Source: Ectocarpus siliculosus (Eukaryota > Sar > Phaeophyceae > Ectocarpales > Ectocarpaceae). From it: DNA of 64,000 bases. The notes below the pieces were generated by a model. The model saw nothing but the letters and a program-made list of their open reading frames with translations. It was not told where the DNA came from and searched no databases. Location of the stretch: the NCBI GenBank assembly GCA_000310025.1, contig FN649733.1, forward strand, positions 4,418,417-4,482,416, in the 5' to 3' direction. Each line of letters starts with the position of its first letter. Position 1 is the stretch's first letter. A program made the translations under genes and the position numbers. Of the stretch, positions 1-64,000 are shown one piece after another.

Positions 1-741
1 AATAAATGGTCATATAATCCCGGCGCCCAACGACTCCAAAACCCGCAGAAAAAACCGTGTACCGCACATACCCGCACGACACACCAGTACCGCACATACC
101 CCACAGTAGCCACACAAAACCACCAACGCTTGTTGACGGGCACATTGCCTCGAAGGATACCAATCTCCGACAGCCTCCTCCGTAGATCGCGGCGAAAAAC
201 CAACCGCCGTGCCCTGCCTTCCTGACCACACACAACACAACTCACCCACGCACCACACGGCGGTCATCATGCTGGCGTGTGGCAAACATTACAAAGACGC
301 GTCGCCATTTGCGGGTGTTGCGCCTCCTGTGTGCCCGTTGGCTAATTTCACCAGTCAGTCTAATTTCACGTATTTGTCAACTCGTGGGCCCGGGCTCCTC
401 CTCTCCTAGAGGGGGTCGAACTCGCTCGATCCGCGACTTAGCTCGCTATGGTGCTCGTACATAAGGTAGCGACAGAGAGACAAAACGGGCACGACGACCT
501 GCCTCATGCTTCCGAGGCACAGCAGCACAGCAGCACAGCAGCAGCAGCAGAGCACGGCGGATGGTTTCGCCGCGATCTACGGAGGAGGCTGTCGGAGATT
601 GGTATCCTTTGAGGCAATGTGCCCGTCAACGAGCGTTGGTGGTTTGTGTGGGTGTGTCGTGCGGGTATGTGCGGTACACGGTTTTTTCTGCGGGTTTTGG
701 AGTCGTCGGGCGCCGGGATTATATTTAATTAAGGAATAATA
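1..741. repeat. Long inverted repeat, foldback or MITE-like element
   Basis: Bases about 1-214 are the reverse complement of bases about 553-741, nearly identical over about 190 bp. Both arms share blocks such as ccggcgccc, a purine-rich ctccaaaacccgcag block and the gatctacggaggaggctg block. The left arm carries an extra stretch of about 25 bp (near 85-110) that is a partial duplication of the neighbouring gtaccgcacatacc sequence. The right arm is interrupted by an AT-rich insert (about 727-747) before the matching atgaccatt. The central 340 bp have no convincing protein. This is the layout of a foldback transposon or a MITE with long terminal inverted repeats. The left end is cut by the window edge, so target-site duplications cannot be checked. 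Confidence 0.75.
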
Positions 742-3713
742 AAAACATGACCATTTCTGGGTACAAAATCGACCACTTCCGGGTACACTAGTAACAACCA
801 ATATCGGTTACACCGAGGGTCCTAATTCCAGCGAAAGGTGTACCCGATGGTTTTTTGTTCAGAAATGGGTACAATGGTGTTTCGGCCAATCAGCTGACAG
901 CCTGGGCGTGCAAGCGTCTTGATTTCTAGCTTTACCCGAAATTGGTGATAAAAGTACCCGGGTATACCCGTTTCTGGTTACTGGTCAAACCAGGACAGGG
1001 GGCACAAAGAAAGGCTGAAAACTTAACGCCGTTTCTCGGAGTTTTATTTGAAACTTTGCACACATGTGCATTGTGTTGGTGCGAAACGCTGTGCGGAGGG
1101 GGCTTGTGAATTTTCTTCCATGGTCGCCGGTTATTCGAGGTCCTAGGAGTTGCACATGACCCCGAAACCTCTACAGCAGTACGACCCCGGATATCCGGCG
1201 ACAGGGGGGGAAAAAAGGGCCCTCCGCACATACATGGTTTCGTACTATCTGTGCACAACCCAATCTATAACTCCTAAAAACGGCGTGAAGTTGTCATGTT
1301 GAATACTTCGAAGTATTTCTTGCGTCCTTTCCTTGAACCAGATATCTACGGTAGGTAGTGAGTATGTGCACACAGCAGTGTAGTTAGTTGCCATCGCCCC
1401 TCTCTCGGGTTGATGAACCTTTTTTGCCGTTGGACCAAGTTGGACAGCAAGCAGCGGAACAACATTGCGTCTCCGTCCGATGAGGCCGCGGGTCACCTCT
1501 TGTTGTACCAAGTGAGCGCCTTTCAGGTAGTATGCAGAGATTTATTTAAGCTGTTACGGCTCTGTGTTTTCCCACACCGGGGGGATTGGGCCATGGCGTG
1601 TGAGTTTTACGGATGTACGAGACGTTGCTGCTGCGTGTTTCAGCCGCGGTGTGTGCGTGGGTGCATATGGATGTTTTCTGGTACAGCAGTCAGTACGCGG
1701 ACGTGCACTGCGTAGCTTCTTCTACTGTGGGTATATCTCGAATGGGTAGTCTTTCTGTGCGTCTATTTATTTTCTGTTTCCTTAATTCTTAATCGAGAGG
1801 CCGTGGGTCAGGACACATCATCTTTTATAGGTGCGTGCACAAGCTAAATGAAACAGCAGGAGTAGAACAGGAAGCTCGAGTTTGTGATGCGTCAAGAGCA
1901 CGGTTTCATCAAAGGGTGGTGCCAGATGAATGAAAAGCAGGGAGCAGGACCGCATCTTGGAGAGTGGCGTTACTCAGCTGACACGGCGGGCTGGCGGCAT
2001 ACATAGTCTAGACACACACACGTACACTACATAGTTCAAGGTCGATCCACATGTATGTACAACTGTAGTCTACAATGTCCCGTCCTCTCCAACCAACCCA
2101 TGGCAGGCAGGTTGTGATCGGTGCAACTCCCAACGTACAGCAGTAGTACACCCATATCAGAGGCACCCACTGTTCTGTATAATCAGGCTTACCGCTGTTC
2201 ACCAGAGAGGTGTTTTTATTGATGCGGACGATGTGGACGATGCGGATGCATAGGTCCTGGAGCAAGACAGGCGCTGCTGTGGTGTGTTTCGTGTTGTATG
2301 GGCTGGCGGGTCTGTCGTACGGGCGCCTCAACCTGCAGAAAGAAAAATCTCGAAATGTTCCCCGTGGTGCTGTCATCTCTCACCTTCTCCTGAGGTGCTC
2401 ACCTCCCTGTTAACCACGTCGTCACCGAACCAACGCACAGGTTTTGAATCCTACATCAGCTTCTGGTTATTCCATTGGCCATTGCATTGGCTAGGGCTAG
2501 GGCTGTAACGAAGAACTCCATTCAGCAGGAGTTCCGAACGGAAACAACAATGATCCGAAAGCCCAGCTGAAGATGCATGATGCATTCACTACTGCTGTAA
2601 TACGAAGTATGTCTCGATGTCTCGACGCCCCAATTCTCCCTACGTTGCACACAGGGCAGCTACCCATGCGCCCGTACTCCACACCTCCCCACCGGGCTGT
2701 CCCCATCCTTTAGAAGAGGCCGTGTGCATTGATTTATGTGAATACCATCAACTTTGAATATTACGCCTTTCCGCAATCTGGGGTCCCACAGGAGGAAGGC
2801 CACACAGGAGTCTGCACTCAGAAGAGGAGAAGACGAAACAGAAGAAATCGTCAACCCATCATTAACTTTATCAACCCATCCTTAACTTTATAAAGTCCAG
2901 TGGCGATCGTTCGCGCGCTGAATCGCGTCGCTTGCTCGCGAAAGGCGCAGTTGACGTTACGGGGCCGCATCGGGTTAGAAAATGTTCATTACAGAACTAC
3001 AGCAGTGCCGGCCTCGCACGGTTCTGTCTCCGGAGTTATCGCACAGCATTCCGGCGTCATCGCTGTTGCGATAAACATGAAACAGCGAAAAAGTTGCAAA
3101 AGAAAAACGACCGTGGAAAAAAAAAACGACCGCGGGGTGCGATGACATGGTATATGGCGGTAGTCTACATGCTTTTTATAGGACAACTACAGTAAAAATT
3201 CTCAAGACATTTCGTGAAGACATTTCGTGAAGTGTGTTGAAGATTGAGTGACACCAGCTACAAGACGATCTTTGTCTCAGTCTCAGGTTTTAGCTATTCC
3301 AGTCGGAAGGAAAACACCGAACCGCGCACACATGATGAGGAGACTTGCCTTTTCGAGGTTACGACGTAGCGCTTCTACTAACATTAGACTACAACGACCA
3401 ACGGAGTTGAAGCCGCGTCAGAAATAACCAAATACCAGCCCACGTGAATCGCATACCTCCGTGGTCTGCCTATCCAATGAACAGGCCACGCACAGCATGT
3501 GAGCGAACCCAACGCTGACACCCACTCAATCCTCAATCGACAGTAACAACAGATCACCCCCTGAGAGAGGCTACAAGGCCTACGCATAAACACACCTTCT
3601 TCGAAATCTAGCCTACCATCTCGAAAATCTCCGACTTGAACACAAACCAAAAGCAGCTATTTGGCTTTGCGCGCAACAAGCGAAACGATAGAAGCTCTCT
3701 TCCGACATGCCAA
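742..3713. other. Non-coding stretch 5' of the window's first gene
   Basis: I recognise no gene here. The first 250 bases hold a cluster of GGGTAC or GTACCC words (near 759, 784, 838, 866, 955 and 962), possibly a transposon end. Four copies of the dispersed ACTGCTGTA word lie at 1,172, 1,682, 2,136 and 2,998. The open frames are short, lack composition bias and have no family features. The last part, up to 3,713, is the 3' flank of the CTC1-like gene on the minus strand. Confidence 0.5.
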
Positions 3714-6700
3714 TCAAAGCTCTCCTAGCCTGGCCAACACTGCGTACGCCTCGCCCCTGGCGTCGACTACCTCCAGCCCAGAGCCCTGCAGCACCAGCTT
3801 CGGCAAGGTAAGGGTCTCCATCCCCTCACCCATCACGTCCACCACGGCCGACCCATACCCTCCTCCTCTGCTGCCGCCCCCGCGGGGAAACGTCTGCACG
3901 CAGCTCGCGGACACGTGTCCCGCTCTCGAGGAGCAGCTTGCCCTCCCCGCCGCCGCCGCCAGAGCCGCCCGTGCTTGCGCGAGGGCGGGGGGCGGTGCCG
4001 GCCCTACGGCGGAAGCCAAAGCGCTGTTGCTGTGGCCACCAGACTGACCTGAGAAGCTCTGGGCAAGGAGTACGGGGGGAGGGGGGGAGCGAGGGTGGTG
4101 GTGCGCTTATTCTCCCTTATGCATGGCCATACATGTAGCAACATGTCCGCCTTGCGAAGTTCAGGAAGCCAGGACAGAGTTCGTCCGGGAAATGCAAGCC
4201 TTGCACCAGGAGCAAAGCTTGGCGAGGGGATCAAAGAGAACGGACATTGCAATAATTTGGGTGTTCCCTTTTCGACACAGCGCCCAGTGTACGCCACTGC
4301 GGCGATTGAGGGCGCGGTGAAGTTAGAGTCAGTAGTCACTCGTACTCATCGGGCCTGTGGCGTAGCTGGTGCATCAGCGCTGCGTGAGGGCACGCATAAC
4401 ATGTTGCTTGGTGAGAAGAGCGCTGGGTGCGAGAGGATGAAGGTGTGGGAACTCGCTTGTCGCCGCTCCGGGGTTGTGCAACGATTAGCCTGGTGTTCTT
4501 CGGGAAGTCAAGTTACATACCAACCTGCGCGATGCTGTCATGCGAAACAGATGCGGATGAAACATGTGCACACAGCCGTGTAGAACATCGACCGTTATCT
4601 TCCACATTGTTTCGGACTACAAGCTGAAGGTTTAACTGAGGAGCTAGCTGCTGTGATCAAAACACAACTTTCCTCTTACCACTGGGCCGTGCCGCCGGGC
4701 GGCCTCCTCGATGCCGTTCCTGGCGATTGTGGATATCTTGAGTAGCTTCACCACGTCCTCACCATCGAGAAGCACCAAAGCCTGGGTCGGGAACCCACGC
4801 AAGGACAAAAAACAAGGAAAGAATGTTCACTCGGAATACAAACAAGGAGCGCTGTCTTGTGGTTTTGAACAACTACAACTGCAGTCGTGCTGCTCCCAAG
4901 GAATGCTGGCCCTGGGCCTGGACAACTGTCTGTATGCTGTGCCACATCAGGCGCGGAAATAACTCATTGCATCGGTATCATGCCGTTATCCGTGTTTCCT
5001 CGATGGGCTTCGACGAAGCTTACGGTCAACGCGCCAGGGCAGCGTCCCTTATTTCAGGTACAGACACTACACGCGTTGGAGTGGCCGGTAATCACACTCG
5101 AGGACACTGGCGGCCAGATTCCTCTGCCCGAGGGAGTATCGCTCCCAATAAACGGCACCCAAGTGCCGGGACTACCCACATGATACATTCGACTTGGTCG
5201 TGCCATCACCAACCTTTGTTGCGCTATCCTTACTAATTGATCAATGGGGGGACAACCTTTGTGATTGTGAAGTGCTCTATGGATAGGATACATGTAGACG
5301 GGCTTGACGCTGTTGCCCCCCTTCCCTGTACCTGTGCGGTGCCGTCATCGATGTTGGCCGAGCCCTCCCAGCGCACTTCCCAGTTCGAAGACACATCGCA
5401 CCTCCCCCAACACCGACCGAAGGAGAGGTCCTTCTCTCGGACCTTTAGTTGACGGCACATCCACAGAAGTTACACAGAATATAGATACCGGTATAGAGTA
5501 GATTGTAGGGTTGCCGAACGTCATGTATATGCAGTAGTACGTTTTTGGCTGATGGTGTATTCCACCCAAGTACATCAATCTTTTGCACGGCGGTGGCCAA
5601 AACGTTTCTGTTGCAGGGAGTCTATCTGTGCTGATGGTACTACAGTATCGTCGCAAGCACGGTGCCCTTCTCTCTCCACCGACCAAGAAGGCCTACCTAC
5701 AGCAGTCACGCAGGGTCAAAGTTCTACGTTTGTGGCGGTGTAGTCAGGCGGCAGGCGCAAGAGGGCTGGGTGTTGCAAAACTCACCGGGCCGCAGTTCTT
5801 GCACCAGGTAGCGGCTTTGGCAAACCTGACGCAGACGACAGAGAGGCAAGAGAAATTTGTTGTTGCACGAACCAATATCCCGTGCTTGAACATCGTCCCG
5901 AGCGTGGGGGATGAACTCGAAGTAGCCCCCGGTGCCTCCATCGCCGCCGGTTGTTGCGACACTGATCTTGGTGGCGCTCTCAGAACCGGTTCTGAAACCT
6001 GTCCTGGGAGCGTCTGCTCTGCCCACGTCGATACCTCTTTTGACGATGCTTTCGGGATTAGGTCCATACCGAGATCTCGAACAGGCGCAGTCGCTGTACG
6101 ACGACCAGCCGAGGTGTTTTCGCGTGACGAGAGGGGGGACGGTGGGACCGACCCACCCCCGACTCTCGCTCGTTTCCTAACGGCACCGCCGTTTCCCCCG
6201 GGGCAAGCCCATGACCTGGCAGCAGCGTCCGCAACACTCGCACCGTTGTCGCCCCCATCGCAACAAATAGTGTGGTTGGGTGGGGGGGAGGGAGGCGCAT
6301 CCGCGGGGTGCGTGTCGAGCAAGACCACGCGCCCACCCCTCGTTGCTCGAATCACGCCGCGTCCGCTGGCCATCACCATTGGATCCACGCTCTCATGACC
6401 GCTACAACCCCCACCCCCACTGCTCCCGCGTATTCTTTGGCAAGTGTTGATCCCGCTGTGGTCGGCGTCGTCCCTTGCAAATGAGGTTACCGGTCTGGTT
6501 CTGGGTCTAGGGAACAACAGCAGGGGGGCTGACGACGGACTGTGTCCAACTCCATCCGAGCGGACAGAGTCGTCGGAGGAATTCATAAAGGTAGTGCTGG
6601 CACGGCCGCCGCCAGCTGCTGCTGCTGCTGCCGCTGTCGCTGTTGTTGCTTGGCAAGCTGGTACGGGCATGGACACGAGGTGTCCTGGTTCATGGCCGAG

Positions 6701-9700
6701 ACGGGTGGTGCTACTGACCCCCCGCACTGACGGGGGATGGGGAGGAGCTGACCAGCCCAGCGCAGGGAGGTTCTCCGGTGGGGGAGGTAGTGCAAGAGAC
6801 AGAACCTGACAAGTAGGGACAAACAAAAGACGGGAAAAAACAACACCAATGACAATGGACGTGAAAAATGGTGCAGCCGAACAACAGCAACAACAAAAAC
6901 AGAAGCAGAAGCAGAAGCAGAAGCAGTCAAACAATGACGGCAGGTATCGACAGAAAAACAGTGACAAGCTATCGGAACAATTCGAGGGCCGGGAGTGCCG
7001 GCGGTTTCGAGGGACGTAGCGGGTGTTTCAACTGCTTGGAGTTACCCAGTCGCGTGTCAGGATCTACAAAAGATTATGTGCACATGCACCGGGACCGCAT
7101 TACGGCAACGTACGAGGTGCTGCGGGAGCGCGTACACTGACATGCACACAACAGACTTGCTTCATAGGATACAACAACAACAGCAACTGCACGAGCAACA
7201 GGACATGCTCGCCCTCACCCGTACGGTCCCGCCGCCGGCTCTAGCCACCGCCAGGTAGACGCTCTTGCCGTTACCAGAGAGCCTCCTGCAAACTCCTTCC
7301 ACCTGAACACCACGTCAACAGTATATGGGGAAACAGCAGTGATGGCCGTGGGAATGGCACGGTCAACAAGCGCCCACCAGCTCAATTTCTCTAGGCGGAA
7401 ACAATCGTAGTCACTATTGTAGTGTTCCTGAAGGCGGTGGCAACAAAATACATCACGTTGCAGGGCTCAGGTCAGGAAACCTTGCAGCGATGCAAAGTCC
7501 CACGATGTCGAGCCGAGCCACACGCCACGCTTGCGACTACCGCCACACCGCCACAGATCGGACCAGGGTACGTTTGTGGGGAGCGGGGACCGCCTGGCGG
7601 GGTCATCATCATCACCGTGCTGTGGCAGAGGAACGAATGGCCACGCAGACGCAGCGGCCGCATCCTACCAATCCAAACATTTCTGTCATCGAGTCCAGGA
7701 AAAACAAATATGGATAAGCGCCATCATATCTAACTGCATTGCAACAGCCACCTTGGGTGCGTATTGTATGTCCAGCCGCATGTCCATGGCTGCGCATAGA
7801 CAGAGTCTCTGTCGTTGTGGCCTCGGCGTGAGAAGCTAGGAACACCCATCTTCGTAGCACCTTCCAAGCTACAGCACCGCTCAAACAACCGCCACTCACG
7901 CTGAGCCGCCCGTCAGCACCACAGACATCACCTGCTGAAAAATACATCACCACACAGCACCAAGAAGGACGAAGTCCCACACGCTCAAGAAACACACCTG
8001 TACTGTACAAAACCCCGGAACCATCCCCACGGGCCACGCCTCCGGGGAAACCCCGAGGTAGACGCTGATCTTGTCCGCGGCGTGCTCCAGTGTCAGACAA
8101 AGCTGCACTCGCTCCTCAGATAGCACCTCGAACATGTCTACTTCCGACGTAGTGGATGCGCCTAAATCGCCTGCGACATAGCAGGTCGCCATGGTGGTGT
8201 AGAGCTGTGAGGCGAAATGGACTCCTGCGTCAGCTCACACCAGTGGTGGCATACTCCTGCGTCTTGCGGGAGGGGGGTTCGTGCAAGTCGCGCTTTTGTT
8301 TCTCAAGGTACCGTGCCGCTTCGTAGAAGTAACATCACACCCTGTTGCTCTGCGTGTGGCACCCTTCTTGGCATCGTTCCGTCCCACCTGATCAAAACCA
8401 TATCATGGTACCAGTTGAACGCTTGCAAGAGGCCAGCGGATTGCCACCACGATGCATACAACCACGAGGGAGCGGTGCGTTGTAAATGACCTCTCCCAGT
8501 ACCCCTTTTACGTCCCCTTCCACAAACCTTTGATGCCGTGGCCTTGGCCCTTGACAGCAGTCACCGCCGCGGGGAGGGCCTTCTGTCGTCGACGTCCGTC
8601 TCCTCCTCCATCAGCAACGGTGCGAAAGCCTACATCTCGTAGGAGACCCCTCACCACCATCGACTCTCGCTCGTGCCCGGAGGCGAGTTTTGGTCCCCCC
8701 GGGCCCCCGCCTCCTCGCCTACCTCTCCTATCGCCCACACCGCCGGAGCTATCGGTCGCTGAGGAGGACGCACCGGCCGCAGCTAGCTGGACGATAAGAG
8801 CCTCGCTCACAGAGAGAATCCGTGGCACTAATGGTCTACGCGGGGATAAATCTCGCTCCTTCTGCTTGCCTGTGGTGCCTGACAAAGCTGTTTGCTCGTC
8901 TTCTCCCGAAGTCGCTCCATGATGCTGGTGCTCAAACCCGAGGTTTGTCCCAGCAGCGGCATTGACGTAGTCGAGGCAGTGTCGTTGGTTTGTCGCTTCG
9001 TCTCGCTTGTTCCTTTCGATTCCGCCGCTAGCACTCTTGCCGCCGCTGCCGCTGCTGCTTTTGTTGCCACTCGTTCTGCTGTTCTTGCCGTTGCTCGACC
9101 TGGGCAACAACGACACGTCTTTCGCCTCCACCACGAGGTAGCTCCGCATCAGAAACCTAACCCCATCAACGGCCCTAACCGTTTCGCACGGGATTGTATA
9201 CCCAACCCCCTCGGCTGTGTCGCCTGGGCTGCTGGTAGTGCGGGGTGGTCGAAACCCATATCGGGGGTACGAAGAGGCACCACCGCCGCCACCGACCCCA
9301 CCGCCCCCACCGCCGCTCGGGCTTGAATGAGTTGGTGATGGCGATGCAGTCTTCTTGCTGGAGGAGGTAGATGTTGGTACTCCGCCTTCAGCGACTGATG
9401 ATTTCGCAGTTGTTGCGGGTGGTCCTGATGAAGCCGCCCCTGCTAATGATGATGGGTCTTTTAGTGCCGAAATTGTGGCTGATGCCTTTGTTGATCTCGG
9501 CGACCCCGTGGGGCCGAGCACAACAACCTCCGTGCAGACGGCATACTTTCGGACGAGAGCAAGGGTTGCATCGGCAGAGACTCCAGCGTCCCCCCGCCCA
9601 GGATGACCTTGATCGCAACCCGTTTGACCTCCTCGTTGGCTGTCACCGTCAAAATCGTCGCTGTGTCTATCCGCTCCAGATACCACCTCCGCCAACTCCG

Positions 9701-12700
9701 GCCCGACCGCAACATCGACCACACGTGTACTCGCATGTGCGCAACCCACCGCACCCGTCGCCCCGCTCGGGCTGGAGGGTCGCGGCGCAGCCAATAGCAC
9801 GACTCTGGCCCACGCCGTTCGGTCTTCAAGCCACAGGCACGCTTGGTTTGATGCCAGCGAACTGTTGGTTGCCGCGTCGCTTCCACCCCGAGCCCTCGGA
9901 GACGCAGAGGAGTTATCCTTAGAACTTGGCCTCAGCGAAGGGACGCCGTGGATGCTTTTCTCACCGCTCGGTTGCTTCCGGCTCTCCACCGCTGCGGCAA
10001 CAGTATCAGGTCGCTCAGCGAGAGATGACTCCATCGTTGAAGTTTTGACTTCTGCTGCTGCTGCTGCTGCCGCTGCCGCTCCTGCTGCTGCCGCGGGTGC
10101 TGCTTCTCCTTTTGCTTGTTCTCTCTTATCGCTGCGCGGAATATGCAGCCAGACCAACAGGCCTTCTTCTCTGTCTGCTCTCGAGCCGAAGGGGGTTCTC
10201 ACCGTGAAAGTGGCGTTCTTCATCGCTCCTGCTGCTGATGTTCGTGCCATGGCAGTCTTTCCTCCTGTTGAACGGGCGTGGCTCTCGCCACCGCCACCGC
10301 CACTGCCGCCGCACAGAATCGACCGCGACATGATTGATGGCACGATGTCGGCAGCGTGCTCAACTGCCACCTGAAGAAGGGGTCAAAACGGTTGGCATGC
10401 CACCAGCTTCTGTCGGAAAAACAAAACGCGGGCCGCTTTCACATCCATTCTCCTGACAATGAAGGAAGACGGGGGATCAACCAACTAATGGCTTTACCTC
10501 TTAACGGGATCGAGCGCTAGCCAACGTGAAGGTAATCCCCTGCTAATCAGGTGGTGGGATATTGGTTAATGCGGGGTGAAGATGCGCTGTACATGCACAC
10601 CACCTGGTGGCGGCCTGTGGCGGCCTATGCCCTCTTCTTTTGCTTCCTCGGCGACTAGGGCCTTGTTCCTTCGCATGGCTTTTGTGGAACCAACTCCTGT
10701 TGTTCGGCATACTGTAGGTTGACGTAGTGGTTTCGTCCACAAGTGCGGCAGAATACCGCCATTGTAGGCATGCCTCCTCCATGACGGCATCAACTGCGCT
10801 TGACACTACGTGCCGTTGTTCACCTTGTCCCCAACTCCTAGCTTACCTCAAGGGATTCTGAAAGAGGTCTCGCGGCGGCGCGCAGGACTTCTTCGGGAGA
10901 AGGTCGACAGGACGAGCAAGAACAACAGCAGCTCGGGCGAGAGCAGTGCCCATTCGCGCCACCGCTGCAAATTTCGTCTTCATGAGAGTCGCCATGCCAG
11001 CCTTCGTCGGCGCGTTGAATCAACATGTCGTCCTAGGAGGGGCGCGGTAACGGGTATGGGGCGCGCGGGGAGGGGTGAAGCAGCAGACGAAGCAGTGGCG
11101 GAAGTGGCGGCAGTCATGGTAATCGCAGAGCAGCAAAGCGTGGCAGCGGTGAGTGTCAGAACCAAGCCACCATAGATGAGTGTTTCAACAATGTTCATGC
11201 CTAAAAGAGTAGAGGCAGTACACATTGTAGCAGTGCACATGCAAGTGATGGCCTTTCGTTGTCTGTGCAGTCTTCACGTAGTAGATGGCAATGTGAATGT
11301 GAACCACGACAAAATGGGGGGGGGAAAGCGTGCCACTGCTGGCAGGCATTGGGAGCCACAACATAAACCATGTGTACCCACACCAGTGTCTGGCACACAC
11401 AAGCGTGGAGACGCCACCAGCGAATAGAGCTCACATCTGAAAGGATATGTGCCTCTCCATCGCTCCCGTCTTCCGCCGACGTGGAACCACTGTATCCCCC
11501 CTCGTAGCCCCCTTCTCGGTAAAACCCCCTCTTGGGTGTCTTGGGTCTCTCTTCTTCCTGGTCACGTTTGGTTGGCATGTTCCTCCGGCACGAGCCGCAG
11601 CCACTGCTGTCCTGGGCCGGGCCTACGAGATCTACGAGATCTACCGGATCTATGATGCCGCAAACGCCAGGCGGGTGGTTCAAAAACTCCGCGTAAACGT
11701 CCCTGTATGGTCCGCGAAACAACGACAGCAAGTCAGAGAATTGGCCCCGGCGAATGGCAAATGGAGCACGGGGGGCATCGGCACACCATGTCATTTTCGG
11801 TACCCGTGCTGTCAGCAGTGGGGTCATGCACGCACCACACGATCGCCCCACACAACGCGGGTCAGATCACATTTCACTCATGGAACCGGCGATTTCACAT
11901 TGAAGGATCGTATGTAAGGGTGGGTGTGATGTGAGCGGTCTACCCTGCGGGCAGCTACACAGAGAGGGGATCGTGTAGATGGCAGAGACAATGTACTATA
12001 CTATGCTGAGGTGTTGGCCTTCCATGTAGTGACAGTTTTAAGCTTGGTGGATTAACGGCCATCTGCGGGTACTCTAGGCTCGCTCCTAAGCCTCACTTCT
12101 ACAAGTACCCGACCCGACCTTGACAAACCTACTTCTCCTCAGCTTTACCTCCGTCGACATTTTCCGTGTCAAACATGTAAACCTGGTACCTTGTCGGCTG
12201 GCTATTTCGTTATTTCCTCCCGACCTTGACGTTCGGCTGCCTGGCCCCTCCTCCCTCTCATTCTTCCCTCTCTGCATTGGCAAAAAGTGATTATATATTG
12301 TTTCCCATGAGACCACCACTCATTCGTGTACCCATGTCTCTTACCTCTTACGCAGTCTCATCGCCCTCATATCTTGTCCGAACACCCACCGACACACCCT
12401 CTCTTCCCACGTCGCGGCCATCGACACCCCCCATGTCAGTACGTCTGCCCCCGCTGCCGCTGTGTCTGTTCCGCCCATCTTCTCACCACCACTCCCCGAC
12501 CCGCCTCCCCCAGCCATTCTTTGACTTGATCGCGACCTAGACAATTGCCCAGCGGTGACCAAACCCGAAGGCTGGAGAGGGGAAGGAGAGGGAGAGGGAG
12601 GATGCCTTGGCAGACCAGTGCCGGTAGCACTAGCACCGCCAGCGTTGCCCGCTGCCGCTGCGGTTGGGCCTCGAGGAGACCCGGAGGAGGAGGAACTTGA

Positions 12701-15700
12701 GGAACACGGTGTTCGTCGACGGTGATCATCGCTGGTACCTGAGGCAGTCGAAACCGCCACACCGAGAGGGGTTGTGGAAACGGTGACCCCAATCCTGCTC
12801 CTATCGAACTGCTGTTGAAGGCGCTGATGTTGGTACCGCGCCTGGTGCTGGTTTTGATTTCGTATTTTTTGCTGCTGCTGCTGCGCCCGGAGTTCTCTCC
12901 GCAAAAACACTGCGTTGAACGATTGCCGCCAAGCGTGTACCGCGAGCGGGTGAGGGGTAGGTCCTCCTGTGAGCGGGCGATAGGAGGCGTTTTCACCCAG
13001 CGGGGAGAACCGCAACACCTGGTGTGATGGAGGGGGCGGGGTGAACGAGGATCAGAAACTGACTTTCAACCTATTCAATACGTACTGTACTGTACTGCGA
13101 TTTGAGACGCGATTTCGGGATTTCTCCGCAAGTGCGTTCGTAACATCTCTAATCGTCCGTCTACCGCCGAGTCTGCCGTCAAGAATAACAAGAACTCCGT
13201 CGTTTCACTGACTCGAGTCTTTAGGCTCAACCCATCGTATGAGCTGCACGCATTAAGCGAATACCGTTTCGTTTGCGCCGAAGAAAAACCGGCGGTGAGT
13301 AGCCCTGGATTGCCCCACAAGGTCAGGCGTTATCGAAATACCAGGTTAGGCTAGGGATATCGGACCAGTCGGTCAATCGTTTCCTTTCATACAAGTAGAC
13401 AAAGATAAGACGGATCGATCATCAAGTTCTTCATTCAGATCGAAAATTGCCGCGAATATCAGCTCACACCTGCACGGTCGTCCGAAGGCAAGCCCCCAGA
13501 CCAATCAGCGTGGCCCCAGCGTACACTGGATGCACGTTATGCACCCTGACGTTGGCGCCCCGCCTGATAGGCCACAGAGATGAAACGTCCCAGTGAGAAA
13601 GGAAGATGGTTTGCACGAGATGCGAAACGTGACGGAAGAAAAAGCGAAATCAACGCCGAACAGTGCTCGGTCTGACGTCAATTTTTAAAACCCACGCAAG
13701 GACAAGGCGGTTGGGTGTACACCCAGAGAAACCAACCATTGGAATATCTCCACGCGTCATCTACCGAAAACTTGGAAGAGCTTCGGGGTCCCGTAGAGCT
13801 GAGCCGTAGCTGTAGCTGAGGCGAATGACGAAGGGGGGGGGGTTTCTTCCGCAGGTTTCTTCATATCCACGGTCTTCACGGTAGACGAGGAAAAGGGATA
13901 ACTGAACCCTCCCCGTGGGAATTACTAAGGCAAGCACCGCAGGAGGAAAGGTCGGGCGTTCAAACAAAATGAAAAAAACAAAAAAAACTGCGTGACCTTC
14001 CTCCCGTGTGACTCATGCTGACGCGTTACATTTCCATTTGTATACCGCGAGGTGTTTAGACTGGCCCCAGGATATATGAGGTGAACATACACACGAGCAC
14101 TCCACCTATCTATCTCAACAGATCTCTAGACAAAACAACTACTTGGGTAACATCTCTTGATCTTTCTTACCTCAGACCCGCGCCTAGGGACGAGCAGCAC
14201 AGGTGCTGCAGGTACAGGTTGATTCCTGGCCTGTCTCTGTCTCTACCATTGCCACCATCGAAGACGTACGTCCCAGCCTGGACAACGACGTAACACCAAC
14301 CGGAAAACGTCTTGAGCTGGCTCGTAAGAAAAAGTGTGACTATTTGAGCCGCCTAGGTTCACCCTCCCAAAGGTCGCTCTCCCCACGTTCTGCGGTTTCT
14401 GCACACCACTGCCAAAAGACCCCGGCATCGTTTACTTTTGTCCGCCTAAAGAAACAAGACATGGCAACTGTTCCACCAAGAGAAACACCTTGTGGTAGCG
14501 CATGTATGACTTTTGTCCCGCAAGCATGCACACATGCGCCTCCCTCAAATCGGGGAAGAGGCTACGCGATCTCCTCCTCTCGTGTCCCCCTACCTGACTG
14601 CCGAGCCCTGTGATCGTCCCCTCGTAGGTCAACACATGTACACCCCCACAGACCTCGTCCCCGCCACAGCTGCCGTCACCATCGCCGTCACCGTCACCGT
14701 CACCATCGCCAACAACGCCTCCCGCGTTACCACCACCGCCAACACCGACGTCACCACATGTTCTCCCGTCGCCACCGCTGCTGCTGCTATCCGTGCTGTC
14801 ACGGCCTTTGCTGCTGCCGCCGATTGCGTCGGTGCCGCTGCCACTACTGCCGCCCGTGACCCGCCTCCTCTTGCCGCTCCCTGCTCGTTGCTCGGCATGT
14901 CGGTCGTTTGGTCCCGGTATCGACTCCACCGTTTGCGTAATCCTCGCTGGCAATTCGTCCGCTCCGGAAGATGGAGGCGCGCTCGCGGTGGTGGATTGGG
15001 AACGGGAATGGGAGTGCCCGAGTGCCAGGGTATCGTCACCACCGTGACCATCATGAAAATCACTGTTGCCACCGGGTCCCGAAACACGCACGTCCACCTC
15101 GACGAGGAGCTGCCGCAGCACGAGGCACGAACGCGAACAAACCAAAAGCACACGGATAAGAGAGTTGTCAGACAGAACAACAGCGAGATATGCCGTAGAG
15201 CGCTGTAACGTCGCTAGCTTAGGAGCTAAAGCATGATAAAATAACGACAAGCACAGGGTAGAGGCAAGCGAAAGTGATAATTGGGAAAATAAATGAACAG
15301 CAAATCTTCGACTAGTGGGCGGGACGAAAAATTGTTCAAACACATGGGATGCGAGTGTCAAGACTTTATCAAAGTATGAATCACAGGAGGAGCCAGGCAT
15401 CACAGACCAGTAGCAACATGGTGAGAGCAACTGACGAAGCTCTAGCAAAGGCTTGCCATCACAATTGTGGCACACAGTCGGGTGTGAGCAACGTATTCGC
15501 AGTCTACGGCCTACGTCAACAATATCCAGGAGGATCCTAACAGCTAAGTTCATCGTTTGGGATCTCTAGGTCAATTTGCTTGTTGAGTGTCCAGGAGCCG
15601 CAAAGCACGCGCCTCTCTCCCTTTCCTTCCCTGCCGCCCCTTTCCCTTCCATCTCCCCATCAAACCTTGGCGCTGGCGTCCGCCAGTACCAACGACTTAC

Positions 15701-16985
15701 TTTTACCTACATTGAGGTTCACCAAACTGCGTATCTGCACGCAGTCAACATCTTGAAACAACCCACGTAGGTGTTCAGGCCCGCCAGCAGCTATGGCCGC
15801 ATACTCTTAAACTGAGCCATCTCCCTTGTGTTGTACTGTTCTAGGCGGACGGTTCATCCACCGGTTCTAGGCATCTACCGGTACCTTCATGCTCGGTGGA
15901 CGCATTGTACACCAAAAATGTCACACCTCCTCTGGTTAACATCTCCCATCGTCTCCCACCCACCTGCGAATGAAATCACAATCGCTCAAAGCGGTGAGCT
16001 CCCGAATGTAACCTGTACACATTCGCTCGAAGGAATCAAACCCACCTCGCGTCTCATTCAGCTAATTCACTCGTCTAGAGACAACGATAACGATAACAGT
16101 TGCGCAATAAAGCCTGCTTGCCGCAAGGCGACTCAAACTGCCGAAAGCTCTGTTCGCCGAACCAGCCTCACCCGCTTAGCCTTTGATGTCCCTCCAGCCC
16201 CGCCCCGCCCGTCAGATCGCGCACCATCTCCGAAAGCTCTGTAGGTATTGCCAGGCATACCGGCACTGCCGCCGCCTTTGCTACGGCGGCTCCCACCAAG
16301 CACAAACACTCCCACCTGGGGAAACACGAACGTCTTTCCCGGCACGAGAAACGCCTGCCAGGACAGACAGCGCTGCCCGTTCAGCACCAGCATCGCGATA
16401 AGCTCTGTACGCTGCTGCTCTTCTCTTTCGCTTGGCGGAAGTGTCGTCTGATTCTGGTGCTGCCGGTGCCCGCCGTTATGCTTGCCACCACCGCCGCCGG
16501 TAGCACCACCGTAGCCACTTCCTTCCCTGCCCTCACCTCCATCGAAGCCAACACCATCACCACTCTCCGCTCCCGAATTCGGTGCGGAATGAGCGGCGGC
16601 GGGGACTGGCCGCTGTTCGGCCACGGGAGCCTGTGGGGTGCTTCTTTGCTCACCCTGATCGCCGGCACCGGAGGCTGCTACTGGTGCACCGGCATGGTCA
16701 CGGGAAGTGGGGAACGGAAAAAGAGCGGAAATTTCTTCGGGGCTTCGGCAAATTCGCGATGTTCTCTGCGCCTCTGGAGGAGAGGAAGGAGGGGGAAGGG
16801 GACGACGCGGGCCCTCTGGCTGGCGCCGTTGCTGTCGCTGCTGCTGCTGCTGCTCCCGCTGTTCCGATTGCAGGGTTTGGTATGGTTCCGCTTGTTCGAC
16901 TTCCACCATGAAGAAGGGAGAGGCGTTTTTGAAGCGGATCACGGGGCTAACAGCCGCGACCCTGGCCACGACGTCAAATGGACCC
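3714..16985 (-). CDS. CTC1: CTC1-like CST telomere-complex subunit, resolved 3' exons
   Basis: Candidate homologue of the large subunit of the CST (CTC1-STN1-TEN1) single-strand DNA-binding complex, which protects telomeres and recruits DNA polymerase alpha-primase in the nucleus. Exons in transcription order: 16985-16316, 15109-14594, 14352-14171, 13243-13096 (weak), 13018-12487, 11808-11435, 11032-10847, 10370-8528, 8224-7998, 7302-7219, 6805-5786, 5442-5332, 4781-4680, 4058-3714. Every junction has GT-AG borders and matching phase. OB-fold-like segments include VARVAAVSPVIRF, CLSWQAFLVPGKTFVF, VHVLTYEGTITGL, ISVYLGVSPEAWPVGMVPG joined to VEGVCRRLSGNGKSVYLAV, and a C4 zinc ribbon (CKNCGP, then GRCWGRC) followed by ANIDDGTAQ and ALVLLDGEDVVKLL. 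The order and motifs recall CTC1 C-terminal OB folds. RPA70 DBD-C is the alternative, but the multi-OB layout fits CTC1 better. Ser, Gly, Gln and Ala runs separate the folds. Identification rests on remembered family patterns. Confidence 0.65.
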
Positions 16986-17660
16986 CTGCGCAAAGTCAAG
17001 ACAAGAGTAGGTCAAGCATATGCAGGAACAGCACGTTCTTGGCAACATTAGGTTGATGAGTAGGAAACTATGAATGAGTCAGATATGTAGCATCGACAGG
17101 AGAGGATGTTTTACTCACAAATCCAATACTTCGGAGGGCAAAACCGAAAACAGGGACGGGGGGTCGTCAGCCACAGTAAACGCAGCAAGGGCAAGCACAG
17201 CAAGCAATTTCAGCAAGCGAGACAACCTGGCAGACGGCATCGAATGAGCGTCAAATACCGCTTAGAACAAAGCATCACAAGCTGCCACATACTTAGGATA
17301 TGTCCAACACGAAGTGATCGAAACGTTATTCGGTCGCGGTCTTACCGAACACAACGCACAATCAAACTCAGTGGAACTCCAACAACATCGCCATACCACA
17401 CACCACACACCACACGCAAACTCCAAGGAACACAAACGGTCTTTCAGACCATGGCGACGTTTGAATACCGAGCAGAACATTGTCACGTTAGTGGTCAGGC
17501 GACTTTGGCATGCACCCAGTGCCTACGTGCCCCCTCTGTTGTATTGGGATGCACTTCCTTCTTTCATACAGAACAAACAACACCAAATCAAGCGATGGTT
17601 CGCACCGGTCGTTCCAGGAACTTCACATATTTGCGAGTGGCGGGAATGAGGCAGACTAAC

Positions 17661-20173
17661 CTTCCCTTGCGGCCAACGAACGCGTCAAGCCCTAGCGCGC
17701 CTTGAGCCAAAACGTGTGACAGCGTCGGCCTCTGCGCTGATGCACGTGGTACGTAGGACCACCCAAGGTTGCTCTCCTGCCCACCTCTCCCCCCTCCAAC
17801 TGCTGACCCTTGAACTTCTCCTTCTGCTCGCATGCCTTCGTCGCTGCTTCTACTGACACCATCCCCGGCGACATTGCGACGAACGCCATTGATCTTGTCG
17901 CGGCTGCTGCTGCCGCTGCTGCCGCACCCGTCGAAGCCGTCCGCTCTGGCTGTCCTGTCGTTGTCGTCATCGATGCCGTTGCCTTTGAAAGTGTTGTTGT
18001 TGTTGGTGGTGGTGGTCATGTTGGCATTGTGCTCGTCTTCATGAGCGAGATGGCACATCTCGGTTACCTCGAGGCAGGCAGTGAAAGAAGGAAGTGGAAC
18101 ACGCGAAGAAGAAGAAGAAGAAGAAGAAGAAGAAGAAGAAGAAGAAGAGAGACGAGTCCCTCGCCCGATGCTATGAGGCACGTCTCTCTCTCCTCGTGCT
18201 GCTGAGCCCGAATTATGCGCGCGGGGGGTGGGGGGAGAGTTGCTCGGACAGACATTCGGAACGGTAGAATATCAAGGAAACACCCTGCGATGCATTGAAT
18301 CCGGATCGATATCTCCACAGCAGAAAAATGCTAAAGGAGACAAGGGATGTATCTGCGAATGTGTCGTCGATAGCTGCCCGACCACCACATTAACCCTTGA
18401 TGTTTGGCTATCTGCGCGCCGTCACACGGGAATTGATACACGTATGCAGAAAAATACGGTTATCTTCTACTGCCTGTCGCCTGTGTGGGCGATTTTCCTT
18501 GGAGGGGACAAATCTGCTGTAACCCACACAACGAATACCACCACACAAAAACACACGAGTTATCTTCAACCACCAAAGACGCTACGGCAGGTGCAGCCCC
18601 AATCAATCAATCCTAGTTTCCAACAAACACCCCATAAAATAACCTAAGGGGCATCACCGTCTAGATACCCCAGCGCCCCTCATATATGTGTCACTGCTGT
18701 TCGGGACCTCTTGAGCGTGGAGCTGATTTATCGCGAGAATCACACCGGACACGTTCCAATTGGTCATCTCTTGGAAATCTCACGCACTCTCTCCGAACAT
18801 CGCAACAAGCATGTCCACCTTGTACGTCACTCCCGTATCAGCTTTTAGCCACCAACCACTATCTGGCACCCTTGCCGACTACGACTACGATACCGACACC
18901 GACACCGACAGCAGCACTCTCTATCTTTCTCTTATCTCTTACCAGCGGTGGGCGTCTTGTCCCTGGTCAGCGTCCACCGTGACAGGCAGACTACCTGACC
19001 CAACCAGCTCGGCGGGGGCAGTGGCGCGCAAACCAGCCGCACTCTCCCTGGGAACAAACGAGTGCATCCACACCGTCAATACATGACCGTGATGTGGGTT
19101 TACGCCCAACGCCGTTGGCAGGCCTTCGTGTAATGAAAACGAATCAAGACCTCGTCCCCTATCCGCCAAGACTACTGTCCTTTTCACCAAGGTGAGGTTG
19201 ACGACACCGGTAAATTATATGTCGCTTCATGGAGATACACGTTGTGTTCCCCGCCTACATACTCATGTCTCAGGACCGGGCTCTACAGACTATTATATAG
19301 GGGTGGAAGCACGTGTAGACAGTAGTAAAGATCCTGACGACGTTCGTTGTCGCTGTGCTGTTGCGATCGAGTGTGCTTACCGGTTTCGTCCTTCAGAAAC
19401 AGCGAAGACACCGCCACGTCCCCCTCTCTCAGCGACTCAAACGACAGCACCCCGACCACCACCTCCACTGCTGCCGCTTTCCCTTCATCATGCCCGCCCA
19501 CTCTAGTAGCCTGGACTCCCGTATCTCGTGACATCGACGTCCGTTCATCTCGTCCATCTCGCCCAGACCGGCTAACGCCGTCACCACGCTGCCGTGCGGC
19601 CGTTGATGTCGCCCCGTGCCGGAGGTCGAGCACCTGGGATACGGTGATGGCTCTTGCGGCCCCGGTCCCGGCAAGGTGGTTTGTGTTGCTGGTCTCGTCA
19701 TCTGTGGTGAAGGTGGTAGTGTCGCGGGAATCTTGTTGCTCTAGCGAAAAGGCTTTGGCTTGCGCTTGCTGCTGCTGTTGTCGGGCAACCGGGCCATCAC
19801 TCGGCCTCCTTGCCAAGCTACAGTTGCAACCGCTGTTGATGTTGCCACCGCCCTCTACACCAGAAGGCCGGGAGCAGCGACAGCTGCGGCGGGATAGTGT
19901 GACGGAGATTGCCCTGAGGGCATGGTGCCGTGCGTTTGATACCTTCGCCACTGCCCGAGAACCTGTCAGCCTCTCCCCTGCTGCTTCCGAGGACGATGCT
20001 TTCGACGGCCTGTGATGGTGATGGTGTTGGTCATGATGTGGTTTAGGCTGGGGTGGGGGCATTGTTGTTAACGGAGCGATCGATGCCCCCGTGCGTGGTC
20101 GTTTTGCAACGGCATGGTGGACGCCTGTACCGCTGTTCTTTCCACTACTGCTGTGAAGGCGTCCTGGTTCCAT
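17661..20173 (-). CDS. CTC1: CTC1-like gene, tentative 5' exons
   Basis: Three coding blocks upstream of the resolved part. Block about 20173-19381 is rich in His, Ser and Gly and ends in an OB-like strand pattern VVVGVLSFESLREGDVAV followed by LFLKDETG, then a GTAAGC donor (phase 1). Block 19179-18943 reads TVVLADRGRGLDSFSLHEG onward and ends at a GTAAGAG donor (phase 2). Block about 18201-17661 starts with a poly-serine run, ends LGLDAFVGRKG, and joins exon 16985 in correct phase (2 to 2). Phases between the first and second blocks, and at the 5' border of the third, do not match, so at least one small exon or a different border is missing. The start codon is not fixed; the 20173 frame is open back to about 20,240. 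With these blocks the protein would exceed 2,600 residues, about twice human CTC1. Confidence 0.45.
18104..18148. repeat. (GAA)n microsatellite inside a coding exon
   Basis: About fifteen uninterrupted GAA/AAG triplets on the plus strand. On the minus strand they lie inside a tentative CTC1-like exon. They read as poly-serine (TCT) in the frame that continues to the 17,661 splice donor, and as poly-leucine in another frame that ends at a nearby GTAACC donor. Confidence 0.85.
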
Positions 20174-20721
20174 TGGAACCTTGTCTCCTGCTCCGGGCTC
20201 CTGGTGTCCTCGTCGCTCTTGTTGACGCTATTGCCTTGCAGCCGGAAGACTACAACAGCAGTCTATGCTGTACGTGCTGCCCTTCAGTCATCGTGCTCAC
20301 ACGGAACTACTGTTGTAGGGGTTTCGAAGAAGCAGCCACCGCACTTCCTTCCACTAGCAGTGCCCTCCCGTAATCAGATATCTCGCTCTCTCCCCCTCGC
20401 GCCCCTCTTAATGGGTCAACGGCAACGGTCGCCGGACTTGCGGGGAGGTTTGTCTAGTGTTGACGGGACTGTCAGCTTCGGAGAGAGAGATAGATGGACA
20501 GAGCGCGTGTCAGAGCGATGAAAGATGAAAACAGACACCAACCAGACACTCATACCTTCGCGGCAAAGCTGAGGCTGAGGGTCTTCTCTCTCCTCTCCCC
20601 GACCGGCAAGCTACACATTCTCTGCCTGAACACGCGTGAGAACTCTGGAGAGAGGCTTCGGTTTCCCCTTTGCTTAACTACTGAACGCTGCTGTAGAAAG
20701 GGCGCGCTCGCTCACGGAGTC
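20174..20721. promoter_or_regulatory. Divergent intergenic region between CTC1-like and ARD genes
   Basis: About 550 bp separate the last recognisable CTC1-like coding block (minus) from the acireductone dioxygenase start codon at 20,722 (plus). The two 5' ends face away from each other, so this stretch should hold both promoters. I see no clear TATA element. A possible short first CTC1 exon on the minus strand (near 20,618-20,556; it would start MCSLPVGERREKTLSLSF and end at a GTATGAG donor) lies here but could not be connected in phase. Confidence 0.45.
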
Positions 20722-23700
20722 ATGGCGATCGAGGCATGGTACATGGATGAAGACAAGGCGGCTGACCAGAGGCTACCTCACCGCCAGAGTCCAAACGTGG
20801 CATGCGGAACTGCCGAACTCCAGTCGTTGGGTGAGAGAGAGGTGAAGGAGAGAGAGAGGACAACAGCAGCTGTATACCAATAATGTCGATATGTTTTTGC
20901 GCCGCATCTCCCTTTTTCGGCGTTGATTGCGGAAACATCGTCCTCCGCTTTCCATGCAACGTATTTTTTTCTCGCAGCGAAAACTGAATGCAAATAGCAC
21001 AGCACTATGTTCAAGTAGATCATGTTAACTAATACTCACAGGATGTCGTCGTCAGACATTAGACTTAATTTTAGTGTACACCAGATTTGGTGCCGTTTTT
21101 TTTTTTTGCGTGCCCAAGCGTGCCACACAACTGTGTACAGTAGTATATGCGTTGCGACGAAATGCCTACTGCTGTAGGTTTGTGGCCACCACATGTCTCA
21201 CGAACTTCGTGGAGCAACGACGACGTGCCCTCGTCACACCCTGTCATGAGTGCACTATTGGACGGCTCACGTTTGCTTTTGGTGTTGTTTTGATGTTGTG
21301 GCGACCACGTGCTCTTGCTGCGTGTACACCAAATTGGTGCCGTCTGTATTTTGTTCGCGCCACGCAGCATGCGTTGCGACGGAATGCCTAAATAGCGTTG
21401 AGGCTACCACATGTCCAACAAAATTTGATGCAGCAACGACAGCGTGTACTGCACCCTGCATGCTATCGTCACACCCTGCATTGGATGCACTTTACGACGG
21501 TTCACGTTTGGTTTTGGTGTTGTTTTAAAGTTGGTGCGACCACACGCGTGCGGCACCGATCACGAATGAATATATGCTCTTCGTCTACGGCATGCCGCTC
21601 TGCAACCCCGAATTCACTCATTTCCTATCAACTGCTGCTGTACTGTAGTGTACAATAGCACCCAGCTTCGAACCGGCGTACAGATGCTGCCTGCAGCATG
21701 ACCTTGCTGTAAACCCGCATAGAGTTCACCCACAACTACAACCTCGAACATCACGTCGTCTGTCTGCCCACCCTTGCTGCGGTATTCATGACAATATACT
21801 TACATCCAATCTCCTCACAAAGAACAACTTGCATCCACTACTGCTGGCTCTACAGCATTGCACGCCCGCCGGCCCTCTATCAATACTTCGTGCTATCGCT
21901 ACACCCTGCCATGAGTGCACTTGACGACAGTCCACGTTTGGTGGTAGTGTTTTTTTAACGATGTGGCGACCAAGTGAAGCGTGTGGCAGCCATCACGAAT
22001 ATGTACAGCAGTGTATATGTAGTTCGTCTACGTCACGTGTCGCGTGCGCTCTGCAACACCTACTCCACTCCTGCCAAACTCCTACCTCAACTACTGCTGT
22101 ACTGTAGTGTCCAACATTATCGACCCACATTTTCGACCAAAAGTAGACTTGACACGCACCACTCACTGTTGGCTCTGAAACACTGCACGCCAGCCTTCAA
22201 TACGTATACTTCGAAGTAGATGACTTCGCGTCAGCGATATTTTGCATCAGATCCTTCGACATCTATCATCACAAACATCACACTGTCCAGACCTGGTGCT
22301 GTAATCATGCCATGTAGTCTACAATATTTTGAACACCGCTGTCGGCACAACAACACGTTCCGCAACCCCCGCCTACTCCATCCATTGAATCTTCGGCCGT
22401 CCTACATGATCCACCCACCACATCTGCGTCGGGGCCGACATTAATATCAATGACCGCCTGGCTATCAACACACAACAAGTATTACTCTTTGGTTGCCAAG
22501 TACGTACCCCAGATTCCGTTGTATCCGACTGCCACAACCAACGACACGCGCATTTTTTTTTCTCTTCGAGACTTCGCGCCACGCCCGGACCAATGCAGCC
22601 ACCAATTAATTGTTGTCGACGCAGTGGACGTTGCACATCCACTATCGTCTGCATTTTGGACGCGATTCACTCCTTTTTTGAGAGACGGGCTCAACGTCAC
22701 GTCAACCCTTTAAAGTTATCGACGCCGAAATCCCGTCATGATACTGTCCGACCTTAATCCGACATAGTAGTGTCTTGCCACGGGAGTCTAGCCACCCGCC
22801 CCATTGGGGGGCGGGGGGCCAATCGTTGCCCCTAGTACTGGTGATCTCGCCAACGCTTTACGGACCTGGCAGTCTCAACGTAGACGAATACCCGCGCTCT
22901 TTCACACGCAGCAAGATTAGAGAGGAGAGATGAAAAACTTGAGAGACAGGGTACGCTTGGCTAACTTGAGTCAAACCCCTTCCCACAAACGTCAACCGAT
23001 AATTATATAACCGTAGGAAGCACTGCTCACCTGTACACAATGCCCCCCTACCCCCCCACACACCAACCGCGTCATGTTAACGTCGACATTCACCTCGTCT
23101 ACTTCGTATGCATAGGTGTGCTGCACTGGGAGCTGGATGCCGACAAGCACGCGGATGACCCAGCCTTGGAGAAAATTCGCCAAGACCGTGGCTACTCGTA
23201 CCAGGTACGTGTGTAGTAGGCAAGACTAAGACTGTTTATGTACTGGTGCTGCTGCCGTACTGCCGTGTTGTCTGTATGATCGAAAGAACTGGAAATATGT
23301 ACCTGAAGTATGGCAATGTGTGGTACGTGTGGGTGATGTCCTGATGTACTATAGCGTGCTGTCCTTTGCCCGTAACTTCATGGACACGTGTCGGGTTGCA
23401 CTGCTGTAGTGAGCAACAACACCCGTGAGTGTTTTCAAAGGATTTGTCGTCCTCTGTCATGCCGTTCAAGGTATGCATCTAACGGCAGCCGTGTTGTTTT
23501 AGCTGGCAGGGGGTTGGAGGACAAGACGCCACAAAGGAGACTTGCTACAGTAACTGCACCGTTGAATTTCCCTCCGCTGTCGACGATCGCAGCATAAGCG
23601 ATTGTTGCTTGGACCCGCTATTTAGTGCACCCTAGTCTTGAGGGTAAATATCCAGTTGCTCGTCGTGCGAGTTGAAGTTAAGTAGTGTCCATCATGCGCA

Positions 23701-25989
23701 TGCACGCGGTTTGCTTGAAAAGACAACTATTGTACACCAGAAAACAACGCCATCACGCGGCATCGACAACAACATTAACAGCATGCCGAATTCAATGACG
23801 GCGCGGAGATACGCACGCAATAAAGGACCCCCCGCCCCCTCGGTGTTTGCCATCGGGATTGGGTATTCGTCGCTTGGCAACGACGTTGTAAACAAATCAA
23901 TTCACTTCGTGAACTCGGCAACCAGGTTACCGGGTTTTTTTTTACGTTTGGTTTTTTTTTTGGCGGTAACCATAATGGTGGTCGAGTAGATCATGTTGTG
24001 CGGGGTGGAGAACCCTCACTCCGCGCAAAGGGGGATGATCGCACCACGTTGTGTTGAAATGGTCAAGCATCCTCGAGGCAGTTACACAATGCTTATGACT
24101 GTCTCTGGAAATGAAAGCACCAGAAAATAAATTAAGTCATAAATTACGCAGCTGTCATCCGTACGCAAGGAAGTAAGCACAAGATGCCGAACACCCTTAG
24201 CAGGATGCAGCGCACCCTTCATGCGACTCGCCGAATACCTCACGGCGCTTCGCGCTTGGTGAAGTGAGAGCCTGGTCCAGTGAGAACCCGGCATGCTCCG
24301 TCCCGGCTTTGTAGGGATGCGAGGTCAATGGTCTAACGACTACGGCATGCACGACTATGAGTACACCCCCCCCCTCCCTATACATGTACTAGAAGCGCCT
24401 GGTAAGGCAGCGGTATCCACAATTCACATTTGCCGATCCGCATGTTGTACGTGGCAGTCTTTAACTCCATCACCAGGTGATAGCATTGCCGAGGAAAGCT
24501 TGAGTGTGTCCCATGTCCCATGAAACTTTGGGGCTGTTTCGATTACATGCTCGTGAGAAGAACATGGAGGGAGGAGGTGTGTGTCCACCTCCTCCCTCCC
24601 GCACCTCGTGCATTGAGTAGTTCGCATGGCCACATACGTGCATGCATACCCTCAAAAGTGACGTTTTCGAATCCTACACCTAATGTTCATACAGGACATC
24701 ATCACCGTGTCGCCGGACAAGCTGGCGAACTACGAGGACAAGATCAAGTCCTTCTTCGAAGAGCATATGCACAGCGATGAAGAGATCAGATACATCCTAG
24801 AAGGTAATGCAGGTGTTGGTACAGGTACAATGTAAAGGTTGAGAGCCCTCCTGCCTGCCGAGGACATGTAGATAAGGGTCATTCATTCTGGGAGGCGAGT
24901 GGGGGTGAATACATGTTGGCTCTGGTCCGGGTTGCGATATTCGCCACGATGATCAGGTGGTGCTTGTAGACGTGTGCGACTGCAGAAGGCGAAAGATACA
25001 GGTTGCAGGTGTTGGAGCGGGTGGATGATGAGGGCGTTGGATGTGGCGGTCGTTGTGTCCCCTTGTTACCCTTGTTATAAAGCTATTTCATACCTCTTGC
25101 TGTCCTTTCCGAGACCAAAGTCGCCTGCGCGCCGCGTAATGATGATGGGTAGCCTGCAGTCTAGCCATGCTTCCCACAGACCTAGCACATCAATGGGACC
25201 ACTACCGTTTCGTTTCGAGCCCAATCAAACTCACACCCCGGGTGGCTGCTCTTTTCTCTGGTCCTGCGCTCCTTTCGTGTATGTATGCATAATAGGCAGC
25301 GGATACTTCGACGTGAGGGCGAAGGACGAGCGTTGGGTGAGGATCAAGATGTCCAAGGGCGACATGATCACCCTCCCTGCCGGCATTTACCACAGGTTCA
25401 CGCTCGACGACACCAACTACATCAAGGTGAGGGACGCCTTGTCGTGTTCGTGTCTGCACCACGACGGGTACGACAGGCACCACAGCCACGGCGCGGACTC
25501 GTAGTGAAAGTAGTGAAAGTCTACATTTATTTATGCTTGAAATAGGATGTACTGCTGTAGGATTCACCGCTCGCGGAGGTGGTGCGTGTACGTGTCTTTA
25601 TTATTAGCATCGACCTCTCGCTAACCTGCTAACCAATGAAAAGACGTCAACCTCAGATCGGTTGAAATGTGTGTGTGTGTGTTTCTTGACACACAAATCC
25701 GTTGGAGTTCGGAGCAAAAGTGAAACACAATAATATTTTCTTGTATCAAGAGTCTTTTCTTCGCTGCCGGCCCCCCAACTACTGGATCACCTTGCTTGCT
25801 CTCGTTGCTCGCTCCTTCATGTCATGTATTTTCGCTTTTATTTCCTTCATGTATTTTTGTTTGCAGGCGATGCGGCTGTTCGTGGGAGAGCCGGTGTGGA
25901 CACCCTTGAACAGGCCGCAAGACGATCACCCCGTCAGGAAAGACTACCTGGCAAACTTCGCCACTGCTGCCGCCACTACCAAGGCATGA
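20722..25989 (+). CDS. ARD1: Acireductone dioxygenase (methionine salvage)
   Basis: Cupin-family metalloenzyme of the methionine salvage cycle. With Fe(II) it oxidises acireductone to the 2-oxo acid precursor of methionine plus formate; with Ni(II) it makes an off-pathway product. Five exons: 20722-20830, 23116-23204, 24695-24803, 25296-25426, 25867-25989; phases 1, 0, 1, 0 match at every junction and all introns are GT-AG. The product is 186 residues, close to the usual 180. It begins [20 protein letters not shown]. The metal ligands are His90, His92 and Glu96 (EEHMHSDEE) and His135 (AGIYHRF), all present. GSGYFDV and [11 protein letters not shown] are typical family blocks. The start ATG is the only one that gives the conserved EAWYMD N-terminus. 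No targeting peptide is visible, so it is probably cytosolic. Confidence 0.96.
20831..23115. repeat. Degenerate repeat array in ARD intron 1
   Basis: This 2.3-kb intron holds diverged copies of a unit of about 240 bp. One copy runs about 21,075-21,318, a second about 21,320-21,545, and a partial third about 21,888-22,110. Shared blocks include TGTACACCA..TTGGTGCCGT, GCGTTGCGACG.AATGCCTA, TCACACCCTGCAT..GTGCAC and CACGTTTG.TTTTGGTGTTGTTTT; the later copies also share ATCACGAAT, TTCGTCTACG and CTGCTGTACTGTAGTGT. Three copies of the ACTGCTGTA word (21,168, 22,004 and 22,093) sit inside. No transposase-like frame is seen. Confidence 0.65.
24566..24599. other. Perfect 14-bp hairpin in ARD intron 2
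   Basis: Arm GGAGGGAGGAGGTG (24,566-24,579), a 6-base loop, and its exact reverse complement (24,586-24,599), followed at once by a second small palindrome, gcacctcgtgc. The arms are pure purine or pyrimidine apart from one pair. It lies about 100 bp before exon 3 of the acireductone dioxygenase gene. Confidence 0.8.
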
Positions 25990-27761
25990 AGAAAAGGCTA
26001 CACAACACAACACAACATATGCAGCACTACAAAAAGCAGTAAAAGCAACAGCAGTGTTGTACGCCGTCGTCGACTGCCTCAACTCTCTTGTTCTTTTTTT
26101 GAGGGTGCATGCATGCATAGGGCTGGCCGTGGGAATGACGAACAGGCGAACAAAGCAGTTAGTTGTCAGACTTTTGTCAGACAGCCTCCAAGCCGAAGGC
26201 ATGAGAATACCTGGCACCAGTACATCGGATGGGCTTGTAGATGTGGTTGGTTGCCGTACCTAAATGGGCTGGGTAGTCTATTCATAGAGGTTAGTTAGGC
26301 GGTGAGTGAGAGTTAGCTGTGATAGCCCCGGACTCGACTTATGCCCTTTTCCTTTTTCGCCAGAAGGCTCACCAACGGAAGGGTTGTCTCAAGAGAGAAC
26401 TCCCCGAAAATGCGCCAGGCCATACATTGTATCAACCAACGTTGTAGGTTGATTTCCGTTAATGACACAAATTGGATCACAGCCATCTTGGAAGTAAGAG
26501 TGAGCGGCCTCGGCAGGACTTCTCTCGGCCCCCGAAATTCGATTGTTTTCCGTTTGGTTTGCAGCTTGGCAACGAACACTCGATACTCTGGCCATGACAA
26601 GGCAAAGAGGGGAGTGACGGAGAAACGTCAACATGTCAACAAGCGACTCACGCGGACCTTCTTATCGACACAACCGCACAAAACATGCATGCTGAATGAT
26701 TCATTCATTACATGGGAGACACACGGCATACGAACATCTTTGCCCACACCCTTACCTACCCCCCTCTACAGCAAGCGGCAAGCACAACCGAATTGCTCGC
26801 CGACTTGACAAGGTACTCACGTCACCAAAATCTCTATCCGCCAACCTATGTAGACTACTGAGGATAGGCTACATGGTGGCGTGGCGGAAATGGGAGTAGA
26901 CATTGCTTCCCAAACACGACACGCGAAAGAAGAACTCAAATAAACAAGGTGGATTGATGTACTGTATTTAGATCATGCATGAACATACCATACGAAGGTA
27001 GAATACCTTAACAAAGAAACGACACTACCGACAACAACAGCTACACAGGTTACGGTAAGCAGGAAAAGTGGGCTACTTCTGCATCTCCCCTTGAGTAACA
27101 TTATCGCGTGCACCAAGGGACACAAAACGACACAAACGAAACACATACAGGGTCGTGGACGGGACTCGCAAAACACTTTCTACGCTACAGCAGTAGGGGC
27201 ACCAACCTTTGGGGAAATCAAATCAATTGGAGACGGTCCGATTCGCGGAGAACCGACCACATATTTTCACTTTCACGCCTGGAGCTCCAATTACGAAACA
27301 AACCGGGGCAAGGAACGCCCCGACATTAATCAGCCCGAGACACATTTCGACAGGAGCAAGTGCAACTCAAGCAATGGGGTGGCGCCACACCCATCCAACT
27401 ACAAAATGACCACACACAGCGCTACAACGTCGCCATCACATCAATCGACGTTGGAACCTATGTTCGAGAGGTCGCAGGGCGCTAAAACAGCAGCCAAGCC
27501 ATGGGGCGGCGTCACCCTTTGGTGGGTTGGGGGCCCGCCCGAAAAGGCAAAAAAAAAAAAACGCATCGACGGCGGCGACGACTCCTCTGTTGTATGCATA
27601 ATCGTCGGCGTTGTCCGATTTAAAATGGTCCCAACCGTTCTATCGGGGGCACCAGATGACGCGACCCTTGCTGTTGCTGTTGCGCTTGACTTGACTTCAT
27701 CCGAGGAGGCAGGCGCGCGCCGTCTATGCTCGTCCTGTTAAGCTCTCAAGGCTTTCAAGGC
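25990..27761. other. Convergent intergenic region
   Basis: Region between the stop codon of the acireductone dioxygenase gene (plus) and that of the cysteine-rich gene (minus). Both 3' UTRs should lie here. I see no gene. A 216-codon open frame at 27,091-27,741 (plus) has no recognisable domain, contains an A12 run, and looks like chance. One ACTGCTGTA word lies at 27,186. Confidence 0.5.
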
Positions 27762-30700
27762 TTAAGGGCAAGGATCGCACCCGGAGCAAGAGCCACATCC
27801 ACGGCAGAGCTGTCCAAGGCCAAAGTCTGCGCATGACGAGACCAAAGATTCGGCGTACATGCACACGTGGGTGGAGCGGGCCGGGCGCGAAATAAGACAT
27901 GTGTATGCACGAACAAAAGCATGAAAACAAAAAAATATCGGGTTGGTGAACGAGTGGATCGGGACAGGGTTTTTTAGGGAGGGTTACGCCGGACTCTCCC
28001 AAAGGCTGCGGTGTGTGGAATGCTTTATCGACTGCCACTTAATGCTTGCACGTACACTGCCGCCACGAAATCAAGCCCTTGCGCGGGCACACATGATCAT
28101 ACGGCTTCCCCCGCATAAGTCACAGCAGCAACGGCACGGCGACGACACACTTAGAAGATATACATCACGTTGGGCATGGCGAAAGGCTGTGATGCAATAC
28201 CAATACTCACAGTTGCAGTGAGAAATGTCCTCGCCGAGGCAGGTGGGGTCGCACACGATCACCTTTCCGCCGCCGTCGTACATGGCAAGAGCTTCCTCCT
28301 GTACAGAGAGTTTACAGATGAAAGAAACACGTGACGAAACGAGGCGTGAGAAGAAGAATACAGACCACAACAACAGCGCTACGGCAGGCAGGCTTCGTTG
28401 CACTCATCCTGTACCACCAATGTACATGGAATGCACCTCTGTTGGTCGCGACAATCGCGCCAACAATGGAGGGTAGAGGGAAGTCAGGCACACATGGCAA
28501 GTAGCAAGGGCAAGGTGCTGGGCACGGAAGCAATGCTAAACCGACCCACGGCAGTTCACAGTCGCTTGTCCAGAACCAACTATGATAGGAACCAACCACG
28601 TTCTGCAGACATTGGCGCGAGAGCACACCTGTGCAGGAGAGATGTCGGCACACATGGCGATCTCCGCTTCGGTGCAGCTTCCAGAGGTCGTGTCTCCTCC
28701 CTCTCCCTCACCCTCTCCGGTCTGAGACGATGTCGTTCCTCCTCCCCCTCCCCCGCCCTCTCCGGTCTCCGACGATGTCGTTCCTCCTCCCTCTCCCCCG
28801 CCCTCTCCGGTCTCCGACGATGTCGTTCCTCCTCCCTCTCCCCCACCCTCTCCGGTCTGAGAAGATGTCGTTCCTCCTCCCTCTCCCCCGCCCTCTCCGG
28901 TCTCCGACGATGTCGTTCCTCCTCCCTCTCCCCCGCCCTCTCCGGTCTGAGACGATGTCGTTCCTCCTCCCCCTCCCCCGCCCGCTCCGGTCTCAGAGGA
29001 GGTGGTTCCTCCTCCTTCGCCCCCACCCCCACCCTCTCCATCGTCGATCTCGACAGCACGGCACTCGATGTCGAGACCAAAGGCCCCGCAGCCGTCCAGC
29101 ATTGAGTTCTCGTAGCAGTCTGGGTCACAGACCAGCTCCAGCCCATCGTTCTCGAGGGCAATCCAGTCCTCCATGGTGAGCATCTCTGTGGCCTGGTTGG
29201 TGTGGTCGATTGGGCCGACGAGAGTCCAGCGGGTAATGCACATATATTCAGATACATGTGGTATGGGTGATAGCCGGGCCTGAGATCGCCGTACATAAAA
29301 CTGTGCACACAATCGACGTCGGAAGACTATCGTGGGTGAAGGTGGGTCCGCCGTGTACTGCTGTAAAACGCAACACTTGCCTCTTCTCTTCGCCTTTACA
29401 ATCGTGTTCGGAGGACAGGATGGCGGGATGACACCTACTGCTGTACATCCAATCACACCATGTCATGGCGTATGCATACCATGTCTCATGTCTTTCGGCA
29501 GCAAGGAGCGGCTTAGAACTTGCCTATTATTCTGATAGGTGAGGCAGGAGTCCAAAAGAGTTGGTCAATTCCTTCCCGAGCTCTTTTCGATCGAGAGTAC
29601 AGAATACTACCAGTACTGGGGTACTGAGGGCAGGAAGCAAGAAGCAAGAAGCAAATCCTTACCTCCTCGCAGGGGGAGCAGTCGTCGAAGTCGTATGACA
29701 TGGACATGTCCGGCTCCGGCTCCGGCTCAGGAGTGGGCCCCGCGACTGGCATCACAGGCCCCGGCGTCGGGGGGGTTACCGGCATGACCGGCATGACGGG
29801 CTCCGGGGTAGGAGAGGCAACTGGCATCTGCGCATCAAAGCAAGCACAGCAGTGTGGCCGTGTCGGCAAACAAACAAGAAAAGGTGTGACCCAAGAAAGG
29901 CAAGCAAGGGGGGGCAGAGATGACCATGCCACTATTTGTGCACGGGCAGTTCTTGTTCGAACGACTTCACAGCTCATGTCCCGCACGACCGCATCCAGCC
30001 TGCAGGAGTACATCCTATGCACATCATAGGAGGTACCGGAATAACATGTGTGGGTGGGTGGATGACCGACCATCAGAGAAGGATAGGGCGCTCTGCAGAT
30101 ACTGCTGTACGACAAAAAATGTACAACATGCGATTTCCAACGTAAACGAGTCCTCAGTCACCTCAGGAGTGGGAGCAGTCACCGGCATCACCGGTTCGGC
30201 CGTCACCGGTTCGGCGGTGGCCGGTGCGGGAGTGGTGGACGGGGTCGTGCCGTCGTCATCGGCAGGGTCATCGTAAGCAGGGGTGCCGTCGCCGTCGTAG
30301 CAGGCCTTGCACACCACATCGAGACCGAAGATGCCGCAACCGGCGACCGGTGTTTCGGCACAGGTCAGGTCGCAGCAGAGGTACTGTTGTGGTGTTCGTT
30401 GGAGGGAAGGGCGGGGGGGGGGGGTTAGAATAAGTGGTAACGATACGCGGTAGACACGGGTCGCATGTATTATAGTACAACTCCGTGTGTGTAGTCCTTA
30501 TGTTCTACAGTAGTACTCTCCCATCCAACACGACGCACCGCGAAGAGGCAACCTGAGGTTCATGGGTTCATGGGCAATGAATCGATGTAATTGATGTCAT
30601 GATGTGGTGACAGACGGGCAAGGCGGGGGTGCGGGGCCGCCCTGCCTTGCTCGTAAAATGCGTTGATTGAATGCTGGGCGAAACTACGACAATAACTCCA

Positions 30701-32480
30701 TCATTGCCTGCAGTCAGGACACGTTCGCGGGAGAAGCCATGTGAGATATGAGACATGTCTTCCGTACGCATCCAAGTCCTCCCCACGAAGTACAACAGAC
30801 TCCGGAGTACTTTGGGGGGAATTATTGGCTACAAAAGATCTTGGAAAGAGGACTTAGTCCTGTTTTAGTTAATCATCTATGATTCGCAGACTTGTATACT
30901 TCCATCAAATATGCACATGTACAACACCGCTGTACTCAGGAGACAGCCGCAAACACGAAACACCGACTAATAATTGTCAGTACAGGAGTTCTTCCGCTTG
31001 TTCATCCTCGTCGCTACGGTAGATATCCTATGCCTCTCTGTAACGTCTATTATTGTAGGCTCCCTTGTTTGCACGAACTACGTTTGCCACGGAGGTATGC
31101 GCTGCTGTAAAACAAAGAGTGAGATGCCCTCCGGTCCTCTTGATGGCGTGTCCTGACAGGTATCATACGCTGTTGATAGATACCAATCTCACATGTTTGT
31201 TGCAATCCATGTCGAGAAAAAGAAAATATAATCAGAAAAAATTCTGCGGTACTACTGCTGTTGTAGCTCTAAACAAGAGTAGTGACGAACGCGGAGGTGA
31301 GGCACCATGCACACCCTTATCTTGCTGTACTGGGGGCTGTCGAGAAAGGATGTGTAGACTACTCATGTACGAGACGACCATGGTTGTGTGTGGCCTCTAC
31401 ATACCACGTATGCATACATGTAAGTAGAGAGTACAACATGAGGGGAATCAGCATCTTGCTTTTTCTGGCTCTTTCGCCTCTCAGCCGCCCTACATGGCGC
31501 AATATACTTTCAGAAGGTTATCCATCAGCTCCAAGTGTTTGAACAGCAGTCCGTATGTCCGTACCATGTACGTGTTGGGTAACCAGTCTAGAGCAGCAGA
31601 CACCTGCACCGCGCCAGCATTTCGACTCTCTACTCATAAATCCTCGTCTTGCTTTGGACAGTCGAGTGCGCACGACCACTAAATTACTGCTGTACTACAA
31701 CTGTAACGGTAACCTATACTTTTGGACACAGCAGACAGGTTTGCGATGTGATGATTTTGTTCGATCGTGGCTATTTGTTGTGTCGGAAGGAAGCCGTTGA
31801 GTTGGGGCGTTGCGGCAAAGTTCGATGCATCAATCAACGCTTCAACTTCAGCTACAGCAGCAGCATAATGATGGCGTTGTTAGGAAACACATCTATCGCG
31901 TACGGCCTGACAGCTCGAACACACCACCTCGGGGTAGCGACTTTGGAGCGCGTGAGACAGACGCTGTTAGCTGTTAGGCATTTACAAAAGCTACAAAATC
32001 TGATTTGTGTTTTTTTTTTTTGCTTACGTCTGCCGGCCCGCCGACCGCACCGCAACAGCAGCAGCGGCGGCATAGGCCGGATGCCGGAATGGATATGACC
32101 AGCGACAGCAAACAATTCTCGGTACATGCATGCGACGGAGAGAGCGATCCAGCAGAGGCATTGTGCGCAAGCAACGCTTCCACATTCCCCAGTCTCTCAA
32201 CAGACCAAGCGCTGCTGCCGCCGCACAACGCGGCGATCGGATATTCTCACCAATGCTCTCTCGCTGCACTCTCGAAACTTTTGAAAACACACAGAACCGC
32301 AAGCTTACACAGACTATGGTGCTTCCTAGGCGACGGCGGACACACCTTGCCATTCATGTCGAGGGCTTCGAGCTCCGCCTCCGCAACTTGGGCGCAAGGA
32401 TCGCAAGCTGCGTGGGGCGACCCTGCAGCGATTCCCATGAGGGCCATCATCACGAAGCTGGAGAGCATCTTGCCAGGCAT
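27762..32480 (-). CDS. Secreted protein with three cysteine-rich modules, unknown function
   Basis: Six exons: 32480-32346, 30383-30162, 29827-29663, 29192-28629, 28298-28211, 27826-27762. All junctions are GT-AG and in phase, giving 412 residues. The N-terminus (MPGKMLSSFVMMALMGIAAG, cut near Ala24-Ala25) is a signal peptide. A module occurs three times, near residues 26-73, 169-219 and 347-402. Its pattern is an early Cys pair, a helical ALxxxG stretch, C-D-x2-C, seven or eight residues, then C-x2-F-G-L-x3-C (CGIFGLDVVC, CGAFGLDIEC, CNYFGLGQLC). Linker 1 is Pro/Thr/Glu-rich with PEPVMPV repeats; linker 2 is seven 15-residue TTSSxTGEGGGxGGG repeats. The C-terminus is CGSCSGCDPCP. The last module is split by an intron between CN and YFGL. 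I know no family with this pattern; an extracellular matrix or wall role is inference from secretion, disulfide potential and linkers. Confidence 0.75.
28690..29040. repeat. 45-bp coding minisatellite
   Basis: About seven tandem copies of a 45-bp unit in one exon of the cysteine-rich secreted protein. Each encodes 15 residues: TTSS, Glu or Gln, TG, then a Gly/Glu tract. Copies differ mainly at the Glu/Gln position and in Gly versus Glu in the tract, and the unit length keeps the frame open. The codon bias is strongly C-rich on the plus strand. Confidence 0.9.
30384..32345 (-). other. Long first intron of the cysteine-rich gene
   Basis: An intron of almost 2 kb between the signal-peptide exon and the first cysteine-module exon. 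The flanking sequences join in phase into one module, so no exon need be missing. Two small open frames (about 31,852-32,228, minus) have no recognisable content. One ACTGCTGTA word is at 31,686. A poly-G tract (about 30,413-30,424) lies close to the acceptor. Confidence 0.5.
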
Positions 32481-35400
32481 GCTGCTGCTGATGATGGTGA
32501 TGGTGAGATTGGCTCCACCAACGCACGCAGACCACACTAGCTGCTGGGTGAGCGAAGGGGCGTGGATCAACTCTCTTCGAGGTGAAGGAGAATAGGGAAG
32601 GGATGTGTCTGTGTCTGTGGGGTGTGGATGTGAGAGATGACAGCAGCAGGGCAAAGAGGCGACCAACCAACGACTCTCAGCTTCGAGGTGTTGTTGGTTC
32701 GGTTGCATGCCATCACAAGAAGTCACCGAACAACCAAACAACTTTTTCGGAAGAGATGTTAATTTTGACTTCGTCACACAGAGATACTCCGCTTCTTCCG
32801 TCGCCCTCCTTTCCAGATGACACGTGCAACGGAACCATCCCAAATCCAAACCGCAACCGCATATTTCGTGGGTGGGTGCGATCGTGTGATGATGTGATCG
32901 CTCATGGCCGACACGACAACACCCCGATTGGAGTGACGGGTGAGGGGCACCCTAGCCGCAAGATAGGGAAAATTGCGCAACCACCGATTTTGCCGGTAGG
33001 ACGCGTTGGATATAGTCCACAGACTATCCAATGGCATCCTTTTAGTATTTACATGGTGGTATCCTTCAGGGAGAGGAACGGATGTTTCCAGCTGATTGTT
33101 GCCGGTCAACCGGTCAATCAAAATTGTAAAATTGTTGGCCGGTAGGGTTTGGCCGGTCAACCCTCAGGCCCACAGACCACCGATCACCGAAAAGCTCAAC
33201 GTGTTTATTCATATCTATGCATCTACATACACGAAAAGATCGAGTAGAGGACATGAAGAGGCAACGGACTTCATTTGAAATTTTGAATTTTGGAGGGTGT
33301 GTGTGCGGTTTCGTTCTTATATACAGAGTACTACGTGGCAGAACAGCCATCCATTATTTTCAGATCATGTCCGTTGCGGCAGAGACATGTCTCATCTCTC
33401 CAGGCCTTGTTACACTCCCAAACTTGACGACTTTCCAAAAAGGATACATCCTGTGTGTCTACCGGGTGCTAACAGAAAAGTAAAAACGACACCTACGTCC
33501 TGGAGAGGTCGAAATGAAAAAAAAATGGTGCCGTAATTGCGTGAAAAGTTCAAAAAAAAAATCCCGGCACCACCTGGGAAAAATAAAATTAAAACGGAAA
33601 CAGAGTACACCATTTTGGCATGTTGCCTGCAACCAAATCTAGTCTACATAGATAGATGTATGTTTGCCTACACATGGGTAAATACATACTTCCCTCTGTC
33701 GTAGGACCAAGCTTGATTAAAACGAAAGACACGCATGGCATATGCACACGACACATATGTAGTGCAGTAGACTAGACTGGACTGGTGTCCACGATCCAGG
33801 GAACGAGTTCAAGCCTCCCTCTCTAGCTCGCCCCGTTGAGTACAAAATGCAATTAGAGTAAAAACACCTCTGGTTGTAGATACTGGTGTGACATTTGTGC
33901 AGCAAGCACACACGACACACGACACCAACGAACGCGCGTCGGATGGCGTCCATAAGCTCGTCGCACGTATGCATCTATCTCTCGAGGGGTTGAGGGCTCT
34001 AGGTGCCACTTGTGCATTTGAGGACGACCGGCATACACAAAAAGAGGGCTGCAACCAAAATACATACATACTTACGCTACTCACCGACACAGCCAACAGT
34101 CAAGGAGAAAGTCAGACCACACAACGACCAATACAGCAGCAGCAGTACATGCAATGCATAGCAGCATATGATACATATGATACATAGAAATCCTCCCACG
34201 GGACATACAAACGATATACTCCCAACACATAGCGGTGCTAAATAGGCCCATCCAGAAACAAAAAACCAAATAGGGTACAGTACGCCTTGGAATATGCTAC
34301 ATCATCATCATACATCAGATCAGTCTACCCACGAAAGAAAGAAAGCGGGCGAATGAAATGAACATGTCCTGTTTCTCAAGAACAGAGGACGCCAAGCTTA
34401 CGATGTAGACACACGCCGAACGCGCGTGCCTCCCCTCAATAACTTAAGTCTATAGCGAACACGGGAAAAATCACCGGGCGTCAACGGCACTTGCTGTGGC
34501 CGGCACGCGCGTCGGTATCGACTACGCTTTCATTCAACTCCGACGCCAAAAAGAGTCGAGACGTTTGTGTGGTGGGTTTCTACTCGACGGCCGGCTTAAG
34601 CCCGATGGTATCCAGCAACACCCCTCAACACAAACACTGCTATTCTAGCTTGCACTCAATTGCTAAAAAGGTACCACCGCGTAAAGAAGACTGACTCTGC
34701 TGTAGAAGAGAACCTAGGTCATGCACCCTGCTATACTTGGGCGCGCAATAAAAGGTCATACACATACATATCGGAGAACGTATAACTCCCGTACGCGTAC
34801 TGCTTGTTGAAACAACGTTGCCTGCAGCTGCTGTGAACGACTGCTGCTGGTGCTGTGTCATCCACGCGGCCATGCCCAAAGATACCAGGCCCAACAGGTG
34901 GCAACAAGACCATGCGTGCTACGAATTAATCTCTGGGTTACTCCGCGAAGTGGGCCGACCCTCTCTACATAAAATCTAGCGCTGCCGCTGGTGCTACCAG
35001 GTACATCTGAGAAACTAATACAACTGCCCGAAAAAATGTAAGTAAATGGCACCTACGTCATCGAGCTCAAACCCGCCTGCACCCGTACCTCCTGGACCCT
35101 CACACGGCTACGTGTACCTCGCAGAGCAGCAGAGAGCGTGAGCGCTAACACCTGGCGTGCCGATGGGTCAACTTCAGCCTCCGTGGCCCGAAGATTTCCC
35201 GAAGGGGAATGATGTCATGCCATACCTATCCCAAAGGAGGAGTGCATCATGCCATACCTATCCCAAAGGAGGAATGCATTATGCCATGTCTATCCCAAGG
35301 GAGGAGTGCATTATGCCATGTCTGTCCCAAAGGAGGAGTGCATTATGCCATACCTATCCCAAAGGAGGAGTGCATTACGCCATGTCTATCCCTAAGGAAT

Positions 35401-36584
35401 GATCTGATTGATGTCTATCGTTTCGTCGGGACTCTGAAGAACAACTCCCACTCTAAGCAACGAGGAGAGGGGAATACCGCCAGATGCCTGTCCCGTGTCT
35501 TGCCCATTGGCATTGTCACAGATGTCGTGTTTTGTAGCCTTCTTGCCGGCTGCTATCGATCGCTCCACCGAGTTCCGTGTTCCGAGTTCAACCTCTTGTG
35601 CTTGCAGAAAATTGGTGGCTGAAGAGAATAAAAAGAGTGAGTAGGTGCAGACGCAAACGGACGTGGGCGAGAGGAGACAATCGTATGTGTATCATGTTGG
35701 ATGGCTTCAAACTCGGAGCCAAGCACAGTAGAATGAAGACGAGAGGACGGTGTGGGCAGGCCGAGACGCGCGGGGAGAGTTAAACGCATGCATGATGCAA
35801 GTACTATAGTATTGATTTCAATAGCCCTGGCCGACCGTCAGAGGTAGTGATTAAAAAACTCACAAAGGACACAAAGCCATCCGTAAAGGAGGGTTCAAGG
35901 TCGAAGCAGCAGGCGGCCGGGAGTGGCAACATGTTGGGAAAAACCCAAAAGTGCAGAAAAATGGAACGACGCCGGTCTACGGTACAAAGTCTGTTGAAAA
36001 CAAATCCCGGCTTTGCCGATTCAAAGTGGCCCTCCTCTACTAGCAGCAACGTACATACATAGCACACGCTTTGAGGGCAAAGAGATTCAAAGGACTAGTC
36101 CCTCAATTCGAGTTTTGAGCGTATGGAACATCAGGCGAACACCGCCAAACGGCAACGTTTACCGAAGATAGGGGGGAGGAAAAGCCACGCAGGCCTCGCC
36201 CATCCCTCTCTGAACATGACAATTCAAACCCATCGAGCATGTTTGGTTTCACCGAGTATTAGAGTACTCTCCTTCTGCCTGTCACTCAGTGCAACTTGAA
36301 CTAGTCGAAAGTTTATGATGGTCACAAACAAGGAGTGCCTTTCGCACGCCTTGACGTACTGGGTCTTCTGCAGAAGCCATCAAAAGAATCTCTACGCTCA
36401 GTTGAGTGGCGCCATGAATGCGTCTCGCCCATTCCCTCCCGGAGACAGGCGTCCATGCACTTCATCTCTTTCACTTCATTTCTCATTCTTACACCGAAGC
36501 ATCGAAGTCAAACCCTTACTCTTCACTAACAGTGACAAAACCCCCACCACTCAACACCCTTTCACGCATTTTACCTGTGCTCTC
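32481..36584. other. Intergenic region, no gene recognised
   Basis: About 4.1 kb between the start of the cysteine-rich gene and the stop codon of the SulP gene. Open frames up to 187 codons exist (for example 32,582-33,145, plus) but have no recognisable domain and no flanking splice pattern that I could extend. It contains a 32-bp minisatellite (35,216-35,400). The copies of CCGGTCAACC near 33,100-33,160 form a small local repeat. Confidence 0.45.
35216..35402. repeat. 32-bp minisatellite
   Basis: Nearly six tandem copies of a 32-bp unit with the core TATCCCAAAGGAGGAGTGCA, separated by ATGCCATACC or ATGCCATGTC variants. The unit is not a multiple of three, so the open frames through it rotate among three repeating peptides. 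It is therefore unlikely to be coding. It lies in the intergenic region upstream of the cysteine-rich gene. Confidence 0.85.
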
Positions 36585-39500
36585 CTAAACTCGCCCCATG
36601 CCCCACTCGCGCTCCATTTCCCCACTCGGGTTCATCTCCACGGCACCAACCCTCCACTCCCTCGTCTCCCCATCGGGTCCGATCTCGACCACGGTTTCGG
36701 CGACCGACGCCTCTCTGTGCAACACGTTCGAAGGGTCGCCTTCCGCGATGCTGGCGGATCTGGCCGAGGCTGATGTTGGGGACCGTTGTGCTGGGGGCGG
36801 GAGTGGTTCTTCTGTGATGTCTCGAGACCTGCAGAAATGCATCACCGTAAAGTAGAAAGTGAAGGGAATGAGAGGCAGCGGTGGTAGATGTTGGCTAGAG
36901 TATTGACGCATGGTAAGAACTGCACAGAAGAACGAGAGCAACACGCCTCATGGGTGACAACATTGGTGTGTTGCTGAATATGCGGAACTACTGACGGTGT
37001 TATCTCTGAACTATAGCGATGGTGGTGGAAGGGGCAGTGATGGTCATACAACGAGACACGTTCAGGGACACAACAGTACCCTTAGTGGGTTTAGCGCTGC
37101 TCAGACAGTTTAATGGGTCAAGCAGAGTCTCAGGTTTGTGGCCATCAAGAACGCAGCTTTCACGGCTCCATCCGTCAAGAATGAAAACGCACACGGCGAC
37201 ACCCGACACCGACCACCCCAACAACAGCAGAGCAGCAGCAGCAACACAACAACGGTAGCCGCCCTCATGTGACTCATGTGACTCATGTGATTCCCTCACC
37301 TCTTTCTGGCCTCCACGACGGCATCATGCAGACCGAGAAACAGGTTCGCCGGAGGTATGACGTCATAGAAGCCGGACAGCTCCAACAGGTCGCGCTGGGG
37401 CCCCTTCCAGTTGGCGCAAAGGATGGACACGCCCCTCTCGTCGTACGACTTGGCCACGAGGATCAGCATGTCGATTGCGCTAGCGTCCAGCTGGTTGATG
37501 GAGGACGCGTCTAGCACGATGGTGTGGATGCGAACTCCCTGGTAGGGGTCGTTTTCCTTCACCACCACCATCACCATCACCATCACGAGAGACCGAGGTG
37601 GGATTAGGGCCGGCGTTACCACAGAATGGCCAACACAGCAGTGAACTCAACACATGGCAATACCAAAAAATATCGGGGCTGGAAAACAAACGCCTGCATA
37701 TGCCATAGCTGGATTTTGGTTTCTTGTTTTATGACACGCACGATGCCGTCCCGGCCACAGTTCGTGTGTATGTCACGCAAGATGCCATCCAGGCCGAGGT
37801 GTTCGTTCCGATCGCTCCTGACAATAATTTCACCCCACGTATGCGTAAGTCATTACTCCTGAGCTATCGCAATCCTTGAGCTGATTCTGCACCTCACCTC
37901 AAGCCAACTCTCTCTGTCTCTCTGTCTCTCTCTGTCTCCCTCTGTCTCTCTCTCTCTCTCGGTCTCTCTCTTACCAGGGCCTTGAGTCGGTTCTCAAAGT
38001 AGTCTTTGTTCGCGAAGTGCAGGCTAGAATCGAACCGGAAGATGCGGATTCCCGGTATCTCCTTCGCCATCGGGAAACGCTTGATGTTGCGGTATTCGCG
38101 GGTCTCGGGCAGCCTGCCTAGCGTGGAGTTCGCCGGCCTCGACGTTTGCTTCAGCAAGTACAGCAGGCTGCTTGGGCGGAGCAGGTAGACAGACAGATGA
38201 GCGTGCGAGGGGCATCCAAGGAACGGGCAAATCAATCAGCGGTTGATCAAGCAGGATTGCGTCCGAATAAGCGATGACAGAGTCAAGCTGCTAAGTACTT
38301 GTACAACGGGCTCGTTCGTTCTTTCGTTTGACGGCTCTCCTGTTACAGTACGGCGCCAGCGTGAGGAGGCTTGTCACAAAAGTGCTGCAACTGAAAACAA
38401 AGCGTCACATGAGAGGGGGGCCTGCAACGTGCCATCTATCGGTAGAGGTACCGTTCGTGACAAACAGGATTCCTCGGTGGCATGGGACCAACCAGCAACC
38501 AACAAATCCGATGCATACAAGGGCGAAAAGTATAACAGGACTCACTCACGCGGGTAAACCTGCATCTTCGTCGACGTCACCACAGGAGCGTGATCGGATC
38601 GGATCTGATCCACAAAATTGGCCCACTCACCTAACGACAACGCTGACCGCGATGCCCTCGATGGGCCCAACGATGGCAGTTACCCAGAAAGAGACATTCC
38701 ACAAGAAGAAGTCGGGTTTGCTCAGGTGGTACAGCCGCTTCGCGTCCCTGAAGTCCACCATTTTCACCACTCCAAACATCACCTGGGGCAAAGTTTTACG
38801 CGTACCAGGCATGAGTGTCGGAGGAGGGAAAAGGGTGGTCGGATGATCCGGGAAAACGAGGTAGAACATCACTGTGTCTGTATTACAGAATACTATTGTA
38901 CTGGTACACGGGATGATGAAAATATATCAAGTTGTTTTCACGCGGTACCACGAGAAAAGGGAGACACAAATACCTCGAACGGTGTTCTCCATACGTGTGT
39001 ACGTAAATGGACGTCACTCGAAATTTCGAACGGCGGTTGCACACCCGCGTGCGGTTGCTGCACGAAGACGTGGATAGCGGCTGGATGCATATCCATGCGG
39101 CCGGCTAAACCGCAAGCGGAACAACTCAAGAACAGCTAGAAATAGGTGGGCAAAAAAAAAAAGCACTGGAATAGGTCCTGCACTAATACTGATCCGCTAG
39201 AACAAACGTTCTGCTAAGAGAAAAATTCTTCCCAAAAAAAAATGGAATCGGGGTAGGAATCGCGGCTTCCGCGGCGGAGCCTACGCTAGGTCCTACATAC
39301 GTTGTAGTGTTACTTCGACGGCGGCGAAAAAAAAAAGAAACTGGTTCTCGATATCGATCTTGCAATAAATAGTAAAGTAGGTCCGTACCGCTGTTGTGGG
39401 CACTTGGCAACAGTCAGCGTCGACGACTACAAAAACAACCTCCGAGACAAGCAAACTCCGGAGAAAAAATGGTGTACCCAACATGTATCGCGCGGCCAAC

Positions 39501-42500
39501 TTGCACAAACTCCGTCAAACCTCGCACGACAAAACAAAGCAGCCGTCATCCACAAATCGGCGAATTCAGTACCAGTACTGTACAAAAAGGTACAGTAGCT
39601 CACCACTGACGCGAGGATGGCCTTGGGCAAGGTGTAGAGCAAGGGCGTGATGGCAACCAGCACCAGCATCACCACGACCACGGCGGGAATGAGGTGCATG
39701 CGCGTCTTGGCGTTGACGGACTGCACCACTGCCGTTCGACTCAGAGACCCCGACGCCGGGTAGGTCTTGAAGAGCGATCCAACCATGTTGGCGCTCGCCA
39801 TCGCCACGAGCTCCTGCAAGCAATAGTAGCATTTTCAACATGGTATGCAAGCAAGACGACCGTTTCCTTCATACAGCTTAGACGGTGGGTGTGTTGATTA
39901 ACACTCTACTGTACTTGTAGCAACACGGTGATCTATTGTTATGTCGTTGGCGTTGGCGCGGTGGATTGTATACATACCGAGATCATTCCTGAGCAAGTAC
40001 GAACGAAAACGACCAAAACAGCAAGTGTCTTTGAGGCATGAAGGCGACGAACGAACATGTACCCGGCGCGTGTATAGAGTGGTGCGGTTCGAGTTCATCA
40101 CGTCGACCGGTGGCTCAGAAAGACGACCACAACAACAAGCTTGAAACAAACCCGAGGAAAAATCTTGCAATCGCTACAGCCACGAGTTGTGTCTCGTAGC
40201 TGACACTACTATCTGATATTGGTGCAAGTGCATCCATGCCTTGATTGGTCATGCATTGATGTTCCGGTGCACCAAATGACGACCCTACCCTAGTTCGTGT
40301 GCAACGTTCTTCTTCAGAATGCCTAGCTTCGACCTTCGGCAGATACAGAATATTAATGTTACATGATCTTGGTGATTGGGATCCTGTTGATGATTCAATT
40401 TTCGACCCCCATCACCCGATGTCCGCTTCAACAGGGATGAGGCGCTGCTGCTGAAAAAAAAAAGAAGGAAATGAAACGTATGCCAACCATACGTTTTAAG
40501 CTTGACCTTGCTGGCGGTGTCCCATCTATCCCCACGAGGCTGCACAACCGGCACCGGCTTGCTGCTCTACAAGGTCGTGCTGCGGCGGGTCTGTTGCTGG
40601 TTGGTGCAGCATACCACGGTATTTAGTTGGTGGCGTTGTCATGATATTGTCACGATCGCTTTTTCCCGTAACGGTAGCAAGCTCGTGGATACATAGCTGA
40701 TGCACCACCGCTACCATCGCTGGTCCATGTTTGACTGTCGCAAGCTTGTTGCTAGCGGATAGCTGACGTGTCACCAAACCACCACACTGCAGCTAGTTAG
40801 GATCACGATTATCCCACGACAACTTCAAACGGGAACGAGAAAGCTTTACTCGACACGAACAAGAAGGCGACCACCGACACTCCCGACATCGACACCGATA
40901 CTCCTTGCCTGTGCACCGTTGATCTTGTAGGCGTTGTCGTTGATCCTCTGGAAAGTCTTTCCGATGGAGATAGTGATGATGTAGCAAATCACCGCCACCA
41001 GCAAGCTCTGGATGGCGAGGTTACCGGCGTAGCTAGAGAACCCGCCGATGCCGTCGACCTGATTCAGTCAGGAGCAGTGGAGACGTGTATCCATCCAAGC
41101 AACGAGAGTGCCGGGGGTTGAACAACGCGGGCAAAACGAAACGCGTACAAAGAGAGCCATGCATCGAAAAAGTTAAGTGTAGATCATGAAATGCTGTGGT
41201 GCTGCTGCCGTGCCACCACTACGGTACAGTCACCAGAAATAGTAACATGACCCGCGTTCGGCAAGATCCGCACGAGCACTACTAAGTCGTGTATTTCGGC
41301 GGGGACAACTCTATCAATAGAAAATACAGTACTGCACATCACCATCGGGCCCACGGTGCGATATTCTGAGGGTACGGGAATGGGGGAGAGTCTTTGAAAG
41401 GTTGGCGGAACAAGAAACAAATAAACAACGACAACGAGCTCATGACCACAGCAGCATGTTTGTCGAAAACATGGCATACTACAAGTACTGTTAAATAGAC
41501 ATACTATGGTACAAAAATATGTCATGGACGTGCTTGGGTGTGAACTTGTCTTGGCCGTTGGCTGTCTCTTTGATAAAAACTTGCCAACCTACTCCCGCAC
41601 CTCCGAGGCGTGGAGATCCGACTACCTCCCATTGCCTTGTCCTGCAAGGACAACGGTTCTACAGTAGCGGTGCAATGTTACAAGCCAGGGGGTTTGCTGT
41701 AGTTTCGCCGCATCATCAGGGTACTGCTGTATAACCCTACAGTACCACCCTAACATCCCATTGTACTGTTACAATACACGCCACAACTCTAGGGATGTCC
41801 AAGACTCACGTGCCTGCCACGTGCAACGAATTGGGCACCAAAGCATACCGACACAAACGCGCTCGGAATATCCGTAACCAACACCTCCAACCTTGTGCAA
41901 CGTCAACGACCAAGTAGTCTACATTTGCCTTCGACAACATACAGTAAATAAATCTAATTATCCTATCCTCGATCATCGACCATCAACTCACGGTCGGGAA
42001 GGAGGGCAACGAGGGGGGGGGAAGCCCAACAGGGATATCGCCGAGGACCTTGACGTTGTACGGGTCGTTTTCCAACCCCAGGAGGAAGGTCACTAGGGTC
42101 GCTAGGATCACCACCACCACCTTAAGCGCAACACGAGGGAGGGAGGGGGGGAGAGCGGGGGGCGGGGGCAAGAGAGAGAAGGGTTCGAAGCGACAAAATC
42201 GAAAAAGGAGATGGACAAAAACAACAAATATCGACAGCAGCGAGAGGGCCACACAAGCAAGACACCTGTGAACAGACGAGCTGGAGATGCAATCTGAGGA
42301 GATCCTGGAAATATAATTCGCAACAAATAAACAGTAAGAAAGGTCGTTGGCTTACAGCAGCAGCAGGCGCTATTAAGTGAGCGAAAAACAAATGTTCACT
42401 TTGACCGCAGCAAAAGCAAAAGCAGCAACCACGGCAACATCAACAGCTACTACTTACTCACCTGAGACGGTAGCGGCAAATGGGGCAGATACCGGTTGTT

Positions 42501-45500
42501 GAGCTTCTTGAAAATCATCAGCAGCAGAATCCCGCTGACCCCCACGCAAACGGAGGCGATGTTGAACTTCGGCACGTTCGTGACGGCTTCGTACCTGGCG
42601 CCGAAGGAGAAAGAAAGAAACAAGTAGCGGGGTACGGTTCACGTTGGAGTTCAACCGTGAAGGACAGCCATTTCTTATGTTGCGGTCAAGGGAAGACCAG
42701 TTTACATAGTTCGGATTCATAGTTGCGGCTGAACCTGTATGAGCAGTCGTACGTCTGGAGCCTACAGCAATGCGTTTGTCCTGGTACAAGAATGCATCTC
42801 CGCATATCTCTGGCATAGCGAGTGGCGGTCCATATGCATAAGTCGCTATTTTTTTTTCTTATGGACTGGGTTGGAGAGCTCTTGTACCCGACATAACTGG
42901 TGTCGTAGCTGATGCCACGTAACCAACAATAATACGAAAAAATAATGTGGACGTCCGCCCTGCTCACCAGATGACCGGGAGTATGGCCTTGGGTAACTCG
43001 TACCCCACGAGGTGCTTGAGCTGCGAGGTCCCGATCAAAAACGCGGATGCGGTGGAGAACCCGGACAGCACCGGGTCCGACAGAAAGGTGGCGATTGCTC
43101 CGACTCCGAAGATCCGCATGATCATTTGCCAGAAGCCCACGCAAAGGGTGAAGGCCAGGGTGACTTGCACCTTGAGTTGTCATGGTGATGGTAATGGTAA
43201 TGGTAACGGTCCATGCGTGGCGAAGGAGACGATTTCGGAAAACTTGTTCGTGAGTAGAGGGAGACGTGTTGTAGTAGAGACTTGGGGGACCAATTTCATT
43301 AAATGGAAGGGTAAAGCAAGCGTGGGTGGGGTCGGGCAGACTGTCGTGACAGTGCGCGCGAACGCACAGAAGGTGTGCAATCGCTTTGTATCTTCAAAAG
43401 GTCAGACGCTTTTCAACCAAGAGGGTGCTGCGAACACCGACCGATACGCACGAGGAAGTAGCAACCATGGTCAATCGAAGACGAATATTGTACGGGACAC
43501 CGCAAATAAAACTAAACTGACTCTTCGTTCAACGTCAGTTAACTAACTTCAGGCCGCGCTCGCGCGTACCCCATGTGGCTTCCACACAGAGCAACAGCAT
43601 GGTGAGGGAAGAGCAGAGGTTCAGCAAGAGGCAACCGAAGGGTCAATCGCCGCGTCCGAATACCCACGTGGAATGGTTGGACTGATAAAAACGTAGACAC
43701 AAAACACAACATAGATCCTAGAAAATATATGGGCTCGAAAGTGTAACACACAGCTTTTCAGTGGAAATTCAAAGCCAGCACATGTCACTCCAACACACCT
43801 TGGTGTCGATGTCCTCCTGAGTGGTGTCGGCATTCACCTCGTCGTCGATCCAGCCAATCACCTGCGACACCCCGGCAGCCACCAGGAGGGACTCGATCGC
43901 CGAAACCTGAAAGGAAAAAAAAAACGGTTGGAGGGGGGGGGGGGGGGGGGGGGCGTACCCTTATGTTTTGCATGCTTTGCATGCCTTAGCGGTTAGACCA
44001 TTGACCACGCGTCCTCGAGAGGACGACGGAGCATTGTTCCCGCGGGACCGATCACCGATGGCCAATCGTTCCTTCCTACTTTGCCAAAGGTGGCTAAAAA
44101 ATGCAGTCGCTATCCTATCGATATCACTTCCCGCCTTTTCAACCTAATTCCTATTCCCCAGTACGGCTACCGTCTTGGGGGCGGGGGCGGGGGTTTGGGA
44201 TTGGAGGAGAGGAGAATACCGTTTCGTGCAGAACATCATGGGCCAATAGGGAAGCTAGGGAAACCACGAGAGTGTACTCAAAAGAGTCCTCGGATATAAA
44301 ACAAACAATGAACAACGGAAGGGCGGGTGGGGGGTGGCCGCCTCTCGAGCAGCTGCGACACAAAGCGTATAGCTAGCGCCTTGCGTGACACAGAATTAGC
44401 CAACCTTTCGAGCCAAGACCAGCAGCAGATAAGACGAAACAAGATGAAAATGGCAGTGACCACGGACGTGTCCTAAAGCAGGGGAGTAGGCGCTTAAAGT
44501 CGTCCCCAAGTCAGACGTGGTTGCAACCGCCAGCAGCAGGTGCTCAACAGGGGACCCAAGGCGATAGGTACATTGGCTTGTAAATAAAACTACACGACAA
44601 CAAACACTCAACACCAGCAGCTACTGTAGTTACTCACCCCGAGCGAGAGCTGGTTGCAAGTGCCGAACAGCAGGTACATGAGGGGGGGTACAAGGGACGT
44701 GTACAACCCGTACACCGCGGGCAGGTTTGCTAGCAGAGCGTAGCTCATCCCCATAGGGATGCACACGATGCCCTGCGAATTCGAACATGACGCGAGGGTG
44801 CGATGCGGTCGCAAATAAAGGCAAGCGGGCAGCCGTTAGAGTTGCTGTCGTCTTCACATGAAAAAAAAGATAAGATCTCTGCTGAGCTGCTTCTGACATC
44901 CGTACTGGTCCAACTGACGCGGGTGCCTTCCGTAGTTGGGAGAATATTTTCCAGCTGTTTTCCCGTTCTTATCGGTAAAAAAATAAAAACGTTACCTTGA
45001 CGCAGCGTTCATCAACGCTCCGGTCAGGTCCGGTCAGGAAGAGAATCGATTACCACCCCGAATCCTTCTTTCTGTGATCAAAAATCACCCCGCACTGATT
45101 GGCATAGTTTGTACATGAGCACACATGCTCTCGTTCAGTCACGCGACAAGATGGAATGCGAAGCAGGTGATCGGTACATATCCCACCGCATGTCCGCTCC
45201 GTCATGACCACAGCACACACTCACAACACACGGTTTGGTCGAATGTCATGCTACAGCAGTCCACATGTCCACATCCCCAAACACGGTGTTGTGCGGATAT
45301 TGCAGCAGTCCACATGTCAACATCCCTCCTTCGTGGAAACCTCATCTAGCTAGTATACGTGTGCCTTCCGCCTACTGTACGCAACAACCACCAAACCCTG
45401 GTCGTGGGGGTGCAAGTTGGATGCTATGATGATATTCTACCTTGACAAAAAATGGGTACGTGCAACACACCACATACCATATATAGAACACGCGCATGTC

Positions 45501-47606
45501 TACTTTGTACACAAAACATGACACTTCCGAAGGAGACATCCACTAGAAAGGTGACCTCCAGAGTGGGTTCAGGAGAGCACAGCAGCAGTGCCATCAAAGG
45601 GGTGATATGACTGCCGGCTGTGATGCTGTCGAAGAACGAACAGCCCACACGTGTTTCGACTCGAAGAGCCCAGCGAATCAAACAACCACACCGACCCGAT
45701 AAAACAATTCTAAAAATCTGTGTCACGGGATACAGGTGTCTCATATATACATGCATGTACTACTGTACTGTACTGCAGAGTAGTATAGTGTAGTGTCGTG
45801 TAGGTCACGTACCTCCGTGAGACCCGCGGCAAGGTCATTCGCGAAGTATTCTCTCTGGTAGGTGCGGACCGTGATCAAGAACGGGAGTGACTCCAACGAC
45901 TTCCGCCAGTCGAACGAGGGTATGCAGCCTTTCGCCTCTCTGTGCCTCCGAAGTTTCTGGGCGGTCGCCCGAGAGAACTTCGCGTAGTGGCTCTTGATGT
46001 CGCTCGTGATCGACTTCATCAGTCCGTCCCGCCTTCAAACAAGAAGTGGATCGATCGTGTCGTATCGTGTCGTGTTGGCCCAAAGGGGCAACAACACGCA
46101 CCAGCACCGTCGGCAGAACATCAGAACAGAAGGGATAGTTGGTCGGTGAGCAAGAAAAGATGGGGGCTTAGACCACAGCAGGCCGTTGTTTGAAAACAAG
46201 AACGGCAGCGGGAACAAGCCGTGACAAAGCCGGAACCAGCTCACGATATCGAGCAAGGAAGTATTTCATCACTTGGATATTTGGAAAAGGGATACGACGA
46301 GACAAGCAGGCAAATACGATCACAACAGAACTTATAGCGACGTCGCTTGCTCTCGTCCCCATGTCCTCGTCTACCCACGGACTGCCTACGCAAAGAAAGT
46401 AAGTCTATGTCGGGTTTCCGGTGGGAAACGATGAGATGAAAAACACCGCACCGACACCAACCCCGAGTCGACTTCGGAACATAATCATACCATTCTTGTA
46501 CCAGTACAGCAGTACATATCTTTATCTTCGCGACTCACTCACTCTTCTAGGGAGTACTCGTAAATTTCCTCCGCGTGCCCCCTCTCCGGATGCAAGATCC
46601 TGAGCTGTTCGTACGTCTTGAGGCCGGACCTTCCCCTGCGATGGCCTCGCCAGTCTCCACGATCACCTTCCAGTGACTCGAGCGTATCCATACGACTCCG
46701 ACGGTGAGCCCCCTCGCGGAGGTTGGTCGATACCTCCACATCATCATGCTCATCCTCATCCTCATCCTGTGGGGGCGGGGGGGGGGGCGAGTTAAAGCCG
46801 AAACAACCATTGCAATTCCCTCGTCTGCATTAAGACCGGCGCCTTAACGTTCCTGCATAACAGGATGGTTCGCGTTATACTCAAGACAATATTGTGATGC
46901 GCGAGTGTCACATGCCGATCGCCATCGAGGATTCTCCCAATATCTGGTTGGGGTTAGGCTTTTACAAGATGGGTTTTAAGATGGATTTAGTTATCCCCCC
47001 GGGATAGTAGGTGGACAATCGGCACTTGGTGGTACTGAGCACACACATGAGGGTAACACCGACGTCGTACAAGTAACGCACATCGACCACGCCCGCAAAA
47101 CAGCGATAGCAGTGAGAGATGACAGCCACCTTGACAACAATGAGAATGACAGGAAGGGCGATAGTACGAGGCACCAGCACAATAACACAAAGCCACCACT
47201 ACACGACGACCGCAGGACACAATAACTTCCACGAGGCAAACCCAAGCGGTGGAATACTGCATACCAGCGTCACATGTGTGTATCGTATCTTCAGGATCAG
47301 GCCGATGAAAGCGAAATTTACTCGTTACAGGAAGGCGGATGGTGAACACGATGGACACGTCAAACAACAAGAGGCAACATCCCAAAATGTCCACCCTCCT
47401 AACAGTAACAGTATTCAAACCAGACGGTAATTGCTACCATTCATACCACAAGAGAAGATGAACATGGCAGCATGAGATGAGACATGAGGACCCACCTGGG
47501 GGGAGGGGTTTGAGTCCGAAGAGCTGGAGTTGCTTGGTGCTTCCGTGGTAGGGTCCTCCTCAGCATCCAGCCACATGTCCCCCACGAACCTGACGTAACA
47601 GCGCAT
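36585..47606 (-). CDS. SulP/SLC26 sulfate-type anion transporter with STAS domain
   Basis: Plasma-membrane anion transporter, probably for sulfate. Exons: 47606-47496, 46766-46543, 46032-45813, 44772-44638, 43906-43799, 43170-42968, 42594-42462, 42120-41992, 41058-40909, 39813-39604, 38782-38631, 38170-37975, 37556-37300, 36828-36585. All phases match; the total is 823 residues. The N-terminal cytosolic part is acidic (DEDEDEHDD). The transport core begins NDLAAGLTEGIVCIPMGMSY and has about ten or more hydrophobic segments. The SulP signature block reads ASANMVGSLFKTYPASGSLS followed by RTAVVQS. The STAS domain shows TIVLDASSINQLDASAIDML, and a Ser/Pro/Glu-rich tail of about 80 residues follows it. 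One intron (40,908 down to 39,814) has a GC donor. The start could be the ATG at 47,606 or a further upstream exon. Transport substrate is inferred from the family only. Confidence 0.95.
37905..37972. repeat. CT microsatellite abutting a splice donor
   Basis: A run of TCTCTG/TCTCTC units on the plus strand (GAGAGA on the minus strand). It begins within a few bases of the GTAAGAG donor of the SulP exon 38170-37975, so the 5' end of that intron is almost pure purine. Confidence 0.8.
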
Positions 47607-48557
47607 AGAACCAAGCCGAAAAGAAATGAGGTTGCACTCTTCTTGGCACTGCTGTTGTCACTGATAGAGCATCCCGAGCGTGGAAGCAGATCACCCCTCG
47701 TGTTCGCATGACGGAGTGCTGAGGGAGATGTGGGTGTCCTACCTGTAGGTTTTGTAGCGTTGTACTATGCTGTACGGCTACCCCCTGAGGGTGATGAGCA
47801 GTAGGTCATATTGTAGCGGCTGGACACGTGAACAATGGCACCCGTCGAATGAGAGACAAGGTTCCATAGTTTTCCTCGTGCCTCCTACTATCTACTCAGA
47901 ATAGTTTTACAGCAGTCGAAGAGTTCGAGGACGCTTGCACGAACTTTTTCCTACGGCAACGAGCAAGATGCTGCTGCAGGCCCCTGTGAGTTACCACCTA
48001 CAACAGGAGCATCACCGGCGCTCGACAGAGGTACTGCTGTACATACCTGTAGTGCACAACCAAAGGACATACTTTCTTGCAAGGCTTTCAAATGAAACAA
48101 TTGCCTGTATTCCCCAAAAAAATGCCTGGGGGGTTTCAAATCTCACTACTGCTGTATTTTCGTATTTGCCGACGGGGTAGCTGCGGCCGAGCGACGGGTG
48201 GGCTTCCCCACTACCAAAAGCGCAACAAAAAACCGTAACAAGCAGCCGTGAGTATCCTTAAGTGAATGCATACACTCCCCAGGAACGCTTTGAAGAACGC
48301 CTCAAAAGAACGATGCTAAGAGAGAAGATAGAGGGACGGGACGGGACGGCGTCATCATCTCGACGATAAAACCAGCTCACAACAGCTACTGCTGTACAAG
48401 GGTAGACCACAGGGTAGATCGTCTGTCCGTAGGTTGAGCGCGTACGTACTGCTGTTCCTTCATGTGAAGAATAAGCTTGTTTGGAGGAAAGATAGCCGGT
48501 GCCTGACTCTGAAGTTCGTTCACTAACGCTGAAAATAATAACTACACGCGCTGAGAG
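47607..48557. other. Upstream flank of the SulP gene
   Basis: Non-coding as far as I can see, and it would hold the SulP promoter if translation starts at 47,606. It is unusually dense in the ACTGCTGTA word (47,908; 48,033; 48,148; 48,388), with a near match at 48,448. An extra 5' exon of the SulP gene here cannot be excluded. Confidence 0.45.
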
Positions 48558-49130
48558 AGAGAGATACAGATAGAGGGACAGGGGGGGGGGGGGGGGGGGG
48601 AAAGGAAAGCCCCAAAAAAACCCCCCCCCCCCCCAAAACAAAAACAAGGCCCAACCAAAAGGGCCCCCACCAAAAAAAAAAAAAAAAAAAAAAGCCCGGA
48701 AAAAAAACCCCCCCCTTGCCCCGGCCGTTCGGAAATTTTTATTTTTTCTTTTTCCCACAAAATCAAACCCCCACCTTTAATATTAACCCATTTCTTGCTT
48801 TTTTTTTAATTTTTTTTTTTAAAAAAGTCCCCCCAAAAATTATCCCGGCCCCCCCCTCCCCCCCCAAAAAGGGAAAAAACCCCCCCATCTTTTTTTCCAA
48901 AATTTTTCCAAACCCAAACCCCCCCCCCTGGGAAAATTACCCCGGTTTCTTCATTTTNNNNNNNNNNNNNNNNNNNNNNNNNNNNNNNNNNNNNNNNNNN
49001 NNNNNNNNNNNNNNNNNNNNNNNNNNNNNNNNNNNNNNNNNNNNNNNNNNNNNNNNNGGTAAAAATAATAACTCCCCGCGTTGGAAAGAAGAAATCCAAT
49101 TGGGGGCACGGGGGGGGGGGGGGGGGGGCG
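48558..49130. other. Assembly gap with degraded, duplicated contig ends
   Basis: Bases 48,958-49,057 are N. To the left, after the poly-G tract ending near 48,600, the sequence becomes homopolymer-rich. It parallels 49,127-49,485 block by block; for example, a tttttattttttctttttccca stretch stands opposite atttatacttttcacttctcaca. To the right, 49,058-49,107 is a degraded version of 48,530-48,585 (aataataactccccgcg against aataataactacacgcg). Both contigs therefore read well up to the poly-G tract and badly beyond it. This segment is sequencing error, not biology, and open frames across it are spurious. Confidence 0.9.
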
Positions 49131-50778
49131 AAGGTAATGCCCTACAGTATCCCTGCTCACCCCGTACACAACAACAGTGCACATCAGACGTGGTCGCTAC
49201 AGGAAAGGAAGAAGACAGGAGAGGCCTGTGACAGATGCACCGCCTTGTGCCTGTCGTTCTGGATATTTATACTTTTCACTTCTCACACAACATCAGACCC
49301 CAACCTTAACTATTACACCAGTGCGTGCATTGCTCTGACTGCTATGCTGTAGAGAGGTCCGCCGATCAATCATCCAGGCACGCACCTCCAGCCCGAAGGA
49401 GGGAGAGAGCACGCCAAGCCATGCTACCAAAATGTTACCAAACCTGAACCCCACACCATGGGAAACGTACGCGGGTGTCATCATGTTTCATGTGCTCGTC
49501 GATTCTCTAAACCATTTGGTATGTTGTTGAGCGAGAGCATCAGGCAGGGTCACGGGGTTCACATGGGAGGAAGTTCAAGCACAGCAAGAGTTGGCTTGTT
49601 GTTCTCCTCTACTGCTGTACTCTGCACCAGTACCACTCTCGTGCGGTGCTTGACGCCGCTGTTGTGGGGGAAGGTATCCATATCCAGGGTTCACATGAGG
49701 CATTATAACTATTTCCTCGGCCGGCCACCAAGTCGAATCTTTTTCAACACATCTGTATGTAGTTTCCTACGTTTGCTAGGCAAAAAAAAACATGAAGTGA
49801 GAAACTCACATGGCTGCGAGCTCACGAAACCTCCCCTGTGAGCGAGGTATGCATACAAGAGGGCTAGTATTGCATCATCTTCCGAGACATGAATCGAAGG
49901 CGTCCACGGAGAAGTGCTATGTTCACAACGCCCAAAGAGAGGCGGGATGGAGCAAAAGGGGTGTGACGTGACATGACATGGCAGCTGGCGGAGGTAAGAA
50001 CGGAATAGCAGCACTAGCAGTACCGCCGTGCAACAGCAATATGCAAACAATACAAGGTACGTGATATTCTCGGCAAGCAGCGAAGGGCTTTCTTTCCAAC
50101 TACCAAAAAATAACGGCGTGAGATGACGACGGACAAGTCAGAAAGTAATCGGCAGCGGAAGGTGGGTGCCTCTTTGCTCTTGCTATTGATTGTTTGTTGC
50201 GAGCTTGCTCATCACCATCCTATCCGCGCACCAACACGCGAAACACAACAGTGCCAGAAGTACGCCGAATATTCCGAGTGGCAGGACTTCACCTCCGCGC
50301 ACCCCTAGCGAACGCAAACCCAAAATAACTCCGTCCGAGTACCGGCCAGGAGACCCTCAAGAGCATCCCTTCCAATACTTGAGTACAAGTAGTTCAACAA
50401 ATATGCAATGCCGAGATCCGCAGATTTCATCGAACAGCAGCACTGCCCTGATAGTACGCAGCAAGGAGCGGAAAACGCTGGATCCCACCAACCAACCCGA
50501 GAGGGGCGGGGGCGGGGGAAACGAAAACAATCAGTGAAAACAATACACCGGGATACGCATACGCAGGCACAGACGCACCGGAGCAAACACGAAATGTGTA
50601 TGCACACTATTATAGACAGGCGTAGCAACACCACCGATTGCGTGTAAAGTGTTGTAACCAGCACCTTTTGCCGCCATCTTGGACCATCTTGGACCAATAG
50701 CTGTAATAAGTACTTTGCGTAGATGATTATGCTGCTGGGGTAACCTTTGCGATTCGTACTTGCACATAATTCCGGTCG
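49131..50778. other. Intergenic region, no gene recognised
   Basis: Lies between the SulP and ferric-reductase genes, which are divergent. Open frames are short and unconvincing on both strands. One ACTGCTGTA word is at 49,611. Nothing else structured is seen before the tRNA-like element at 50,780. Confidence 0.4.
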
Positions 50779-50779
50779 C

Positions 50780-50864
50780 CCCGGTGGTCTAGTTGGTATG
50801 CTCGAAACCTTGTAGAGGTCAGGTCAGCGGTTCGGATTCCGGCGTAAGCGAGCTTTCCTTTTTT
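50780..50864 (+). ncRNA. tRNA-like polymerase III element, probably SINE head or tRNA pseudogene
   Basis: An A-box-like TGGTCTAGTTGG (50,785-50,796) is followed 33 bases later by a B-box-like GGTTCGGATTCC (50,829-50,840) and then a T6 run (about 50,859-50,864) that could end polymerase III transcription. The A box matches the tRNA-Glu/Asp D-arm pattern well. The B box has one base more than the consensus, and the acceptor and T stems pair poorly. An intact tRNA is therefore unlikely. A tRNA-derived SINE head or a decayed tRNA gene fits better. Confidence 0.5.
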
Positions 50865-51015
50865 CTCTCGCTTCCGCTTCTGGCCATGTGGATAGCGCTA
50901 GTTCGTGTGTACACAGAGAGGAAAGAGAGTGCTGAACTCTTCTCGCATTAAAAATCGAAGGCAAACTACTGCAGGAGGGGAGGGTAGAGAGGGGCTCTTC
51001 TGTGTGACCACGGGT

Positions 51016-51197
51016 GGGAGTAAACGGCACCAGTGCTGTGAGCGCTGATTTGAAGTGAAGACAAAAAAAAAAAAATTACTTCCGTTTTGTGTGAGTACGC
51101 TGTTTCGGGAGTAAACGGCACCAGTGCTGTGAGCGCTGATATGAAGTGAAGACCAAGAAAAAAAAATTACTTCCGTTTTGTGTGAGTACGCTGTTTC
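51016..51197. repeat. 91-bp tandem duplication
   Basis: Two adjacent copies (51,016-51,106 and 51,107-51,197) of a 91-bp unit beginning GGGAGTAAACGGCACCAGTG, with a central A-rich tract and ending TGAGTACGCTGTTTC. They differ by a few substitutions in the A tract. They lie about 150 bp downstream of the tRNA-like element and may be the body or tail of the same SINE. Confidence 0.85.
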
Positions 51198-52962
51198 GGA
51201 CAGCTCGTCACGTTGTTATAGAATGCGAAGCCTTGTTTCCGTTGTGCATATACTACCACCGTCGAGGTCGGGAAAGTAGCACACAAGAATGACGACAGGA
51301 GGACAGGAGAAGGTCTCAATCTCTCAATGTCTGGGTCGAGGACGGAGGTCAGAACGGTTTGGAACATGCATGAACACGTACTTTACTCTTGCGGAGCGTA
51401 CACCGTACACCAACATTAACATCGATCGGCTGATGAAATGTCTGCATCTCCGGCAAAAAACGCACAGAATTGCGAGTTGGATGGTTCGGATGCGAAGGGT
51501 AGAGGGGGCGGAGAAGGAGGCGGCTGTTCATTGGTCTACGTAGTCGATAGTCGATAGCAGTTCGCGTACGGCAGGCAGTCGGGCGATGAAGCTATGTATG
51601 AAGAATGCTTGAGTGTTCTGTGTGCGGACGGTGCCAGTGCGGAGAGACTTCCGCCTGTGCAACACACGCGCTGTGCTTTGATTCTGCTGCGCGAAACCCA
51701 ATCCCCATTGAACGCGAGCTATAGCCTGCCGAAAAGTGCGAAGGGCGAAGGCAAGCCGATCAGCTCAGCATCTCGAGTGGGGTGGTGGATCGGCAGTGTA
51801 GTATAGTGGGAGTTCTGGTCACACGCACACATCGGCCAACACAGAATACATTGTACCGGTCGGTTCGCCTCAGGAAGATGGAGAGGATGTTTTGCGGAAC
51901 ACGTTTTCCACCTGGTGCGTCTCGGACGCCCAGCATTGATTGTCTGGTTTCGCGTGTGCACATTATATACAGGGTGGGCCTCGTGTTCCCCCCCTGCTGA
52001 TGGGTGCTAAGTGTCTCACTTTGGAACCACACCATATGGATGGATAAGGCTGCACTTGGCCGAAATTTTAGACTACAAGCAGGTGGTGTAATCCTTCCAA
52101 GCTGCTGTTGCGCCAGCCAGCATTTACCTCATGCATACGACTGCTGTTGTGCCCACAAAAGGTTGAGGTTCTGGGTGAACCGAGAAGCTCGCCAAGCATC
52201 CACGGCAGTTGTCACTGTCGTACGCGAACTAATGCTTCCAGTGCATGCTGCCCGTCTTGAGCACACACAAGCGTGGCGATAAATACTTCAGGAAGCTGTT
52301 CATCAGTGGGCTGCGATGCTATGAGGTACATACTCACTCCAAGTATGCGGGAGAAACGTTACACACGTACGTGAAGCCCTCCTTCGAAACACCAAAGACA
52401 CAAGGCACAGGACACACCTCGATGGGTCCTCATGGTCGGAGCTTCCTCCGTTGTCTGGACCCACGCTCGCCATCCTTCGCTCCCCAGCGTCTGTCCACCA
52501 CCTCACAGGAGATGGGGCTAGAAGCAATGATCAAAATCAGTGATGGCAATGGGTTGGCGTGCCAGGAAACAAGAAACAAGGACTGGGAGGTTCCGTAGAT
52601 TACGATTCCATTCAGGTTTTAAAGGGGATGGGTGCCGCGAAACGCCTCCAGAACCATTCTCTCAGAATATTGTAAGGACCCATCGGCAATCTGCTCACCG
52701 TAATTCCGCCGCTTCGGGACCCACCGGAACCGCTGCAGCAGTGGCACCACCACCCACACCTCCCGCCGGTGCTCTCCGTCCTGCTGCCAACCACACACCA
52801 ACGTGCTCACATGAGTACTGACCATCTCTGAATCTTTGCGCATGTTCGAGGCCACCGTTGGTGTCTTCCAGGACTCGTTCTTCGCGCGCGTGCTCGCTGC
52901 TCACCTCAACGCTGAGGCGTGTGCCCTCTCGCACTTTTTTCTCCTGCCAAGCTGCCATTGGG
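51198..52962. other. Upstream flank of the ferric-reductase gene
   Basis: No gene recognised. Open frames up to 117 codons (52,245-52,598, plus) lack domains. This stretch should include the promoter and 5' UTR of the flavocytochrome gene, whose first recognisable codon is at 52,963. Confidence 0.4.
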
Positions 52963-55900
52963 ATGCTTGGCTTCCGCGTGCTCGGCTTAGCGCTCCTCGC
53001 TTACACTGCCTTTTGGGTAGCCGCCTACCGAGGGCTGTGGTATGACGGCCATGTATTTGCTAGGAAGAGCTCAGCGTTTGAGTTTAACCAAGGCGACTTC
53101 TACGTGTCAGGTGTGTTACTTTGTAATTTTTTTTGCCCATCCGGGTAACATGTAATGGCGGTGTAATTGCGATTTTTTTTCAAAATTTCACCACTTCCCC
53201 CTGTTTACACGGATGTAGTTTTGCCTTCGATCTCAGTCCCAACGTCAAGTTGTGTAAGGTATAAGGCTCAAAAGCAGCAAAGCAAGCGTTCACTCTAGAG
53301 AAATATGGCCGTCACCTCCTGCTTGTAGTCCTACTTGTATAATGTACTCATAAGAAGGTGGAAATAGGGCACACGTCGTGTACAGCAGTAAATAGTGTAC
53401 GTCAGTAGTCTACACGATACACGGGCGCGCTTGTGTTGGGCATCCTCCATTTCACCTGTTCTTTCCGGTATGGTGCTTGACATCATTGAAAACGTTGAGG
53501 AGTAGAAGGCGAGCAGGGAGGGGAGAGGTGCGGAGAGATTCACGTCTGTGAATTTATAGGCTCTTTTACATTTTGCGGTACAATGACGTCGCGGCGGAGG
53601 TACTTCACGACAGCCTGCTTATGTAGGCGATGCGCCGCTCATTGCTGACGGCATATTCCGTACGTTCGACGAACGCTCACTGCTGTAGTTTGTGTGGATC
53701 CAGTAGCAGAACTTCACCCACTCTTGTCCAACACGCCCTCTCGATTCTCGCTGTAGGTGGCAAGGCGAGAATTCTGGTGTTCTTCGTGGCGCCGATTCTC
53801 TTAGCAGCCGTCTGCGGTGCATGTTGGGAGGCTGCTCTTATAGTGAAACAGTTCCGGAGGCTTCGACACACGGTGCCCTTGGACACCACTCGGGCAGGCA
53901 ACAGTAGCAGCAGCAGCGTCGTTGGAGGCACCGGAAAAGAAACCGCTGGCAAGCAGCCGAAATCGCGTCGACTATGGACAATTCTGCACTACAATATTCG
54001 TCTGCTCGGGGAGGGTTCTCCGTGAGTTGCGTTGGAAAAGAATATGATGCTTCGTACCTGTGTGGTGAACGATTTACCAGCCTTTCGCTGCGGTTCGCGT
54101 GCGGTATGTGCCATTGCTATTCATTATGACGTGTTTTGTGCTTCGGTATATGTTTCGCTCTCGGCAGTGCATCGTTTCTCACGCTTCCTTCTCAGGGGCA
54201 CATAGGGGCTGTACATCACAGCGCCCGAGCGAGGGCTGCTAGGCATCCGTGGCGCGTGCTATCAATGACTGAAGTCACGGGGACTGACTCTATACCCCGG
54301 GGACGCGTTCTGTGCGACAACGGCCTTCACAGGATTTACAAAACATTTACGTTCATCCGCACAAACTCGGGCACTTTTGACTCCTGCGCAAGACACACAC
54401 CTGCCCACACACCATGAACAACGCGGTTCAAAACGTAAGAGAGCGATCAAGGGCAGCGGGTTACGGCAGTAGGATCTGCGGCAAATACGCCGCTTGCCTA
54501 ATATTTAACACACACACGCCCACGCCCACGCGAAAAGTTAAGGTGAGATTTTCTTTTTTCCCTTCACATGGCGTAATGCGAGACAAACTCCTAACTACAG
54601 TTTGTAATCTAAACCAGCACTAACAGCCGTTGAGATCCGACTATATGTAATCCGTGATGGCATTGGCCACGTCCTCTTGCGTCGCCCCCGGGAGGTAAGC
54701 GAACCCCCCCCCCCCGAAAGGAAACCGTGTGGAGTTTGTATTTTGAGATGAAACGTGGCGAGGAGACATGGCAATGGCAAAAAAATCAAATTTCGCCTGG
54801 ACAGCATATTTGGTCTTGTTGCAAGCTGTGTTGTTGCGCCTACAGCGCTGGTGTGAACGATGAACGACAGCATGGTTGTTGTCACCGAGAGGAGGCAATG
54901 CTCACGGTTGCCTGCCCGACTGTGACCCGTGTGTTTTAATGCCAAGCACACGCGCACGTGTGCCACGCACGAAAAAGCGGGCTTTTCTTCGATCATGTAT
55001 CATGACATCATGACAACAGGCGTTCTCCCACAGGGGCTCAGCTCCCGTGTTGCGAATGCTCATCAGTAAATAGCACGTCTGTCGAAACAACGGCGGCCAT
55101 GGCACCATAGTGGTACTGACCCTGTATTTTTTTGTCAAACGGGTACCTGTGTGCGTATCGCCTGCGTGTGTTTATTTGAGCAGATGGATGACTGTCGGAG
55201 AGGTTCTTGCGCTCCTGGGATACGTTGTTTTGATGATCACCATGGTCTGGCAAGGGGTGAACTTCAAAGTGCAGGAGTACTCCGAGCAACACACCACGGG
55301 GACCGGCAATTCGCTCATCATGTGAGTACTACAAGGTGTTGATCTTTACTTGGTTCCTTACAAATCAAGCCATACGCCGTTGGAAGGCTCACACCGCAGG
55401 GCTCTCTAACGTTATCGGAACACTCCGCTCTGCCCACCAAGTGTTGCAGACACTCGCATACTTGGAGCATTATTTATCCTGGACTGCCGCTGAGAGTGTC
55501 CCACTTGAAGTGACTACTGGGACTGTTGCTCAACGAATGGGAATCCGTACATGTGCAGCAGCAGTTGTTTTTTCGCGTTGTGAGATTCCTTGTTGGCCGT
55601 AGCTCATGAGTCGTCTTGTATGATTGTTTCGAGTTTTGTCTTTTAACAAGAGTTCAAGAGCAGCTTGCCGCAATTGATCAAATTGGGCACATTCAGGGTG
55701 CATACCAAAGCTGCACCGCAGCACAATGTTTTGCATTTGCCCCACCTGGCAGCTGCCATGGGTATCCATATGACAAGCCCAACCCCATATATTTCTCTTT
55801 GTTTGTCGAAGAAGGTCTTCACACATGGTCTCACCCGCGTCCCCACATTGTGAATCCAGTATTGAGCACGACCTTTGATGCGAAGCTCGGTTGCCCTAGA

Positions 55901-58900
55901 TGCTGTTGCCTGGCCCTTGTCCCCGGTTCCGGTGTGGCAAGACGACGAAACTTGGCCCAACAGCATTCGCCGAGGACAACATCACGTTACGTTTGTCTTG
56001 TCTGTTTCTCGTTCAGTTTTCTGGGCAGGCGACCCCCTCGCCAAACGATCCGTGCAAGCTCTTCAACGTTTCCCCTCTCTTGTGTATCGATCTCGTTTCC
56101 GCAGACTTAAGAACGTCGCCAAGTACACGGGGTTTGCGGCGGCAATCCAGTTCAGCATTGTCCTCATCCCGGTGTCCCGCGACAGCAAGATCTGGTCGAC
56201 GATCGGAGTGCCTGTCGAGCGTGCCGTTCTCTATCACACAACGCTCGGCCACTTGGCCTTCGTCAGCCTCTTCCTGCATGGGATCCTGTACATGGCCTAC
56301 TACGTACAGAAACATGGCTGGGCGTACGCCGTGAATTCGTCGTTTCATTACAAGGGAAAAGGGGTTAACGTCCCTGCCGGTGTGTATCTTGCCAACTGTG
56401 ATGTGTCGTGCGAACCCCGATCCAACATGGGGGGTTGTATGGCCAGCTCTATTGGTGATTTGGTTTAGCTTCGCCGATAGTAGCGGAAGGGTGGATGATG
56501 TCCGCGGGACCGGGCACGCTGTCCCTATCTGTTTAGGCAAGTTCAAGCTGCAAGTCAGGACCATAGACGATGCGATCCAAGCAGGGTCGTTTTCCGTTGG
56601 CCTCGAACTTTGCCCTCCAGGTCGTTGGAAGAGCTATGAAACTGTCCTGAAAACTCCATGTCTTCTGAGCTCTTGGTTTCTTGTGTTTTTTTTGTGTGAA
56701 TTGTCTCTTTGTCTCTTGGTGACAGGTTTCATCGCCGGCCTTTGTGCCCTTCCGATGTGGGTCTTGTCGCTGCACTTCTTCAGGCGAGAGTACTACCGGC
56801 TCTTCAAGACGAGCCACTTTTTATTCATCGGTGTTTTCGGCGCCGGAATGGTCCACTATGACGGCTTCGTCCACTATCTGTTGGCCGGCTTCGTGCTGTA
56901 CCTTGTCCACGCGGTCTATCGCCTGGGTAACTGGAACTGGTGAGAGCCTCGCGCTTGGTACCATCGATATCTTGCAAGAACGGATAATAATTGTTTTGGG
57001 CGATTGTTCGGCAAGAGTTGTGGCGCCTAGCTATATGTGTCGGCCGATCCCTAGGTCATGCTCTACGAACAGGGCAGTCGTCAATGTCTGGGCTTCTTCG
57101 ATGGCGTGTAGATAATCCAGGAAGCCACCAGGTGATACAGAATAGTACCCGTTCAGAGGCAGTCAGTCAGTCAATCCGAGGCAGTTGGTATATCCTTCCT
57201 TGGGCGTCTGAACTCGTGTCGACTGATTGTAGGGTTTACTGGTGCTTCTGTGTGCTTAGTTGAGTGAAATACGTTGGGAGTTCGACGTTCGGCACTTCCT
57301 CATCGCTGCATGTGCACCGTCACCGTACATGGCAGCATTGTAATAAATGCTTCGGAATCAAAGACCTACAGTCCAACCGTTACAGCTCGATAAGTGTCCC
57401 GAAACTTGCGGTGCCACCGCCATGTCACGAAACCGAAGTGCTTTTTTCCTGGAGATGTCGTGCAGCGTACCTTTAGGGTTACGGTTACGACTCGAGTTCG
57501 ATACCTCCCATGCCTGTGCGAAAATTCAATTTTATTGTGTTCGCTGTTGCTCTTTCAGCACACCCCTGTGCTACATTTCCAGCCTGTGCTATATAGCCCG
57601 ACTTTCCAACTTTAAGCGTACGCCTCCCCCGGTTGCCGCTACGGCCCCTGTACCATGCCGTCATAACAACAGGTGGAGTGTGCTCAGGCAGTGCTTTTGC
57701 AAGAGTTCAGCTAGAGGTTGCGGCGATTGCGCTCTCGTGCACCTCGAAGCAGGGGACGGGTACACGCGCCTGGTGCTGCGCAACCCTAGCAACCACAGTC
57801 CGGCCAAAGGAGGCACATTCGTGTACATCAGTGTGCCCGCACTCCTGGGCACGATTGAGGCCCACCCCATGTCTGTGGCTCTGCGAGGCGCCCCGCCACA
57901 TCTCTGGAACGCCTCGTTGGACGACGGAGTCTTCACGCTATGTGAGAGCTCTACGAGCATGTCACCGTTGTACCAATCTTGGTTGATTTCTGATGGGTGA
58001 TGTGAGAACAGTGGTGTACGAAACACGTGACCAAAGTTCGTGATCTCCCGTGACTCGTTTGTTGCATCGCTCGAACTAGATCGACGAATGAAATAGGAAC
58101 GTGTGTGGTCGTTGCCCACCGCTGTCATGTAGTCGGTGGTACAGAATACTTGACGCTGTGTGATTGTAAGCGAATCGAGCAATCAAGCTACAAATCGATG
58201 TGAACTCTCACCTCTCCTGACATTAAACCGCTAGAACGCGAACAAGCATCACGGGTGCGAGGAAGGCAAAGAGTTTCCGAACGGGATGGGCTATGGTCTA
58301 TGGATCCACGCATAATCGGATTTCGACGGTTCGGGGACTTACCCCGGAATCCTCTCAGAGCGTCCTCCCCGGGAGGGGCAGTACGATTTGTTTGGGAGAA
58401 GCGCACGCCGACGAGACATTCATCTGTCGTACCCATGCCTGATCGCACTGCGCCACGTCTGGGCACTAGCACCTGAAGAAGTGGTGGTCCACAATCCTTT
58501 TTTCTGAACCTCGTCTGTCGCTTCCGAAAATTAACAGACATTAAGACCATGGGCTCATGGACGCTAGCCCTGCAAAAGCAGGAAAGTGACAACCTCACCG
58601 TTCATGTGGACGGGCTGTATGGCGGTGCACCGTCGCTGGCATCCATGAAACAAGCGGGATTTCCAAAGGTGGTTTTGTTTGCAGGCGGCAGTGGCGTCAC
58701 ATCCTTCACGGCTCTAATCCAGGTGATTGCCGAGTAATACTCTCTTGCAACTGGCTACGGATGACCCGGACGCAATATTACAACTTGCATTTGTGTTCTA
58801 TAGCCGCCAGTTCATGGCTTGCGTGGGCGGCAAGCGGTATCGTAAATCAGAACGCGATTTGAAACTAAAACAACAGTCCTGTTCGACGGCATGCCGGAAT

Positions 58901-61899
58901 TTTGGTGGTTGTGACAAGCGTGATTGATTCAGCAGCAGGTGGGCCGCGCGCTCAAGAGCGTTGCTCTGTGTTGACTGGTTGATACCCATTAGGTTTTACT
59001 CGATTTCGATTTGTGTGCAATACTTGACGTTCTTGCTTCCGTCGAAACGCCTTCACAGGACTGGTGTGAGGCCTACAGCGGCGGCGAGGATGTGCCTGCG
59101 GTTCACCTGGTCTGGTCCTGTCGACGCATGTCGGAGATTGAGCTCCTGGGCGAGGCTCTTCCCTCGTTCCTCGCCGCTGCTGCAGCCGGCGCAGAGTCTC
59201 TTTTCAAGATGTCCATGTTTTGCAGCGGAAAGGTGGCCGGTGTGGTTGTCGGGACTCCTGTCTTGTATTGTTGGTGCTGTTGGGTCCATGTCAACACGCT
59301 TGCAACCCCGTTGGTATGTGGATAGCCACATGGTCCTTCCATACCTGATTCTCAGGTATGTGGCATGAAGTACCTCTCTTGTGCATGTCTCTCTTCAAAT
59401 GGTGCTGACTGTCACTATTGACGTGGCATTTGGTGGCCATTAAGCGCGGGTTTTGTGCTTTCCTTTGGTACATGACGCATGGACTTGGCGATGAGAAAGC
59501 TCTCGCGTCTTCCGCGGTTTACCGGACAGTGTTTGCTCCCGAACGTGGTTGCCTCCTAATATAGGTATTTCCTTCTCTTTACGTGCGCCCTGGAACATGC
59601 GTTTGCCTTATCAGCACGTGCCGCGCTACCGCGATATTGTTGTTTTAAGGTATTTCGTAGAAATCAAATCACCGCTCATACATGGCTTCCCCCGGTTCCT
59701 CCTGCCTGATTTTTCACTCCACAGACTGGAGGAGACAGCCCGGAGACCGTGTCATGGCCCATCTTCAAGGCGTCTGAACACCTAGGACGCGTGCACGCGA
59801 CTCCTACGTCGCAGGCAGTAATTGACTCGTTCAATAACGGTGTACGCACCCTGATCGCAGGCGAGTGCCCTTGGCCAACACTTGCGTCATTCCTTCTTGC
59901 CATGCGGGTAGGTTACGTCATTATCCAGACTCTGCAGTGCATACCACAAAGACGGCGAAAGGAGTGGATGTTTTCTCCTTCCGGCGGAGCAGTGCGCATA
60001 CGCTGAGTTGATTCCGTTGAATATTTTGTGAACACGGGTGGACCATCCCTTCATCACCAAGTGTATCACCTCTCGTTGATCGTTCGCCCCACGGAGCACT
60101 CGATGTCTTGTAGAAGTGGCTGTCATGTGTATGTCAATCGCTTTTGTCCGCCTTTCGACCCTCCTCTCTGGTTTCGTGGGGTGCGAGCAGACCTTGTGGT
60201 CGTTGTTGCTGTCGTTCAACCAAGTCCGTGGGCTCAATTCCGGCTGTCGAGTCGCTATATAGGCTAACAAATACAGCGGCCGCACTCGGCTTTTGTGGCG
60301 TGGCGGATCACGGCCGGTGTCCTTGTCGTTGTGGTCATAGTGGCACGGTCTTCTGCTGTGAACACGGAGATTTCGCACCCTTTCAGTAATTTTGTCACGA
60401 TTTGGATAGCATCACCTGTTCCGTCCCTGCCCTGCACACATGGGTTTTTTGTACCTTGGAAACGTTAGCATCGCATTTTTGGATGCTTTTCGAAGATGTG
60501 TTTGTGAAACGTTGGGACAAATGTGTCGTTGCCCCGCGCCACGGCACCCTTCGCCCCTCCCCCTTCTGCCTTCCTGTGGTCGCTAACTCCTGATTCGATT
60601 CAATCACGCTGCAGGCGGTGGTGCGTTGGCTGGGTGGTTTTGGGCTGAGAACGTGGCCCAGGGGGCTCTCTTGGAAGGTAGGGTATCCTGTATTCTGGCG
60701 AAACGATGAACGATGAGCCTGCTCCATTAGACAATCAATCGACCGAAGAGCGTACGATTGGCGGTATCGGACTTGAGGGGTTGCCGTATGGAAATAATTC
60801 TAGTACGGGCGACGAATTAACCGTCGCCGTAGAGACGACCTGTCTGCGGCCGATGATCACTTTTCGTAAGAAGACGAATGCATTAGCTCCACCTAACGAC
60901 TAGTTCATTACGAGCGTCGAGTGGACTGACCATCATTCCCTAGACGACCAGCCCTTGGCACCGTGGAAGACGAGTGGTTTTCGGTAGACTCTCGCTGTAA
61001 AATGGATAAGTTTTGCTTGGATCCCACCGTGAGTGTTGAACATGCGACTGTCCGTTCACTTCCGTGCGTATCTCTCTCACCTCCTTTCCTAACCCTTTTC
61101 GTTGTTTTTGTTTTGCCCTATCTTCCGAACGCGGCATTGGTCGCTTGTGATCCAGGTGTTGCAGTTCTAGTCTTGATGACCATTGTCCCTGCCAGCCTGC
61201 TGGTTGTGTACGATTGGATTTCAAGCCTCCTCATTGGAGTGTTGATAGCGAAGAAGCCGTTTCGCAAGGTTAGTTCCAAGCGTGTGACGTTCACTCTTTG
61301 AACTACCGAACATGTTTGACTTATGAGGTTTGTTCCGTTTTCGGGTATCTTCTTCCTGTCTGATCAGCCTCGGTTTCGACCGTCGCCAGGATCGTAGATG
61401 TATGTACAAGTACAAGCCGCCGCGTAAACAAGTTCAAATATGCGTCGAAAGAGACATGAATATGCTTGCAGTAAACGCTGTGTCACAGGTGTTTCACTGC
61501 TGCTGTCGACAGGGAGCATTGGTGTGCGTCCTAATCACGCAGCTGCGGTGTTTGTGCTGCCATTAGCGGTGCGGGAACCACCCGCCCCTACGTAGTCTCG
61601 TACATCAACAGCACCCCAACATGGTGCGTTCTGGCGGGCGGATGGGGTGATCACTGATCGCTTGCACCACCGTCTTCCCCGTACGCTCACAGCGGTATTC
61701 CCAGCTGAGGGAGACGGCTGCGGATCGAGACGAGCCAGATGTAGCAGTCGGTGGCCAAGGCGAGAACATCAATCGTGGTGGGGGCGGTGGTCGTGGCGCA
61801 CTCAAGACCTTTCCCGTCAGCGCCGGCCGTATGCCAGTCCACGGGGTGCTCCTGTCGGAACAGGAAAATGCCTCACGAGAGGGGATCGACAGGGTCAAG
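52963..61899 (+). CDS. Ferric reductase / NADPH oxidase family flavocytochrome
   Basis: Membrane flavocytochrome that passes electrons from NAD(P)H through FAD and two hemes to an acceptor outside the cytosol (ferric iron or oxygen). Exons: 52963-53110, 53757-54021, 55184-55321, 56105-56379, 56726-56939, 57673-57941, 58538-58722, 59059-59232, 59725-59907. These nine join in phase. Less certain ones follow: about 60280-60450, about 60682-60871, 61156-61268, 61705-61899. Heme ligands are visible in YHTTLGHLAFVSLFLHG and SHFLFIGVFGAGMVHY, the FAD site in HPMSVAL, and the nucleotide site in FAGGSGVTSF with HLVWSCRR. After the nucleotide-binding region the chain has further membrane helices (AWRITAGVLVVVVIVA with NTEISHPF; a second in 61156-61268), then GRMPVHGVLLSEQ. 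The 3' end, expected to carry a CGP-type motif, was not found and may lie beyond the window. Ferric reductase versus superoxide-producing oxidase cannot be decided. Confidence 0.88.
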
Positions 61900-64000
61900 G
61901 TGAGCCCAGTAGCCTTAAGCTGTGCTGTTTTGGCGCTTGAAATGCGACGCAGCAGTAGCTGTGTTCGATACCTGACCCTGACCAGTTACCACAGGATACC
62001 TTGGACGGAGCGACCCCGCGCAAGAGGGGCTCTGCCAGAGTGCTCGTGCGATTTCACCCCATTCTCAGCCCCCCTAGGGGACTGAGACTCTGTCCCACGA
62101 AATTCTCGATGAAGCTAGATCTATGATACGAAGATAGATTTCCCGAATACTCTTTTTTTTTAAGCACCTTTTGATCCACGCAATCTACGCGATCAACCCT
62201 TGCCCTCTCTAGTGCCAAGTCCCACACTCTCGCACATCCGCGGGGCTGGTGCACAACAGCCCCATGAAAATCATTCTAGCGTCTATTCGACAACGATGAA
62301 GGCAAGAGACCTGTGCTGGGGCCTGATCAGGAAGCCAACACAGAACAATCATCCTCATATCTGGGTGCCGTGCTTGGACAAAACACGAAACACAGCAACA
62401 GTTTGGTCGGTTCAACTGTCCCTTGTCGAAGATCTACACCATTGCAGTTGGAAACCTGCTGTGCGATGCGCGAGAGTGTATCTCCCCGAGACCTTTCAAA
62501 AGACCGCGTGACGCCTCCCCACCCTGCTGAGTTGCAGGCCGCGAGCGGCAACAGTCGATGCAGCAAAGTATAGTTTGCCATGCGGCCCTCTCTCCATCGC
62601 ACCAACCACGGGCCTTCGTGGCATCCCGAAACGGACCACTACACTGCTGTACGCATGACGCATGCTCTTGAACTCTCGAAAATTTCGAAATTTCGGGTTT
62701 TTGTGCATCACGTCTTGCACCCGTGCGCTTCTCCCACCCGCTCTTTCATCGCCGCGCGTGGTTTACCCTCACCTAACTACGCATGCAACACACAAATACT
62801 CTACCTACCCTGCGCGTACGCAACAACAGTACCGCTATGTGTGGCGGCTGGCTATGTGCATGGCGACAACTAGCTGCAACCAAATCATCTCTTCTTCAAA
62901 GAGTCGTCGTGTCAGAGATCTGAAGTATTTTTCGGAAATATCCAAGCTGAGAATTTTGGAGACTTTTCACCAGCCCGTCATGCATTGTGTTTTCACCACG
63001 GTGCCGCTGCGACCAGAGTCTGTCACACGATCGTCGAGAGAAGCATGTGTGTGAGGAGTGTTGCTATCGAGTTGTTGCCATCTATCGGTATATCGCCTTT
63101 TCTTTGGCTACATTGCATCATTATGCCGCGGCGTTTTCGGGTGTCAGGATCATTGCAGTCATATGAGTGAATCCAGAGTCTCTGTCTCCCCACTCTACAC
63201 CTCTACTTCTTACATTGCTGCTGTTCTACCTGTCCCACCTGTCTTCAACCCTGTCTTCACGTACATGTCTTCGAGCCTCGGCCCGTGTGTCAGACTCGGG
63301 TCCGTTAGTTAGAGTGTATACGGGGACAGAGGGCGGGCCGTTGTGTGGTTTTCACAGCAGCGGTGGAAGTGTTACATACATCTATTCAAGGGTTCTTGAC
63401 TTATTCTCTGGACCCATGCCAGTAGTTGTTAGTTGTTCAGGACATCCGAGAGCTAACATCTCGCATGCATTGTACGCTCGCAAAGCACCTTCTTTCCGTT
63501 GCCGAGGCGCGCTCTTTCTGGAATGTTGAAAAAAGGCTTGGGGCCGGGCAGCTATGCTACCATGCAGCTCGTATGATTTTCACTGGAGAGTGCTGACTGC
63601 GTAAGTGTAGTCATGAGCACGATGCATGGTTGATCTTGGGCACTATCAACCGGCCCACTGTTGGAGACAAACGGTGACCTCGGCAGACCCATCGCACCGA
63701 AACGGACCCAAAGAACCCATATGCATATGAACACCCGAGCACTCTGTTTCAAGTAGAAAAATGGTTTTTCGTGTCGGCCGGTTTGAACCGTGTGGAAACA
63801 CTACCCCCCCCCCCCATCTTTCCTTGCCGCAGTTGCTGGTAGTGAAACTATATGCTGTTATTTTCACCACACGATTCAGTACGGTGGTTCGTCTACCCTA
63901 AACGAGGATGTGCTGCTGTACGTCAGATTTCATCGTTGTGCGTAACGCACCTGAGACGAGCTAGCAGGTAGTACTTTCTATCAACCGTCAATGAATACTG
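61900..64000. other. Downstream of the last flavocytochrome exon found
   Basis: A GTGAGC donor follows 61,899, so more exons are expected. None could be recognised: I looked for the short cysteine-glycine-proline motif that closes this family's nucleotide-binding fold and did not see it. If the donor is ignored, the frame runs to a stop at 62,085. A palindromic cgaaaatttcgaaatttcg stretch lies near 62,678-62,696, and one ACTGCTGTA word at 62,643. Confidence 0.4.

Follow-up and report, generated by a model that had tools for sequence, protein, structure and literature searches.

The analysed window, 64,000 nt of the Ectocarpus siliculosus contig FN649733.1, carries on its minus strand a gene whose ATG lies at position 20173 and whose stop codon ends at 3714. 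We modelled it with 18 exons. All 17 introns, 133-1206 nt in length, are of the GT-AG type, and the spliced coding sequence of 7740 nt contains a single, terminal stop and specifies a protein of 2579 amino acids. The first-pass annotation had counted 14 exons joining in perfect phase; its gene, strand and ends were retained and the count was replaced by 18. Since splice sites were picked to preserve the frame, phase agreement alone is not independent evidence for a gene. Given that 3.7% of intron codons are stops, a frame as long as that of exon 12 would stay open by chance with a probability of about 1e-10. In a leave-one-out codon model of the exons, the called frame ranked top among the forward frames in 17 of the 18 exons (exception: exon 2) and among all six frames in 13 of 18 (exceptions: exons 2, 4, 11, 13 and 16). 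When the genome was searched with a 339-aa core query, 12 matches were obtained, and the 10 with E<0.01 all fall inside the window. By its sequence, the locus is a predicted single-copy, open multi-exon gene.

In the N-terminal half, exon 1 (19381..20173) contributes the start codon, a low-complexity leader and the first strands of block A, and is backed by the splice and codon models. Exon 2 (18943..19047) continues block A with an SWLG...W motif. Joined to the last part of exon 1, it aligns with human CTC1 132-164; the codon model does not favour its called frame. Exon 3 (17661..18201) is a low-complexity linker with an uncertain acceptor at 18201, one of 22 in-frame AG candidates and picked by eye. 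Exon 4 (17119..17226) has a negative codon score in all forward frames, and a reverse frame scores higher. The 3' end of exon 5 (16316..16985) forms block C (LSWQAFLVPGKTFVFPQ); taken together with the beginning of exon 6, this block aligns with human CTC1 269-288. After a low-complexity insert, exon 6 (14594..15109) carries YEGTITG and the beginning of block D, whose further strands lie in exon 7 (14171..14277; AGTYVFDGG) and exon 8 (13470..13563; RGANVRVHNVH...LGACLRTTVQ). The match to the Pfam CTC1 family PF15489 finishes in the first residues of exon 9 (12345..13018), and another low-complexity insert follows. Exons 6 to 9 are backed by the splice model and Pfam, exon 9 by the codon model as well.

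Exon 10 (11435..11702) is called by the splice and codon models, and exon 11 (10847..11032) is cysteine-rich and of low complexity, with a reverse frame outscoring the called one. The long central exon 12 (8528..10370), which ends in the weak donor GTTTGT, is presumed to contain the middle OB folds together with large inserts. Exon 13 (7998..8170) contains the GMVPG block; here too a reverse frame outscores the called frame, and the block is not significant against human CTC1. Exon 14 (7219..7302; strands RRLSGNGKSVYLAV) is backed by the splice and codon models. An insert and the first half of a candidate zinc ribbon (CKNC) are located in exon 15 (5786..6805), the second half (CWGRC) with DDGTA in exon 16 (5332..5442) and the strands ALVLLDGEDVVKLL in exon 17 (4680..4781); exons 16 and 17 together match PF15489 positions 1013-1067. 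Exon 18 (3714..4058; splice and codon models) supplies the C-terminal tail and the stop. The motifs singled out in the first-pass annotation are all present in the spliced protein, YEGTITG at residues 901-907, GMVPG at 2017-2021 and CKNC...CWGRC at 2389-2409.

CST (CTC1-STN1-TEN1) is a single-strand-DNA-binding complex that caps chromosome ends. CTC1, its largest part, comprises seven OB folds, of which OB-D is elongated and OB-G carries a zinc ribbon. It evolves so rapidly that it is difficult to demonstrate beyond the well-studied groups. The proteins were compared with 24,736 Pfam families at a reporting limit of E<=10, although few matches with E above about 0.1 pass the HMMER filters. For the full spliced protein, PF15489 (CTC1) was the sole family reported (E=0.0015, 16.6 bits), and the same was true of a condensed protein of 1010 aa from which inserts had been cut by eye (E=2.9e-5, 22.3 bits, in two stretches). 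A 130-aa N-terminal piece matched PF15489 at profile positions of about 293-378 (E=3.4e-4), and for the 319-aa C-terminal part alone only PF15489 was reported, weakly (E=0.14), at 1013-1067. The matches of the two end pieces are thus colinear, and they occupy places equivalent to those in human CTC1, which spans the model from residue 61 to 1201. No family was reported for the reversed sequence, nor for block A, the GMVPG piece or the zinc-ribbon piece when each was scanned alone, and the middle exons including exon 12 matched none. CTC1 was not found when six open frames were scanned singly, and a genome-wide PF15489 search gave no candidates, although such an exon-by-exon search may miss so long a model. 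Three protein pieces found no PDB chain at E<0.5, residues 1-351 of the condensed protein had no match in NCBIfam, and the 339-aa core gave one pattern match in IMG/VR, from which no relative was confirmed.

Every PF15489 score lies under the gathering cut-off, the best reaching 22.3 against 27.8 bits after removal of inserts by eye; this cut-off is the curators' score threshold and not a feature of the protein. As a calibration, genuine human CTC1 reaches just 19.1 bits with PF15491, the second CTC1 model and presumably the plant-type one, which it matches weakly over 112-180 and which the candidate does not match. Because the scores are below the cut-off, we regard the CTC1 assignment as a strong inference rather than a database-grade one. 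The family name proposed at first pass gains support from the single reported family and from the separate, ordered matches of both ends. Very probably, the gene product is a divergent CTC1, with low-complexity inserts lengthening this large CST subunit to 2579 aa.

Comparison with human CTC1 (PDB 7u5c_E, PF15489) placed blocks A, C and D of the candidate in order at human 132-164, 269-288 and 355-435. In this restricted test the score was reached by 1/5000, 16/5000 and 1/5000 shuffles, respectively, and by none of the other human CTC1 windows (0/93, 0/100 and 0/91). The zinc-ribbon block was weak (141/5000 shuffles), and the GMVPG block, set against human LGLLPG, was equalled by 464/5000 shuffles and 25/92 other human windows. 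The four cysteines CKNC...CWGRC precede DDGTA and may form a zinc ribbon; the CxxC-to-DGTA spacing is 38 in the candidate and 36 in human CTC1. When the block search was left open, only three of nine blocks landed where expected on human CTC1, and two others with fairly good scores were placed out of order, block G at human 382-415 (5/400 shuffles) and block I at 838-870 (8/400). Whole-sequence comparison with human CTC1 alone gave weak matches in phmmer, blastp and hhalign. A single-sequence comparison yielded 1.4 bits, with at least 5 of 2001 decoys scoring higher; the best blastp piece covered human 291-418 (E=7e-4, filters off), the top two hhalign matches were in order, and its global alignment had no useful result. 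The candidate differs from the human protein (1217 aa) in being about twice as long, in its large low-complexity inserts, in its low identity and in a middle part that remains unmatched.

A protein that is no orthologue of CTC1, either RPA1-like or another multi-OB factor of replication or recombination, with a generic C-terminal zinc-ribbon OB fold, is an improbable source of these similarities. RPA1 (RPA70) is a multi-OB single-strand-DNA binder whose C-terminus is likewise a zinc-ribbon OB fold, and three of the nine blocks (B, F and H) score slightly higher against human RPA1 than against human CTC1, at levels reached by 32/400, 222/400 and 44/400 shuffles. The profile search proposed at first pass nevertheless placed neither RPA1 nor any other OB protein clearly ahead of CTC1: neither the whole nor the condensed protein nor any scanned piece matched an RPA family (PF08646, PF16900, PF04057) at E<=10, whereas human RPA1, run as a control on the same library, matched PF08646 (1.5e-59) and PF16900 (3.8e-37) and not CTC1. 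An exon that by eye resembles RPA1 DBD-A is located elsewhere in the genome, at C16:740464-740336 (PF01336, E=8.3e-5; PF18161, E=0.24; both below cut-off).

The 18-exon model might instead have misjoined two neighbouring OB-protein genes, one for the N-terminal and one for the C-terminal part, given the lack of Pfam matches in the middle exons, the weak exon 12 donor and the want of clear codon-model support for exons 11 and 13. This we consider slightly more improbable still, as pieces of the N- and C-terminal ends match the respective ends of PF15489, and exons 9, 10 and 12 have clear codon scores in their called frames (15.9, 11.6 and 102.1). A decayed copy or a chance assembly of exons without functional product could account for the very long low-complexity inserts, the doubtful exon 3 acceptor and the frame-chosen splice sites, but the long exons stay open well past chance and the locus is the only copy found, which makes this explanation extremely unlikely.

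If the gene indeed encodes CTC1, the rest of CST might be expected in the same genome, as the first-pass annotation had implied; a full complex gained partial support. For TEN1 (PF15490) this was borne out by two adjacent exons over the cut-off at C17:4172285-4171530, minus strand, on another contig and outside the window (joined E=2.2e-22). STN1 was not found with five queries (PF09170, PF10451, human STN1, PF01336 and a plant STN1) in an exon-by-exon search that can miss STN1. Matches to PF09170 (E=1.34) and human STN1 (E=0.19) contained internal stops and were rejected, and a match of 32 residues to the plant STN1 (E=0.35) was not accepted. PF10451 matched neither this genome nor the control genomes, and the eight PF01336 matches, by eye aminoacyl-tRNA synthetases and one RPA1-like exon, were rejected as STN1. 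The genome further contains POT1 (E=6.4e-12), TERT exons over the cut-off and 146 matches to TTAGGG x5, overlapping matches within an array being counted separately, as compared with two for the reversed pattern and none for TTTAGGG x5. Going by the known family, the candidate would bind the telomeric G-strand overhang, assemble with TEN1 and an STN1, recruit DNA polymerase alpha-primase so that the C-strand is refilled, and end telomerase action.

The candidate is most likely a further member of a known family. Among the papers listed in a search of the openly accessible literature, no title or abstract opening reported CTC1 in a stramenopile. In the 2022 paper PMC9371972, the polymerase-alpha-docking array OB-A to OB-C of CTC1 is treated as an expansion specific to metazoans, and the matched N-terminal blocks fall within the region so described there. 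The same paper describes a loop of POLA1 that recognises CTC1. On one reading, a probable stramenopile protein with counterparts of human 132-164, 269-288 and 355-435 would imply a long CTC1 in the last common eukaryotic ancestor. We give about even chances to an ancestral OB-A to OB-C array, present in such a long ancestral CTC1, with the N-terminus lost in ciliates and yeasts. The sequence could serve as a seed for CTC1 searches in other stramenopiles. If the assignment is true, a long-form CTC1 together with TEN1, POT1, TERT and TTAGGG repeats would extend CST-type C-strand fill-in to another major eukaryotic group, and the brown-algal protein would allow the age of the polymerase-alpha-docking N-terminus to be tested, as an ancient trait or a metazoan invention.

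The CTC1 candidate was modelled as 18 exons on the minus strand, using the splice sites and open frames that can be seen in the sequence, running from 20173 to 3714; both gene ends agree with the first-pass annotation, whose count of 14 exons was too low. All 17 introns (133-1206 nt) are GT-AG, and the coding sequence of 7740 nt yields 2579 aa with one stop, at the terminus. Splice sites were picked so that the frame stays open and phase by itself is little proof; the exon 3 acceptor is uncertain, with 22 in-frame AG candidates. In a codon model, where each exon was scored after training on the remaining exons with introns as background, the called frame outscored the other two forward frames in all exons but exon 2 (17 of 18) and was the best of all six in 13, a reverse frame scoring higher in exons 2, 4, 11, 13 and 16. 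Exon 4 scored negatively in every forward frame. The long exons 1, 3, 5, 6, 9, 12, 15 and 18 gave a clear codon score in the called frame and, with stop codons at a frequency of 3.7% in introns, their open frames exceed chance. A 339-aa core query produced 12 matches in the genome at E≤10, and all 10 below 0.01 lie inside the window.

Past the 5' end of this gene, an acireductone dioxygenase exon is found on the opposite strand (24953-25504, plus; PF03079, E=3.1e-20). The window also holds a ferric-reductase-like transmembrane segment (56335-56943, plus; PF01794, E=2.4e-5, 24.8 bits, below the cut-off of 28) and an open frame in which Glu/Gly-rich units resembling TTSSETGEGGGEGGG are repeated in tandem (28536-29462, minus), for which Pfam gave no match at E≤0.01.

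Of 24,736 Pfam families, a single one matched the spliced protein at E≤10, namely PF15489, CTC1 (E=0.0015; aa 896-985 on profile positions 293-377), and a 130-aa piece around this match reached E=3.4e-4. After removal of low-complexity inserts by eye, the remaining 1010 aa matched PF15489 in two stretches (22.3 bits, E=2.9e-5); the C-terminal part of this condensed protein alone (319 aa) matched only PF15489, at profile 1013-1067 (E=0.14). As human CTC1 covers the profile with residues 61-1201, both matches occupy equivalent positions in the expected order. The gathering cut-off of 27.8 bits was missed in every scan of the window protein, and the GMVPG piece, the zinc-ribbon piece and the N-terminal block A, each scanned alone, gave no Pfam family. 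For calibration, human CTC1, a true member, reached only 19.1 bits (E=0.001) with the sister model PF15491, which we take to be the plant-type CTC1 model. CTC1 had been named ahead of any search, so that the multiple-testing burden is below what the E-values suggest. The reversed condensed protein gave nothing in the scan.

RPA1, which the first-pass annotation named together with other OB proteins as a match that would refute CTC1 if clearly better, was not favoured by profile: neither the full nor the condensed protein gave any RPA family at E≤10, and human RPA1 as control matched RPA families and not CTC1. Nine blocks (A-I) were also compared locally with human CTC1 and RPA1, using 400 shuffles. 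RPA1 scored slightly above CTC1 in blocks B, F and H, with 32, 222 and 44 of 400 shuffles, respectively, attaining the RPA1 score. Blocks A, C and D fell in order on human CTC1 (132-164, 269-288 and 355-435), and the other six were placed elsewhere; that out-of-order blocks G and I still scored fairly well (5/400 and 8/400) is a warning on the weight of any single block. A restricted test of five blocks, with 5000 shuffles and target regions set after the sequences were seen, gave 1 (A), 16 (C), 1 (D), 464 (H) and 141 (I) shuffles reaching the score, and other human windows reached it in 0/93, 0/100, 0/91, 25/92 and 10/91 cases. On sequence comparison, the match of blocks A, C and D to human CTC1 is thus well supported, that of the zinc-ribbon block I weakly, and that of the GMVPG block H is unsupported in this test. 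By the human domain boundaries, A, C, D and I would correspond to OB-A, OB-B, OB-C and OB-G. From CxxC to DGTA the ribbon spans 38 residues, versus 36 in human CTC1. Whole-sequence phmmer with human CTC1 alone gave no clear answer: the score was 1.4 bits, and at least 5 of 2001 decoys exceeded it.

Partner proteins were searched in the same genome (189 Mb, 492 contigs). Of the full CST complex envisaged by the first-pass annotation, TEN1 was recovered and STN1 was not, the latter in five exon-by-exon searches of an intron-rich genome, where a null result does not equal absence. Two adjoining exons on contig C17 (4172285-4171530, minus) matched the TEN1 Pfam profile above cut-off (E=5.7e-7 and 1.8e-6); joined, probably across a GC-AG intron, they encode 111 aa (79.3 bits, E=2.2e-22), and by its profile match this gene is clearly assigned to TEN1, with RPA3 (PF08661, E=0.029) as a weak second match. 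The first OB domain of POT1 was found on C20 (463434-463186, minus; E=6.4e-12). TERT RNA-binding-domain matches above cut-off, two on C23 (724288-726873, plus) and one on C240 (28261-25669, minus), form two sets, which may mean that TERT is present twice or that one of the contigs is a haplotype contig.

The TTAGGG repeat is common in other organisms too. Five tandem copies matched 82 and 64 times on the two strands (overlapping matches counted separately), the reversed pattern 0 and 2 times, and TTTAGGG in five copies had no match in the genome. Arrays are found, for example, at C56:47-94 and C17:5803292-5803339; among the matches listed, many are interior and some lie close to a contig end or reach it. 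TTAGGG is the telomere repeat of Ectocarpus (PMC11541908), and in this respect the genome is compatible with a brown alga.

The window gene is most likely a further member of the known CTC1 family, and an automatic annotation of its protein may already be in public databases; among the matches listed from the open-licence literature, no title or abstract opening reported CTC1 in a stramenopile. The established roles of CTC1 in CST are to hold its partners STN1 and TEN1, to bind the G-rich overhang, to limit telomerase and to recruit polymerase alpha-primase, which fills in the C-strand. By homology, the candidate would have these roles as well. The N-terminal OB folds of CTC1 have been described as a metazoan expansion (PMC9371972). 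The best supported part of the Ectocarpus protein, as judged from its sequence, is the three N-terminal blocks, and human CTC1 residues 112-180 weakly match PF15491; together these suggest that the long form of CTC1 is ancestral.
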